From an uncultured Flavonifractor sp. (lineage in GTDB: Bacteria; Bacillota; Clostridia; Oscillospirales; Oscillospiraceae): a stretch of DNA of 40,621 nucleotides. Numbering within the stretch: position 1 is the first letter of the stretch; every line of letters starts with the position of its first letter. Where the stretch lies: positions 1 to 40,621 of the forward strand of contig CALWXT010000011.1 of NCBI GenBank assembly GCA_944385575.1, read 5' to 3'. The notes beneath the pieces were generated by a model, which was not told the DNA's origin, made no database searches, and saw only the letters and a program-made list of their open reading frames with translations. The translations under genes were made by a program, and so were the position numbers. This document shows, piece by piece, positions 1-40,621 of this stretch.

Positions 1-988
1 GGCTGGTGTGGAAGCAGGTGACAAAGCGGATGACGGTATGGCTCTCGTCGTAGGGGCACCACACCTCGCAGTCGCACACCTCGTCCACCTGGGGCTTGAT
101 CTCGTTGGGGATGACGGCGAATACCTGGTTGGTGGGGGATTCCACCCACAGCGTCCAGCCCTTGGCCTTCAGCCCGTCCTGGAGCCGGGCGGCCATCTCG
201 TTGCCCTGACGGGCCATCTTGAAGTACAGGTCGTCCTCAAACAGGGTGAGGAAGGTAACGCCCTGAATCCAGCCCTTCTCCATTACGGCGCCCATCCGCT
301 TCTTCATGCGGAAGAAGCCGTCGGCCAGCTCCGGACGGGTGATGACCAGAGCCTCGCCGAACATGGCGCCGTTCTTGGTGCCACCGATGTAGAAGGCATC
401 ACACAGGTGGGCGAACTCCGGCAGGGTCAGGTCGTTGGCGTCGGAGGTGAGGGCGGCTCCCAGCCGGGCGCCGTCCACGAACAGCAGCAGGCCGTTGGCG
501 TGGCAGAACTCAGACAGGGCGGTGAGCTCCGCCTTGGTGTATACCGCGCCGTTTTCGGTGGAGTTGGAGATGTACACCAGGCCGGGCTTGGTCAGGTGGG
601 GGTCCTGATGGAGCTCCAGCAGGGGGGGCAGCATGTCGGGGGTGATCTTGCCGTCGGGGTTAGCGGGCACGGTGAGGATCTTGTGGCCGGTGGCCTCAAA
701 GGCGCCCACCTCATGGCCGTTCAGGTGGCCGGAGTCGGGGCAGATGGCTGCCTCCCAGGGCTTGAGCAGGAAAGAGCAGGCCACCACATTGGTCTGGGTG
801 CCGCCGATGAGAAATTCCACCATGGCGTCGGGACAGCCGCACACCTCACGGATGCGGTCCTTGGCCCGGGCGGTATAGCCGTCGTCGCCGTAGCCCCAGT
901 TGCCCTCCAGATTGACGGCGCACACCGCGTCCATCACCTTGGGATGGGCGCCGAAGGAGTAGTCGTTGCGGAACAGATACCGTTTCAT
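1..988 (-). CDS. ltaE: Low-specificity threonine aldolase (3' end cut by window edge)
   Basis: PLP-dependent fold-type I enzyme of the threonine aldolase / beta-eliminating lyase family, which cleaves L-threonine or L-allo-threonine to glycine and acetaldehyde in the cytoplasm. The visible 329 codons contain the family landmarks: an early GNWGYGDDGYT segment, the FVDGARLG strand (Asp that contacts the pyridine nitrogen) and GGTKNG, whose Lys205 should form the Schiff base. The ATG at 988 is preferred over the ATG six bases upstream because GGGAGG (minus strand, 1002-997) then sits 8-9 bases away instead of 2. The reading frame is open to base 2, and only a few C-terminal residues should be missing. 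It lies downstream of glnS on the same strand, separated by a GC-rich hairpin. Exact substrate preference cannot be read from sequence. Confidence 0.88.
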   Translation of the reverse strand, partial: MKRYLFRNDYSFGAHPKVMDAVCAVNLEGNWGYGDDGYTARAKDRIREVCGCPDAMVEFLIGGTQTNVVACSFLLKPWEAAICPDSGHLNGHEVGAFEATGHKILTVPANPDGKITPDMLPPLLELHQDPHLTKPGLVYISNSTENGAVYTKAELTALSEFCHANGLLLFVDGARLGAALTSDANDLTLPEFAHLCDAFYIGGTKNGAMFGEALVITRPELADGFFRMKKRMGAVMEKGWIQGVTFLTLFEDDLYFKMARQGNEMAARLQDGLKAKGWTLWVESPTNQVFAVIPNEIKPQVDEVCDCEVWCPYDESHTVIRFVTCFHTS

Positions 989-1014
989 GGTCATAACCTC
1001 CCGATGAAAGTGAA

Positions 1015-1036
1015 GCGGGCGGCCTGGGCCGCCCGC
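1015..1036 (-). terminator. GC-rich hairpin after glnS
   Basis: A 10-base perfect inverted repeat (1015-1024 with 1027-1036) starts 14 bases after the glnS stop. On the minus strand it is followed by CTTCACTTTC, only a weak U-tract, so it may be a partial terminator or attenuator ahead of the aldolase gene. Confidence 0.4.
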
Positions 1037-1049
1037 TATTTGAATAGAC

Positions 1050-2732
1050 TTAGAATTTGAAGGAATCCTTCAGGCTCACAGAGCGGTTGAACACCAGGTG
1101 GCCCGGCTTGGAGTCCTTGTTGTCCGCGCAGAAGTAGCCCTGGCGCAGGAACTGGAAGGAGGCGGGCGCCTCCACACCGGCCAGGCCAGCCTCCACCTTG
1201 GCCCCGGTGAGCACCTCCAGGGAGTTGGGATTCAGGCAGTCCAGGAAGTTCTTGTCGCCGGCGTCGGGGTCGGCATCGGTGAACAGATTGTCGTACAGGC
1301 GGATCTCAGCGTCCACGGCGGTGGCGGCGTCCACCCAGTGGATGGTAGCGCCCTTGATCTTCCGGCCGTCGGCGGGATCGCCGCCCCGGCTGTCGGGATC
1401 GTAAGTGGCGTGGATCACGGTCACATTGCCGTTCTCGTCCGCCTCATAGCCGGTGCACTTGATCACATAGGCGCCCTTCAGGCGGCACTCGGGGCCGTCG
1501 GGATAGAGACGCTTGTACTTGGGCACCGGGGCAGGCAGGAAGTCATCCGCCTCAACATACAGCTCCCGGGAGAAGGTGACCTCGCGGGTGCCGTCCTCAG
1601 GACGGTTGGGGTTGTTCTCCACGGTGAAGGTCTCGCTCTGGCCCTCGGGGTAGTTGGTGATGACCAGCTTGACGGGGCGGAGCACCGCCATCCGGCGCTG
1701 CGCGGTCTCGTTCAGGTCCTCCCGCAGGCAGTGCTCCAGGAAGGCGTACTCCACGGTGGAGGCCGCCTTGCTCACGCCGTTGCGCTCGGAGAAGTTGCGG
1801 ATGGCCCGGGGGGTGTAGCCACGGCGGCGCAGGCCGCACAGGGTGGGCATACGGGGATCGTCCCAGCCGGACACCCGGTTCTCCTCCACCAGCTGGCGGA
1901 GCTTCCGCTTGCTCATCACGGTGTAGTTGATGCCCAGGCGGGCAAACTCGATCTGACGGGGCTTGGCGGGGACGGGGCAGTTGGCGATCACCCAGTCGTA
2001 CAGGGGGCGGTGATCCTCAAACTCCAGGGAGCACAGGGAGTGGGTGATCCCCTCCAGCGCGTCCTCCAGAGGATGGGCAAAGTCGTACATGGGGTAGATG
2101 CACCACTTGTCCCCCTGACGGTGATGGTGCATGTGGTTGATGCGGTAGATGACCGGGTCACGCATGTTGAAGTTGCCGCTGGCAAGGTCAATCTTGGCCC
2201 GCAGGGTGTACTTGCCGTTGGGGAACTCGCCCGCCCGCATCCGGGCGAACAGGTCCAGAGATTCCTCCACCGGGCGGTCACGCCAGGGGGAGCGGGCGGG
2301 GGTGTTCACGTCGCCGCGGTACTCCTTGAACTCCTCCGGGGTGAGCTCGCACACATAGGCCAGCCCCTTCTTGATGAGCTCCACCGCGTACTCGTACATC
2401 TTTTCAAAGTAATCCGAGGCAAAATAGAACCGGTCGCCCCAGTCGTAGCCCAGCCAGTGGATATCCTCCTGGATGGCCTCCACGTACTCCACGTCTTCCT
2501 TGGTGGGGTTGGTGTCATCCATGCGGAGATTGCACAGGCCGCCGTACTTTTCCGCCGTGCCGAAATCCACAAAGATCGCCTTGGCATGGCCGATGTGCAG
2601 GTAGCCGTTGGGCTCCGGAGGGAACCGGGTGTGGACGGTCATGCCCTGGAACTGACCACCCTGGGCGATGTCCTCATCAATAAAATCGTGGATAAAGTTC
2701 TGCGTCATGGTGGGCTTCAGTTCTTCTGGCAT
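1050..2732 (-). CDS. glnS: Glutaminyl-tRNA synthetase
   Basis: Class I aminoacyl-tRNA synthetase that charges tRNA-Gln directly with glutamine; 560 aa, the usual length for bacterial GlnRS. The ATP-binding HIGH motif appears as GYLHIGHA within the opening PPEPNG signature, and the KMSKS loop as VMSKRKL. The MDDTNP and [10 protein letters not shown] segments are typical of GlnRS rather than of the related GluRS. The ATG at 2732 is chosen because AAGGAG lies 8 bases upstream on the minus strand; a longer frame reaches 2825 but has no ribosome site. A good sigma-A promoter (2767-2795) gives a leader too short for a T-box. Many Firmicutes lack GlnRS and make Gln-tRNA by GatCAB transamidation, so its presence is of taxonomic interest. 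Confidence 0.96.
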
Positions 2733-2766
2733 CCTTTTCACTCCTTCTATCTTGATACGAACCAAT

Positions 2767-2795
2767 ATTTTACCTCTAATACGTAAAAAATGCAA
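2767..2795 (-). promoter_or_regulatory. glnS promoter
   Basis: On the minus strand, TTGCAT (2795-2790), a 17-base spacer and TAAAAT (2772-2767) form a good sigma-A promoter about 35 bases before the glnS start codon. Confidence 0.7.
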
Positions 2796-2844
2796 GAGCG
2801 GAGCACATCTGTTATGGCAGGGCAAAAATTTTTTTCAAAACATA

Positions 2845-2872
2845 TTGACATATTAGAATATTTGAATATAAT
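2845..2872 (+). promoter_or_regulatory. arsR-trx operon promoter in AT-rich patch
   Basis: Consensus TTGACA (2845-2850), a 16-base spacer and TATAAT (2867-2872). The stretch 2825-2885 is strikingly AT-rich for this window and repeats GAATAT inside and just after the spacer, together with TATTA/TAATA inverted arms. ArsR-family operators are commonly AT-rich inverted repeats overlapping the promoter, so this is the likely operator of the regulator encoded just downstream (inference). Confidence 0.75.
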
Positions 2873-2905
2873 AATATTAGAAAAAATGAATGAGGTGAGA
2901 CGACA

Positions 2906-3217
2906 ATGGAAGTGGAAGCCTGCTACACGGAGAAGGCGGAACTGCTGAAGGCCCTCTCTCACCCGCTGCGGCTGCGGATCGTCCGGGGGCTGCTGGTCAA
3001 CGGATGCCGCAATGTGAGCTGTATGGAGGCCCACACCGGCCAGTCCCAGTCCTGTATCTCCCAGCACCTGATGCGGCTGAAGGCCGCCGGCGTGGTGCGG
3101 GCGGTCCGGTCGGGAAACGAGGTCTACTATGAAGTGGCCGACCGGGCGGCGGCGGAAGTGATCGCCGCGCTGTTCGGCGACAGGGAGGAGGAGTACCAGT
3201 GTACGATGTTGCAGTAA
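2906..3217 (+). CDS. ArsR-family transcriptional regulator, cysteine-rich
   Basis: A 103-residue winged-helix repressor of the ArsR/SmtB family. The LSHPLRLRIVRGLL opening helix, the QSQSCISQHLMRLKAAGVV recognition region and the SGNEVYYEV wing are all in place. It has Cys6, Cys34, Cys39, Cys50 and Cys99. Cys34 and Cys39 fall near the helix that carries the metal-binding cysteines in ArsR, and Cys50 lies at the start of the recognition helix. The sensor could therefore respond to a metal(loid) or to thiol oxidation. The start is ATG 2906 with TGAGGTGAG upstream. The gene overlaps the next by 19 bases. Because the operon encodes thioredoxin functions and no efflux pump, redox sensing seems more likely than metal resistance (inference). 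Confidence 0.85.
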   Translation: MEVEACYTEKAELLKALSHPLRLRIVRGLLVNGCRNVSCMEAHTGQSQSCISQHLMRLKAAGVVRAVRSGNEVYYEVADRAAAEVIAALFGDREEEYQCTMLQ

Positions 3218-4047
3218 TCGGCGGAGGCCCCGCGGGACTGTCGGCAGCCATCCAGGTGCGGGCCAGAGGCAAGTCGGTACTGGTGGTCAGCGGCGACGAC
3301 CGGGACAATCCGCTGTACAAGACCGAGCGCATCGACAACTACCTGGGTTTTTATGATATAACGGGTGCCGCCATGATGGAGCAGTTCCGGGCCCACGCCC
3401 TGCGCATGGGTGTGGAGCGGAAAGAGGGCCGGGTGCTGAATATCATGCCCATGAACGACACATTCTACCTGAGTATCGGCAGCGATATGGAGCAGGCCCG
3501 GGCGGTGGTGCTGGCCACCGGCGTGGTGCGCTCCGCCAAGTACCCCGGCGAAGGGGAGCACCTGGGCGCGGGGGTGAGCTACTGCGCCACCTGCGACGGG
3601 ATGCTCTACCGGGGCAAGGAGGTGGCTGTGGTCGGTCTGGCTGCCGACGCGCCGGCGGAGGCCAACTGGCTGAAAGAGATCGGCTGCAAGGTCACCTATG
3701 TCGGCCCCAAAGAGCCCAACGGCCTGCGGCCGGATATTCCGGCGGTAAAGGCCGGGAAGGTGGAAGTGCTGGGCGGACAGAAGGTGGAGGGCCTGCGGGC
3801 CGGCAGCGCCACCATCCCCTGCGAAGGCGTGTTTATCCTCCGGCCCTCCATGGCCCCGGCGGAGCTGCTCCCCGGGCTGGAGCTGGAGGGAAACTATATC
3901 AAGGTGGACCGGAATATGGCCACCAATCTTCCCGGCGTTTTTGCCGCAGGCGACTGCACCGGACTGCCCCTCCAGGTCTCCAAGGCCGTGGGGGAGGGCC
4001 AGGTGGCGGGTCACCGGGCGGCAGAATATCTGGATCACTCCAAATAA
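3199..4047 (+). CDS. Thioredoxin reductase-like flavoprotein with degenerate NADPH site (FFTR-like)
   Basis: 282-residue member of the low-molecular-weight thioredoxin reductase family. The FAD-binding GGGPAG is at residues 8-13, the redox-active CATC at 129-132, and a C-terminal AAGDC FAD segment is present. The second nucleotide domain is atypical: the usual GGGDSA-type loop reads GLAADAPAEAN at 146-156, and the arginines of the HRR motif are missing (VTYVGPKEPN). Loss of both motifs is the published hallmark of ferredoxin-dependent flavin thioredoxin reductases described from Clostridium, so the electron donor may be ferredoxin rather than NADPH. The start is GTG 3199, placed after AGGGAGGAGGAG and inside the end of the arsR-type gene, which implies translational coupling. 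The natural electron acceptor is presumably the thioredoxin encoded next. Confidence 0.85.
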   Translation: MYDVAVIGGGPAGLSAAIQVRARGKSVLVVSGDDRDNPLYKTERIDNYLGFYDITGAAMMEQFRAHALRMGVERKEGRVLNIMPMNDTFYLSIGSDMEQARAVVLATGVVRSAKYPGEGEHLGAGVSYCATCDGMLYRGKEVAVVGLAADAPAEANWLKEIGCKVTYVGPKEPNGLRPDIPAVKAGKVEVLGGQKVEGLRAGSATIPCEGVFILRPSMAPAELLPGLELEGNYIKVDRNMATNLPGVFAAGDCTGLPLQVSKAVGEGQVAGHRAAEYLDHSK

Positions 4048-4082
4048 AACAATTTGACATACAGAGAAAGGACGATACGATT

Positions 4083-4397
4083 ATGGCGATTATTCATCTG
4101 ACTCAGGACGGTTTTGACAAGGCGACTGCCAACGGCATTTCCATGGTGGACTTCTGGGCTTCCTGGTGCGGCCCCTGCAAGATGCTCGCGCCCGTGATGG
4201 AGGACCTGGCCGGCAAGTACGAGGGCAAGGCCCTGGTGGGCAAGGTGAACGTGGACGACGAGCCCGGCCTGGCCATGCGCTTCGGGGTCATGAGCATCCC
4301 CACTGTGGTGTTCCTGAAGGACGGCAAGGAGTTCGACCGGAAGGTGGGCGTCATGCCTGCCTCCGCCTACACCAGTGTGCTGGACGCCAACATCTGA
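4083..4397 (+). CDS. trxA: Thioredoxin
   Basis: 104-residue thioredoxin, the standard family length. It has the WCGPCK active site after VDFWASW, the buried Asp region, and the cis-proline loop MSIPTVV. It reduces protein disulfides in the cytoplasm. The start is ATG 4083 with AGAAAGGA 10 bases upstream. It follows the reductase gene by 35 bases and ends just before a strong terminator, so the operon is regulator, reductase, thioredoxin. Pairing with the atypical reductase makes a ferredoxin-thioredoxin chain plausible. Confidence 0.95.
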   Translation: MAIIHLTQDGFDKATANGISMVDFWASWCGPCKMLAPVMEDLAGKYEGKALVGKVNVDDEPGLAMRFGVMSIPTVVFLKDGKEFDRKVGVMPASAYTSVLDANI

Positions 4398-4400
4398 ATA

Positions 4401-4434
4401 AAAAAAGAGCCGGGCGCTGCCCGGCTCTTTTTTT
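4401..4434. terminator. Bidirectional terminator between trxA and the anti-sigma gene
   Basis: A 9-bp stem (4407-4415 with 4419-4427) and 3-base loop, flanked by seven T on the right and a run of A on the left, so it can end transcription from both convergent genes. Confidence 0.9.
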
Positions 4435-4439
4435 ATCTG

Positions 4440-5768
4440 TCATTCCAGCAGATGGACCCTGGGGCCGTCCTCCGGCAGGGCCACGGTGTTGCCGTTGACC
4501 AGGGAGGCCAGGTCGGCGGGGGATACTCCCTTTGCGGCCCAGGTCACCACCATGGTGGAACCGTCGGTCTGAGGGTAATGTATGGTAAAGGTGTCATACT
4601 CCCAGGTCGCGGTGTCCCATAGTGCGTCGTCCCCATAGCTGCCCCACTCCTCCAGGTCGGCGGCGGTGACTTTGCCGGGCTGGAAATTGGGAGCCGCAAG
4701 GCTGGCATAAGCGGGGAAGCGCATGACCTGGACATAGAGATAGCCGTAGCTTTGGGTAAACAGAATGCTGAGAGAATCCCAGTTCTGGCCCAGCTTCCGG
4801 TGGGCGTTCCCAAACTGGAAGCCCAGGGGAAGCGTCTCCGGGTCGGGGAAAAAGACGGCCATGTCCTCCTCATAGGCTTCCTCCAGGGTCAGCTCCTCAT
4901 CCCGAGGCTCCGGGATGGAGTCGGGTACCAGATGCTCGGTAGTGATGGTCCCATCCGTCCGGGTGGCGTTCCACACGAAGGTGCAGGGCAGCCAGGTGGC
5001 TGCATCCCCGTCCTCCCCGGTGTAGACAAAGTCCATGCCCAGATCCCCCACCTGGAAGGTGGCCCGGCAGGTCATTTCATACCGGCGGTCATCATTATTG
5101 TCGGCATAGAGCATGTAGCTGGTGACCTCCACGCCGTCCACATCCTGGACGGCGGCGTCGGTGTAGACGGTGCTCCGTTGAGGGTATTGCCCCGGCCACA
5201 GGGTGAGAGTAAAGGACTCCGTGTCCCGCACGCCCCGGATGGAGGCGTTGATCACTGTGCCGTCGGCGGCATAGATCACCATGCCGTCCAGGCCGAAGTT
5301 GTACCAGCACAGGCTCCAGGGAACATCTTCCCCGCCGCCGAAGATACCCAGAATATCTGCGGCGGTCATCGGTTCGGAGAACCAGCCCTCCGGCAGGCCC
5401 CAGTCTATCATGAGGGCTTCAGAGTCATTGCAGTCGGGGAAGCTGAGGGTGGGGATGCCGTAAAAACTGTGGGGCTGACCCTGGAAGGGGTCGTCTCCCA
5501 CGATCAGCGTATGCTCGGCCTCCGGTGGGGTGCTCTCCGCCGTGCCGGGCGTGGCGGCTACCCCGGCGGTGGGGGAGACCTCCTGAGCCGGCGTGTCCGC
5601 CCAGGGCTGCCACAGGCCCACCACCGCCAGCAGGCAGCAGGCGGCTGCCAGACCCAGGGCGGGGGCGTACCGGTTTTTCCGGCGGCAGGGCCTTTCCCCG
5701 GCCAGCAGCTTTTCGTGCAGGTCCGTGGGAACGGTGATACGGTCCATATAATTCCGATAGCGGTTCAT
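4440..5768 (-). CDS. Membrane-anchored putative anti-sigma factor
   Basis: 442-residue protein with a short basic cytoplasmic segment of about 40 residues, one membrane helix (LGLAAACCLLAVVGLW) and a large extracellular part that begins with a Pro/Thr/Ala-rich linker. The outer part has no motif I recognise; it is acidic and rich in aromatic residues. The start ATG (5768) overlaps the stop of the upstream ECF sigma gene as ATGA, with GGAG 7 bases before it. The overlapping order sigma then single-pass membrane protein is the classic arrangement for an anti-sigma factor that holds the sigma factor at the membrane until a signal is sensed outside. The N-terminal segment lacks an obvious zinc anti-sigma HxxxCxxC motif, so the role rests on context. 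Confidence 0.7.
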   Translation of the reverse strand: MNRYRNYMDRITVPTDLHEKLLAGERPCRRKNRYAPALGLAAACCLLAVVGLWQPWADTPAQEVSPTAGVAATPGTAESTPPEAEHTLIVGDDPFQGQPHSFYGIPTLSFPDCNDSEALMIDWGLPEGWFSEPMTAADILGIFGGGEDVPWSLCWYNFGLDGMVIYAADGTVINASIRGVRDTESFTLTLWPGQYPQRSTVYTDAAVQDVDGVEVTSYMLYADNNDDRRYEMTCRATFQVGDLGMDFVYTGEDGDAATWLPCTFVWNATRTDGTITTEHLVPDSIPEPRDEELTLEEAYEEDMAVFFPDPETLPLGFQFGNAHRKLGQNWDSLSILFTQSYGYLYVQVMRFPAYASLAAPNFQPGKVTAADLEEWGSYGDDALWDTATWEYDTFTIHYPQTDGSTMVVTWAAKGVSPADLASLVNGNTVALPEDGPRVHLLE

Positions 5769-6235
5769 TCCCATTCTCCTTTCAGCAGATCCCGCAGCCT
5801 GTCCCGGGCCCGGGCCAGCCGGGAGCGGACGGTGCCCTCCCGCCAGCCGGTCATGGCGGCGATCTCGGCGGTCTGGTAGCCCTCATAATAGTAAAGATGG
5901 AGCACCGTCCGATCCTTGGGGGGCAGGGACTGAATGACCTCCATTAAAGCCTGCTCCTCGGGACCGGCAGCGGGGTAGCTGTCCAGCAGGGGAGCGGTGC
6001 GCCGGCGCCAGGGAGCGCGCAGGCGGCTCTTGCAGCCGTTGACGGCCACCTTCAGCAGCCAGGCCCGCTCGTGGGCGGGGCTTTCAAAGATGGGGGCCTT
6101 TTCCCACAGGCGCAGGAAGGTGTCCTGCACCACGTCCTCCGCCTCCTGGGGGTCCCCCAGAATGGCCAGAGCCGCGCGGTACAGGGTGTTTTCATAGGTG
6201 CGGATCACAGTTTCCAACCGGTTGGATTCCGTCAT
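5765..6235 (-). CDS. ECF-type RNA polymerase sigma factor
   Basis: 156-residue sigma-70 family protein of the extracytoplasmic function group. Region 2 is seen in YRAALAILGDPQEAEDVVQDTFLRLW, a pattern typical of ECF factors (split here only by reading: YRAALAIL, then DPQEAEDVVQDTF). Region 4 has LPPKDRTVLHLYY followed by the helix-turn-helix ending GTVRSRLARAR. The ATG at 6235 is chosen because GGAGGGAGGAAG lies directly upstream; the frame runs further but without a ribosome site. It is co-transcribed and translationally coupled with the membrane protein downstream. No convincing ECF-type AAC/CGT promoter is visible upstream, so autoregulation cannot be supported. Confidence 0.92.
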   Translation of the reverse strand: MTESNRLETVIRTYENTLYRAALAILGDPQEAEDVVQDTFLRLWEKAPIFESPAHERAWLLKVAVNGCKSRLRAPWRRRTAPLLDSYPAAGPEEQALMEVIQSLPPKDRTVLHLYYYEGYQTAEIAAMTGWREGTVRSRLARARDRLRDLLKGEWE

Positions 6236-6310
6236 CTTCCTCCCTCCTTCACCCTTAATACGCTCGAGCGGGCCGAAATGCTCCGCCAATACTGAAAAAT
6301 TGCGGGAAGA

Positions 6311-6339
6311 TTGCCACATAACCTCTGCCGTGGTAAAAT
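6311..6339 (+). promoter_or_regulatory. Aminopeptidase promoter
   Basis: TTGCCA (6311-6316), 17-base spacer, TAAAAT (6334-6339); AAAGGAG and the ATG at 6369 follow. It lies in the divergent gap with the sigma gene. Confidence 0.7.
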
Positions 6340-6368
6340 AACACCATTGACGAAAGGAGACATGTGCT

Positions 6369-7664
6369 ATGAGTGTACAGGCACTGATGGATTTTATAGA
6401 CCGCAGCCCCAGCCCCTACCACGCGGCGGCTCAGGCGGCTGAACTGCTGAAAAACGCGGGATTCCATGCCCTGGAGGAGCATCAGAAGTGGGAGCTGACC
6501 CCGGGGCAGGGCTATTACGTTACCAGGAACCAGAGCAGCCTCATCGCCTTCCGGCTGCCCGCCCGAAAGCCGGAGAGCTGGCGCCTCACCGCCGCCCACA
6601 GCGATTCCCCCACCTTTGCGGTGAAGAACGAGGTTTTGGAGGGGGACAAGCATTACCTGCGCCTGGCGGTGGAGGGGTACGGCGGGATGAACTGCGCCTC
6701 CTGGCTGGACCGGCCCCTCACCGTGGCGGGCCGGGTGCTGGTGGCCGCCGGGAACGGCGCGGAGAGCCGGCTGGTGTACCTGGACCGGGACCTGCTCACC
6801 ATTCCCAGCCTGGCCATCCACATGCAGCGGGATGTGAACAAGGGCCATGAGTACAACCCCCAGCGGGACATGCAGCCTCTGTACGGCCTGACCGGGAGCA
6901 AGCCCCTCACCGAGCTGCTGGCGGAGGAACTGGGCGTGGAAAAGGAGGCCCTGCTGGCCTGGGACCTGGTGCTCTGCCCCCGACAGAAGCCGGTGCTGCT
7001 GGGTGCGGAGGGAGAGCTGTTCCAGGCCCCCCGCATCGACGACCTGGGCTGCGCCTGGGCCGGGCTGGAAGGGCTGATTTCCGCAAAGGGCCAGGAGACG
7101 GCGGGGCAGGTCTACTGCCTGTTCGACAATGAGGAAGTGGGCAGCGGCACCCGGCAGGGCGCCCTGAGCACCTTCCTGCCCGACGTGCTGGAGCGGATTG
7201 CCTGCTGTCTGAGCATGGACGCCCAGGAGAGGCGGATGGCCCTGGCGGGCAGCATGCTCCTCAGCGCCGACAACGGCCACGCCGTCCATCCCAACTTTAC
7301 CGAAAAGTCTGACCCGGCCAACAGGGTCTACCCCAACGGCGGCGTGGTGGTGAAATATTCTGCTAACCAGAAGTATACCACAAACGCCCTGACGGCGGGG
7401 GTGTTCAAGGCCATCTGCCAAAAGGCCGGGGTGCCGGTGCAGACCTTCGCCAACCGGGCCGACGAGCCCGGCGGCTCTACCCTGGGCAATCTCCTGGGCC
7501 AGCAGGTGAGCATCCCTATGGTGGATATCGGCATGGCCCAGCTGGCTATGCACGCCGCCGTGGAGACCGCCGGAAGCCATGACCCGGACTATCTGGCCCG
7601 GGCCTGCGCCGCCTTCTATGAGAGCAGTCTGACGGTGGCTGGAGATGGCAAGTATTCCTTCTGA
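6369..7664 (+). CDS. apeB: M18 family metallo-aminopeptidase
   Basis: 431-residue cytoplasmic zinc aminopeptidase of family M18 (aspartyl aminopeptidase group), which removes N-terminal residues from peptides. The co-catalytic metal motifs are present in order: AAHSDSPTF, RIDDLG, FDNEEVGSGT (with the catalytic Glu pair), SADNGHAVHPN, and the C-terminal DIGMAQLAMHAAVE with its last metal histidine. Length matches the family. The start ATG 6369 follows AAAGGAG. It is a single-gene unit driven by its own promoter. Whether the preference is for acidic residues or other substrates cannot be decided here; clostridial M18 enzymes are often annotated simply as aminopeptidase. Confidence 0.93.
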   Translation: MSVQALMDFIDRSPSPYHAAAQAAELLKNAGFHALEEHQKWELTPGQGYYVTRNQSSLIAFRLPARKPESWRLTAAHSDSPTFAVKNEVLEGDKHYLRLAVEGYGGMNCASWLDRPLTVAGRVLVAAGNGAESRLVYLDRDLLTIPSLAIHMQRDVNKGHEYNPQRDMQPLYGLTGSKPLTELLAEELGVEKEALLAWDLVLCPRQKPVLLGAEGELFQAPRIDDLGCAWAGLEGLISAKGQETAGQVYCLFDNEEVGSGTRQGALSTFLPDVLERIACCLSMDAQERRMALAGSMLLSADNGHAVHPNFTEKSDPANRVYPNGGVVVKYSANQKYTTNALTAGVFKAICQKAGVPVQTFANRADEPGGSTLGNLLGQQVSIPMVDIGMAQLAMHAAVETAGSHDPDYLARACAAFYESSLTVAGDGKYSF

Positions 7665-7678
7665 AAAGGCGGGAAGTA

Positions 7679-7707
7679 TTGAAAAAAAGGGTATCTTGTG
7701 GTATTTT
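7679..7707 (+). promoter_or_regulatory. Promoter of the Dlt-like operon
   Basis: TTGAAA (7679-7684), 17-base spacer, TATTTT (7702-7707), about 37 bases before the first gene of the eight-gene operon. No other promoter-like sequence is evident before 20006, where gene gaps are short or absent. Confidence 0.65.
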
Positions 7708-7744
7708 AATTAGTTAGAGTACCTGAGAGGAAAGGAGCCGGAGC

Positions 7745-10723
7745 ATGGGAAAGAACAAGAGCAGACGGATCGCAGCCGGAGTACTGGCGGTTCTCCTGGC
7801 GCTGACTGTCTCCGGCTGCCGTCAGGAGGGTGAGACCCCGGCGGGCGCGCCGGAAGAACTGAACTTCACCCAGGCGGCGGATCTCACCGCCGGAGTGCTC
7901 CACACCGGAAGCTCCGGAGGCTGGCAGGATACCCTGAGCCATCTGGAATACAGCTCCCTGGCCAACGTGAATGCTCAGGAGCTGAAGGTGGAGGACGACT
8001 TCTCCGGCTGCAACCTGGTGATCGCTGACCCTGCGCTGCTGGAGGAGGAAAACTGGGAGGAGATCCGGCAGAAGCTGATGGATTATGTGCAGGCCGGCGG
8101 CCTGCTGGTGCTGGACAACTGCTTCTGGGATCAGTTCCCGGCGGAATTTCTGGGTATCTCCGGCGGGACCGCGCTGAACGGCATGCCCGCAGAGCTGACC
8201 TGGCCGGAGGTGGAGGAGAACCTCTCCGGTTTCCAGGAACTGATCCAGGACTTCGCGTTCCTCTATCCCAGCTACCGGGATGCCGAGACTCTGGCGGGGA
8301 AGGATTACGGCTATGGCTTTACCGTTACCACCGCCCGGGCTATCGCCATGCAGGGGGAGCTGGCCTTGTATACCCTCAACGACGTGGGGGAGGGACAGGT
8401 CATGCTTACCAACCCCATGCTGCCCAACAGCTATACCATCAACGGCCCCAGCCTGACGGCCAGCGAGGAGGGGCAGGAGCCCTTTGCCAACACCACCAAC
8501 AGCGGCAACCGGCTGTTTTACGGAAAGCTGCTGTCCTATTGCTCCATGGAGGAGTACGGCTATGCCGTGGAGCGGGTATATGGGCCTTTCGGCACCAACC
8601 CCGCCGCCTGGGAACTCCACTACGAGGAGATCACCGCTATCCGGGAGAACTCCGCCAAGCAGTTTGCCGACCTGGCGGTTGCAGCAGGACAGATCCCGTC
8701 CTACACCCTGGTGCGGGGCGCCTACTGGTGGCTGCTGCGGGCCGAGAGCGTCACTTATCTGGTGAATCAGAGCGACAGCAGCCTGGACTATGAGCTGGAC
8801 GAGTACGAGGGAATTTACTCCTCCGGCACCCACGTGGTGTGCGACAACGACTGGCTCAGCCAGGTGTGGGTGGAGAACACCATCAGCTATTTCAGCGACG
8901 ACGGCGGCTATACCGAGCGGGCCTATCCCACCATCGGGGACGTGGACGGCGACGGGGCCGACGAGCTGCTGTGCGGCAGCGGCGACGGACAATTCTACTG
9001 CTATGAGATTCTGGACAACGACCAGCGCTTTACGGTGGACACGCCGGTGTTCCTCGCCAATGAGGCGGGGGAGAGCCTGACGGTGTCCGGCGGCCACTCC
9101 GCTCCCGCCATCCTGGATGTGGACGGGGACGGAATCCCCGACGTGGTCTCCGGGGCTGGGGACGGCAAGCTCTACTGGCTCCGGGGCCTGGGCGACCTCA
9201 CCTTTGCGGAGCCCCAGCTGTTGCTGGACCCCGGCATGGGAGCGGTACAGATCTTCCCGGCGGCCGCCGACATGGACGGCGACGGGGTCACCGACCTGCT
9301 GGTGGGCTCCGCCGGCGGCGGGCTGGCCCTCTACAAGGGCAAGTCCGGCGGCGGATTCGGCAGCAAGCAGGCCATTTCCCTGCCGGAGGAGATCTCTGAT
9401 TGGGCGGCGCCCTGCGCTGTGGATCTGAACGGGGACGGCACCCTGGATATCGCCCTGGGCACCTTCCACGGCTATGTGGCCAAGCTGGTGCGGCAGGGGG
9501 ACAGCTACACCTTTACCGGCTATTTTGAAGGCGGGGAGGAAAACTACAAGGGCAACACCCACCTGAAATTCGGCAACAACTGCAAGCCGGTATTCTATGA
9601 TGTCAACGGCGACGGGGCCCTGGACCTGATCTGCGGCCAGCTGGAGTACGGCCTGCCCTGTCCCATCGATTCGGAATACTTCCCCTTCCGGGAGGAGCTC
9701 CAGGAGCAGATCGACTGGATGCAGGAAAACAACTACTACCTGGGGCCCCACGCCCTCACCCACTGGTACGCCTCGGAGGGGTATGAGGAGCGGGAGTTTG
9801 AGCGCCACATGGAGGCTCTGGCTTCCTATGGCGTGGATCTGGACCGGGTAGGCACCAACCAGCACACCTGGCACACCAGCGTGTACGGCCCGGCCCAGAC
9901 CTTCCTGGCCCAGTACGACAACGATATTTTGTGGAACTCCGGCTCGGAGATGCCCTGCGCCTCCGCATCCCCCCAGACGGCGGCGGAAAATGTGCTATCT
10001 CTGCCCTTCTTCCTGGAGGAGGACGGGGAGCCCACCATGCTGATGCTCAACGCCTCCACCATCTACTACAAGGGGGAGGAGTGGAGCGACCTGTCCGCCA
10101 AATACGGCGTGCCGGTGTGCTTCTACTACCACTGCGACTGGATTTACAAGGATGACACCGAGGCAAAGAAGGTCATTCAGGCTATGTCCGATTTCCTGGA
10201 CAAGCACGGCTATACCTGTATTACCGAGGATCAGCTGGCCTGCGCCTCCGCCGCCGCCCTCAATACGGCGGTGACTGCGTCGATGGACGGGGAGAGCGGA
10301 GCCATCCGGCTGTCCGCGTCCACCCTGCGTACCGACCTGGCCCTGTACGATGAAAGCTATCAGAATTCCGTGGGCGTGAAGCTCACCTTCGGGGAGGGCC
10401 ATTCCGCCTCTGACTACGCCACCGACGCCACGGTGTGGCGGCAGGAGGGCAACAGCCTCTATCTGTCCCTGGACAAGGACGCCACTGTCTGGAAGGGACA
10501 GCGGGAGGGCACCTACCTGCGGCAGGTCAATCTGCCTGCAAGCCTGACCTGGGAGGGAGACACCCTGACCGTCGACTTTGCCGAGGGCGGCCTGATGGAA
10601 GTACAGGTGGAGGGCAGCGTGTCCACCCCCTCCGAGGGCTGGACCATGACCCGGGAAGGGGAGCGGACCACCCTGACCAAGCGGGGAGACGCCGACACCC
10701 TGGTGCTCCACTTTTGGGAGTAA
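7745..10723 (+). CDS. Secreted lipoprotein with five Ca-binding FG-GAP/VCBS-like repeats and a deacetylase-like C-terminal part
   Basis: 992-residue lipoprotein: basic N-terminus, hydrophobic core and lipobox LTVSGC with Cys25 as the lipidation site. Residues about 30-330 include a ThuA/glutaminase-like alpha/beta segment (LMDYVQAGGLLVLDN). The middle carries five DxDGDGxxD or DxNGDGxxD calcium loops beginning at Asp399, 458, 509, 560 and 619, spaced 51-59 residues, as in FG-GAP/VCBS beta-propeller blades. After residue 640 comes a segment with HALTH (His669, His673), reminiscent of the HxxxH metal pair of NodB-type polysaccharide deacetylases, and VCFYYHCDWIYKDD. The C-terminal 130 residues look beta-rich. 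It is first in the operon, 26 bases before the first ligase gene. A surface role in modifying or binding the polymer is inferred. The deacetylase call is tentative because a TFDDG motif is not seen. Confidence 0.75.
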   Translation: MGKNKSRRIAAGVLAVLLALTVSGCRQEGETPAGAPEELNFTQAADLTAGVLHTGSSGGWQDTLSHLEYSSLANVNAQELKVEDDFSGCNLVIADPALLEEENWEEIRQKLMDYVQAGGLLVLDNCFWDQFPAEFLGISGGTALNGMPAELTWPEVEENLSGFQELIQDFAFLYPSYRDAETLAGKDYGYGFTVTTARAIAMQGELALYTLNDVGEGQVMLTNPMLPNSYTINGPSLTASEEGQEPFANTTNSGNRLFYGKLLSYCSMEEYGYAVERVYGPFGTNPAAWELHYEEITAIRENSAKQFADLAVAAGQIPSYTLVRGAYWWLLRAESVTYLVNQSDSSLDYELDEYEGIYSSGTHVVCDNDWLSQVWVENTISYFSDDGGYTERAYPTIGDVDGDGADELLCGSGDGQFYCYEILDNDQRFTVDTPVFLANEAGESLTVSGGHSAPAILDVDGDGIPDVVSGAGDGKLYWLRGLGDLTFAEPQLLLDPGMGAVQIFPAAADMDGDGVTDLLVGSAGGGLALYKGKSGGGFGSKQAISLPEEISDWAAPCAVDLNGDGTLDIALGTFHGYVAKLVRQGDSYTFTGYFEGGEENYKGNTHLKFGNNCKPVFYDVNGDGALDLICGQLEYGLPCPIDSEYFPFREELQEQIDWMQENNYYLGPHALTHWYASEGYEEREFERHMEALASYGVDLDRVGTNQHTWHTSVYGPAQTFLAQYDNDILWNSGSEMPCASASPQTAAENVLSLPFFLEEDGEPTMLMLNASTIYYKGEEWSDLSAKYGVPVCFYYHCDWIYKDDTEAKKVIQAMSDFLDKHGYTCITEDQLACASAAALNTAVTASMDGESGAIRLSASTLRTDLALYDESYQNSVGVKLTFGEGHSASDYATDATVWRQEGNSLYLSLDKDATVWKGQREGTYLRQVNLPASLTWEGDTLTVDFAEGGLMEVQVEGSVSTPSEGWTMTREGERTTLTKRGDADTLVLHFWE

Positions 10724-10749
10724 ACACAAGAAATAGAAGGTGCGAGAAT

Positions 10750-12267
10750 ATGAGTAATTCTGCCGTCCGCCTGCTGGAGCGCGCCGCGGCGCGCTGGCCG
10801 GAGCGGGTCTATGTAGAGGAAGAAGAAGGCAGCCTGACCTACGGCGGTATGCTGGGACGGGCGCGGGCCATCGGCACCGCCCTGCTGGGTGACCGGCGGC
10901 CGGTGGTGGTCTATCTGCCCAAGAGCATCGACGCCCTGTCGGCGTTTTTCGGAGCCATGTGCGCCGGGCGGCCCTACGCCCCGGTGGACGCCCACATCCC
11001 CATGGCCCGGCTGGAGAAGATCGTGGAGAGCCTCCGCCCGGCCTATGTGGTCACCAACGAGGCCCTGCTGCCCAATCTGGAGGGGGTACAGCTGGGAGAC
11101 ACCAAGGCGGTGCTGCTGTCCCAGCTGGAGGGGACGGCGGTAAACGAAGAAGCGGTGGAGGAGGCTATCTCCGCCGTCATCGACACCGATCCCATCTATG
11201 TGATGTACACCTCCGGCTCCACCGGCACTCCTAAGGGCGTGACCATCCCTCACCGGGGCATCCTGGACTACGCCGACTGGGTGGTGGACACATTCGCCTT
11301 TGACGAGACCACCGTCATGGCCAACCAGGCCCCCTTCTACTTCGACAACTCCACCTTCGATATCTACGGTACCCTGCGGTGCGGCGGCAAGCTGTTCCTC
11401 ACCCCGGAGAGCCTGTTCCTGTTCCCCTTGAAGCTGCCCGAGTATCTGGAGGCCCACCACATCACCTCCATCTTCTGGGTGCCCACGGTGATGATCAACG
11501 TGGCCAACGCCGGGGCTTTGGAGGGACACCCCCTGCCGGAGCTGAAAAACGTGGCCTTCTGCGGGGAGGTCATGCCCAACACCCAGCTGAACATCTGGCG
11601 GAAAGCCCTGCCCCACTGTGCCTACGCCAACCTGTACGGTCCCACCGAGATCACCGACGTGTGCTGTTACTACAAGGTGGACCGGCCCTTTGAAAACCAC
11701 GAGAGCCTGCCCATCGGCAAGGCCTGCGAGAACATGCGGGTGCACATCCTCACCGACGACGGCAAGGAGGCGGCGCCCGGGGAGACCGGGGAGCTGTGCG
11801 TGCTGGGCAGCGGTGTGGCCCTGGGCTACTGGAACAACCCCGAGCAGACCCAGAAAGCCTTCTGCCTCAATCCCCTCAGCCCTGCCTTCCCGGAGCGGAT
11901 GTACCGCACCGGCGACCTGGCCCAGTGGGGAGAAGATGGGCTCATCCGCTTCCTGGGTCGGAAGGACAGCCAGATCAAGCTGAAGGGCAACCGCATCGAG
12001 CTGGGGGAGATCGAATCGGCGGCCATGTGCGTCCCCGGCGTGGAGAACGCCTGCGCCATCTTTGACGCTCCGGCGGAGCGCATCGTCCTCTTTGTGGAGG
12101 GCGGACAGGGAATGAACCTGCGGCAGATGAACAAACAGCTCAAGGGGTACATCCCCCAGTACATGCTGCCGGGCAAGCTGGTGTGCATGGACAAGCTGCC
12201 CCACACCGCCAACGACAAGATTGACCGGGTGCGCCTGAAGGCCACCCTGGCAGAGGAGAATGTGTGA
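10750..12267 (+). CDS. DltA-like amino acid:carrier-protein ligase 1
   Basis: 505-residue adenylation enzyme that should form an aminoacyl-adenylate with ATP and load it onto a phosphopantetheinyl carrier. Core motifs: P-loop YTSGSTGTPKG, the amino-group-binding Asp199 in YFDNSTFDIYG, NLYGPTEIT, YRTGDLA, the hinge GRKDSQIKLKGNRIELGEIE and the catalytic Lys490 in NDKIDR. It is a free-standing domain of DltA size. Residue 271 in AFCGEVMP is Cys, the residue found in D-alanine-activating DltA at this point of the pocket, so D-alanine is a reasonable substrate guess. ATG 10750 follows AGAAGG. Its stop overlaps the next ligase start as TGATG, so the pair is translationally coupled. Confidence 0.9.
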   Translation: MSNSAVRLLERAAARWPERVYVEEEEGSLTYGGMLGRARAIGTALLGDRRPVVVYLPKSIDALSAFFGAMCAGRPYAPVDAHIPMARLEKIVESLRPAYVVTNEALLPNLEGVQLGDTKAVLLSQLEGTAVNEEAVEEAISAVIDTDPIYVMYTSGSTGTPKGVTIPHRGILDYADWVVDTFAFDETTVMANQAPFYFDNSTFDIYGTLRCGGKLFLTPESLFLFPLKLPEYLEAHHITSIFWVPTVMINVANAGALEGHPLPELKNVAFCGEVMPNTQLNIWRKALPHCAYANLYGPTEITDVCCYYKVDRPFENHESLPIGKACENMRVHILTDDGKEAAPGETGELCVLGSGVALGYWNNPEQTQKAFCLNPLSPAFPERMYRTGDLAQWGEDGLIRFLGRKDSQIKLKGNRIELGEIESAAMCVPGVENACAIFDAPAERIVLFVEGGQGMNLRQMNKQLKGYIPQYMLPGKLVCMDKLPHTANDKIDRVRLKATLAEENV

Positions 12268-13787
12268 TGCTGAATTCCGCGGCCAGATGGCTGGCAACCA
12301 CCGCCGCCCGCTTCCCGGAGCGGATAGGTGTGGAAGATGAATGGGGCACCATGACCTGGCGCGAGCTGGAGACTGCCGTGGAGCGTGTTTCCACCGCCAT
12401 GCTGGAGCTGGGAGTGGAACGGAACCAGCCGGTGCTGGTCTACCTGCCCAAGAGCCGGGAGAGCGTGGCTACCTTCCTGGCTGCCCTGTACGCCGGGTGC
12501 CCCTACGCCCCGGTGGATTACGCCATCCCCATGGAGCGGCTGGCCCGCACCCTGGAAAACCTGCGCCCCGCCCTGGTGGTCACCGATGAGGCGGGCATGG
12601 AAAAGCTGGGCGGGCTGGAGCTGGGGGAGAGCAAGGCTGTGCTCTACACCGATCTGGCCGCCAAAGGGGCCGACCATGAGCAGGTGATGGCTGCCCTGAA
12701 CGCCGTCATTGATACCGACCCTTGCTATGTTATGTATACTTCCGGTTCCACCGGCGTGCCCAAGGGAGTTACCGTGCCCCACCGTGGAGTATTGGAGTAC
12801 GCCCAGGCGGTGGTGGACACCTTCGGCCTTACCGAGGATTCGGTGATGGGCCTCCAGTCCGGGTTCCACTTCGACAACAGCGTGTTCGACATCTACGGCT
12901 GCCTGATGACCGGGGCCAAGCTGGTCATCATCCCGGAGATTCTGTTTATGTACCCCCACAAGCTGATGGACCTGATGGAGGAAAAGAAGGTCACCTGCGT
13001 GTTCTGGGTGCCTACGGTGATGATCTCGGTGGCCAACGCCGGTGCCCTGGAGGGCCGGGAGCTGCCCGACCTGAAGACCATCGTGTTTGCCGGGGAGGTC
13101 ATGCCCAATAAGCAGCTCAACGTCTGGCGGCGTGCCCTGCCCGGCCGGATGTACGTCAACCTGTACGGCCCCACCGAGATCACGGTGGACTGCACCTGCT
13201 ACATTGTGGACCGGGAATTTGACGACGCCGATCCCCTGCCCATCGGCAAGCCCTGGCGGGGTGCCCGGGTGCTGCTGCTGAAGGAGGACAACACCCCCGC
13301 CGCTGTGGGCGAGGAGGGGGAGATCTGCGTACTGGGCAGCGGTGTGGCCCTGGGCTACTGGAACGCCCCCGAGCAGACCGCCAAGGCCTTCGTGCGTAAT
13401 CCCTTGAACCCGGATTATCCGGAGATCATGTACCGAACCGGCGACCTGGGCAAGTGGGATCAGGAGGGCAACATCCTGTTCTGCGGGCGGCGGGATCACC
13501 AGTTCAAGCTGCGGGGCAACCGCATCGAGCTGGGGGACATCGAGACCGCCGCCGCCACCCTGGAGGGTGTGGACAAGGTGTGCGCCCTCTTTGATGAGGT
13601 CAACCAGGAGATCATCCTGGCGGTGGAGACCAAAGCGGCCCTCCAGCTGCGGAAGGTGAACCTGGCTCTGGGCAAGCTGATCCCCAAATACATGCTGCCC
13701 AAGCGGCTGGAGCTCTTTGAGGAGCTTCCCCTTACTCCCAACCGGAAGATCGACCGGGTGGGCTTGAAGAAACAGTTGATCGGTTAA
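12267..13787 (+). CDS. DltA-like amino acid:carrier-protein ligase 2
   Basis: 506-residue paralogue of the preceding enzyme with the full adenylation set: YTSGSTGVPKG, Asp203 in HFDNSVFDIYG, NLYGPTEIT, YRTGDLG, GRRDHQFKLRGNRIELGDIE and Lys494 in NRKIDR. The pocket position that is Cys271 in ligase 1 is Ala275 here (VFAGEVMP), so the two enzymes probably differ in amino acid or in stereochemistry. Start ATG 12267 is chosen with AGAGGAG 8 bases upstream; a GTG directly before it is possible. Short stretches are nearly identical in DNA to ligase 1 (for example 11800-11850 versus 13329-13379), suggesting tandem duplication. The following gene supplies the only carrier protein in the operon. Confidence 0.9.
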   Translation: MLNSAARWLATTAARFPERIGVEDEWGTMTWRELETAVERVSTAMLELGVERNQPVLVYLPKSRESVATFLAALYAGCPYAPVDYAIPMERLARTLENLRPALVVTDEAGMEKLGGLELGESKAVLYTDLAAKGADHEQVMAALNAVIDTDPCYVMYTSGSTGVPKGVTVPHRGVLEYAQAVVDTFGLTEDSVMGLQSGFHFDNSVFDIYGCLMTGAKLVIIPEILFMYPHKLMDLMEEKKVTCVFWVPTVMISVANAGALEGRELPDLKTIVFAGEVMPNKQLNVWRRALPGRMYVNLYGPTEITVDCTCYIVDREFDDADPLPIGKPWRGARVLLLKEDNTPAAVGEEGEICVLGSGVALGYWNAPEQTAKAFVRNPLNPDYPEIMYRTGDLGKWDQEGNILFCGRRDHQFKLRGNRIELGDIETAAATLEGVDKVCALFDEVNQEIILAVETKAALQLRKVNLALGKLIPKYMLPKRLELFEELPLTPNRKIDRVGLKKQLIG

Positions 13788-13812
13788 GATATCAGACAGG
13801 AGGACAAGACCA

Positions 13813-14061
13813 ATGAACGTAATGGAGCAGATCTGCGAGTTTGTGAAGGAACACTTTGAGATCGGGGACGACCCCGACTTCGGCCTGGACGTGAACCTGT
13901 TTGACGAGGGGTTCGTGGATTCCCTGGGCGCTACCGAGATCGTCCTTTATATCGAGGAGGCCTTCGGCGTGCAGATCACCCAGAAGGATATCATCCTCTA
14001 TCCCATGAACACCGTCCGGGAGATCGCCCAGGTGGTGGAGCGGAAGCTGGGGGAGCAGTAA
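13813..14061 (+). CDS. Acyl/aminoacyl carrier protein, DltC-like
   Basis: 82-residue acidic four-helix carrier protein. Ser37 in FVDSLGATEI is the predicted phosphopantetheine attachment site. The length and the NLFDEGFVDS lead-in resemble DltC and stand-alone ACPs. Start ATG 13813 with AGGAGG at 13798-13803. It lies between two ligases and the MBOAT gene, so it should accept aminoacyl groups from one or both ligases and present them to the membrane acyltransferase at the inner face of the membrane. No phosphopantetheinyl transferase gene is in the window; a housekeeping enzyme would be needed. Confidence 0.9.
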   Translation: MNVMEQICEFVKEHFEIGDDPDFGLDVNLFDEGFVDSLGATEIVLYIEEAFGVQITQKDIILYPMNTVREIAQVVERKLGEQ

Positions 14062-14067
14062 GGGTCC

Positions 14068-15222
14068 ATGTGGTATTTGCAAGTAGATACCCTGACTTTT
14101 ATCCTGGGCGCTACCCTGCTATACGGAGTGTTGGCCGCCGTGGCGGGCCGGATTTGGCCCAACCGGCGGCTGACGCCCTTTCTGCTGGTTTTTGACCTGG
14201 GGCTGCTGCTCTATGTGTCCAGAGAGCTGACCGCCTTCTACGTGGTCTACACCCTGGTCACCTATGCCATGCTGCGGGTGCTGAAGGCGGCAAAGGGCGA
14301 GGGGCTCCGGCGGGGACTGTTCGTGGTCTTCTGCCTGCTGTGCGCTTCCCCCTTCCTCTACGCCCGGTTCGCCCTGCTGCTGCCGGTGCTGCCGGCCATC
14401 TTCACCTTGGTGGGCTTTGCCTATAATATGCTCAAGGCCATTGATGCGGTGTTTTATGTCTACTATGCCGACAAGGATATCCCCCTCATCGCCTACGCCA
14501 ATTTCCTGCTGTTTTTCCCGGTGATGACCTCGGGACCCATCCTGCGCTACCGGGACTTTGAGCAGTATTATCTCAAGCCCCGGCCGGTGACGGCGCCTGT
14601 GGCTACAGCGGCGGTCAAGCGGTTCATCTGGGGCATGTTTCAAAAGATGGTGCTGGTGGCGCTGCTCAGCCAGGTGCTCACCCGGCTGCTGGAGGCCCGG
14701 CTGTGCCTGCCGGTGAGCCTGGGGCTTATCGTGGTGTGCTACGCATCCCTGTTCTTCGACCTGTCGGGTTACAGTGATATCGCCATCTCGGTGGCCGCCT
14801 TTACCGGCTTCGTGGTGCCGGAGAACTTCAAGAACCCCCTCTCCGCCGCCAGCTTCACCCAGTTCTGGCGGAAGTGGCACGTCACCCTCAGCGACTGGAT
14901 CCGGGAGCACATCTTCGTGGTGGTCAACGGCAAGCGGCTGAGCAAGTGGATGGGGGCTGCCATCGGCATGGGCACCATGGTGGTCATGAGCCTGTGGCAT
15001 GAGTTCAGCATCGGCTCCATCCTCAACGGCGTGTACATGGGCTCCTTCCTGGCCATCGAGAATCTGTTCGGCCTGTCCACCGTGGACAAGCGGCGCACCT
15101 CCAAGTGGATCTTCTGGGGCCGCTGCCTGCTGGTCAGCTTCTTCTTCGGAATCAACGCGCTGTCCTTCTATATGGACGCCGGGCAGCTCTTTGAGGTGCT
15201 GAAAGGACTGGTGCGCCTATGA
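14068..15222 (+). CDS. DltB-like MBOAT acyltransferase
   Basis: 384-residue polytopic membrane protein of the membrane-bound O-acyltransferase family, with roughly ten hydrophobic segments. It has the FFPVMTSGPILRYRDF signature, the QFWRKWHVTLSDWIREHIF block with His271, and the catalytic His311 in MSLWHEFS (usually WHG in DltB and AlgI). In the Dlt pathway this protein takes the aminoacyl group from the carrier and moves it across the membrane. The start ATG 14068 is only 6 bases after the carrier stop; its stop overlaps the next gene as ATGA. There is no DltX-like small membrane protein gene nearby. AlgI-type acetylation is the alternative family role, but the carrier and ligases favour aminoacylation. 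Confidence 0.9.
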   Translation: MWYLQVDTLTFILGATLLYGVLAAVAGRIWPNRRLTPFLLVFDLGLLLYVSRELTAFYVVYTLVTYAMLRVLKAAKGEGLRRGLFVVFCLLCASPFLYARFALLLPVLPAIFTLVGFAYNMLKAIDAVFYVYYADKDIPLIAYANFLLFFPVMTSGPILRYRDFEQYYLKPRPVTAPVATAAVKRFIWGMFQKMVLVALLSQVLTRLLEARLCLPVSLGLIVVCYASLFFDLSGYSDIAISVAAFTGFVVPENFKNPLSAASFTQFWRKWHVTLSDWIREHIFVVVNGKRLSKWMGAAIGMGTMVVMSLWHEFSIGSILNGVYMGSFLAIENLFGLSTVDKRRTSKWIFWGRCLLVSFFFGINALSFYMDAGQLFEVLKGLVRL

Positions 15223-16112
15223 GATTTGTAAAAGCATTGGGGCGCTATGCCTTCCTGCTCCTGCTGGCGGCAGCCCTGCTGGCGGGGGATCTGATCCTCA
15301 CCAAAATCAACCCCGTGAAGGACATGACCTGCGTGTGGCGCAACGATTTCGAGCTCATTCAGGTGGCCAATCCGGACATGACCTTCGATAAGGTGTTTTA
15401 CGGCAGCAGCGCCGTCACCGCCTCCTACATCGAGGGGCGCAACGACACGGGCTATGCCAATCTGGGCATCGACTACGGCACGGTGAAAGATCTGTACGAG
15501 ATGCTGGAACAGGGCTGGGTGACCATCAACAGTGACCTGGTCATCGGTATGAACGAGATCTTTTTCCTGGACACCCTGCCCACCAACGAGACCTATCCCT
15601 GGCATCGGGAGTGGTATGAGCCCTATGTCTACTTTCACCGGGACCGGCTCAACCGGCTCATTACCCTGGGGCTGGACAGCATGATGGACGGCGGTTCCTT
15701 CTTCTACGCCGACACATCGACCCAGCAGCGGACGGTGTACCGGGGTGCTCTCTCCGATGAGGACCTGCAAAAGAGTATCGACAGCATGGTGGAGCGGTTC
15801 GGCAACGTGACCCTGGACGACTGCAAGGAGAACTTTGCCGCCCTGGAGCAGCTGGTCGCCTACTGCGAGGAGCACGGCATCCGCCTGCGGGGGGTGTGGA
15901 TGCCCTGGAACGAGAAAATGGAGATCTATCCTGCGGCTCAGGCCATCATGGATCACGCCGACGAAATGCTGGCGGAGATGGGGATAGAAGTGCTGGATCT
16001 GACCCGGGCGGTGCCGGTGCAGTATTTCCATGACACCGGGCACCTGGACTACGACACCGGGGCGCCCTGGTTTACCGACTTTATCGACCCCTGGCTGGCG
16101 GAGGAGGGCTGA
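15219..16112 (+). CDS. DltD-like membrane-anchored SGNH protein
   Basis: 297-residue protein with one N-terminal membrane helix (residues about 9-28) and an extracellular domain. The nucleophile block reads FYGSSAVTAS with Ser64 as candidate catalytic serine, and the C-terminal DxxH dyad is Asp272/His275 in HDTGHLD, matching SGNH/DltD enzymes. DltD-type proteins act outside the membrane to hand the acyl or aminoacyl group to the polymer. The start overlaps the MBOAT stop (ATGA) with AAAGGA upstream. It is shorter than typical DltD (about 400 aa), so it may be closer to the AlgX/AlgJ-like partners of MBOAT proteins. The coupled MBOAT plus SGNH pair is typical of extracellular polymer acylation systems. 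Confidence 0.8.
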   Translation: MRFVKALGRYAFLLLLAAALLAGDLILTKINPVKDMTCVWRNDFELIQVANPDMTFDKVFYGSSAVTASYIEGRNDTGYANLGIDYGTVKDLYEMLEQGWVTINSDLVIGMNEIFFLDTLPTNETYPWHREWYEPYVYFHRDRLNRLITLGLDSMMDGGSFFYADTSTQQRTVYRGALSDEDLQKSIDSMVERFGNVTLDDCKENFAALEQLVAYCEEHGIRLRGVWMPWNEKMEIYPAAQAIMDHADEMLAEMGIEVLDLTRAVPVQYFHDTGHLDYDTGAPWFTDFIDPWLAEEG

Positions 16113-16113
16113 C

Positions 16114-17547
16114 ATGGAGGAACACAAGAGACTGGCCCTGCCGGAGGGGGAACAGAGCCTGCGGCGGGAGCTGAGTGAGCCCGCCCACAAGCTGGGACTG
16201 CTCCTGCTGTTGCCTGCCGCCGCTCTGCTGGCGCTGGCGGCGGCGTCCATCGCCCGGGAGGCGGGCGCCATCCAGCCGGTGTACACCGTGGCCGCTCTGG
16301 GCGGGCTGTTCTGCCTCATCCTGCTGGCCCGGCTGCTGGCGGCGGGGGAGGAAAAAGCCTGGCTGGTGCTGCTGTTTATCGGGGCTGTCGGCCTGCGGGT
16401 GGCTTTTGCCCTGAAATGGACGGTATATCCCCATGGGGACTATCTGACCGGATGGAATCTGGCCCTGGAGCTGTCCCGGGCCGGGATCGGCGAGTGGGGT
16501 ACGCTGATTCACAACGCCGGAATGTCCGGCGGTACCCTGTTTGCCCTGTATCAGAGCCTGATGATCCGGCTGTTCGGGCCCACCCTGGCGGCGGTACAGC
16601 TGCCTAACGCGGTATGGGGAGGCGTGAGCTGCCTGCTTACCGCCCTGATCGGCGAAAAGCTGTCCGGCTCCCGGCTTACCGGGGTGATCGCGGGAGGCAT
16701 CCTGGCCTTCTGCCCCACCCTGCTCTTTGCCGCCGGAGTGCTTACCTCCATGCCGCTGTACACCGCCCTGCTGCTGGCGGGGGTGTGGCTGCTGGTGTGC
16801 CGCCCCTTTGGCAGAACGCTGCTGAACTACGGCCTGGCTGGTGTGGCCTGGGTGCTCTGCCTGGTGCTGGAGCCCGGATTGCCCGTCCCTCTGCTGGGAA
16901 CGGTCGCATGGTTCCTCTTTACCCTGCCGGGGCGGAAGCGGGACGGAAGCCTGTGGAAGCGGGCGGCCGTTTTGACGCTCATCCTTCTGGCGGCCTGGCT
17001 GGCGGCGGGAGGCACCGATGTTGCGGGCGAGCTCTCCCTCCGGGCCATGGCGGAGCGGGTACGGCTGCAATTTGCGTCCTACGATTACAGCTGGGCCCGG
17101 GTGGATGGCGGAGGCCCCACCCGCAACAAGATCATTGCCACGGTGATGCATCCCTTCCTGCAAAGCTATATGCTGGGCGTCCTGCTGCTGGCCCTGTGGG
17201 GCATGCTGGCCAGGGTGAAATCGGTCAGCCGGAGCGCCCTGCTGTCCTGCGGCCTGCTGCTGGCGGGTGTGGCGGCGGCCATGGCACTGGGGGCCGACCC
17301 GGTGCACAATGGCTGGGCCATCCCGGTGTTCGCCCTGTGGGGTGCGGCTCCCGCCAGACAGCTGGCGGACTGGACGGTGCTGATGGCGGCGCCGGAGGGC
17401 GGAAAGGGCCGGAAGAAAGCCCCGCCCCTGCCTGTGCCCCTGCGGGTGGTAAAGCTGGTGGTGAGCGTGGTGGTATACGCCGCCATGGCGGCCCTGGTGC
17501 TGATCTTCTTCACCGGAAACGGCGTATTTGTCTATGAGGCATTTTGA
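16114..17547 (+). CDS. Polytopic membrane protein, probable GT-C glycosyltransferase
   Basis: 477-residue integral membrane protein with about eleven hydrophobic segments. The layout, with a first loop carrying an acidic motif (YPHGDYLTGWNLA) followed by alternating helices, resembles GT-C enzymes of the PMT/ArnT/GT39 group, which use polyprenyl-phosphate sugars at the outer face of the membrane. The Asp in HGDY would be the candidate catalytic acidic residue. It starts one base after the DltD-like stop, with GGAGGAGGG inside the end of that gene. A role in adding sugar to a lipid-linked or surface polymer fits the neighbours, but the family call rests on topology and one motif, so donor and acceptor are unknown. 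Confidence 0.65.
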   Translation: MEEHKRLALPEGEQSLRRELSEPAHKLGLLLLLPAAALLALAAASIAREAGAIQPVYTVAALGGLFCLILLARLLAAGEEKAWLVLLFIGAVGLRVAFALKWTVYPHGDYLTGWNLALELSRAGIGEWGTLIHNAGMSGGTLFALYQSLMIRLFGPTLAAVQLPNAVWGGVSCLLTALIGEKLSGSRLTGVIAGGILAFCPTLLFAAGVLTSMPLYTALLLAGVWLLVCRPFGRTLLNYGLAGVAWVLCLVLEPGLPVPLLGTVAWFLFTLPGRKRDGSLWKRAAVLTLILLAAWLAAGGTDVAGELSLRAMAERVRLQFASYDYSWARVDGGGPTRNKIIATVMHPFLQSYMLGVLLLALWGMLARVKSVSRSALLSCGLLLAGVAAAMALGADPVHNGWAIPVFALWGAAPARQLADWTVLMAAPEGGKGRKKAPPLPVPLRVVKLVVSVVVYAAMAALVLIFFTGNGVFVYEAF

Positions 17548-20006
17548 TGGAAAAATCTCGATTCAATGAAATCGGAAGCTACTATGTAATCTGGGCCGCC
17601 GCATTCCTGCTGTGGGAAGCGGCGGTCCAGCAGGCTGTGGTGGGTTCTTTCCGCTTCTGGCCGGCGGCGGGCTTCTGCCTGGCTGCCGCCGCCCTGGGCA
17701 CCGCAGCCTGCGGCCTGCCGGGCCGGATAGGCGGCAAGGTGGGAGCGGTGCTGTTCCCGCTGGCCTACGCGTTTTATGGCACCCAGCTGGTCTACGCGGA
17801 TATTTTCGGCTCTTACCTGTCCCTGGCATACACCGCCATGGGCGGCGAGGCGGTGACGGCCTTCTGGTCCATCGCGGCGGCGGCTATCGGACGCTGCCTG
17901 CCCAGGCTGCTGGTGATGGCCCTGCCCATGGCGGCCTTTTATGTACTGCGCCGGAAAAAGTGGTTGCCCATAGCCGGGCGGCCCTGGCGGGAGCAGGTGG
18001 CTTTGGCGGGGACGGCGGTTGTTGTCCCGGCGGTGCTGATCCTGACGCTGCCCCTGATGGGAACGGGAGCGGGAACGCCTGCCGGGGTATTTGACAGCGC
18101 GTCGGCCACCATTGACCGGCGGGCGGAGCAGCTGGGCCTGATGACGGCGGCTCTTCTGGATGCCAAGCAGACCCTGCTGGGCAGCGGCGGCGTCCGGGTG
18201 TCCGGCGGTCTGGATCTTACCGCCGGGGGCCGTGGCCCGAGAAATGTACTGGACGGAATGGATTTTGACAGGCTGGATGAGGCCACGGAGGACCAGGATC
18301 TGCGCAGCCTGAACGACTACTTCGCGTCCCTTCAGGGCACGGTGAAGAACAGCTATACCGGGCTGTTTGCCGATTACAACCTGATCGTCATCTGCGCGGA
18401 GGCCTTTTCCCCCTATCTGATCGACCCGGAGCTGACACCGGCCCTTTACCGCATGTCCAACGAGGGGATCGTGTTCCGCAACTTCTACAACAGCTTCCCC
18501 AACCTGACCACCAACGGGGAGTACGGGCTGTGTATGGGGCTGATGCCCGATTTGAGCCGTATGAGCTTTGCGGTGTCCAAGAACAACTACCTGCCCTTCT
18601 GCCTGGGCAGCATGTTCAGCCAGGCCGGGGTGGAGGCAAGGGCCTATCACAACAACATCGGCACCTTCTATGACCGTGTGAACACCCACACCAACATGGG
18701 CTATACTTTCCAGGCCATCGACTTTGGCCTGGACATGGAGCCGGGAAATCCCACCTCCGATTTGGAGATGATGGAGAAGACGGTGGATGAATACCTGGAG
18801 CAGGAGCCCTTCCACGCCTACTATATGACCTATTCCGGACACGCCGACTACTCCTTTACCGACAACGACATGAGTGCCCGGAATCAGGAGCTGGTAGCCG
18901 ATATGGAGGGTTCCGAGGAGCTGCGGGCCTACTACGCCTGCCAGCTGGAACTGGAAAAAGCCGTGGAGTACCTGCTGGAACGGCTGGAGGAGGCGGGCGC
19001 TGCCGACCATACGGTGGTGGTGCTCACCGGTGACCACGCCCCCTACGGTCTGCCGGAGGAGGACTACGAGACCCTGGCCGGCGATGCGGTGGAGGAGCCC
19101 TTCTGGCAGTACCGCAACAGCTTTATCTGCTGGACGGGCGGGCTGGAGGAGCCCATTGTGGTGGATGACTACTGCTGCACCCAGGATATCCTGCCCACCC
19201 TGCTCAACCTGTTCGGCTTCAGCTATGATTCCCGGCTGCTGACCGGTCGGGATGTGCTGGCCGAGTGCACCCACGCGGCGCTGCTGAAGGACGGGAGCTT
19301 CCTCACGGACCGGATGATCTACGACGCCGCCAGCGGCCAGATCACCTGGCAGGGTGAGGAGGATGAAGATTACGCCCAGGAGCTGATTCAGGCCATGGAG
19401 GATCAACTCACAGTGTCAGCCGCCATTCTGGGCACCAACTACTATGAGTTTGCCTTCCGTACCCTGGGACTGTCCGCGGGGCAGACGGAGCGGGAGCACT
19501 ATGCCAGCTATGCCGACATTGAGGGAACCTGGTATGAGGATGCTGTGGAATACCTCACCTCCCTGGGCGCCCTCAGCGGCGGCGGCACCGGAGACTTTTT
19601 GGGAGACGCGGCGGCCAGCCGGGCGGCGGTGCTGGCCATGATTACCAGAGGTCTGGGTCTGGAGGCGGGAGAGGAGAGCCCGCCCTACACAGACCTGGAG
19701 GAGGGCCTGTGGTATGTGGAGACGGTGAGCGCCGCCTGGTCGGCGGGGCTGCTGCCCACGGATGAGGAGACCTTCCGGCCAGACGACCCCATTACCGGGG
19801 AGGAGGCGGAGGAGCTCTTTGCCGCTGTCGCCCGGTACCGGGGCATGGAGGACGGAGACACGCTGGCGGAGCAGGCGGTCTCTGAAGCCATGGACCGGCA
19901 GGCGGAGGAAGGAAGCGCCCTGGGAGAGGACAGCCTGTCCCGGGGAGCGGCGGCCTATGCCGCGGCAAACCTGCTGGCAGCGCTGGAGAGCGCCGGATCG
20001 GAATAA
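17547..20006 (+). CDS. LtaS-like polymer synthase with C-terminal SLH-like repeats
   Basis: 819 residues. About five N-terminal membrane helices are followed by an extracellular sulfatase-fold domain of the lipoteichoic acid synthase family: Glu285 in ICAEAFSP, nucleophile candidate Thr322 in LTTNGEY, His432 in YSGHADY and the metal pair Asp496-His497 in TGDHAPYG. These correspond to the Mn-binding and catalytic positions of LtaS, which adds glycerol-phosphate from phosphatidylglycerol. Beyond residue 650 come two SLH-like repeats (YADIEGTWYEDAVEYL from 655, and YTDLEEGLWYVETV from about 715, the latter followed by FRPDDPITGEEAEELF), which would bind cell wall polymer. ATG 17547 overlaps the previous stop (TGATG); GAGG is 7 bases upstream. 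This domain combination is unusual for LtaS. The last ~50 residues are acidic. Confidence 0.85.
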   Translation: MEKSRFNEIGSYYVIWAAAFLLWEAAVQQAVVGSFRFWPAAGFCLAAAALGTAACGLPGRIGGKVGAVLFPLAYAFYGTQLVYADIFGSYLSLAYTAMGGEAVTAFWSIAAAAIGRCLPRLLVMALPMAAFYVLRRKKWLPIAGRPWREQVALAGTAVVVPAVLILTLPLMGTGAGTPAGVFDSASATIDRRAEQLGLMTAALLDAKQTLLGSGGVRVSGGLDLTAGGRGPRNVLDGMDFDRLDEATEDQDLRSLNDYFASLQGTVKNSYTGLFADYNLIVICAEAFSPYLIDPELTPALYRMSNEGIVFRNFYNSFPNLTTNGEYGLCMGLMPDLSRMSFAVSKNNYLPFCLGSMFSQAGVEARAYHNNIGTFYDRVNTHTNMGYTFQAIDFGLDMEPGNPTSDLEMMEKTVDEYLEQEPFHAYYMTYSGHADYSFTDNDMSARNQELVADMEGSEELRAYYACQLELEKAVEYLLERLEEAGAADHTVVVLTGDHAPYGLPEEDYETLAGDAVEEPFWQYRNSFICWTGGLEEPIVVDDYCCTQDILPTLLNLFGFSYDSRLLTGRDVLAECTHAALLKDGSFLTDRMIYDAASGQITWQGEEDEDYAQELIQAMEDQLTVSAAILGTNYYEFAFRTLGLSAGQTEREHYASYADIEGTWYEDAVEYLTSLGALSGGGTGDFLGDAAASRAAVLAMITRGLGLEAGEESPPYTDLEEGLWYVETVSAAWSAGLLPTDEETFRPDDPITGEEAEELFAAVARYRGMEDGDTLAEQAVSEAMDRQAEEGSALGEDSLSRGAAAYAAANLLAALESAGSE

Positions 20007-20010
20007 AAGA

Positions 20011-20054
20011 AAAAAACAGGGCCTGCGGCATCCGGATGCCGCAGGCCCTGTTTT
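20011..20054. terminator. Strong bidirectional terminator ending the Dlt-like operon
   Basis: A perfect 16-bp stem (20016-20031 with 20036-20051) with a CCGG loop. TTTT follows on the plus strand and a longer T-rich run on the minus strand, so it serves both convergent genes. Confidence 0.92.
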
Positions 20055-20557
20055 CAATAGGGATAGGTGCGCCAGGTATTGGCGCCGGACAGATCGGTAA
20101 ACAGCAGCCCGGCAGGGGGGAGGAAGGTGAATACCATCAGGACCACCCCCAGGGCCAGGGCCAGCAGCACAAGAATACCCTGCCCCTTCTGCCAGATTTC
20201 GCCGTCCAGGAAGTAGGGCAGGAGCAGACAGACGGCCATGGAGAGAACATAGAGAATGATATCAAACAGCAGGCTCTCTCCGCCCAGAGGGATATGGTAC
20301 AGGTAGCCGATCACGAGCATGAGCGCTGTGCCCAGCAGCAGGGAGAAGGCCCGGGCGCCCAGCCGGTCTTTCAGCAGGAGGCCGGAGATCAGCGTGGGCC
20401 AGTAGAGCAGCTTGGCATGCTCCCAGAGACTTTCCGACACCGGGGCGAACAGGGCGGTGACGGGGCAGGGAAACAGGTCGTAGACAAAGTGCAGGCAGCT
20501 TCCCGCCACGACGGCGGCGGCAAAGGCGAGCAGGACGGAACGGGACAGGCGGGACAT
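20054..20557 (-). CDS. Small polytopic membrane protein of unknown function (DUF6512-like)
   Basis: 167-residue membrane protein with about five hydrophobic helices. The segment around residues 25-50, HFVYDLFPCPVTALFAPVSE then SLWEHAK (split here), resembles the pattern HxxYD..FAPVNES.WEH that I associate with the DUF6512 family of clostridial membrane proteins; that name is from memory. No function is known to me. The ATG at 20557 is preceded by AGGGGG. It is convergent with the Dlt-like operon and divergent from spoIVB, and nothing ties it to either. Confidence 0.7.
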   Translation of the reverse strand: MSRLSRSVLLAFAAAVVAGSCLHFVYDLFPCPVTALFAPVSESLWEHAKLLYWPTLISGLLLKDRLGARAFSLLLGTALMLVIGYLYHIPLGGESLLFDIILYVLSMAVCLLLPYFLDGEIWQKGQGILVLLALALGVVLMVFTFLPPAGLLFTDLSGANTWRTYPY

Positions 20558-20800
20558 GGCGACAACCCCCTTTTACTGTTCAGCACAGCCTATGCCCCCA
20601 AGAGCCGGAACATGCAAAAAATGCTGTAAGCGGAATAAAATACCGGCATAAAACGGTGAACGCCGCCGCCGTCTGGAATGGGAAAAGAAGCTAAGCCAAA
20701 GGTGCGTTTCATTGGCAGAAAAGGCGGGCCGACTTCCGGACATATTAAAATCAGCGTCGATAGACGCGAATTTGTGATGCGGAAAGGAGATGCCGGTACC

Positions 20801-21835
20801 ATGAAAGAGGAACAAAAGGCACGGCCGTGGATGGCCGCGGCCCTGGCGGCGGCGCTGATCTTCACCTCGCTGGCGCTGACCCAGCCCGCCAGAGCCGCGG
20901 AGTCGGTGCGCACGGTGATTCCTGTGGGCCGTGCCGTGGGAATCAAGATGTTTTCCGATGGTGTGATGGTGGTGGGGTTTTCCGAGGTGGCCTCTGACGA
21001 GGGGCGGTCCGTGCCCGCTCGTGACTGCGGCCTGAAAGAGGGAGATATCATCACCCACATCAATCGGGAAGAAGTGGACACCATTGAGGATGTGCAGCAT
21101 GTGCTCCAGGAGGTGGGCGGAGCGGCCATGAGCATCCGGGCCCTCCGGGAGGACGAGCCCGTCCAGTTTACCGCCCGCGCCGTCCAGTGCAGCAGCGACG
21201 GGCAGTATAAGCTGGGCGCCTGGATTCGGGATTCCATGGCGGGTATCGGGACCATCACCTACTGGGACCCCCAGTCGGGCGAGTTCGGCGCGCTGGGACA
21301 CGGGATCAATGATGTGGACACCGCCCAGCTGATGCCGCTGCAGTCCGGCTCCATCCTCTATTCCGATGTGGCTGATGTGAAGAAGGGCCAGAAGGGAGAG
21401 CCGGGTGAGCTGAAGGGGGTCTTCCAGATCGATCGGGATCTGGGCAGCCTGTACGCCAACACACCGGGCGGCGTATTCGGTACCCTGAGCGATAACAGCT
21501 TTTTCCAGGAAACAGAAGCGGTGGAGGTTGCCAGCCGGGACGAGGTGCACACCGGAAAGGCGGTAATCCGCTCCAACGTGGCGGGAGACGCCACCGAGGA
21601 ATATGAGGTGGAGATCATCCGTATTTTTCCCGAAAATCAGCAGGATACTCGCAACCTGATGCTGAAAGTGACAGACGCCCGGCTGCTGGAAACCACCGGC
21701 GGCATCGTACAGGGCATGAGCGGAAGCCCCATCCTGCAGGATGGAAAGCTGGTGGGCGCCGTGACCCACGTACTGGTCAATGATCCCACCCAGGGATATG
21801 GCATCCTGATTGAAAACATGATGGAGCGGGCCTAA
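20801..21835 (+). CDS. spoIVB: SpoIVB sporulation serine peptidase
   Basis: 344-residue S55 peptidase that in Bacillus is made in the forespore under sigma-G, crosses the inner forespore membrane and triggers pro-sigma-K processing in the mother cell. It has one N-terminal membrane segment, a PDZ domain (around GLKEGDIITHIN) and the S55 domain with RDSMAGIGTITYWDP, the catalytic His167 in GALGHGIND and the serine motif GMSGSP at 305-310, followed by GAVTHV. The start ATG 20801 has GGAAAGGAG 11 bases upstream; ATG 20777 in the same frame is possible. CATATTA at 20741-20747 matches a sigma-G type -10, but I see no good -35. It shows the organism is a spore former. Confidence 0.95.
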   Translation: MKEEQKARPWMAAALAAALIFTSLALTQPARAAESVRTVIPVGRAVGIKMFSDGVMVVGFSEVASDEGRSVPARDCGLKEGDIITHINREEVDTIEDVQHVLQEVGGAAMSIRALREDEPVQFTARAVQCSSDGQYKLGAWIRDSMAGIGTITYWDPQSGEFGALGHGINDVDTAQLMPLQSGSILYSDVADVKKGQKGEPGELKGVFQIDRDLGSLYANTPGGVFGTLSDNSFFQETEAVEVASRDEVHTGKAVIRSNVAGDATEEYEVEIIRIFPENQQDTRNLMLKVTDARLLETTGGIVQGMSGSPILQDGKLVGAVTHVLVNDPTQGYGILIENMMERA

Positions 21836-21836
21836 C

Positions 21837-21864
21837 AAAAAGGCGGGGAACTCCCCGCCTTTTT
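21837..21864 (+). terminator. spoIVB terminator
   Basis: AAAAAGGCGGGG with the matching CCCCGCCTTTTT around a short loop, starting two bases after the spoIVB stop. Confidence 0.92.
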
Positions 21865-21871
21865 GCCGCGC

Positions 21872-21900
21872 TTGACAGAGAGCCGGTTTTGTGGTAGCAT
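21872..21900 (+). promoter_or_regulatory. pnuC promoter
   Basis: Perfect TTGACA (21872-21877), 17-base spacer, TAGCAT (21895-21900). Predicted transcription start near 21907, leaving a leader of about 115 bases before pnuC. Confidence 0.85.
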
Positions 21901-21906
21901 TCCCTT

Positions 21907-22021
21907 TGCAATTTTTATATGGAACTGCCACCGGGTAGTATGATGCATGCGCATTTTGTTTACGGCGTTAGGTCTTGGAAGTCGTAAATAAGATGCGCTG
22001 TTTTTTTGAGGAGTTGAGGGT
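21907..22021 (+). promoter_or_regulatory. Structured pnuC leader, candidate riboswitch or attenuator
   Basis: The leader folds into a nested hairpin: outer stem GCGCAT (21949-21954) with ATGCGC (21993-21998) and inner stem TTTACGGC (21959-21966) with GTCGTAAA (21981-21988), one G-U pair, and a 14-base loop. Seven T follow at 22001-22007, then GAGGAG (22008-22013) and the GTG start at 22022. A stem followed by a U-run directly before the ribosome site has the look of a conditional terminator. pnuC genes are known to be controlled by NAD-type riboswitches in other Firmicutes, but I cannot match this sequence to a known class. Confidence 0.5.
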
Positions 22022-22726
22022 GTGAAAAAGGGAAATGCTTATTTTACCGGGGTTGAAAAAGGACTGTGGCTGGTCTCTGTAACCGCCATCCTGGCGTCCA
22101 GCCTGGTGTTCCGCTCCGGAAACTGGCTCACGCTGGCGGCCTCCCTCATCGGAGCCACCTTTTTGATTTTGAACGCAAAGGGAAATGTGTGGGGACAGGT
22201 GCTGACTGTCGTATTCAGTCTGCTCTATGGCGTCATCTCCTATTCCACGGCCTACTATGGGGAGATGATAACCTATCTGGGCATGACGGCCCCCATTGCC
22301 GTGGCATCGGTGGTGTCCTGGGCCAGAAACCCTGCTCAGGAGGGGGTTCAGGAAGTGAAAGTCAACCGGCTGCCCCATTGGGAATACCCCTTTCTGGCGG
22401 TGCTGGCTCTGGCAGTTACGGCGGCGTTCTACTTTATCCTGAAAGCCTGCGGAACACAGGCGCTGGGACTGAGTACCCTGTCGGTCTTTACCAGCTTTAC
22501 CGCAGCCTATCTCACCATGCGGCGCAGCCCGTTTTTTGCCATCGGTTACGCGGCAAACGATGCGGTGCTGATCGTGCTGTGGAGCATTGCGGCACGACAG
22601 GAGAGCAGCTACCTTTCGGTGGTGATCTGCTTTATGGTGTTTCTGGTCAATGACCTTTACGGGTATGTGAATTGGCTGAAGATGAAGAAAAAGCAGGCCG
22701 CTGTGCTGGTAGAGGAATTGGCATAA
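22022..22726 (+). CDS. pnuC: PnuC-family nicotinamide riboside/NMN transporter
   Basis: 234-residue membrane protein with seven hydrophobic segments, the length and topology of PnuC, which brings in nicotinamide riboside (or related pyridine nucleosides) by facilitated diffusion for NAD synthesis. The C-terminal core FVNDLYGYVNWLKMKKKQ and the central YGVISYSTAYYGEMITYLG segment match the family; the related thiamine (PnuT) and riboflavin (PnuX) transporters share this fold, so vitamin specificity is not certain. The start is GTG 22022 with GAGGAG 8 bases upstream. It sits alone between spoIVB and spo0A with its own promoter and structured leader. Confidence 0.88.
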   Translation: MKKGNAYFTGVEKGLWLVSVTAILASSLVFRSGNWLTLAASLIGATFLILNAKGNVWGQVLTVVFSLLYGVISYSTAYYGEMITYLGMTAPIAVASVVSWARNPAQEGVQEVKVNRLPHWEYPFLAVLALAVTAAFYFILKACGTQALGLSTLSVFTSFTAAYLTMRRSPFFAIGYAANDAVLIVLWSIAARQESSYLSVVICFMVFLVNDLYGYVNWLKMKKKQAAVLVEELA

Positions 22727-22812
22727 CTGGAAAATAAATCCTGGCACAAAAGAGAAAAAGAAGAGGAAAAAAATAAAAAACAGGGGGGATTTTCCCGTAT
22801 TTTTTCTGGTTG

Positions 22813-22829
22813 GGTCGAAGAAAGTCGAA
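22813..22829 (+). promoter_or_regulatory. Tandem 0A boxes upstream of spo0A
   Basis: GGTCGAA (22813-22819) and AGTCGAA (22823-22829), each 6 of 7 with the Spo0A box TGTCGAA, in the same orientation at a 10-bp repeat. Tandem 0A boxes at this period are the known binding mode of Spo0A dimers. They lie about 32 bases upstream of the -35 element. Confidence 0.65.
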
Positions 22830-22860
22830 CAGAAATAGCCATAAATTTCCAGTAAAACCC

Positions 22861-22889
22861 TTGCGCAGACTGTCTGATTATGGTAAATT
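22861..22889 (+). promoter_or_regulatory. spo0A promoter
   Basis: TTGCGC (22861-22866), 17-base spacer, TAAATT (22884-22889). The rest of the gap 22727-22860 is A-rich and holds only a weak GGGA/TCCC hairpin near 22785 and the 0A boxes. Confidence 0.6.
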
Positions 22890-22962
22890 ATAGATGACCG
22901 GTAAGAAGCCTTGGCCAGGCAGCAAACGCAGAGCAGGGTGACCTGCGGAAAGGGTGTCAAGA

Positions 22963-23718
22963 TTGGAAACCAGAAAGCGGATTTTGGTGGCGGATGCCAA
23001 TGAGGAGTTTCGCCGCATTTTTACGGCAAGCCTGGCGGAGCAAGCCGATATGGAGTTGACGGGTGAGACAGGCGACGGCCCGGAGGCTGTCCTGCTGGCG
23101 GAGAGCACCGCACCGGATGTGGTGGTGATGGACCTGGTGCTGGCCCGGATGGATGGGCTGGAAGTGCTTCAGAAACTGGCGGAACTCCCCCAGCGGCCCA
23201 GGGTGCTGGTGCTGTCCGGCTTTGTGCGGGGCAATGTGGCGGAGCTGGCGGCAACCAGAGGCGCGGACTATTACATGATGAAGCCCTGCAGCCTGACCAC
23301 GGTGACGGAGCGCATCCGGCAGCTGGCAAACAGCGCGGTGGGCGAGCAGACCGAAGAACCGGACAGAAACCTGGAAAGCACCGTTACCTCCATTATCCAT
23401 GAGATCGGCGTGCCGGCCCACATCAAGGGATATCAGTACCTGCGGGAATCCATCCTGATCGCGGTGAAGGACATGGAGGTCATCAATGCCGTAACCAAGA
23501 TCCTCTATCCGGAGGTGGCAAAGCGCTTCGGCACAACCGCGTCCAGAGTGGAGCGGGCCATCCGCCACGCCATCGAGGTGGCCTGGGACAGAGGCGATCT
23601 GGAGACCTTGCAGAAATACTTTGGCTACACCGTTTCCAATGCAAAGGGCAAGCCAACCAACTCTGAATTCATTGCCATGATCGCGGACCGGCTCCAGCTC
23701 CAGCAGAAGGAGAAATGA
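22963..23718 (+). CDS. spo0A: Spo0A, master regulator of sporulation
   Basis: 251-residue response regulator that commits the cell to sporulation. The receiver domain has phosphoacceptor Asp in [12 protein letters not shown], Ser in VLSGF and Lys in YYMMKP. The C-terminal DNA-binding domain keeps the hallmark [16 protein letters not shown] and [15 protein letters not shown] (recognition helix) and ends in PTNSEFIAM. One oddity is that the acidic pair of the receiver, normally DD in IADDN, reads VADAN, losing the second Mg-site aspartate. The start is uncertain: TTG 22963 is chosen because GGAAAGGG lies 8 bases upstream and the protein then begins [11 protein letters not shown], matching family length; GTG 22954 in the same frame has no spaced ribosome site. 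Confidence 0.95.
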
Positions 23719-23722
23719 GACG

Positions 23723-23768
23723 AAAAAAGATCCCCCGGGTCAGAGACGAGCTCTGGCACGGGGGATCT
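23723..23768 (-). terminator. Terminator of the TetR gene
   Basis: A 10-bp stem (23728-23737 with 23759-23768) enclosing a second CAGAG/CTCTG stem. On the minus strand it is followed by TTTTTT, which suits the TetR gene ending at 23774; it may also slow spo0A transcripts. Confidence 0.8.
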
Positions 23769-23773
23769 GAGCG

Positions 23774-24325
23774 TTATTGGGGAGAGGCAAACCGTTCCGC
23801 CGCCCGGCGGATTTCAGGTTCCAGCAGACGGCTCAGCTGGTTGGCGAGCACCTCCGGCTCCTCCTTCATATCATCCGAAATCCAGCGCACCAGGATTCCG
23901 GAGAGTGCGTACATGTAAAAATCCGTTAAAAAGGTCCGGTCTTCCTCCTGGAGCGTCAGGTCGCCGGCGTACAGGTCCAACAGCTTGGACACCAGCGCAT
24001 GGGACAGGGAGAAAAACTGACAGTCCAGGTGGTCGCGCCCGCTGGAACGAAAGACGTGATAGATGGCCAGATGGTTTTCCTGAAGGTAGCGGAATGCCCG
24101 CATCAGCCCCTCATGCCAGTCGTCAGCACCCTGGAGAGCCTGCTCCGTCTCATGGGCCAGGAACCAGCGCAGCAGATCGTATATGTCCTGAAAATGATAG
24201 TAGAAGGTCTGACGGTTGACCTCGCAGTCCTCCACCAACTCCTTCACGGTAATGTCGTCCAGGAACTTTTTTTGCAACAGCTTTTTCAGAGAATTCGCCA
24301 GTGCGAGCTTGGTACTGGGGGCCAA
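23774..24325 (-). CDS. TetR-family transcriptional regulator
   Basis: 183-residue regulator with an N-terminal TetR helix-turn-helix (ITVKELVEDCEVNRQTFYYHFQD, read as TVKELVEDCEV then RQTFYYHF) and an all-helical ligand domain of the kind found in TetR_C_8 / DhaS-like proteins. The start is taken as TTG 24325 because AAGGAGG lies 8 bases upstream on the minus strand; an ATG at 24364 in frame has no ribosome site. It is transcribed divergently from the TSCPD gene, and the two promoters share one -35 box, so the regulator could control both. The ligand is unknown. A conserved efflux gene is not adjacent, although a FUSC-type protein lies 430 bases away. Confidence 0.88.
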   Translation of the reverse strand: MAPSTKLALANSLKKLLQKKFLDDITVKELVEDCEVNRQTFYYHFQDIYDLLRWFLAHETEQALQGADDWHEGLMRAFRYLQENHLAIYHVFRSSGRDHLDCQFFSLSHALVSKLLDLYAGDLTLQEEDRTFLTDFYMYALSGILVRWISDDMKEEPEVLANQLSRLLEPEIRRAAERFASPQ

Positions 24326-24391
24326 CGATCTCACCTCCTTGGTGCGGAGACGGCCGGTGATCAACAGGGCAGAAGGAAAGAACTAAATGTC

Positions 24392-24421
24392 ATTATAGCA
24401 CACAAAACAAAGAAATTGCAA
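24392..24421 (-). promoter_or_regulatory. tetR promoter
   Basis: Minus strand TTGCAA (24421-24416), 18-base spacer, TATAAT (24397-24392). The -35 hexamer is palindromic and is the same one used by the divergent TSCPD promoter. Confidence 0.75.
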
Positions 24422-24444
24422 TCCTGTCCCGGATATGCTATGAT
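24416..24444 (+). promoter_or_regulatory. TSCPD gene promoter
   Basis: TTGCAA (24416-24421), 17-base spacer, TATGAT (24439-24444), 32 bases before the start codon. Confidence 0.75.
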
Positions 24445-24476
24445 GGGCCGGACAGAGAAAGAAAGGCGGTCAGAGC

Positions 24477-24725
24477 ATGCAGAGTATTGAATTTCGGCCC
24501 AAAGGGGTCTGTTCTCAGCGTATGGAGATTGAAATGGAGGACGGTATCGTCCGCAGCCTGAAGGTGACCGGGGGATGCAACGGCAACCTCCAGGGGATCT
24601 CCCGACTGGTGGAGGGAATGCCGGTGGAGGAGGTCATCCGGCGGCTGGACGGAATCCGGTGCGGCTTCAAAAACACCTCCTGCCCGGACCAGCTGGCCCA
24701 GGCGCTCAAGCAGGTCAAGGCATAA
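24477..24725 (+). CDS. TSCPD domain protein
   Basis: 82-residue protein that is almost entirely a TSCPD domain, named for its C-terminal TSCPDQLAQAL motif. The Cys residues in GVCSQ, GGCNGN, IRCGF and TSCPD could form a metal-binding or redox cluster. Free-standing TSCPD proteins of this size (TIGR03905 type) are common in Clostridia; the domain also occurs at the end of vitamin B12-dependent ribonucleotide reductases. The function of the free form is unknown. The start ATG 24477 follows AAAGG. It is a monocistronic unit with its own promoter and terminator. Confidence 0.88.
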   Translation: MQSIEFRPKGVCSQRMEIEMEDGIVRSLKVTGGCNGNLQGISRLVEGMPVEEVIRRLDGIRCGFKNTSCPDQLAQALKQVKA

Positions 24726-24756
24726 AAAACGGGACGCCGAAGGCGTCCCGTTTTTT
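24724..24756. terminator. Bidirectional terminator between TSCPD and FUSC genes
   Basis: A 10-bp stem (24729-24738 with 24742-24751), GAA loop, A-run on the left and T-run on the right. It overlaps the last codons of the minus-strand gene. Confidence 0.93.
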
Positions 24757-26680
24757 ATCGTTTGGGCAGATCCGCCAGCAGCAGCCGGGCGTTTTGGAGA
24801 TAGCGCTCCAGCATGCCGCGCAGCTCACCCTGGGGCAGCGCATCCTCCCGTACGCCGGCCAGGCTGTCCTGAGGCGGGGAGAGGCGGCTGCGGATCTGGT
24901 TGGACAGCTCCTCCAGCGGAGAATATTCCGCGGGAGACAGCGCGCCGGTCTGGATCAGGCACTCCACCTGCTCCAGCTCGGAAAACATGTTCCACAGCGT
25001 CAGCTGCATAGTGCGGTAGCGCCCGCCCTCCTCCGGGGGAAGCTGGGCGATGTAGGCCGAGACCTCATAGTAGACCATGTGAAACTGGGAGAGCAGCTCG
25101 CTGAACAGGGCGGGCTCCACAGGGTCCCGCAGGCTGCGCTGGATGATTCCCCAATAGATGGACTGGAGATAAAACAGCGTGCGCAGGTTGCGGCGGAATT
25201 GCAGGTCCTTCCGGCTGGGCAGCAGGAACCGGTTGACCACCAGCACCAGCGCCACCGCCATGCCCAGATAGAACAGACGCAGCCAGATGGCCTCGCTTTC
25301 CGCCACCGTGAGGGTGGCCATGGTGAGGGCGAAGGAGGTGGAGAAGATGGGGTGGACCCAGGTGCCGGGGGTACAGCAGTACATCAGGGCGATCATCACC
25401 AGGGAGAAGACAAACACCCCGGGCAGGCCGGGCAGATAGGGGTACACCAGATGGACGATCACACAGCCGATGGCTGTTCCGATGGGACGGGTGACCATGC
25501 GGTGGGCACTCTCCTCATAGCTGGGCTGGAGCAGCAGGAAGGCGTGGAGCGGGAACCAGTAGGTGTGCTCAAAGTCCCACAGGAAGCTGATGGTGCAGCT
25601 CACCGACAGTACCACAGCCAGACGCAGGGCAAAGCGGAATTCAAAGCTGTCGGGCGTGAGGCGCTGACGAAAGCCCGTCCACCAGTCACGCCAGGCGTGG
25701 GCGCGGAAGGAAGGGCGGACAGTAGAGGTGAGCGGCTCCCGGCACAAAAGCAGCAGCATGTGCAGCACGCTGCGGGCAAAAATGCGCAGCCGGCCCTGGG
25801 GCAGAGGCTTTGCGTCCAGCAGGGCCTGGACCTCTCCGGCCAGAGCCTCCAGATCGGCGGTGTCTTCCGCCTCGTGGAGGCGGCGGACCAGGCCGGACAG
25901 GGTGTCCATTACCTCGGGAAAAGCGGGAGTTTCCCGGGCTTCCTGCCAGGCGGCCTCGTCGCTCACCAGGTAGGAGGCCCGCTGGAACAGCAGGGCAAAC
26001 AGGTGATAGTAGCGCTTCTGCTTGTCCGGCAGATGAAACAGGTGCCGCCGGTCATAGCCCAGCCGGTGGAACTTTTGGGCGGTGTCATACAGCTCCTTGC
26101 GGACGGAGGCGTTGCTGCCGTCCCGGGCCAGCAGCTCCAGCAGCTGCGACAGGCGGACCAGGGCCGCGTCGATCTGGCTGGCGGGGTCGGGCGCCCGGTG
26201 GAACAGGCGGGCATACAGCTCCAGCGCAGGAATGAGCAGGGCAAAGCAGAAGACCGCCGTTAAAAACTGCGTCTGAAATTCCGACGGGGTGAGAAGCCGC
26301 AGCTCCAAAAACACGAACGTCATGGCGAAGCCCAGGTAGCCCTTGGGGGCGAACTGGCTGCTTTTCCAGAACACCAGGAAGATAGGAACGGCCAGGTTGA
26401 GCACCACGCAGAGCACCACGTTCCGGGTGGCGGCATAGGACAGCAGGCAGAGCAGCAGAGGCACCAGGAACAGCCGGACATAGTCCGACGGCGTGTTGTA
26501 CTGCTTGCGCCGGAGCTGGAACAGCGTGGTGGAGCAGGTGACGACAATGATGTACCGCTGGCCAAAGAGCAGCGAGACCAGCAGGAACTGGACCATATAA
26601 AATAAAATGGTTGGCAGGGCTTCCTTCAGACGGCTGCGGAACAGCGAAGGAAAGCCCCGGAGCGCGGACATGGCGGCCAT
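24755..26680 (-). CDS. FUSC-type membrane protein (aromatic acid exporter-like)
   Basis: 641 residues arranged as two similar membrane halves, each with several helices, separated by a long soluble helical region (about residues 160-330) and followed by a cytoplasmic C-terminal helical domain. This layout matches the fusaric acid resistance / AaeB-like family of exporters. The second half carries SFEFRFALRLAVVLSVSCTI and HRMVTRPIGTAIGC, a segment typical of FUSC proteins (R.xGTxxG). Substrates in this family are aromatic carboxylates or polyamines, but none can be assigned here. ATG 26680 has GGAGGG 6 bases upstream. The leader contains a 16-bp perfect palindrome, suggesting regulation by a dimeric repressor. 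Confidence 0.82.
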   Translation of the reverse strand: MAAMSALRGFPSLFRSRLKEALPTILFYMVQFLLVSLLFGQRYIIVVTCSTTLFQLRRKQYNTPSDYVRLFLVPLLLCLLSYAATRNVVLCVVLNLAVPIFLVFWKSSQFAPKGYLGFAMTFVFLELRLLTPSEFQTQFLTAVFCFALLIPALELYARLFHRAPDPASQIDAALVRLSQLLELLARDGSNASVRKELYDTAQKFHRLGYDRRHLFHLPDKQKRYYHLFALLFQRASYLVSDEAAWQEARETPAFPEVMDTLSGLVRRLHEAEDTADLEALAGEVQALLDAKPLPQGRLRIFARSVLHMLLLLCREPLTSTVRPSFRAHAWRDWWTGFRQRLTPDSFEFRFALRLAVVLSVSCTISFLWDFEHTYWFPLHAFLLLQPSYEESAHRMVTRPIGTAIGCVIVHLVYPYLPGLPGVFVFSLVMIALMYCCTPGTWVHPIFSTSFALTMATLTVAESEAIWLRLFYLGMAVALVLVVNRFLLPSRKDLQFRRNLRTLFYLQSIYWGIIQRSLRDPVEPALFSELLSQFHMVYYEVSAYIAQLPPEEGGRYRTMQLTLWNMFSELEQVECLIQTGALSPAEYSPLEELSNQIRSRLSPPQDSLAGVREDALPQGELRGMLERYLQNARLLLADLPKR

Positions 26681-26704
26681 CCGAATCCCTCCCGCCGCGG
26701 CGCA

Positions 26705-26720
26705 TAAAACCGCGGTTTTA
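26705..26720. promoter_or_regulatory. 16-bp perfect palindrome in the FUSC leader
   Basis: TAAAACCGCGGTTTTA reads the same on both strands. It lies just downstream of the predicted start of transcription of the FUSC-type gene, a normal site for a repressor operator. The binding protein is unknown. Confidence 0.5.
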
Positions 26721-26736
26721 CAAATCCTTTCCCTTT

Positions 26737-26766
26737 ATTATAGCGGAATTGTACAGGAAAGCACAA
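26737..26766 (-). promoter_or_regulatory. FUSC gene promoter
   Basis: Minus strand TTGTGC (26766-26761), 18-base spacer, TATAAT (26742-26737). Confidence 0.65.
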
Positions 26767-26789
26767 GCACCGACAAAAAATTTCCTTCA

Positions 26790-26818
26790 TTGAAAAAGCC
26801 GCGGAGACATTATATAAT
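26790..26818 (+). promoter_or_regulatory. mutY-tdk promoter
   Basis: TTGAAA (26790-26795), 17-base spacer, TATAAT (26813-26818), 36 bases before the TTG start of mutY. Confidence 0.85.
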
Positions 26819-26854
26819 AGCTCTTACCATGAACCTGAGACGGAGGAATCACGT

Positions 26855-27925
26855 TTGCAAGCAAAACCCCTTGATCGCCTGCCGGTGCCGCTGATCCGGT
26901 GGTACCACGAAAATGCGCGGGTGCTCCCCTGGCGCAGCGACCCCACGCCCTACCACGTGTGGATCAGTGAGATCATGCTCCAGCAGACCAGGGTGGCGGC
27001 GGTGCTGGACTACTACCGCCGCTTTCTGGACGAGCTGCCCACGGTGGCCCACCTGGCGGCGGTGGAAGAAGACAGGCTGATGAAGCTGTGGCAGGGGCTG
27101 GGTTACTACAACCGGGCCCGCAATCTTCAAAAAGCTGCACGGCAGATCATGGAGGAGCACGGCGGAGCATTCCCGGACACCTATGAGGACATCCGGGCGC
27201 TGTGCGGTGTGGGGGACTACACCGCAGGAGCCATTGCCTCCATTGCCTTCGGCATCCCGGCGCCGGCGGTGGACGGGAACGTGCTGCGGGTGGTGAGCCG
27301 CATCACGGGAGACGAGCGGGATATCACCAAACCCCAGGTCAAGACGGCGGTGGGGGAGGCGCTGCGGGCAGTCATGCCTGTACAGGCGCCGGGAGACTTT
27401 AATCAGGCCCTGATGGAGCTGGGCGCCACGGTCTGCCTGCCCAACGGGGCGCCGCTGTGCACGCAGTGTCCTGCCCGGGCGTTTTGCGTGGCCTGTTTGA
27501 CGGAACGCACGGGAGAGCTGCCCGTCAAGGCGGCCAAAAAGGAGCGGCGAGTGGAGGAGCGGACGGTGTTCCTCATTTTTTATGGAGACAAGGTGGCTTT
27601 GCGCAGGCGGGCGAAGAAGGGCCTGCTGGCCGGGCTGTGGGAGTATCCCAACGAGCTGGCTCCGGCGCCCTGCCCGGTGGAGGCGGAGTACCTGGAGGAC
27701 GGCCCGGCGGGGAAGCATATTTTTACCCACATTGAGTGGCGGATGCGCTCGGTCATCGTGGGCGCGAAAACGGAAACGCTGCCGGAAGGCTGGGTGTGGG
27801 CCGACCGGGCGGACCTGGAACAGGAATACGCCGTGCCCAACGCGTTCCGCGCCTTTCAGAGCGCGGTGGAGGGACGGTTAGGAGGAGAAGAAGGATGGCA
27901 AAACTCTATTTTCGATATGGTGTGA
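26855..27925 (+). CDS. mutY: A/G-specific adenine DNA glycosylase
   Basis: 356-residue base-excision enzyme that removes adenine mispaired with 8-oxoguanine. It has the HhH-GPD fold: SEIMLQQTRVA, the hairpin LCGVGDYTAGAIAS and the catalytic Asp in PAVDGNVLRV. The [4Fe-4S] ligands follow as VCLPNGAPLCTQCPARAFC with spacing C-x7-C-x2-C-x5-C, one residue longer than E. coli MutY in the first gap; I believe this variant occurs in other Clostridia. The C-terminal NUDIX-like domain (RRAKKGLLAGLWEYP) recognises 8-oxoG. The start is TTG 26855 with GGAGG 8 bases before it. The 3' end overlaps tdk by 31 bases, so the two are co-transcribed. Confidence 0.95.
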   Translation: MQAKPLDRLPVPLIRWYHENARVLPWRSDPTPYHVWISEIMLQQTRVAAVLDYYRRFLDELPTVAHLAAVEEDRLMKLWQGLGYYNRARNLQKAARQIMEEHGGAFPDTYEDIRALCGVGDYTAGAIASIAFGIPAPAVDGNVLRVVSRITGDERDITKPQVKTAVGEALRAVMPVQAPGDFNQALMELGATVCLPNGAPLCTQCPARAFCVACLTERTGELPVKAAKKERRVEERTVFLIFYGDKVALRRRAKKGLLAGLWEYPNELAPAPCPVEAEYLEDGPAGKHIFTHIEWRMRSVIVGAKTETLPEGWVWADRADLEQEYAVPNAFRAFQSAVEGRLGGEEGWQNSIFDMV

Positions 27926-28467
27926 TGGGCTCCAGCAAGACGGCCAACGCCCTGATGGTGCGCTACAACTATGAGGAGCGGGGACAGGACGCCCTGCTGG
28001 TCAAGCCCGCCATCGATCAGCGGGATGGCGCCAGATTCGTGGCCTCCCGGGCGGGACTGAGCCACCCCTGCGTCTATTTTTCCGACCTGATGGCTATGAC
28101 GCCTCAGCAGCTCAAGCCCTACGCCTGCATCATTGTGGACGAGGCCCAGTTCCTCAGCCGGGACGAGGTGCGCTACCTCACCGACCTGGTGGACGACTGG
28201 AACATCCCCGTGATCTGCTACGGCCTGCGGGCTGATTTCCGGGGGGATCTGTTCCCCGGCTCGGCGGAGCTGCTGGCTACCGCCGACGTGATCGAGGAGG
28301 TCAAGACCATCTGCTGGTGCGGCAAAAAGGCCCTGTGCAACGCCCGGTTTGACGAGAACGGAAAGGTCATCAAAGAGGGCGAGCAGGTGGTGCTGGGAGC
28401 CAACGACAAGTATATCGGCCTGTGCCGCAAGCATTGGAAAGAGGGCAACTTAGGGCCCGTTAAGTAA
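27895..28467 (+). CDS. tdk: Thymidine kinase
   Basis: 190-residue type II (TK1-like) thymidine kinase for thymidine salvage. The P-loop is GVMGSSKTANAL, the Mg site DEAQF, and the structural zinc is held by CWCGKKALC and LCRKHW. ATG 27895 follows GGAGGAGAAGG and lies inside mutY. The 3' end overlaps the convergent small gene by 18 bases and there is no terminator between them. Confidence 0.95.
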   Translation: MAKLYFRYGVMGSSKTANALMVRYNYEERGQDALLVKPAIDQRDGARFVASRAGLSHPCVYFSDLMAMTPQQLKPYACIIVDEAQFLSRDEVRYLTDLVDDWNIPVICYGLRADFRGDLFPGSAELLATADVIEEVKTICWCGKKALCNARFDENGKVIKEGEQVVLGANDKYIGLCRKHWKEGNLGPVK

Positions 28468-28635
28468 GTCGGGGGCCAGACATTCCGTGGCCAGCAGAAG
28501 GCCAAGACGCAGGCCCTGCTCAAAGGAGTACATGCCGTGGCCGGCGGCTGGATTGTTCCTCAGATTTTCCGGCCACCGGTCGGGGGCGGGCGGGCCTACG
28601 AAGTAATGGTAGAGCAGTTCCATGGTTGGGGACAT
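28450..28635 (-). CDS. Small conserved-looking protein, function unknown
   Basis: 61 residues beginning MSPTMELLYHYFVGPP and containing FEQGLRLGLLLATECL, an amphipathic helix. No membrane span or known motif. The reading frame extends to 28686, but the ATG at 28635 is preferred because GGAGG is correctly placed on the minus strand. It has its own promoter with a perfect TTGACA, overlapped by palindromes that should bind the XRE regulator encoded divergently. This regulated arrangement supports it being a real gene. Tail-to-tail overlap with tdk is 18 bases. It may belong to a family of short clostridial proteins whose role is not known to me. Confidence 0.6.
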   Translation of the reverse strand: MSPTMELLYHYFVGPPAPDRWPENLRNNPAAGHGMYSFEQGLRLGLLLATECLAPDLLNGP

Positions 28636-28646
28636 GAGAACACCTC

Positions 28647-28674
28647 CATAATACGCAGTGAACTGTGTATTATG
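28647..28674. promoter_or_regulatory. Operator palindrome 1
   Basis: A 28-bp inverted repeat with arms reading CATAATACGCAGT and, on the other strand, CATAATACACAGT: one mismatch plus the two central bases. It lies just downstream of the -10 of the small gene promoter, where a bound repressor would block transcription. Confidence 0.65.
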
Positions 28675-28703
28675 ATGGTAACACACAGTTTATTGCGTGT
28701 CAA
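28675..28703 (-). promoter_or_regulatory. Promoter of the small gene
   Basis: Minus strand TTGACA (28703-28698), 17-base spacer, TACCAT (28680-28675). Confidence 0.6.
28681..28700. promoter_or_regulatory. Operator palindrome 2
   Basis: A 20-bp imperfect inverted repeat (ACACACAGTT on the left, TATTGCGTGT on the right; two mismatched pairs) inside the spacer of the small gene promoter. Its left arm repeats the ACRCAGT half-site of palindrome 1. Confidence 0.5.
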
Positions 28704-28713
28704 GGGGGAGCCT

Positions 28714-28932
28714 ATGTTTGCGGATAGAATTCGCGTTTTGCGCGGAGAGCGCAATTTGACCCAGGCGGAAGTGGCTAAAGAAGTTGGACTTTCGCCGCGG
28801 GGCTATCAGGATCTGGAACTGGGCAGAAAGCCCAAGTATGATACACTGCTCAGCATTGCCGACTTCTACGGCGTGTCCGTGGACTGGCTCATGGGGCGCA
28901 CCCAGCGCAGAGAGGTGTGGACGGAGCATTAG
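28714..28932 (+). CDS. XRE-family helix-turn-helix repressor
   Basis: 72-residue Cro/CI-type regulator consisting of one HTH_3 domain: IRVLRGERNLTQAEVAKEVG, then LSPRGYQDLELGRKPKYDTLL (split at the turn) and DFYGVSVDWLMGR, the standard ending. ATG 28714 has GGGGG 5 bases upstream. It is divergent from the small gene at 28450-28635, and two palindromes lie between them. Such pairs are typical of phage or plasmid-like switches and toxin-antitoxin modules, but no other mobile gene is nearby. It most likely represses itself, its neighbour, or both. Confidence 0.9.
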   Translation: MFADRIRVLRGERNLTQAEVAKEVGLSPRGYQDLELGRKPKYDTLLSIADFYGVSVDWLMGRTQRREVWTEH

Positions 28933-28954
28933 CATTGGCATGCCTCCGGCGGCA

Positions 28955-29101
28955 CCGCTTTCTTTCCAAAGAAAGCGGCGGGAAAGAAAGGGTCGGGGCG
29001 GGGGATTCCGAATTTCCCCCGCCCCGACACCCCACCCCTTAAAACGGCCAAAGAGGGGGAACTGTGGTTCCCCCATCTTTGGAAACTCCCCCTTGGGGGA
29101 G
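28955..29101. repeat. Four consecutive hairpins in an intergenic cassette
   Basis: Four separate inverted repeats follow each other: 28955-28978 (CCGCTTTCTTT stem), 28992-29028 (14-bp GC-rich stem), 29048-29082 (CCAAAGA plus GGGGGAAC stem with one bulged base) and 29086-29101 (CTCCCCC/GGGGGAG). This fills most of the 204-base gap between the XRE gene and the radical SAM gene. None is followed by a T-run. The pattern resembles dispersed intergenic palindromic repeats; copy number in the genome is unknown. Confidence 0.7.
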
Positions 29102-29136
29102 GTGACGGAGGCTGCGTCAGGAAAGGAACGAAAGTT

Positions 29137-30012
29137 ATGATCTGCAATCTCTGCCCCAGACAGTGCGGGGCGCTGCGGACGGAAACAGAGGGCCATGGCC
29201 TGTGCCGGATGCCTGAGGCGCCGGTGGCGGCCAGAGCGGCCCTCCACAAATGGGAGGAGCCGCCTGTCTCAGGGACAAACGGCTCCGGTACGGTGTTTTT
29301 TTCCGGCTGCTCCCTGGGGTGCGTGTTCTGTCAGAATGAACAGATCAGCCACCGGGATTTTGGTGCGGCCATTTCGATCTCCCGGCTGCGGGAGATCTTT
29401 TTTGCGCTGATCGGCCAGGGCGCCCACAACATCAATCTGGTCAATCCCACCCACTATGCCCACGTGGTGCGGCAGGCGCTGGAGGAGCCCCTGCCGGTGC
29501 CGGTGGTGTGGAATTCCGGCGGCTACGACCGGGTGGAGACCCTGAAAGCCCTGGAAGGAAAGGTGCAGATCTATCTGCCCGACTACAAATATCACACCCC
29601 GGAATACGCAAAACGGTATTCCGGGGCGGAGGATTACCCGGAGGTCGCCCGGGCGGCGATTCTGGAAATGTTCCGGCAGACCGGGCCCTGTGAGTTCGGG
29701 GAAGACGGCTTGCTCAAGCGGGGCGTCATCGTCCGGCATCTGCTGCTCCCCGGAAAACTGGCCGAGGCCAAGCGGGTGATGGACTGGGTGCGGGAACAGT
29801 TTGAGCCGGGACAGGTGCTCTTTTCCCTTATGAGCCAGTACATCCCCTGGGGACGGGCGGCGGAGTTTCCCGAGATCAACCGGCGGGTCCGTCCCTCCGA
29901 GGCAAGAGCGGCGGAGCGGTACATGGCTGACCTGGGCCTGGAGGGCTTTGCCCAGGGGGTGGAGGCCGCCCAGGCGGAATACATCCCGCCCTTTGATCTG
30001 ACCGGCATTTGA
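29137..30012 (+). CDS. Radical SAM protein, PflX / PFL-activase-like
   Basis: 291 residues. The radical SAM cluster motif is CSLGCVFC (C-x3-C-x2-C) followed by QNEQIS. Four further cysteines open the protein (CNLCPRQC and GLCRM), a pattern of the PflX-like group of uncharacterised radical SAM proteins related to pyruvate formate-lyase activase. The GGYDRVETL and DYKYHTPEYA segments also fit. The target is unknown; members are often called putative glycyl radical enzyme activators, but no glycyl radical enzyme is nearby. ATG 29137 follows AAAGGA. Convergent with the pseudouridine synthase gene, with one base between stops. Confidence 0.88.
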   Translation: MICNLCPRQCGALRTETEGHGLCRMPEAPVAARAALHKWEEPPVSGTNGSGTVFFSGCSLGCVFCQNEQISHRDFGAAISISRLREIFFALIGQGAHNINLVNPTHYAHVVRQALEEPLPVPVVWNSGGYDRVETLKALEGKVQIYLPDYKYHTPEYAKRYSGAEDYPEVARAAILEMFRQTGPCEFGEDGLLKRGVIVRHLLLPGKLAEAKRVMDWVREQFEPGQVLFSLMSQYIPWGRAAEFPEINRRVRPSEARAAERYMADLGLEGFAQGVEAAQAEYIPPFDLTGI

Positions 30013-30013
30013 T

Positions 30014-30916
30014 TCAGGCCAGCAGGGCCGCCATATCCGGAGGCAGGGGAAGCTCCCAGCACATGGATGCGCCGGTGACCGGATGGGTCAGGGACAGACG
30101 GGCGGAATGGAGGGCGGGCCGGGAGATCAGGCTCTGCTCCTCCGTGCCGTAGAGAAAGTCACCGGTGAGGGGACAGCCCAGGTGGGCCATGTGGACCCGG
30201 ATCTGGTGGGTGCGGCCGCTGTCCAGCTCCAGCTCCACCAGGCTGCGGCCGTTGGCGGCGCGCAGGGTCCGGTACCGGGTGCGGGCCCACTGGCCCTCTG
30301 GGTCCACCCGGCGGGCAATGACGGAGCCGGGGGCGCGGGCAATGGGCGCATCCACGGTTCCGGAGGGGGGCTGGGGCGCGCCGTCACACACCGCCAGATA
30401 GAGCCGGCGGAAGGCGGGCGTATGGAGCTGCAGCTTCAGCTGCTCCTGAGCATGGGCGTGCTTGGCCACCACCATCAGCCCGGAAGTGCCTTTGTCCAGG
30501 CGGTGGACCAGATGGATGTCTGCCAAGAGGCCGGTCTGCTGATAATACCAGGCGATGTGGTTGCAGAGGGTGCCGTCCGGCCGGCCGGGGCCGGGATGGA
30601 CGGGAAGGCCGGGAGCCTTGTTGACCACCAGGATATCCTCGTCCTCATAGACCACATCCAGAGAACCGGGGGTGGGCGCCATATCCAGCCTGGGGTATGG
30701 ATCGGACACCAGAGCTGAGAGCACCTGACCTTCCGCTGCCCGCTGGCCGGTGATGGCGCGGACGCCGTCCAGCAGAATGCCGTCCTCCAGCTGCTTGATC
30801 CGGCGGATCACGGTGCCGGACAGGTGCAGGTCCCGGCGCAGCAGCGTATCAATCTTCTCGCCGGACTGTGCCGGCGTGACCGTCAGCGACAGGCGGCGGG
30901 GGGCTTGGGTTTCCAT
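30014..30916 (-). CDS. RluA-family pseudouridine synthase
   Basis: 300 residues: an S4-like N-terminal region (SGEKIDTLLRRDL) and the RluA catalytic domain with the Asp nucleophile in HLVHRLDKGTSGLMV, VVNKAPGLPVHPG, and the RTHQIRVHMAHLGCPLTGD signature. It converts uridine to pseudouridine in ribosomal RNA; clostridial members are usually RluD or YtzG/RluB-like paralogues, and the exact site cannot be told. ATG 30916 has AGGAGG 5 bases upstream; a GTG at 30934 in frame lacks a ribosome site. Confidence 0.92.
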   Translation of the reverse strand: METQAPRRLSLTVTPAQSGEKIDTLLRRDLHLSGTVIRRIKQLEDGILLDGVRAITGQRAAEGQVLSALVSDPYPRLDMAPTPGSLDVVYEDEDILVVNKAPGLPVHPGPGRPDGTLCNHIAWYYQQTGLLADIHLVHRLDKGTSGLMVVAKHAHAQEQLKLQLHTPAFRRLYLAVCDGAPQPPSGTVDAPIARAPGSVIARRVDPEGQWARTRYRTLRAANGRSLVELELDSGRTHQIRVHMAHLGCPLTGDFLYGTEEQSLISRPALHSARLSLTHPVTGASMCWELPLPPDMAALLA

Positions 30917-30965
30917 AAGAGCCTCCTGCTTCACTTTTTTTCCAGTATAGCATGAAATGCCCCGC

Positions 30966-30994
30966 TTTTCAAAGAGCCGCTTTTGTAGTATAAT
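30966..30994 (+). promoter_or_regulatory. hemW promoter
   Basis: TTTTCA (30966-30971), 17-base spacer, TATAAT (30989-30994). The leader then carries a 9-bp hairpin (31009-31017 with 31022-31030) without a T-run. Confidence 0.65.
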
Positions 30995-31053
30995 ATCTCT
31001 TATAGGATGCGGGCCGATCCTTCGGCCCGCTCTATTGGAATCGAGGTGCTCCC

Positions 31054-32262
31054 ATGGCGGAAAAACTGGGTATTTACGTCCACATCCCCTTCTGCCGCAG
31101 CAAGTGCGATTACTGCGACTTCTACTCCCTGGCCGGGCGGGAGGACAGAATGGACGATTATCTCAAGGCGCTCGTCGCCCACATGAAGGAAACCGGGCCC
31201 CTGACCAGGGGCAGCCAGGTGGACACGGTATATTTCGGCGGCGGCACCCCCAGCTATTTTGGGGAAAAACGGCTGAAAGAGCTGCTGCGCACCATCGCAA
31301 AGCGGTTTGATCTGGCCAAGGACGCCGAGATCACTGTAGAGTGCAATCCGGACAGCGTAAATCTCAAGATGCTCCAGACCCTGCGGCGGGCGGGTGCCAA
31401 CCGGATCTCCCTGGGCGTGCAGTCCGCCAACCCCTGCGAGCTGAGCTGCCTCCACCGGCCCCATGACTTTGAGCAGGTCAAGGCGGCGGTACAGGCGGTG
31501 CGGGCGGCCAAGTTCAAAAATCTGAGCCTGGACCTGATCTACGGCCTGCCGGGGCAGGATATGGCCGGGTGGCAGGACACGGTGGAGCAGGTGCTGGCCC
31601 TGGAGCCGGAGCACCTGAGCTGCTACGGCCTGAAGGTGGAGCCGGGCACCCCGCTGGACGACCGGGTGATCCGGGGCGAAAAGCTGCCCGACGACGATAC
31701 CCAGGCCGACATGTACCTGTGGATGGTGGATCGGCTGGGCAGAGACGGCTACAAGCAGTATGAGATCTCCAATTTCGCCCGGGCGGGCTTCCAGTCCAGG
31801 CACAACCTGAAATACTGGATGGGACGGCCCTACATCGGATTCGGGCCGGGCGCCCACTCCGATTTCGGCGGGCGGCGCTACTCCTTTATCCGGGACCTGG
31901 AGAAGTATATCTCCGGCGTGCTGGACGGAGGCGCGGTGATCGACGAGTCCGAGCTCATTCCCCAGCGGGAGCGGGGCAGCGAGTATCTGATGCTGCGGCT
32001 GCGTACCACCAGAGGCATTGAGGAGTGGGAGTACCGGCGGGAGTTCTTCATGAACTTCGACCCCATTGAGCAGAAGCTGGAGGAGTATGAGCACCGGGGC
32101 TGGGCGGAACGGCATGACCGGCGCTGGAACCTGACGCCCAAGGGCTTCCTGGTTTCCAACCAGCTCATCGGCGAGCTGCTGAGCATCCAGGAGGAGGCTA
32201 CCCTGGAGAAGACCCTGCCCCGCCTCAAGCAGGGCAGGCCGGAGCCGGGACAGAACGTCTGA
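31054..32262 (+). CDS. hemW: HemW-like radical SAM protein (coproporphyrinogen oxidase-like)
   Basis: 402 residues. The radical SAM motif is CRSKCDYCDF after YVHIPF, the standard HemW/HemN opening, then VYFGGGTPS, ECNPDS, ISLGVQS and the C-terminal HemN domain with NLKYWMGRPYIGFGPGAHS. HemW proteins bind heme and act as heme chaperones rather than oxidising coproporphyrinogen; older annotation calls them HemN. HemW also has CxxxCxxC followed by a Phe two residues on, as seen here. ATG 31054 lies after GAGGTG. It is monocistronic, with a terminator following. Confidence 0.93.
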   Translation: MAEKLGIYVHIPFCRSKCDYCDFYSLAGREDRMDDYLKALVAHMKETGPLTRGSQVDTVYFGGGTPSYFGEKRLKELLRTIAKRFDLAKDAEITVECNPDSVNLKMLQTLRRAGANRISLGVQSANPCELSCLHRPHDFEQVKAAVQAVRAAKFKNLSLDLIYGLPGQDMAGWQDTVEQVLALEPEHLSCYGLKVEPGTPLDDRVIRGEKLPDDDTQADMYLWMVDRLGRDGYKQYEISNFARAGFQSRHNLKYWMGRPYIGFGPGAHSDFGGRRYSFIRDLEKYISGVLDGGAVIDESELIPQRERGSEYLMLRLRTTRGIEEWEYRREFFMNFDPIEQKLEEYEHRGWAERHDRRWNLTPKGFLVSNQLIGELLSIQEEATLEKTLPRLKQGRPEPGQNV

Positions 32263-32310
32263 AGAAAGTTGTCTGAATCCGGAATTTTCGGTCGATTGGA
32301 CAGAGCATGG

Positions 32311-32339
32311 CCCTCGCTTGTTTACAAGCGGGGGTTTTT
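32311..32339 (+). terminator. hemW terminator
   Basis: An 11-bp stem (32311-32321 with 32324-32334, one G-U pair) followed by TTTTT. Confidence 0.85.
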
Positions 32340-32393
32340 GTGTTAACATAATGCCATCTTTGATCTTTCCGCATACGACTTAGGAGGAACGCG

Positions 32394-35300
32394 ATGAAAA
32401 AAATGATGCGGCGGGGCGCGGCGCTGGGGCTGGCCCTTGCGATGACGGTGACGGCGGCCGGCGCCTCCAACGCGCTGGGCTGGGACGTACATAAGAGCAG
32501 TGTGCCGGTCTCCCAGGGGACAACGCTGGGGAAAAACGTGTTTTGGAGCGACACCTATTCCGACCTGCGCACCGAGTACTTTGTCAGCTATACCCCCAAT
32601 GAGAATGTGACGCCTACTGTGGCTTACGGGAACAAGGTGCTCTCCAAAGCCACGCTCTCCTCTATGGCCCAGACCCTGGAAAGCCAGGGCAAGCGGGTGG
32701 TGTCCGGCCTCAACGGCGACTGGTACGTGGTAGCCACCGGCGCCACCACCGGCCTGGTGGTCACGGACGGCATCGTACGGGCCACGCCCTACTACACCAC
32801 CGCCTGGGCCATTGGCTTCCAGGAGGATGGCAGCGCCTTTATCGCCCAGACCGGCCTGACCACCACGGTGAATTTCGGCGGGCAGGACTACAAGCTCACC
32901 GGCGCCATCAACAAGGTGCGGCAGACCAGCAAGAACGGGGTGGGCGGCCTGACCCTGCTGACCTCCGATTTTGCCTCCACCACCCAGAACACCCAGCCCG
33001 GTGTGGATGTGGTGCTCACACCGGTGGACGACGGCACGGGAACGGCCGCCCTGGCGCCCACCATCGGCAAAACGGTGACCTACACCGTGGATCAGGTGCT
33101 GGAATCCACGGGCGCCATCGCCATCCCTGAGGGGAAGGCGGTGCTTACCATGAACGCCAACGATGACGCCAATATCCTGGCGGCCCTGCGGGCCCTCCAG
33201 CCCGGCCAGCAGGTCACGCTTTCCGTCACGGCTGCCGACGAGCGGTGGAACACCGCCGTGGAGGCCCTGGGCGGCGTGTACAAGATCGTGACCAACGGGC
33301 AGGTGGCCTCCGGACTGGATGCCTCCCGCACCGCCTGCTCCGCCGTGGGCATCAAGGCGGACGGTACCCTGGTGTTCTACGCCATGGACGGCAGTCAGCC
33401 CGGCTACAGCGTGGGTGCCAACCTGACCCAGGTGGCCCAGCGGCTGGTGGAGCTGGGCTGTGTGGATGCCATCAGCATGGACGGCGGCGGCTCCACCACC
33501 ATCGGCGTTACCTATCCCGACAAGAGCGGCATGCAGGTGGTGAACAAGCCCTCCGACGGCGCACAGCGGTCCAACAGCACCGCCATCTTCCTCACCACTA
33601 CCTTGCAGCCCACCGGACAGCTGGCGGGTTACTATGTAACCCCCAGTGATCAGATGCTCCTCTCCGGGGCTCAGGTCCAGCTGTCCGCCACCGGACTGGA
33701 CACCTCCTATTACACCACCACGGGCAACACAGTGAACTGGTCGGTGACCAGCGGAGGCGGAACCGTGGACGCAAACGGCCTCTACACCGCCGGGACGGAG
33801 AGCGGATTCTCTCAGGTCACGGCCAGCGACGGCACCTATTCCGGTACCGCCTACCTGACTACGGTCAAGACCCCCGATTCCATTACTCTGACCAATGAGA
33901 GCACAGGGGCGGCGATCAGCTCCCTCAATCTCAGCCCCGGCCAGCAGGTGGATCTGAAGGCCTCCGCGGTCTATCGGAAGATGGCCCTCACCGCTCAGGA
34001 CAGCTGCTTTACCTGGTCGGCCCAGGGCGAGGCAGGTACGGTGGATCAGAACGGCGTATTTACCGCCGGAAGCAAGAGCGCCAGCGGTACCCTCACTGTT
34101 TCCGCCGGCGGAAAGACCATCAGCATCCCGGTGAGTGTGGCCGGACACGTCAAGACACTGGAAAATGGTGAAGGCAGCCTGACCGCCTTTACCGGAACCG
34201 ATACCGCCTCCGTTCAGGCGGAGACCAGCCTGGGATATGTCCACAACGGCAGACAGAGCCTGAAGTTGAGCTATCAGGCGGGGACCACGGGAACGGCCAA
34301 GCTGAATACCTCCCTGAGCATCCCCTCCGGCGAGAGCTGGATCGGCATGTGGGTCTACGGCGACGGGTCGGGCAACACCCTGATGGCTACGGTCAATGGC
34401 CAGACCACCAGCCAGATCCTGCTGACCGCCCTGGACTTTACCGGCTGGCAGTATGTGATGGCTGAGCTGCCGGATGGAACCACCTCCCTCACGGAGCTGT
34501 CGGTGATTTACGGCGGTGCGGAAGGGAAGCAGAACGGCACCATCTGGCTGGATCAGATCGTGACCGCCAACGAGAAGATTGTGGATTCCGCCGCGCCCAC
34601 CGTTACCGTCAAGGTCAGCGGGACGCAGCTCACCGCCACGGTCAGCGACGACGTGGATCAGACCATCCCCCAGGCCAATGTGTCCGTGACCTATGACGGC
34701 GCCGCGCTTTCCTTCACCTGGAATGAGAGCAAGGGCACCCTGACGGCCACGCTGCCCGCCGCCGACAGCGGTTACCACCGGGTTTCCGTCACGGTGAGCG
34801 ACGCCAGCGGGAACCTGGCCCGGGCCTCGGCGGACATCAAGCCCTCTGCCCAGCGTACCTCCCCCTTCGGGGACATGACGGGCCACTGGGCGGAGCCCTA
34901 TGCCACCTTCCTCTACGACCAGGGGATTTCCCAGGGTACCGGCGGCGACGTGCCCCAGTACCAGCCCAACCGGAACATCACCCGGGCGGAGTTCTTTGCC
35001 ATGGTGGCCCACTGGATGGATCTGGACCTGACCCAGTACAGCGGGGTGGAGCTGCCCTTTGCTGACAAGGACAAGATCCCCGACTGGGCCATCAATGAGA
35101 TCAAGGCTATGTACAGTCTGGGTCTGCTCCAGGGCGCGGAGAGCGCCGGCGGCCTGATGTGCAATCCCACCGCCACCATCACCCGGGCGGAGGCCATTAC
35201 TCTGCTGGGCCGCACCCAGGCCAAGGGCTACGCCCAGGCGGAGCTGACCGCCTTTACCGACGCCGGGCAGGTACCTGCCTGGGCGGCGGAATACACCGGA

Positions 35301-35405
35301 ATCCTGGTTGGCCAGGGCGTGGTGAGCGGCACCAATGACCAGATCCGGCCCAGCGGCCTGCTGACCCGCGGCGAGGTGGCCAAGCTGCTCTACGCCATGC
35401 TGTAA
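32394..35405 (+). CDS. SLH-anchored surface protein with phosphodiester glycosidase domain
   Basis: 1003 residues with a secretion signal (about 1-25). Residues about 90-400 form a NAGPA-type phosphodiester glycosidase domain: LNGDWYV, TACSAVGIKADGTLVF and the MDGGGSTT motif at 362-369. The family removes sugars joined through a phosphodiester, as in mammalian uncovering enzyme and B. subtilis YngK-like or YwtF-neighbour proteins. Then come two Ig-like (Big_2-type) segments, a jelly-roll carbohydrate-binding-like module (SWIGMWVYGDGSGN), another beta domain, and three SLH repeats from residue ~825 (FGDMTGHWAEPYA, FADKDKIPDWAI, FTDAGQVPAWAAEY) that anchor it to wall polymer. The start ATG 32394 has GGAGGAACG upstream. 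No clear sigma-A promoter is seen in 32340-32393. Confidence 0.88.
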   Translation: MKKMMRRGAALGLALAMTVTAAGASNALGWDVHKSSVPVSQGTTLGKNVFWSDTYSDLRTEYFVSYTPNENVTPTVAYGNKVLSKATLSSMAQTLESQGKRVVSGLNGDWYVVATGATTGLVVTDGIVRATPYYTTAWAIGFQEDGSAFIAQTGLTTTVNFGGQDYKLTGAINKVRQTSKNGVGGLTLLTSDFASTTQNTQPGVDVVLTPVDDGTGTAALAPTIGKTVTYTVDQVLESTGAIAIPEGKAVLTMNANDDANILAALRALQPGQQVTLSVTAADERWNTAVEALGGVYKIVTNGQVASGLDASRTACSAVGIKADGTLVFYAMDGSQPGYSVGANLTQVAQRLVELGCVDAISMDGGGSTTIGVTYPDKSGMQVVNKPSDGAQRSNSTAIFLTTTLQPTGQLAGYYVTPSDQMLLSGAQVQLSATGLDTSYYTTTGNTVNWSVTSGGGTVDANGLYTAGTESGFSQVTASDGTYSGTAYLTTVKTPDSITLTNESTGAAISSLNLSPGQQVDLKASAVYRKMALTAQDSCFTWSAQGEAGTVDQNGVFTAGSKSASGTLTVSAGGKTISIPVSVAGHVKTLENGEGSLTAFTGTDTASVQAETSLGYVHNGRQSLKLSYQAGTTGTAKLNTSLSIPSGESWIGMWVYGDGSGNTLMATVNGQTTSQILLTALDFTGWQYVMAELPDGTTSLTELSVIYGGAEGKQNGTIWLDQIVTANEKIVDSAAPTVTVKVSGTQLTATVSDDVDQTIPQANVSVTYDGAALSFTWNESKGTLTATLPAADSGYHRVSVTVSDASGNLARASADIKPSAQRTSPFGDMTGHWAEPYATFLYDQGISQGTGGDVPQYQPNRNITRAEFFAMVAHWMDLDLTQYSGVELPFADKDKIPDWAINEIKAMYSLGLLQGAESAGGLMCNPTATITRAEAITLLGRTQAKGYAQAELTAFTDAGQVPAWAAEYTGILVGQGVVSGTNDQIRPSGLLTRGEVAKLLYAML

Positions 35406-35427
35406 ACAGACAGAGAGGAGAATTTTT

Positions 35428-35778
35428 ATGCTGACGCTTTGCTATCCCAAGTGCACCACCTGCAAGAAGGCCCTGGCCTGGCTGGAGGCCAAGGGGGTTG
35501 CCACTGACGTGCGGGACATTAAGCTGAACAATCCCACGGAGGAAGAGCTGAGACAGTGGCATCAGCTCAGCGGCCTGCCCCTGAAGAAGTTTTTCAATAC
35601 CAGCGGATTGCAGTATAAGGCCCTGGGCCTGAAGGACAAGCTGCCCGGCATGAGCGAGGACGAGCAGTTCGCCCTGCTGGCCACCGACGGGATGCTGGTC
35701 AAGCGGCCCCTGCTGGTGGGAGACGGGTTTGTCCTGGTGGGCTTCCGGGAGGCGGAATGGGCGGAAAAGCTGGGGTGA
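35428..35778 (+). CDS. Spx/ArsC-family protein
   Basis: 116 residues of the arsenate reductase / Spx / MgsR thioredoxin-like fold. It begins MLTLCYPKCTTCKKALAWL with a CTTC redox pair, then PLKKFFNTSG and KRPLLV, the Arg-Pro segment of the family. Proteins like this are annotated as Spx-type regulators or ArsC-like reductases; the C-x2-C pair and KRP motif favour a Spx/MgsR-like or YffB-like role over arsenate reduction, but this is unresolved. ATG 35428 follows AGAGGAG. It is 22 bases after the SLH protein and directly before lplA, so it may be co-transcribed with either. Confidence 0.85.
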   Translation: MLTLCYPKCTTCKKALAWLEAKGVATDVRDIKLNNPTEEELRQWHQLSGLPLKKFFNTSGLQYKALGLKDKLPGMSEDEQFALLATDGMLVKRPLLVGDGFVLVGFREAEWAEKLG

Positions 35779-35783
35779 GCCGC

Positions 35784-36770
35784 ATGCTCTATCTGGAGAG
35801 CGCCAGCACCGACCCTTACTACAACCTGGCCCTGGAACAGGTGGTTTTTGACGGGCCAGGCCAGCATGAAACCTGCTGTATGCTGTGGCAGAACCACAAC
35901 ACCATCGTGGTGGGCAAGCACCAGAACACCCTGCAGGAGGTCAACATGGCCTATGTGCGGGAGCATGATGTCCGGGTGGCCCGACGCCTCTCCGGCGGCG
36001 GTGCGGTCTACCACGACATGGGGAATGTCAACTTTACCTTCATTGCGCCACACCAGGGGGCGGAGATGGACTTTTCCGCCTTCTGCAGGCCGGTGGCCGC
36101 CGCGCTGGCCCAGCTTGGCGTTACGGCTGAGATCAGCGGGCGCAACGACATGACCATCGACGGGAAAAAGTTTTCAGGTAATTCCCAGTATATCAAGCAC
36201 GGCCGGGTGATGCACCACGGCACAATCCTCTACGACTCCGATCTCAGCGTCGTGGGGCAGGCGCTGCGGGTCCCGGAGGACAAAATCATCTCCAAGGGGT
36301 TGCAGTCGGTGCGCAGCCGGGTCACAAACGTGAGACCCTATGTGAAGGAAGACCTGCCCACATCGGAATTCCTGGCGCGGCTGCGGCGGGCGCTGTGGGA
36401 CATGCACCCCATGGAGCCGCTGGAGCTTACACCGGAACAGCTGGAGCGGACGGAACACCTGCGAAAGACGCTGTACAGCACCTGGGAGTGGAACTTCGGC
36501 GCTTCGCCGCCCTGCCAGATCGTCAAAAAACGCCGGATCGAAGGCTGCGGGCAGCTGGAAATCCACATGGATGTGGAACAGGGCGCCATCCGGACCCTCC
36601 ACTTTTACGGGGACTACTTCAGCGTAGAGGAGCCGGAGGAGCTGGCCGGGCTGCTGCTGGGCTGCCCACTGGAGGAAGATGCCCTGAGCCGCAGGCTGGA
36701 GGGCAGAGACCCGGCCCGGTATTTCAGAGGCCTGGACAGGACGCAATTGCTCGGATTGCTCCTCCAATAA
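35784..36770 (+). CDS. lplA: Lipoate-protein ligase
   Basis: 328 residues. The LplA/LipM-type fold is shown by YYNLALEQ, the RRLSGGGAVYHDMGN lipoyl-AMP loop, the GRNDMTIDGKKFSGNSQY segment and MHHGTILYDSDL. It activates lipoate with ATP and attaches it to E2 or glycine cleavage H proteins in the cytoplasm. The C-terminal accessory domain is present. ATG 35784 is preferred because the protein then begins MLYLES as in homologues, with TGGGGTGA just upstream; ATG 35757 in frame would overlap the previous gene by 22 bases. No lipoylated protein is encoded nearby. Confidence 0.92.
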   Translation: MLYLESASTDPYYNLALEQVVFDGPGQHETCCMLWQNHNTIVVGKHQNTLQEVNMAYVREHDVRVARRLSGGGAVYHDMGNVNFTFIAPHQGAEMDFSAFCRPVAAALAQLGVTAEISGRNDMTIDGKKFSGNSQYIKHGRVMHHGTILYDSDLSVVGQALRVPEDKIISKGLQSVRSRVTNVRPYVKEDLPTSEFLARLRRALWDMHPMEPLELTPEQLERTEHLRKTLYSTWEWNFGASPPCQIVKKRRIEGCGQLEIHMDVEQGAIRTLHFYGDYFSVEEPEELAGLLLGCPLEEDALSRRLEGRDPARYFRGLDRTQLLGLLLQ

Positions 36771-36784
36771 GCCGGACAGGAAAA

Positions 36785-36811
36785 GACGGGGCGCGGCCAC
36801 CGCGCCCCGTC
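36785..36811 (+). terminator. Hairpin after lplA
   Basis: A perfect 12-bp GC-rich stem (36785-36796 with 36800-36811) with a CCA loop; the following CTTCATG has few T, so termination may be weak. Confidence 0.55.
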
Positions 36812-36887
36812 CTTCATGTATAAAATACACAAAAAACGGAAAGGCTGAGGGTAACCAAAGAGAAGAAAAGGGAGAAAGAATTTTTCT

Positions 36888-36915
36888 TTGATTTTACAAA
36901 GATATGTGGTATAAT
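36888..36915 (+). promoter_or_regulatory. murA promoter and leader
   Basis: TTGATT (36888-36893), 16-base spacer, TATAAT (36910-36915) with TGG directly upstream (extended -10). The leader of about 125 bases to the TTG at 37048 contains two hairpins: GGGCCG/CGGCCC (36971-36990) and CCGGAAGG/CCTTCCGG (37000-37023). No T-run follows; I cannot assign a function. Confidence 0.75.
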
Positions 36916-37047
36916 GTATGCGTATAGGAGCGCACGGAATTTTTATGTGCCGATCCGTTTTGTGTTTACCGGGCCGCCCCTGGCCGGCCCTTGGATACCC
37001 CGGAAGGTGGGAAGCCCTTCCGGCGGAAGGAATAGAGGGTTGCTGCT

Positions 37048-38340
37048 TTGACAAAATACGTGATTCACGGCGGAAAACCGCTGTTTGGTGAGATCGATAT
37101 CAGCGGCGCGAAAAACGCCGCTGTTGCTATCATTCCCGCCGCCCTGCTGGTGGACGGGAGCTGCCGCATTGAAAATATTCCCCAGATCAGCGATGTGACG
37201 CTGATTCTGAACATCCTCCAGGAGCTGGGCGCCGATGTGCGCACCGTCAACCGCACCACTGTGGATGTGGACTGTTCCCACATCCGCAACGCCAAGGTGC
37301 CGGAGGAGCTGGCCCGTAAGATCCGGGCCTCTTATTACCTGATTGGCGCTCTGCTGGGCCGGTTCGGCTCCGCTGAGGTGCCCCCGCCGGGCGGCTGCGA
37401 CTTCGGCGGCCGGCCCATTGATCAGCACATCAAGGGCTTTGTGGCTATGGGGGCCGAGGTGGACGTCCGGGGCGGCTTTATTCATGCCAGGGCGGAGAAG
37501 GGCCGGATGCAGGGTACCCACGTCTATCTGGATATCGTCTCTGTGGGCGCTACCATGAATATCATGCTGGCTGCCGTGCTGGCCGAGGGTATGACCGTCA
37601 TCGAAAACGCGGCCAAGGAGCCCCACATCGTGGATCTGGCCAACTTCCTCAACTCCATGGGCGCCGACATCATGGGCGCCGGTACTGACGTCATCAAGAT
37701 CCGGGGCGTGGACCGCCTGACCGGCGGCACCTACTCCATCATCCCCGACCAGATCGAGGCGGGCACCTATATGGCCGCTGTGGCTGCCGCCGGGGGAGAG
37801 GTCCTCATCAAGAACGTGATCCCCAAGCATCTGGAGTGCATCACCGCCAAGCTGCTGGAGATGGGCGTGACGGTGGAGGAGCGGGACGACGCCGTTCTGG
37901 TGCGCCGCACCGGAAAGCTGACCCGCACCAACGTGAAGACCCTGCCCTATCCGGGCTTCCCCACCGATATGCAGCCTCAGATCGGTGCGGTGCTCTGTCT
38001 GGCAGAGGGTACCAGCGTGCTTACCGAGGGCGTGTGGGACAACCGCTACCGCTACGTGGATGAGTTCCGCCGGATGGGCGCCCAGATCCAGGTGGACGGC
38101 AAGATCGCCGTCATCGAGGGCGTGGATCATCTGACCGGCGCCCGGGTGCAGGCCTGCGACCTGCGGGCGGGCGCGGCAATGGTCATTGCCGGGCTGGCCG
38201 CCCAGGGTACCACGGAGATCGGCTGCATCCACCACATTGAGCGGGGCTATGAGGACATCGTCCGCAAGCTCTCCGGCGTGGGGGCGGACATCCGGGTGGT
38301 CGTTACCCCGGACGAGGACAAACAGGCTCAGGTGGGCTGA
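37048..38340 (+). CDS. murA: UDP-N-acetylglucosamine 1-carboxyvinyltransferase
   Basis: 430 residues, the first committed enzyme of peptidoglycan synthesis, transferring enolpyruvate from PEP to UDP-GlcNAc. It has the opening ISGAKNAAVAI, the catalytic loop PPPGGCDFGGRPIDQHIKG with the active-site Cys (fosfomycin target), and FPTDMQPQ near the C-terminal. The start is TTG 37048, with AGAGGG about 8 bases upstream. Firmicutes often have two MurA copies; which one this is cannot be decided from the window. Confidence 0.96.
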   Translation: MTKYVIHGGKPLFGEIDISGAKNAAVAIIPAALLVDGSCRIENIPQISDVTLILNILQELGADVRTVNRTTVDVDCSHIRNAKVPEELARKIRASYYLIGALLGRFGSAEVPPPGGCDFGGRPIDQHIKGFVAMGAEVDVRGGFIHARAEKGRMQGTHVYLDIVSVGATMNIMLAAVLAEGMTVIENAAKEPHIVDLANFLNSMGADIMGAGTDVIKIRGVDRLTGGTYSIIPDQIEAGTYMAAVAAAGGEVLIKNVIPKHLECITAKLLEMGVTVEERDDAVLVRRTGKLTRTNVKTLPYPGFPTDMQPQIGAVLCLAEGTSVLTEGVWDNRYRYVDEFRRMGAQIQVDGKIAVIEGVDHLTGARVQACDLRAGAAMVIAGLAAQGTTEIGCIHHIERGYEDIVRKLSGVGADIRVVVTPDEDKQAQVG

Positions 38341-38360
38341 TTCATCTGAATGACATGCTT

Positions 38361-38389
38361 CAGGCGGGGGCCTTTCCCCCGCCTGTTTT
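38361..38389 (+). terminator. murA terminator
   Basis: A 10-bp stem (38361-38370 with 38376-38385), CCTTT loop, TTTT tract. Confidence 0.85.
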
Positions 38390-38409
38390 GCGTAAAAAGG
38401 AGCGATTTT

Positions 38410-39198
38410 GTGCTGGAACTTTGCACCCTGGCCAGCGGCTCCAGCGGCAACTGCCTGCTGGTGAGCGACGGGGCCACCCATATCCTGGTGGACGCGGGCA
38501 TCTCCTGCCGGCGGATCACCACCGCGCTGAAAAACCTTGGGATCGACCCCAAAGAGCTGGCCGCCGTGCTGGTTACCCATGAGCACACCGACCATATTTC
38601 CGGGCTGGCTACCATGACCAAGCAGCTGGCGGTGCCGGTGTATGCCAGCAAAGGCACCGGACGGCAGATGTGCTACCGCATCCCCTTCCTGGAGGATGTG
38701 CTCCACACCTTTACGCCGGGGGACTGCTTCTCCCTGGGCGGAGTGGATATCGAGACCTTTCCCACCCCACACGACGCCGCGGAGAGCAATGGCTACGCCC
38801 TCAGCGCCGGGGGAAAGAAGGCGGCGGTGGTCACCGACCTGGGCCATGTGACCCAGGCGGTGTCCGACGGCATCCGGGGGGCGGAGCTGCTGGTGGCGGA
38901 GGCCAACCACGATGTGGAGTGGCTTCAGTCCGGGCCCTACCCCTATTTCCTGAAAAGCAGAATCCTGGGCGACCACGGGCATCTGTCCAATGAGGCGGGG
39001 GCTGACCTGGTGTGGCAGGCGGTGGAGGGAGGCGCCCGCACCGTGGTGCTGGCCCACCTTTCCCAGGAAAACAACACCCCCCAGCGGGCCTACGATGTGG
39101 TGTGCGCCACCCTGGAACGGCGGGGAGCCAGCGTGGGCCGGGACGTGGCGCTGGATGTGGCGCCCCGGGCGGAGACGGGAAAGAGGTACCGGATATGA
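38410..39198 (+). CDS. walJ: WalJ/YycJ-type metallo-beta-lactamase fold hydrolase
   Basis: 262 residues of the MBL fold. It opens CTLASGSSGNCLLV, has the metal motif VTHEHTDH with HISGL after it, TPHDAAESNG, VVTDLGH and DHGHLSN. YycJ (WalJ) in Firmicutes lies by the walRK locus or next to rlmH, and is reported as a probable 5'-3' exonuclease-like enzyme in Gram-positives. The start is GTG 38410 with AAAGGAG 7 bases upstream; a longer frame has no ribosome site. Its stop overlaps the rlmH start as ATGA, a usual pairing for these two genes. Confidence 0.9.
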   Translation: MLELCTLASGSSGNCLLVSDGATHILVDAGISCRRITTALKNLGIDPKELAAVLVTHEHTDHISGLATMTKQLAVPVYASKGTGRQMCYRIPFLEDVLHTFTPGDCFSLGGVDIETFPTPHDAAESNGYALSAGGKKAAVVTDLGHVTQAVSDGIRGAELLVAEANHDVEWLQSGPYPYFLKSRILGDHGHLSNEAGADLVWQAVEGGARTVVLAHLSQENNTPQRAYDVVCATLERRGASVGRDVALDVAPRAETGKRYRI

Positions 39199-39683
39199 AA
39201 GGCATCGGTGTACATATCATCTGCGTGGGCAAGCTGAAGGAGAAGTTCTATACCGACGCCGCGGCGGAATACGTCAAGCGGCTGGGCGCCTACTGCAAGT
39301 TCCAGCTCACCGAGCTGCCCGAGGAGCGGCTGCCCGCCGACCCCTCCCAGGCCCAGATCGACGCGGCCCTGGAAAAAGAGGCCCAGGCCGTCCGGGGGAA
39401 GATCCCGAAGGGCGCGGCGGTGATCGCCATGTGCGTGGAGGGGAACCTCCTTTCCAGCGAAAAGCTGGCGGCAAAGCTGGAGCAGTGGTCGGCAGGAGGG
39501 ACCAGCAGCCTGGTTTTCCTCATCGGCTCCTCCTACGGCATGCACCCCTCCCTCAAGGACATGGCCCAGATGAAGCTGTCCATGTCCCCCATGACCTTCC
39601 CCCACCACCTGGCCAGGGTCATGCTGCTGGAGCAGATCTACCGCTGCTTCAAAATCCAGGAGGGCTCCGGGTACCACAAGTAA
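39195..39683 (+). CDS. rlmH: 23S rRNA pseudouridine-1915 N3-methyltransferase
   Basis: 162 residues, the usual length of the SPOUT methyltransferase RlmH, which methylates pseudouridine 1915 in 23S rRNA helix 69 using SAM. The knotted C-terminal part is clear: FLIGSSYGMHPSLK, SMSPMTFPHHLARVML, EQIYRCF and the terminal GSGYHK. The start ATG overlaps the stop of the MBL gene. It is followed by a 132-base gap holding the next promoter. Confidence 0.96.
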   Translation: MKGIGVHIICVGKLKEKFYTDAAAEYVKRLGAYCKFQLTELPEERLPADPSQAQIDAALEKEAQAVRGKIPKGAAVIAMCVEGNLLSSEKLAAKLEQWSAGGTSSLVFLIGSSYGMHPSLKDMAQMKLSMSPMTFPHHLARVMLLEQIYRCFKIQEGSGYHK

Positions 39684-39753
39684 AGAACAGGAAAAAATTT
39701 GCATATTATCCTGCGAAATGCCGGAGGATGGGGTAGATATACCGGGACTTTTA

Positions 39754-39762
39754 TGGTATAAT
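39754..39762 (+). promoter_or_regulatory. Extended -10 promoter of the phosphohexomutase
   Basis: TGG followed by TATAAT (39757-39762); no convincing -35 at 16-18 bases. AGGAGG and ATG follow at 39802 and 39816. Confidence 0.6.
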
Positions 39763-39815
39763 CACCAAAGCAGCAATGCTCGATCTGTGAATTTAAGGTA
39801 TAGGAGGTAATTCCA

Positions 39816-40621
39816 ATGTCCTATCGTGATGTATATGAAAAATGGCTGGCCAGCCCCGCCCTCAGCGAGGCGGAGAAGGACGAACTCCGCGCCATCGCCG
39901 GTGACGAGAAGGAGATCGAAAGCCGCTTCTTTGCGCCCCTGGAGTTCGGTACCGCCGGGCTGCGGGGCACCATGTGCGTGGGCCTGCACCAGATGAACGT
40001 ACATGTGATCCGGCACGCCACCCAGGCCTTTGCCGAGGTCATCAAGGCTGAGGGCAAGGAGGCCATGGAGCGGGGTGTGGCGGTGTGCTACGACTGCCGC
40101 AACAATTCCGACGCTTTTGCCAAGGAGACTGCCTGCGTTATGGCGGGCAACGGCATCAAGGTGCGGCTGTTCGACGCCATGCGTCCCACTCCCGAGGTGT
40201 CCTTCGCCGTGCGTGAGTACCACTGCATCGCCGGCGTCAACGTCACCGCCAGCCATAACCCCAAGGAGTACAACGGCTACAAGGTCTACTGGCAGGACGG
40301 CGCTCAGCTGCCCCCCCATCACGCCGAGGCCATTGCCAAGAAGATGGAGGAGCTGGATCTGTTCGACTCCATCAAGCAGATGGACTATGACGAGGCGGTG
40401 AAGTCCGGCCTCATCACCCTGATGGGTGCGGAGACCGACGAGAAGTTCCTGGAAAACGTCATGGGTCAGGTCAACGACAGGGCCGCTGTGGAGAAGGTGG
40501 CCGACACCTTCAAGATGGTGTATACCCCCTTCCACGGCACCGGATACAAGCTGATCCCCGAGGCCCTGCGCCGCCTGGGCATGAAGCACGTGATCTGCGT
40601 GCCGGAGCAGATGGTCATTGA
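39816..40621 (+). CDS. Phosphoglucomutase/phosphomannomutase (cut by right edge)
   Basis: The first 268 codons of an alpha-D-phosphohexomutase. Present are FGTAGLRGTMCVG, the phosphoserine loop VTASHNPKEYNGYKVYW with Ser146, and YTPFHGTG of domain 2. The metal-binding DGDADR loop and the rest should lie beyond the window. The enzyme interconverts hexose 1- and 6-phosphates, supplying sugar nucleotides for envelope polymers. ATG 39816 follows AGGAGG by 8 bases. Related PgcA-type proteins in Firmicutes are about 570 residues. Confidence 0.94.
   Translation, partial: MSYRDVYEKWLASPALSEAEKDELRAIAGDEKEIESRFFAPLEFGTAGLRGTMCVGLHQMNVHVIRHATQAFAEVIKAEGKEAMERGVAVCYDCRNNSDAFAKETACVMAGNGIKVRLFDAMRPTPEVSFAVREYHCIAGVNVTASHNPKEYNGYKVYWQDGAQLPPHHAEAIAKKMEELDLFDSIKQMDYDEAVKSGLITLMGAETDEKFLENVMGQVNDRAAVEKVADTFKMVYTPFHGTGYKLIPEALRRLGMKHVICVPEQMVI

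Follow-up and report, generated by a model that had tools for sequence, protein, structure and literature searches.

A Dlt-like operon of an uncultured Flavonifractor sp. with a predicted acyl-shuttle motif at the C terminus of a GT-C-like protein

Teichoic acids are D-alanylated by the Dlt system (DltA, DltC, DltB, DltX, and DltD), the shuttle of which is reportedly the subject of a 2023 Nature Microbiology paper. Its order of chemistry, i.e., ligase, carrier, MBOAT, FxYxxF tyrosine shuttle, and SGNH-type transferase, is the same as that predicted for the operon described here. PatA-PatB and other MBOAT-SGNH acyltransferases, for which the acyl-shuttle motif was published as FXYXXF, also share the MBOAT, the SGNH protein, and the tyrosine shuttle with this operon. 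According to the parts of that publication covered here, they carry the C-terminal hexapeptide on the MBOAT and use an acyl-CoA donor (PMC12148441), whereas the operon has the hexapeptide on a third protein and a carrier protein as predicted donor. The SerRS-like amino acid:carrier-protein (aa:CP) ligases, such as Bll0957 (PDB 3mey), are described in the covered parts of the literature (PMC9437257 and PMC5370406) as a family of unknown biological role that loads glycine or alanine, with the D or L form not given there (PMC5370406). LtaS/LtaP polyglycerolphosphate synthases, finally, have a sulfatase-fold catalytic domain in common with g8, the last gene product of the operon.

In this study, we analyzed a window of 40,621 nucleotides from an uncultured Flavonifractor sp., which harbors eight co-directional genes on the plus strand (7745-20006; Table 1). 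Unlike Dlt, this operon has two ligases, a shuttle fused to a GT-C-like protein (g7), g1, and LtaS, and its core proteins score under the curated Dlt cut-offs. The FxYxxF motif is present, but on g7 with its 477 residues, where DltX is a microprotein. In contrast to LtaS/LtaP, g8 carries SLH domains and lies far under the LtaS equivalog cut-off. The original prediction is supported in part: the evidence favors a surface aminoacylation system that resembles Dlt but differs from canonical dlt, with amino-acid-type ligases and an LtaS-type synthase adjacent in this clade. We consider it probable that the operon encodes an MBOAT-SGNH acyl-shuttle system that aminoacylates the cell envelope, with the g7 tail as shuttle and the product of the LtaS-type enzyme as likeliest acceptor.

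Table 1. Features of the operon, with positions in the window
Feature	Position	Strand	Basis
g1, surface lipoprotein, 992 aa, integrin-like FG-GAP/Ca propeller mid-protein	7745..10723	+	Pfam FG-GAP
Ligase 1, amino-acid adenylation enzyme, predicted carrier loader	10750..12267	+	TIGR01733
Ligase 2, paralogue of ligase 1 with different conserved binding-pocket code	12267..13787	+	TIGR01733
Carrier protein with DSLGA motif, the Ser of which attaches phosphopantetheine	13813..14061	+	PF00550, 40.5 bits
MBOAT acyltransferase, DltB-like, without own shuttle motif	14068..15222	+	PF03062
SGNH/DltD-like membrane-anchored transferase	15219..16112	+	motif residues, profile weak
g7, GT-C-like polytopic protein, 477 aa, DltX-like C-terminal segment	16114..17547	+	relatives' profiles, alignment
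DltX-like tail (50 aa) of g7, made up of a basic linker, a single TM helix, and FTGNGVFVYEAF	17395..17544	+	
Hexapeptide FVYEAF, predicted acyl-shuttle (F472-x-Y474-x-x-F477)	17527..17544	+	
g8, LtaS/LtaP-like phosphoglycerol-transferase-type enzyme, C-terminal SLH domains	17547..20006	+	Sulfatase, SLH
Hairpin, terminator-like, between convergent g8 and DUF6512 gene	20012..20055	.	

Operon layout, conservation, and the putative acceptor

The ORF coordinates bear out the eight-gene operon with the overlaps and gaps originally proposed, and the cluster is also conserved. Ligase 1 is joined to ligase 2 by a TGATG overlap (12267), the MBOAT to the SGNH gene by ATGA (15219-15222), and g7 to the LtaS-SLH gene by another TGATG (17547), while the remaining intergenic gaps comprise 26, 25, 6, and 1 bases. 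Pfam and NCBIfam matches back the ligases, carrier, MBOAT, FG-GAP, and the sulfatase with two SLH domains. A close MBOAT (74 to 75% identity) in 5/19 congeners and dN/dS values of 0.05 to 0.14 in a comparison of two relatives, covering six long reading frames, argue against a chance assembly. The promoter proposed at 7679 was indistinguishable from chance, since the scan of 16 kb found three sites where 3.1 would be expected. As for the strong terminator placed at 20011, a genuine hairpin follows the operon (-37.6 kcal/mol; z, -6.0), but it has only a weak T-run on the plus strand, and the terminator scan returned it for the minus strand only.

The Flavonifractor operon is a version of a wider cluster consisting of genes for an FG-GAP protein, ligase, carrier, MBOAT, SGNH, and DltX. 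Among 80 annotated named-genome loci (41 of the Paenibacillus group and 39 others, the Clostridia group), 79 have at least three MBOAT partner genes. The cluster is conserved and widespread in Clostridia and extends into Paenibacillus, but GT-C and LtaS genes are mostly not beside it. GNAT genes were counted in 16/39 loci after out-of-frame artefacts had been removed (18 before).

The lipoprotein g1, originally described as preceding the other genes, belongs to the cluster almost throughout, with homologues in 34/39 Clostridia-group and 39/41 Paenibacillus-group loci. Its lipobox was recognised by eye, its propeller stands between N- and C-terminal domains, and its PDB matches, as far as listed (60 out of a total of 88), fall within the propeller. 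H292, E294, H669, H707, H796, and E828 are invariant in an alignment of 27 sequences. A NodB-like deacetylase at the C terminus, suggested by eye, found no profile support.

The best PDB matches of g8 are LtaP/LtaS proteins, headed by the LTA primase 4uop (E = 7e-16), its SLH part matches Sap, and its E, T, H, and DH residues align with LtaP by eye; the LtaS equivalog NF053595 gave 80.8 bits versus a cut-off of 970. In the window and in four of the six other fused loci (L044, L046, L048, and L050), the LtaS-type gene comes immediately after g7, with an overlap in L048 as in the window, and it follows the free DltX by one base in L053, a locus without GT-C. No LtaS gene stands behind g7 in the fused loci L045 and L047. 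Same-strand LtaS genes beside the cluster were found in 5/39 Clostridia-group loci (an earlier count of 6 included L045, an out-of-frame artefact) and in 0/41 Paenibacillus-group loci. The proposed built-in synthase applies to this clade, where the gene is adjacent, but not to most of the wider cluster.

Given the LtaS-SLH gene, the acceptor is most likely to be a teichoic-type polymer, though for this clade alone; with LtaS in only 5/39 loci and absent behind g7 in L045 and L047, the acceptor is not fixed. The same aminoacylation machine could instead serve g1, which would handle the acceptor, either a glycan or a secondary wall polymer, with LtaS as a mere neighbor. This would agree with g1 being near-constant where LtaS is not, and with the two fusions that lack LtaS behind them, but it leaves aside the overlap of LtaS with g7 in the window and L048, its position directly behind g7 in L044, L046, and L050, and its distance of one base from DltX in L053. 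We regard such an acceptor as a serious possibility, although the less probable one.

Ligases, core enzymes, and the ligase swap in Paenibacillus

Both ligases score above the cut-off of the amino-acid adenylation model TIGR01733 (346.5 bits for ligase 1 and 367.7 bits for ligase 2; cut-off, 317.4), and both stay below that of the DltA equivalog TIGR01734 (300.3 and 278.2 bits versus 559.85). Binding-pocket codes were taken from motif anchors, at positions that we take to follow GrsA numbering. The code of ligase 1, DNFFACLDVK, is shared by many loci' single ligases in the cluster, while that of ligase 2, DNFFVALVDK, is present in 9/10 orthologues, which form a separate clade; neither code had a confident match to any substrate code. 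Among proteins of solved structure, NRPS adenylation domains are closest to the ligases, and the best PDB match, LgrA, does not settle the substrate.

The carrier scored 34.1 and 28.6 bits against the DltC equivalogs NF003464 and TIGR01688, with cut-offs of 68 and 52.35. D-S is retained in 78/78 cluster carriers (69 DS[LIMV] and 9 DSF), of which only 57 fit the stricter pattern DS[LIM]GA. For the MBOAT, PF03062 gave 62.5 bits (cut-off, 27) and the DltB equivalog TIGR04091 150.4 bits (cut-off, 375). Its first His is found in 80/80 loci with a looser pattern (36/80 with a narrow one), and its second His (WH[GE]) in 79/80, the misfit being L053; none of the 80 MBOATs carries FxYxxF at its C terminus. 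The SGNH protein has a single, N-terminal hydrophobic segment, and the assignment follows from its residues: G62, S64, D272, and H275 (G-x-S, DxxH), comprising the catalytic Ser and D..H, are present in 78/78 aligned sequences. None of the SGNH-type Pfam profiles reached its cut-off, with DltD (PF04914) at 13.6 bits (E = 0.042; cut-off, 22.7), and no DltD match was found in the source genome, which is 82% complete.

In 40/41 Paenibacillus-group loci, a SerRS-like aa:CP ligase replaces the adenylation ligase, compared with 0/39 in the other group. The ligase of L084 matches PDB 3mey with an E value of 1e-26, and motifs around the aligned Cys, Glu, and Cys, presumably zinc ligands, are retained in 40, 40, and 38 of the 40 loci, in keeping with a SerRS-like core; Pfam tRNA-synt_2b reached 25.1 bits (cut-off, 29.3). 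This swap argues for an amino acid cargo. A general role of aa:CP ligases in MBOAT systems was not borne out, since, unlike the Paenibacillus cluster, 5/5 plasmid neighborhoods (out of 87 aa:CP ligase records found) had no annotated MBOAT in an incomplete gene table. No description of such a Paenibacillus cluster was found in the portion of the open-access literature covered, which is no full survey.

D-alanine is not established as the cargo because the ligases, carrier, MBOAT, and SGNH protein all score under the canonical Dlt cut-offs. Still, the locus could be a divergent dlt operon for ordinary D-alanylation of LTA, with a curious gene fusion. The enzyme logic is that of Dlt, scores reach about 300 bits with DltA-type models and 150 bits with the DltB model, and since no DltA above the curated cut-off was found in 60 relatives and no DltD in its own 82% complete genome, the operon could be the dlt of this species. 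However, the missed equivalog or Pfam cut-offs, the two ligases with different conserved codes sharing one carrier, and the Paenibacillus ligase, of a kind described in the covered text as loading glycine or alanine (PMC5370406), render ordinary D-alanylation unlikely.

The DltX-like tail of g7

The original prediction was wrong in stating that a DltX-like gene is lacking, as g7 ends in FVYEAF, a DltX-type FxYxxF. F[VIL]YEAF is the C terminus of every fused copy found (seven of seven), with F472, Y474, E475, A476, and F477 invariant. In unfused relatives, the tail is a free microprotein of 35 to 61 aa, and the g7 tail aligns with those of L042/L074 (47 aa) and L049 (61 aa), the latter with a linker resembling that of g7 (PPLPxPLR). 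The Pfam DltX model left the g7 tail unmatched and hit the microprotein only at an E value of 0.036. A crude hydropathy and charge reading suggests an outside location of the hexapeptide.

Across the wider cluster, a DltX-type ORF is present in 77/80 loci (76 by profile plus L079), and a strict FxYxxF end in 73/80, the final F being missing in L051, L053, L076, and L081. Of the three loci without DltX, two are on contigs that stop at the MBOAT gene (L072 and L082). Outside the 76, 1/2742 ORFs of at least 100 aa ends in the motif, namely, the L079 DltX read from an upstream start, and 2/13996 ORFs of at least 30 aa do so, L079's included. DltX ORFs of 284, 97, and 93 aa (L068, L055, and L065) were discarded as upstream-start artefacts because the usual microprotein start lies inside each.

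The putative GT-C identity of g7 comes only through relatives: g7 itself matched neither Pfam nor a GT-C profile, while the L047 copy reached an E value of only 0.012 with a GT-C profile (PMT_2 or other), and L129, a tail-less profile relative, reached 28.4 bits (GT-C profile cut-off, 26.1). The acidic residue at the presumed GT-C motif is not strictly retained (A in L047). A PDB sequence search with g7 and a plasmid search with the L048 copy gave no match, and a viral-contig scan yielded 18 pattern matches and no relative. The open-access literature was covered in part, including PMC12148441, PMC11035591, PMC3783018, and PMC10241514 but no full survey, and contained no description of a GT-C shuttle or of a shuttle on a third protein that is neither microprotein nor MBOAT.

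The tail might be DltX-like by descent and no longer working, with a separate DltX encoded elsewhere, for which the 82% completeness of the genome leaves room. This is very doubtful, since, between the window and L048, conservation is stronger in the tail (88% identity; dN/dS, 0.16) than in the remainder of g7 (63% identity; dN/dS, 0.45) and, among the ORFs listed, no second strict-motif ORF lies beside the fused copies. That the ligases and carrier supply a soluble NRPS-like natural product is highly improbable: despite the NRPS relatives of the ligases and some aa:CP ligases in NRPS-like clusters elsewhere (plasmid neighborhoods), Pfam and NCBIfam revealed neither a condensation nor a thioesterase gene among those of the operon, and MBOAT, SGNH, and DltX are regular partners.

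Proposed mechanism and implications

For the envelope aminoacylation system favored here, we infer reactions, topology, acceptor, and amino acid as follows. Ligases 1 and 2 would adenylate amino acids and then load the carrier, from which the MBOAT would move the aminoacyl group over the membrane onto Tyr474 of the FVYEAF tail. The SGNH serine would receive it from the tyrosine and then esterify a polymer outside the cell, which in this clade is most likely made by the LtaS-type enzyme encoded next to g7. The TIGR01733 scores of both ligases and the conserved catalytic residues of carrier, MBOAT, and SGNH protein support this model. Glycosylation of this polymer is probably carried out by the GT-C part of g7, which would place the shuttle on a glycosyltransferase. 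We suggest, tentatively and at somewhat less than an even chance, that this GT-C-borne shuttle couples glycosylation and aminoacylation in one complex and that the Paenibacillus machine is fed by the SerRS-like aa:CP ligase; the amino acid perhaps lands on the newly added sugar.

If true, the acyl-shuttle tyrosine would be a portable module that can be transferred to a glycosyltransferase, where it would join two polymer decorations in one complex. The orphan SerRS-like family would gain a role in charging the bacterial surface with glycine or alanine, and surface aminoacylation in Paenibacillus would proceed without an NRPS-type adenylation enzyme. In gut Clostridia and soil Paenibacillus, in which no DltA above the curated cut-off was found (0/60 relatives and 0/18 cluster-bearing genomes), the operon also points to control of surface charge.

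The operon and its surroundings

The operon comprises eight co-directional genes, as originally predicted, in the order FG-GAP lipoprotein (g1), ligase 1, ligase 2, carrier, MBOAT, SGNH, GT-C-like protein (g7) and LtaS-SLH protein, with three short overlaps and other gaps of 1 to 26 bases. Comparison of the related loci L048 and L050 revealed purifying selection, with dN/dS values of 0.05 to 0.14 in six long reading frames (ligase 2 and the carrier left out). A strong hairpin is present 3' of the operon where a terminator had been claimed, but it is common to the convergent gene and the scan assigned it to the other strand. The proposed promoter is not evidence, since three such consensus matches were found versus 3.1 expected in the region scanned.

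In the surroundings, spoIVB and spo0A are located downstream of the operon, and their order matches that at the related locus L040. An ECF-type sigma factor gene and an adjoining 444-aa possible anti-sigma gene lie just upstream of an M18 peptidase gene; both are near the operon in three relatives (L039 to L041). A gene 12 kb downstream encodes a phosphodiester glycosidase (NAGPA) that also has three SLH domains and possibly acts on a wall polymer.

Coordinates of the features discussed
Feature	Location	Positions	Strand
ECF-type sigma factor and possible anti-sigma factor	window	4440-6319	-
g1, FG-GAP lipoprotein	window	7745-10723	+
Ligase 2/carrier junction	window	13787-13813	+
Carrier, MBOAT and SGNH region	window	13813-16112	+
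g7, 477 aa	window	16114-17547	+
LtaS-SLH protein	window	17547-20006	+
spoIVB and spo0A	window	20678-23718	
NAGPA-SLH protein, 1003 aa	window	32394-35405	
GNAT acetyltransferase	L037	4188-4670	
Second ligase	L060	8184	
Second ligase-carrier-MBOAT set (L140)	G000, contig C78	3-3101	-

The carrier, MBOAT and SGNH proteins resemble DltC, DltB and DltD, respectively, all three below cut-offs. The LtaS-like protein harbors one sulfatase domain and two SLH repeats; its closest solved relative is the LTA primase LtaP (E 7e-16), and by eye the residues that bind metal and substrate line up between the two. For g1, the 60 PDB matches listed, of 88 in total, fall in the propeller part. Across all 27 aligned g1 copies, drawn from both Clostridia and Paenibacillus, H292, E294, H669, H707, H796 and E828 do not vary; these residues lie outside the propeller or flank it, and g1 may be an enzyme.

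A DltX-like tail on g7

The original prediction of an absent DltX did not hold, as the C terminus of g7 (FTGNGVFVYEAF) itself carries an FxYxxF-type end. Passages of PMC12148441 describe FXYXXF as an acyl-shuttle motif, whose tyrosine takes the acyl group from the MBOAT to the SGNH protein, and locate it in the microprotein DltX or at the C terminus of the MBOAT. In contrast to the systems in those passages, the motif in the window resides on the GT-C-like g7.

All seven fused copies (window, L037=L044, L038=L045, L046, L047, L048 and L050) share the ending F[VIL]YEAF. At the equivalent place, a different genus (G022, L042/L074) encodes a free microprotein of 47 aa, which ends in FTGNGQFIYEAF, and L049 has a free 61-aa form with a basic PPLPxPLR linker similar to that of the g7 tail. 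In an MBOAT tree of 81 sequences, all seven fused loci group in a single clade (support 0.96); L049 branches next to this clade (1.00), followed by L051 and L053 (0.995). Since the fused loci are one clade whose sister has the free form, a single event in which a GT-C gene was fused to dltX would explain the distribution. Crude hydropathy places a basic loop and then a hydrophobic segment before the g7 end, which is therefore probably outside the cell.

A Pfam search of the window's g7 gave no match, and the L047 copy gave a marginal PMT_2 match (E 0.012). L129, a protein without the tail, matches the g7 profile (E 6e-14) and reaches 28.4 bits against PMT_2, above the cut-off of 26.1. The first-loop acidic residue, judged by eye, is D or E in six g7 copies and A in L047. 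From these comparisons, g7 is likely a GT-C protein by descent and a putative transferase.

Ligases and predicted cargo

Ligases 1 and 2 score 346.5 and 367.7 bits against the amino acid adenylation model (cut-off 317.4), and at 300.3 and 278.2 bits do not reach the DltA equivalog cut-off of 559.85. Binding-pocket codes derived from motif anchors are DNFFACLDVK for ligase 1, in 9/9 two-ligase loci of the window's clade where it is complete, and DNFFVALVDK for ligase 2 (9/10 loci). That the pockets are conserved yet different suggests different cargoes or roles on one carrier. The second ligase of L060 has the code DSTKLGLDVK, differing from the cluster's other second ligases, and perhaps uses another amino acid.

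The window's carrier, MBOAT and SGNH show just 63-75% identity to those of L044, L046, L048 and L050, versus 84-93% for the ligases and 89-90% for the same three proteins between L044 and L048; we read this pattern as pointing to recombination where ligase 2 meets the carrier gene. In each of the first five congeneric relatives, a GNAT gene separates ligase 2 from the carrier gene; the window has none there.

A named-genome collection (one genome per species, 84,980 species) was scanned with the MBOAT alignment, and the best 80 of 134 MBOAT relatives were annotated using profiles built from seven loci. Among these, the 39 Clostridia-group loci contain g1 (34), carrier (39), SGNH (37), ligase (38; two ligases in 17), DltX (36, or 37 counting L079) and same-strand LtaS (5). 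GNATs occur at varying positions in 16 of them, perhaps modifying the carrier-bound amino acid. The 41 Paenibacillus-group loci contain g1 (39), carrier (39), SGNH (40) and DltX (40), and profile annotation found an adenylation ligase in none. Some members are missing due to contig ends (e.g., L045, L071, L072, L082 and L108); g1 was not found within the L060 stretch, and L120 has the MBOAT and none of its partner genes. The cluster is patchy in the order, since an MBOAT at E 1e-70 or better occurs in 5/394 sampled genomes (at most four candidates scored per genome). The window's own genome has a second ligase-carrier-MBOAT set, its MBOAT interrupted by the contig end.

Within the same best 80 of 134, a homologue of the ~400-aa protein encoded after the carrier in the Paenibacillus-group locus L084 occurs in 40/41 Paenibacillus-group and 0/39 other loci. 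The L084 copy matches the amino acid:[carrier protein] ligase Bll0957 (3mey; E 1e-26) and type-2 SerRS (E 3e-20). The aligned Cys, Glu and Cys, which we take to be zinc ligands, lie in motifs that 40/40, 40/40 and 38/40 loci retain. Because two unrelated ligase folds serve one conserved MBOAT-SGNH-DltX set, this swap is the best evidence for an amino acid as predicted cargo, without implying its identity in the window. Such ligases load Gly or Ala, according to a passage of PMC5370406, and a passage of PMC9437257 describes the role of their product as unknown. The Paenibacillus setting does not extend to this ligase family as a whole: none of five neighbourhoods sampled from 87 plasmid records of the family has an annotated MBOAT.

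Acceptor and overall reading

The LtaS product as acceptor is supported by gene order: LtaS overlaps g7 in the window and L048, directly follows it in L044, L046 and L050, and starts one base after the free DltX in L053, which has no GT-C gene. Against it, neither L045, where the contig continues for 2.6 kb, nor L047 has LtaS behind g7, and LtaS is missing beside most of the wider family. A search of the window's own genome found two further LtaS-like proteins, no DltD and no DltA above the cut-off.

Judged by its genes, the operon reads as a new variant of a Dlt-like aminoacylation system with predicted chemistry; this part of the original prediction stands, and the argument from a missing DltX fails. 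More interesting in its place are a GT-C-like protein bearing the shuttle and relatives with an orphan ligase family.
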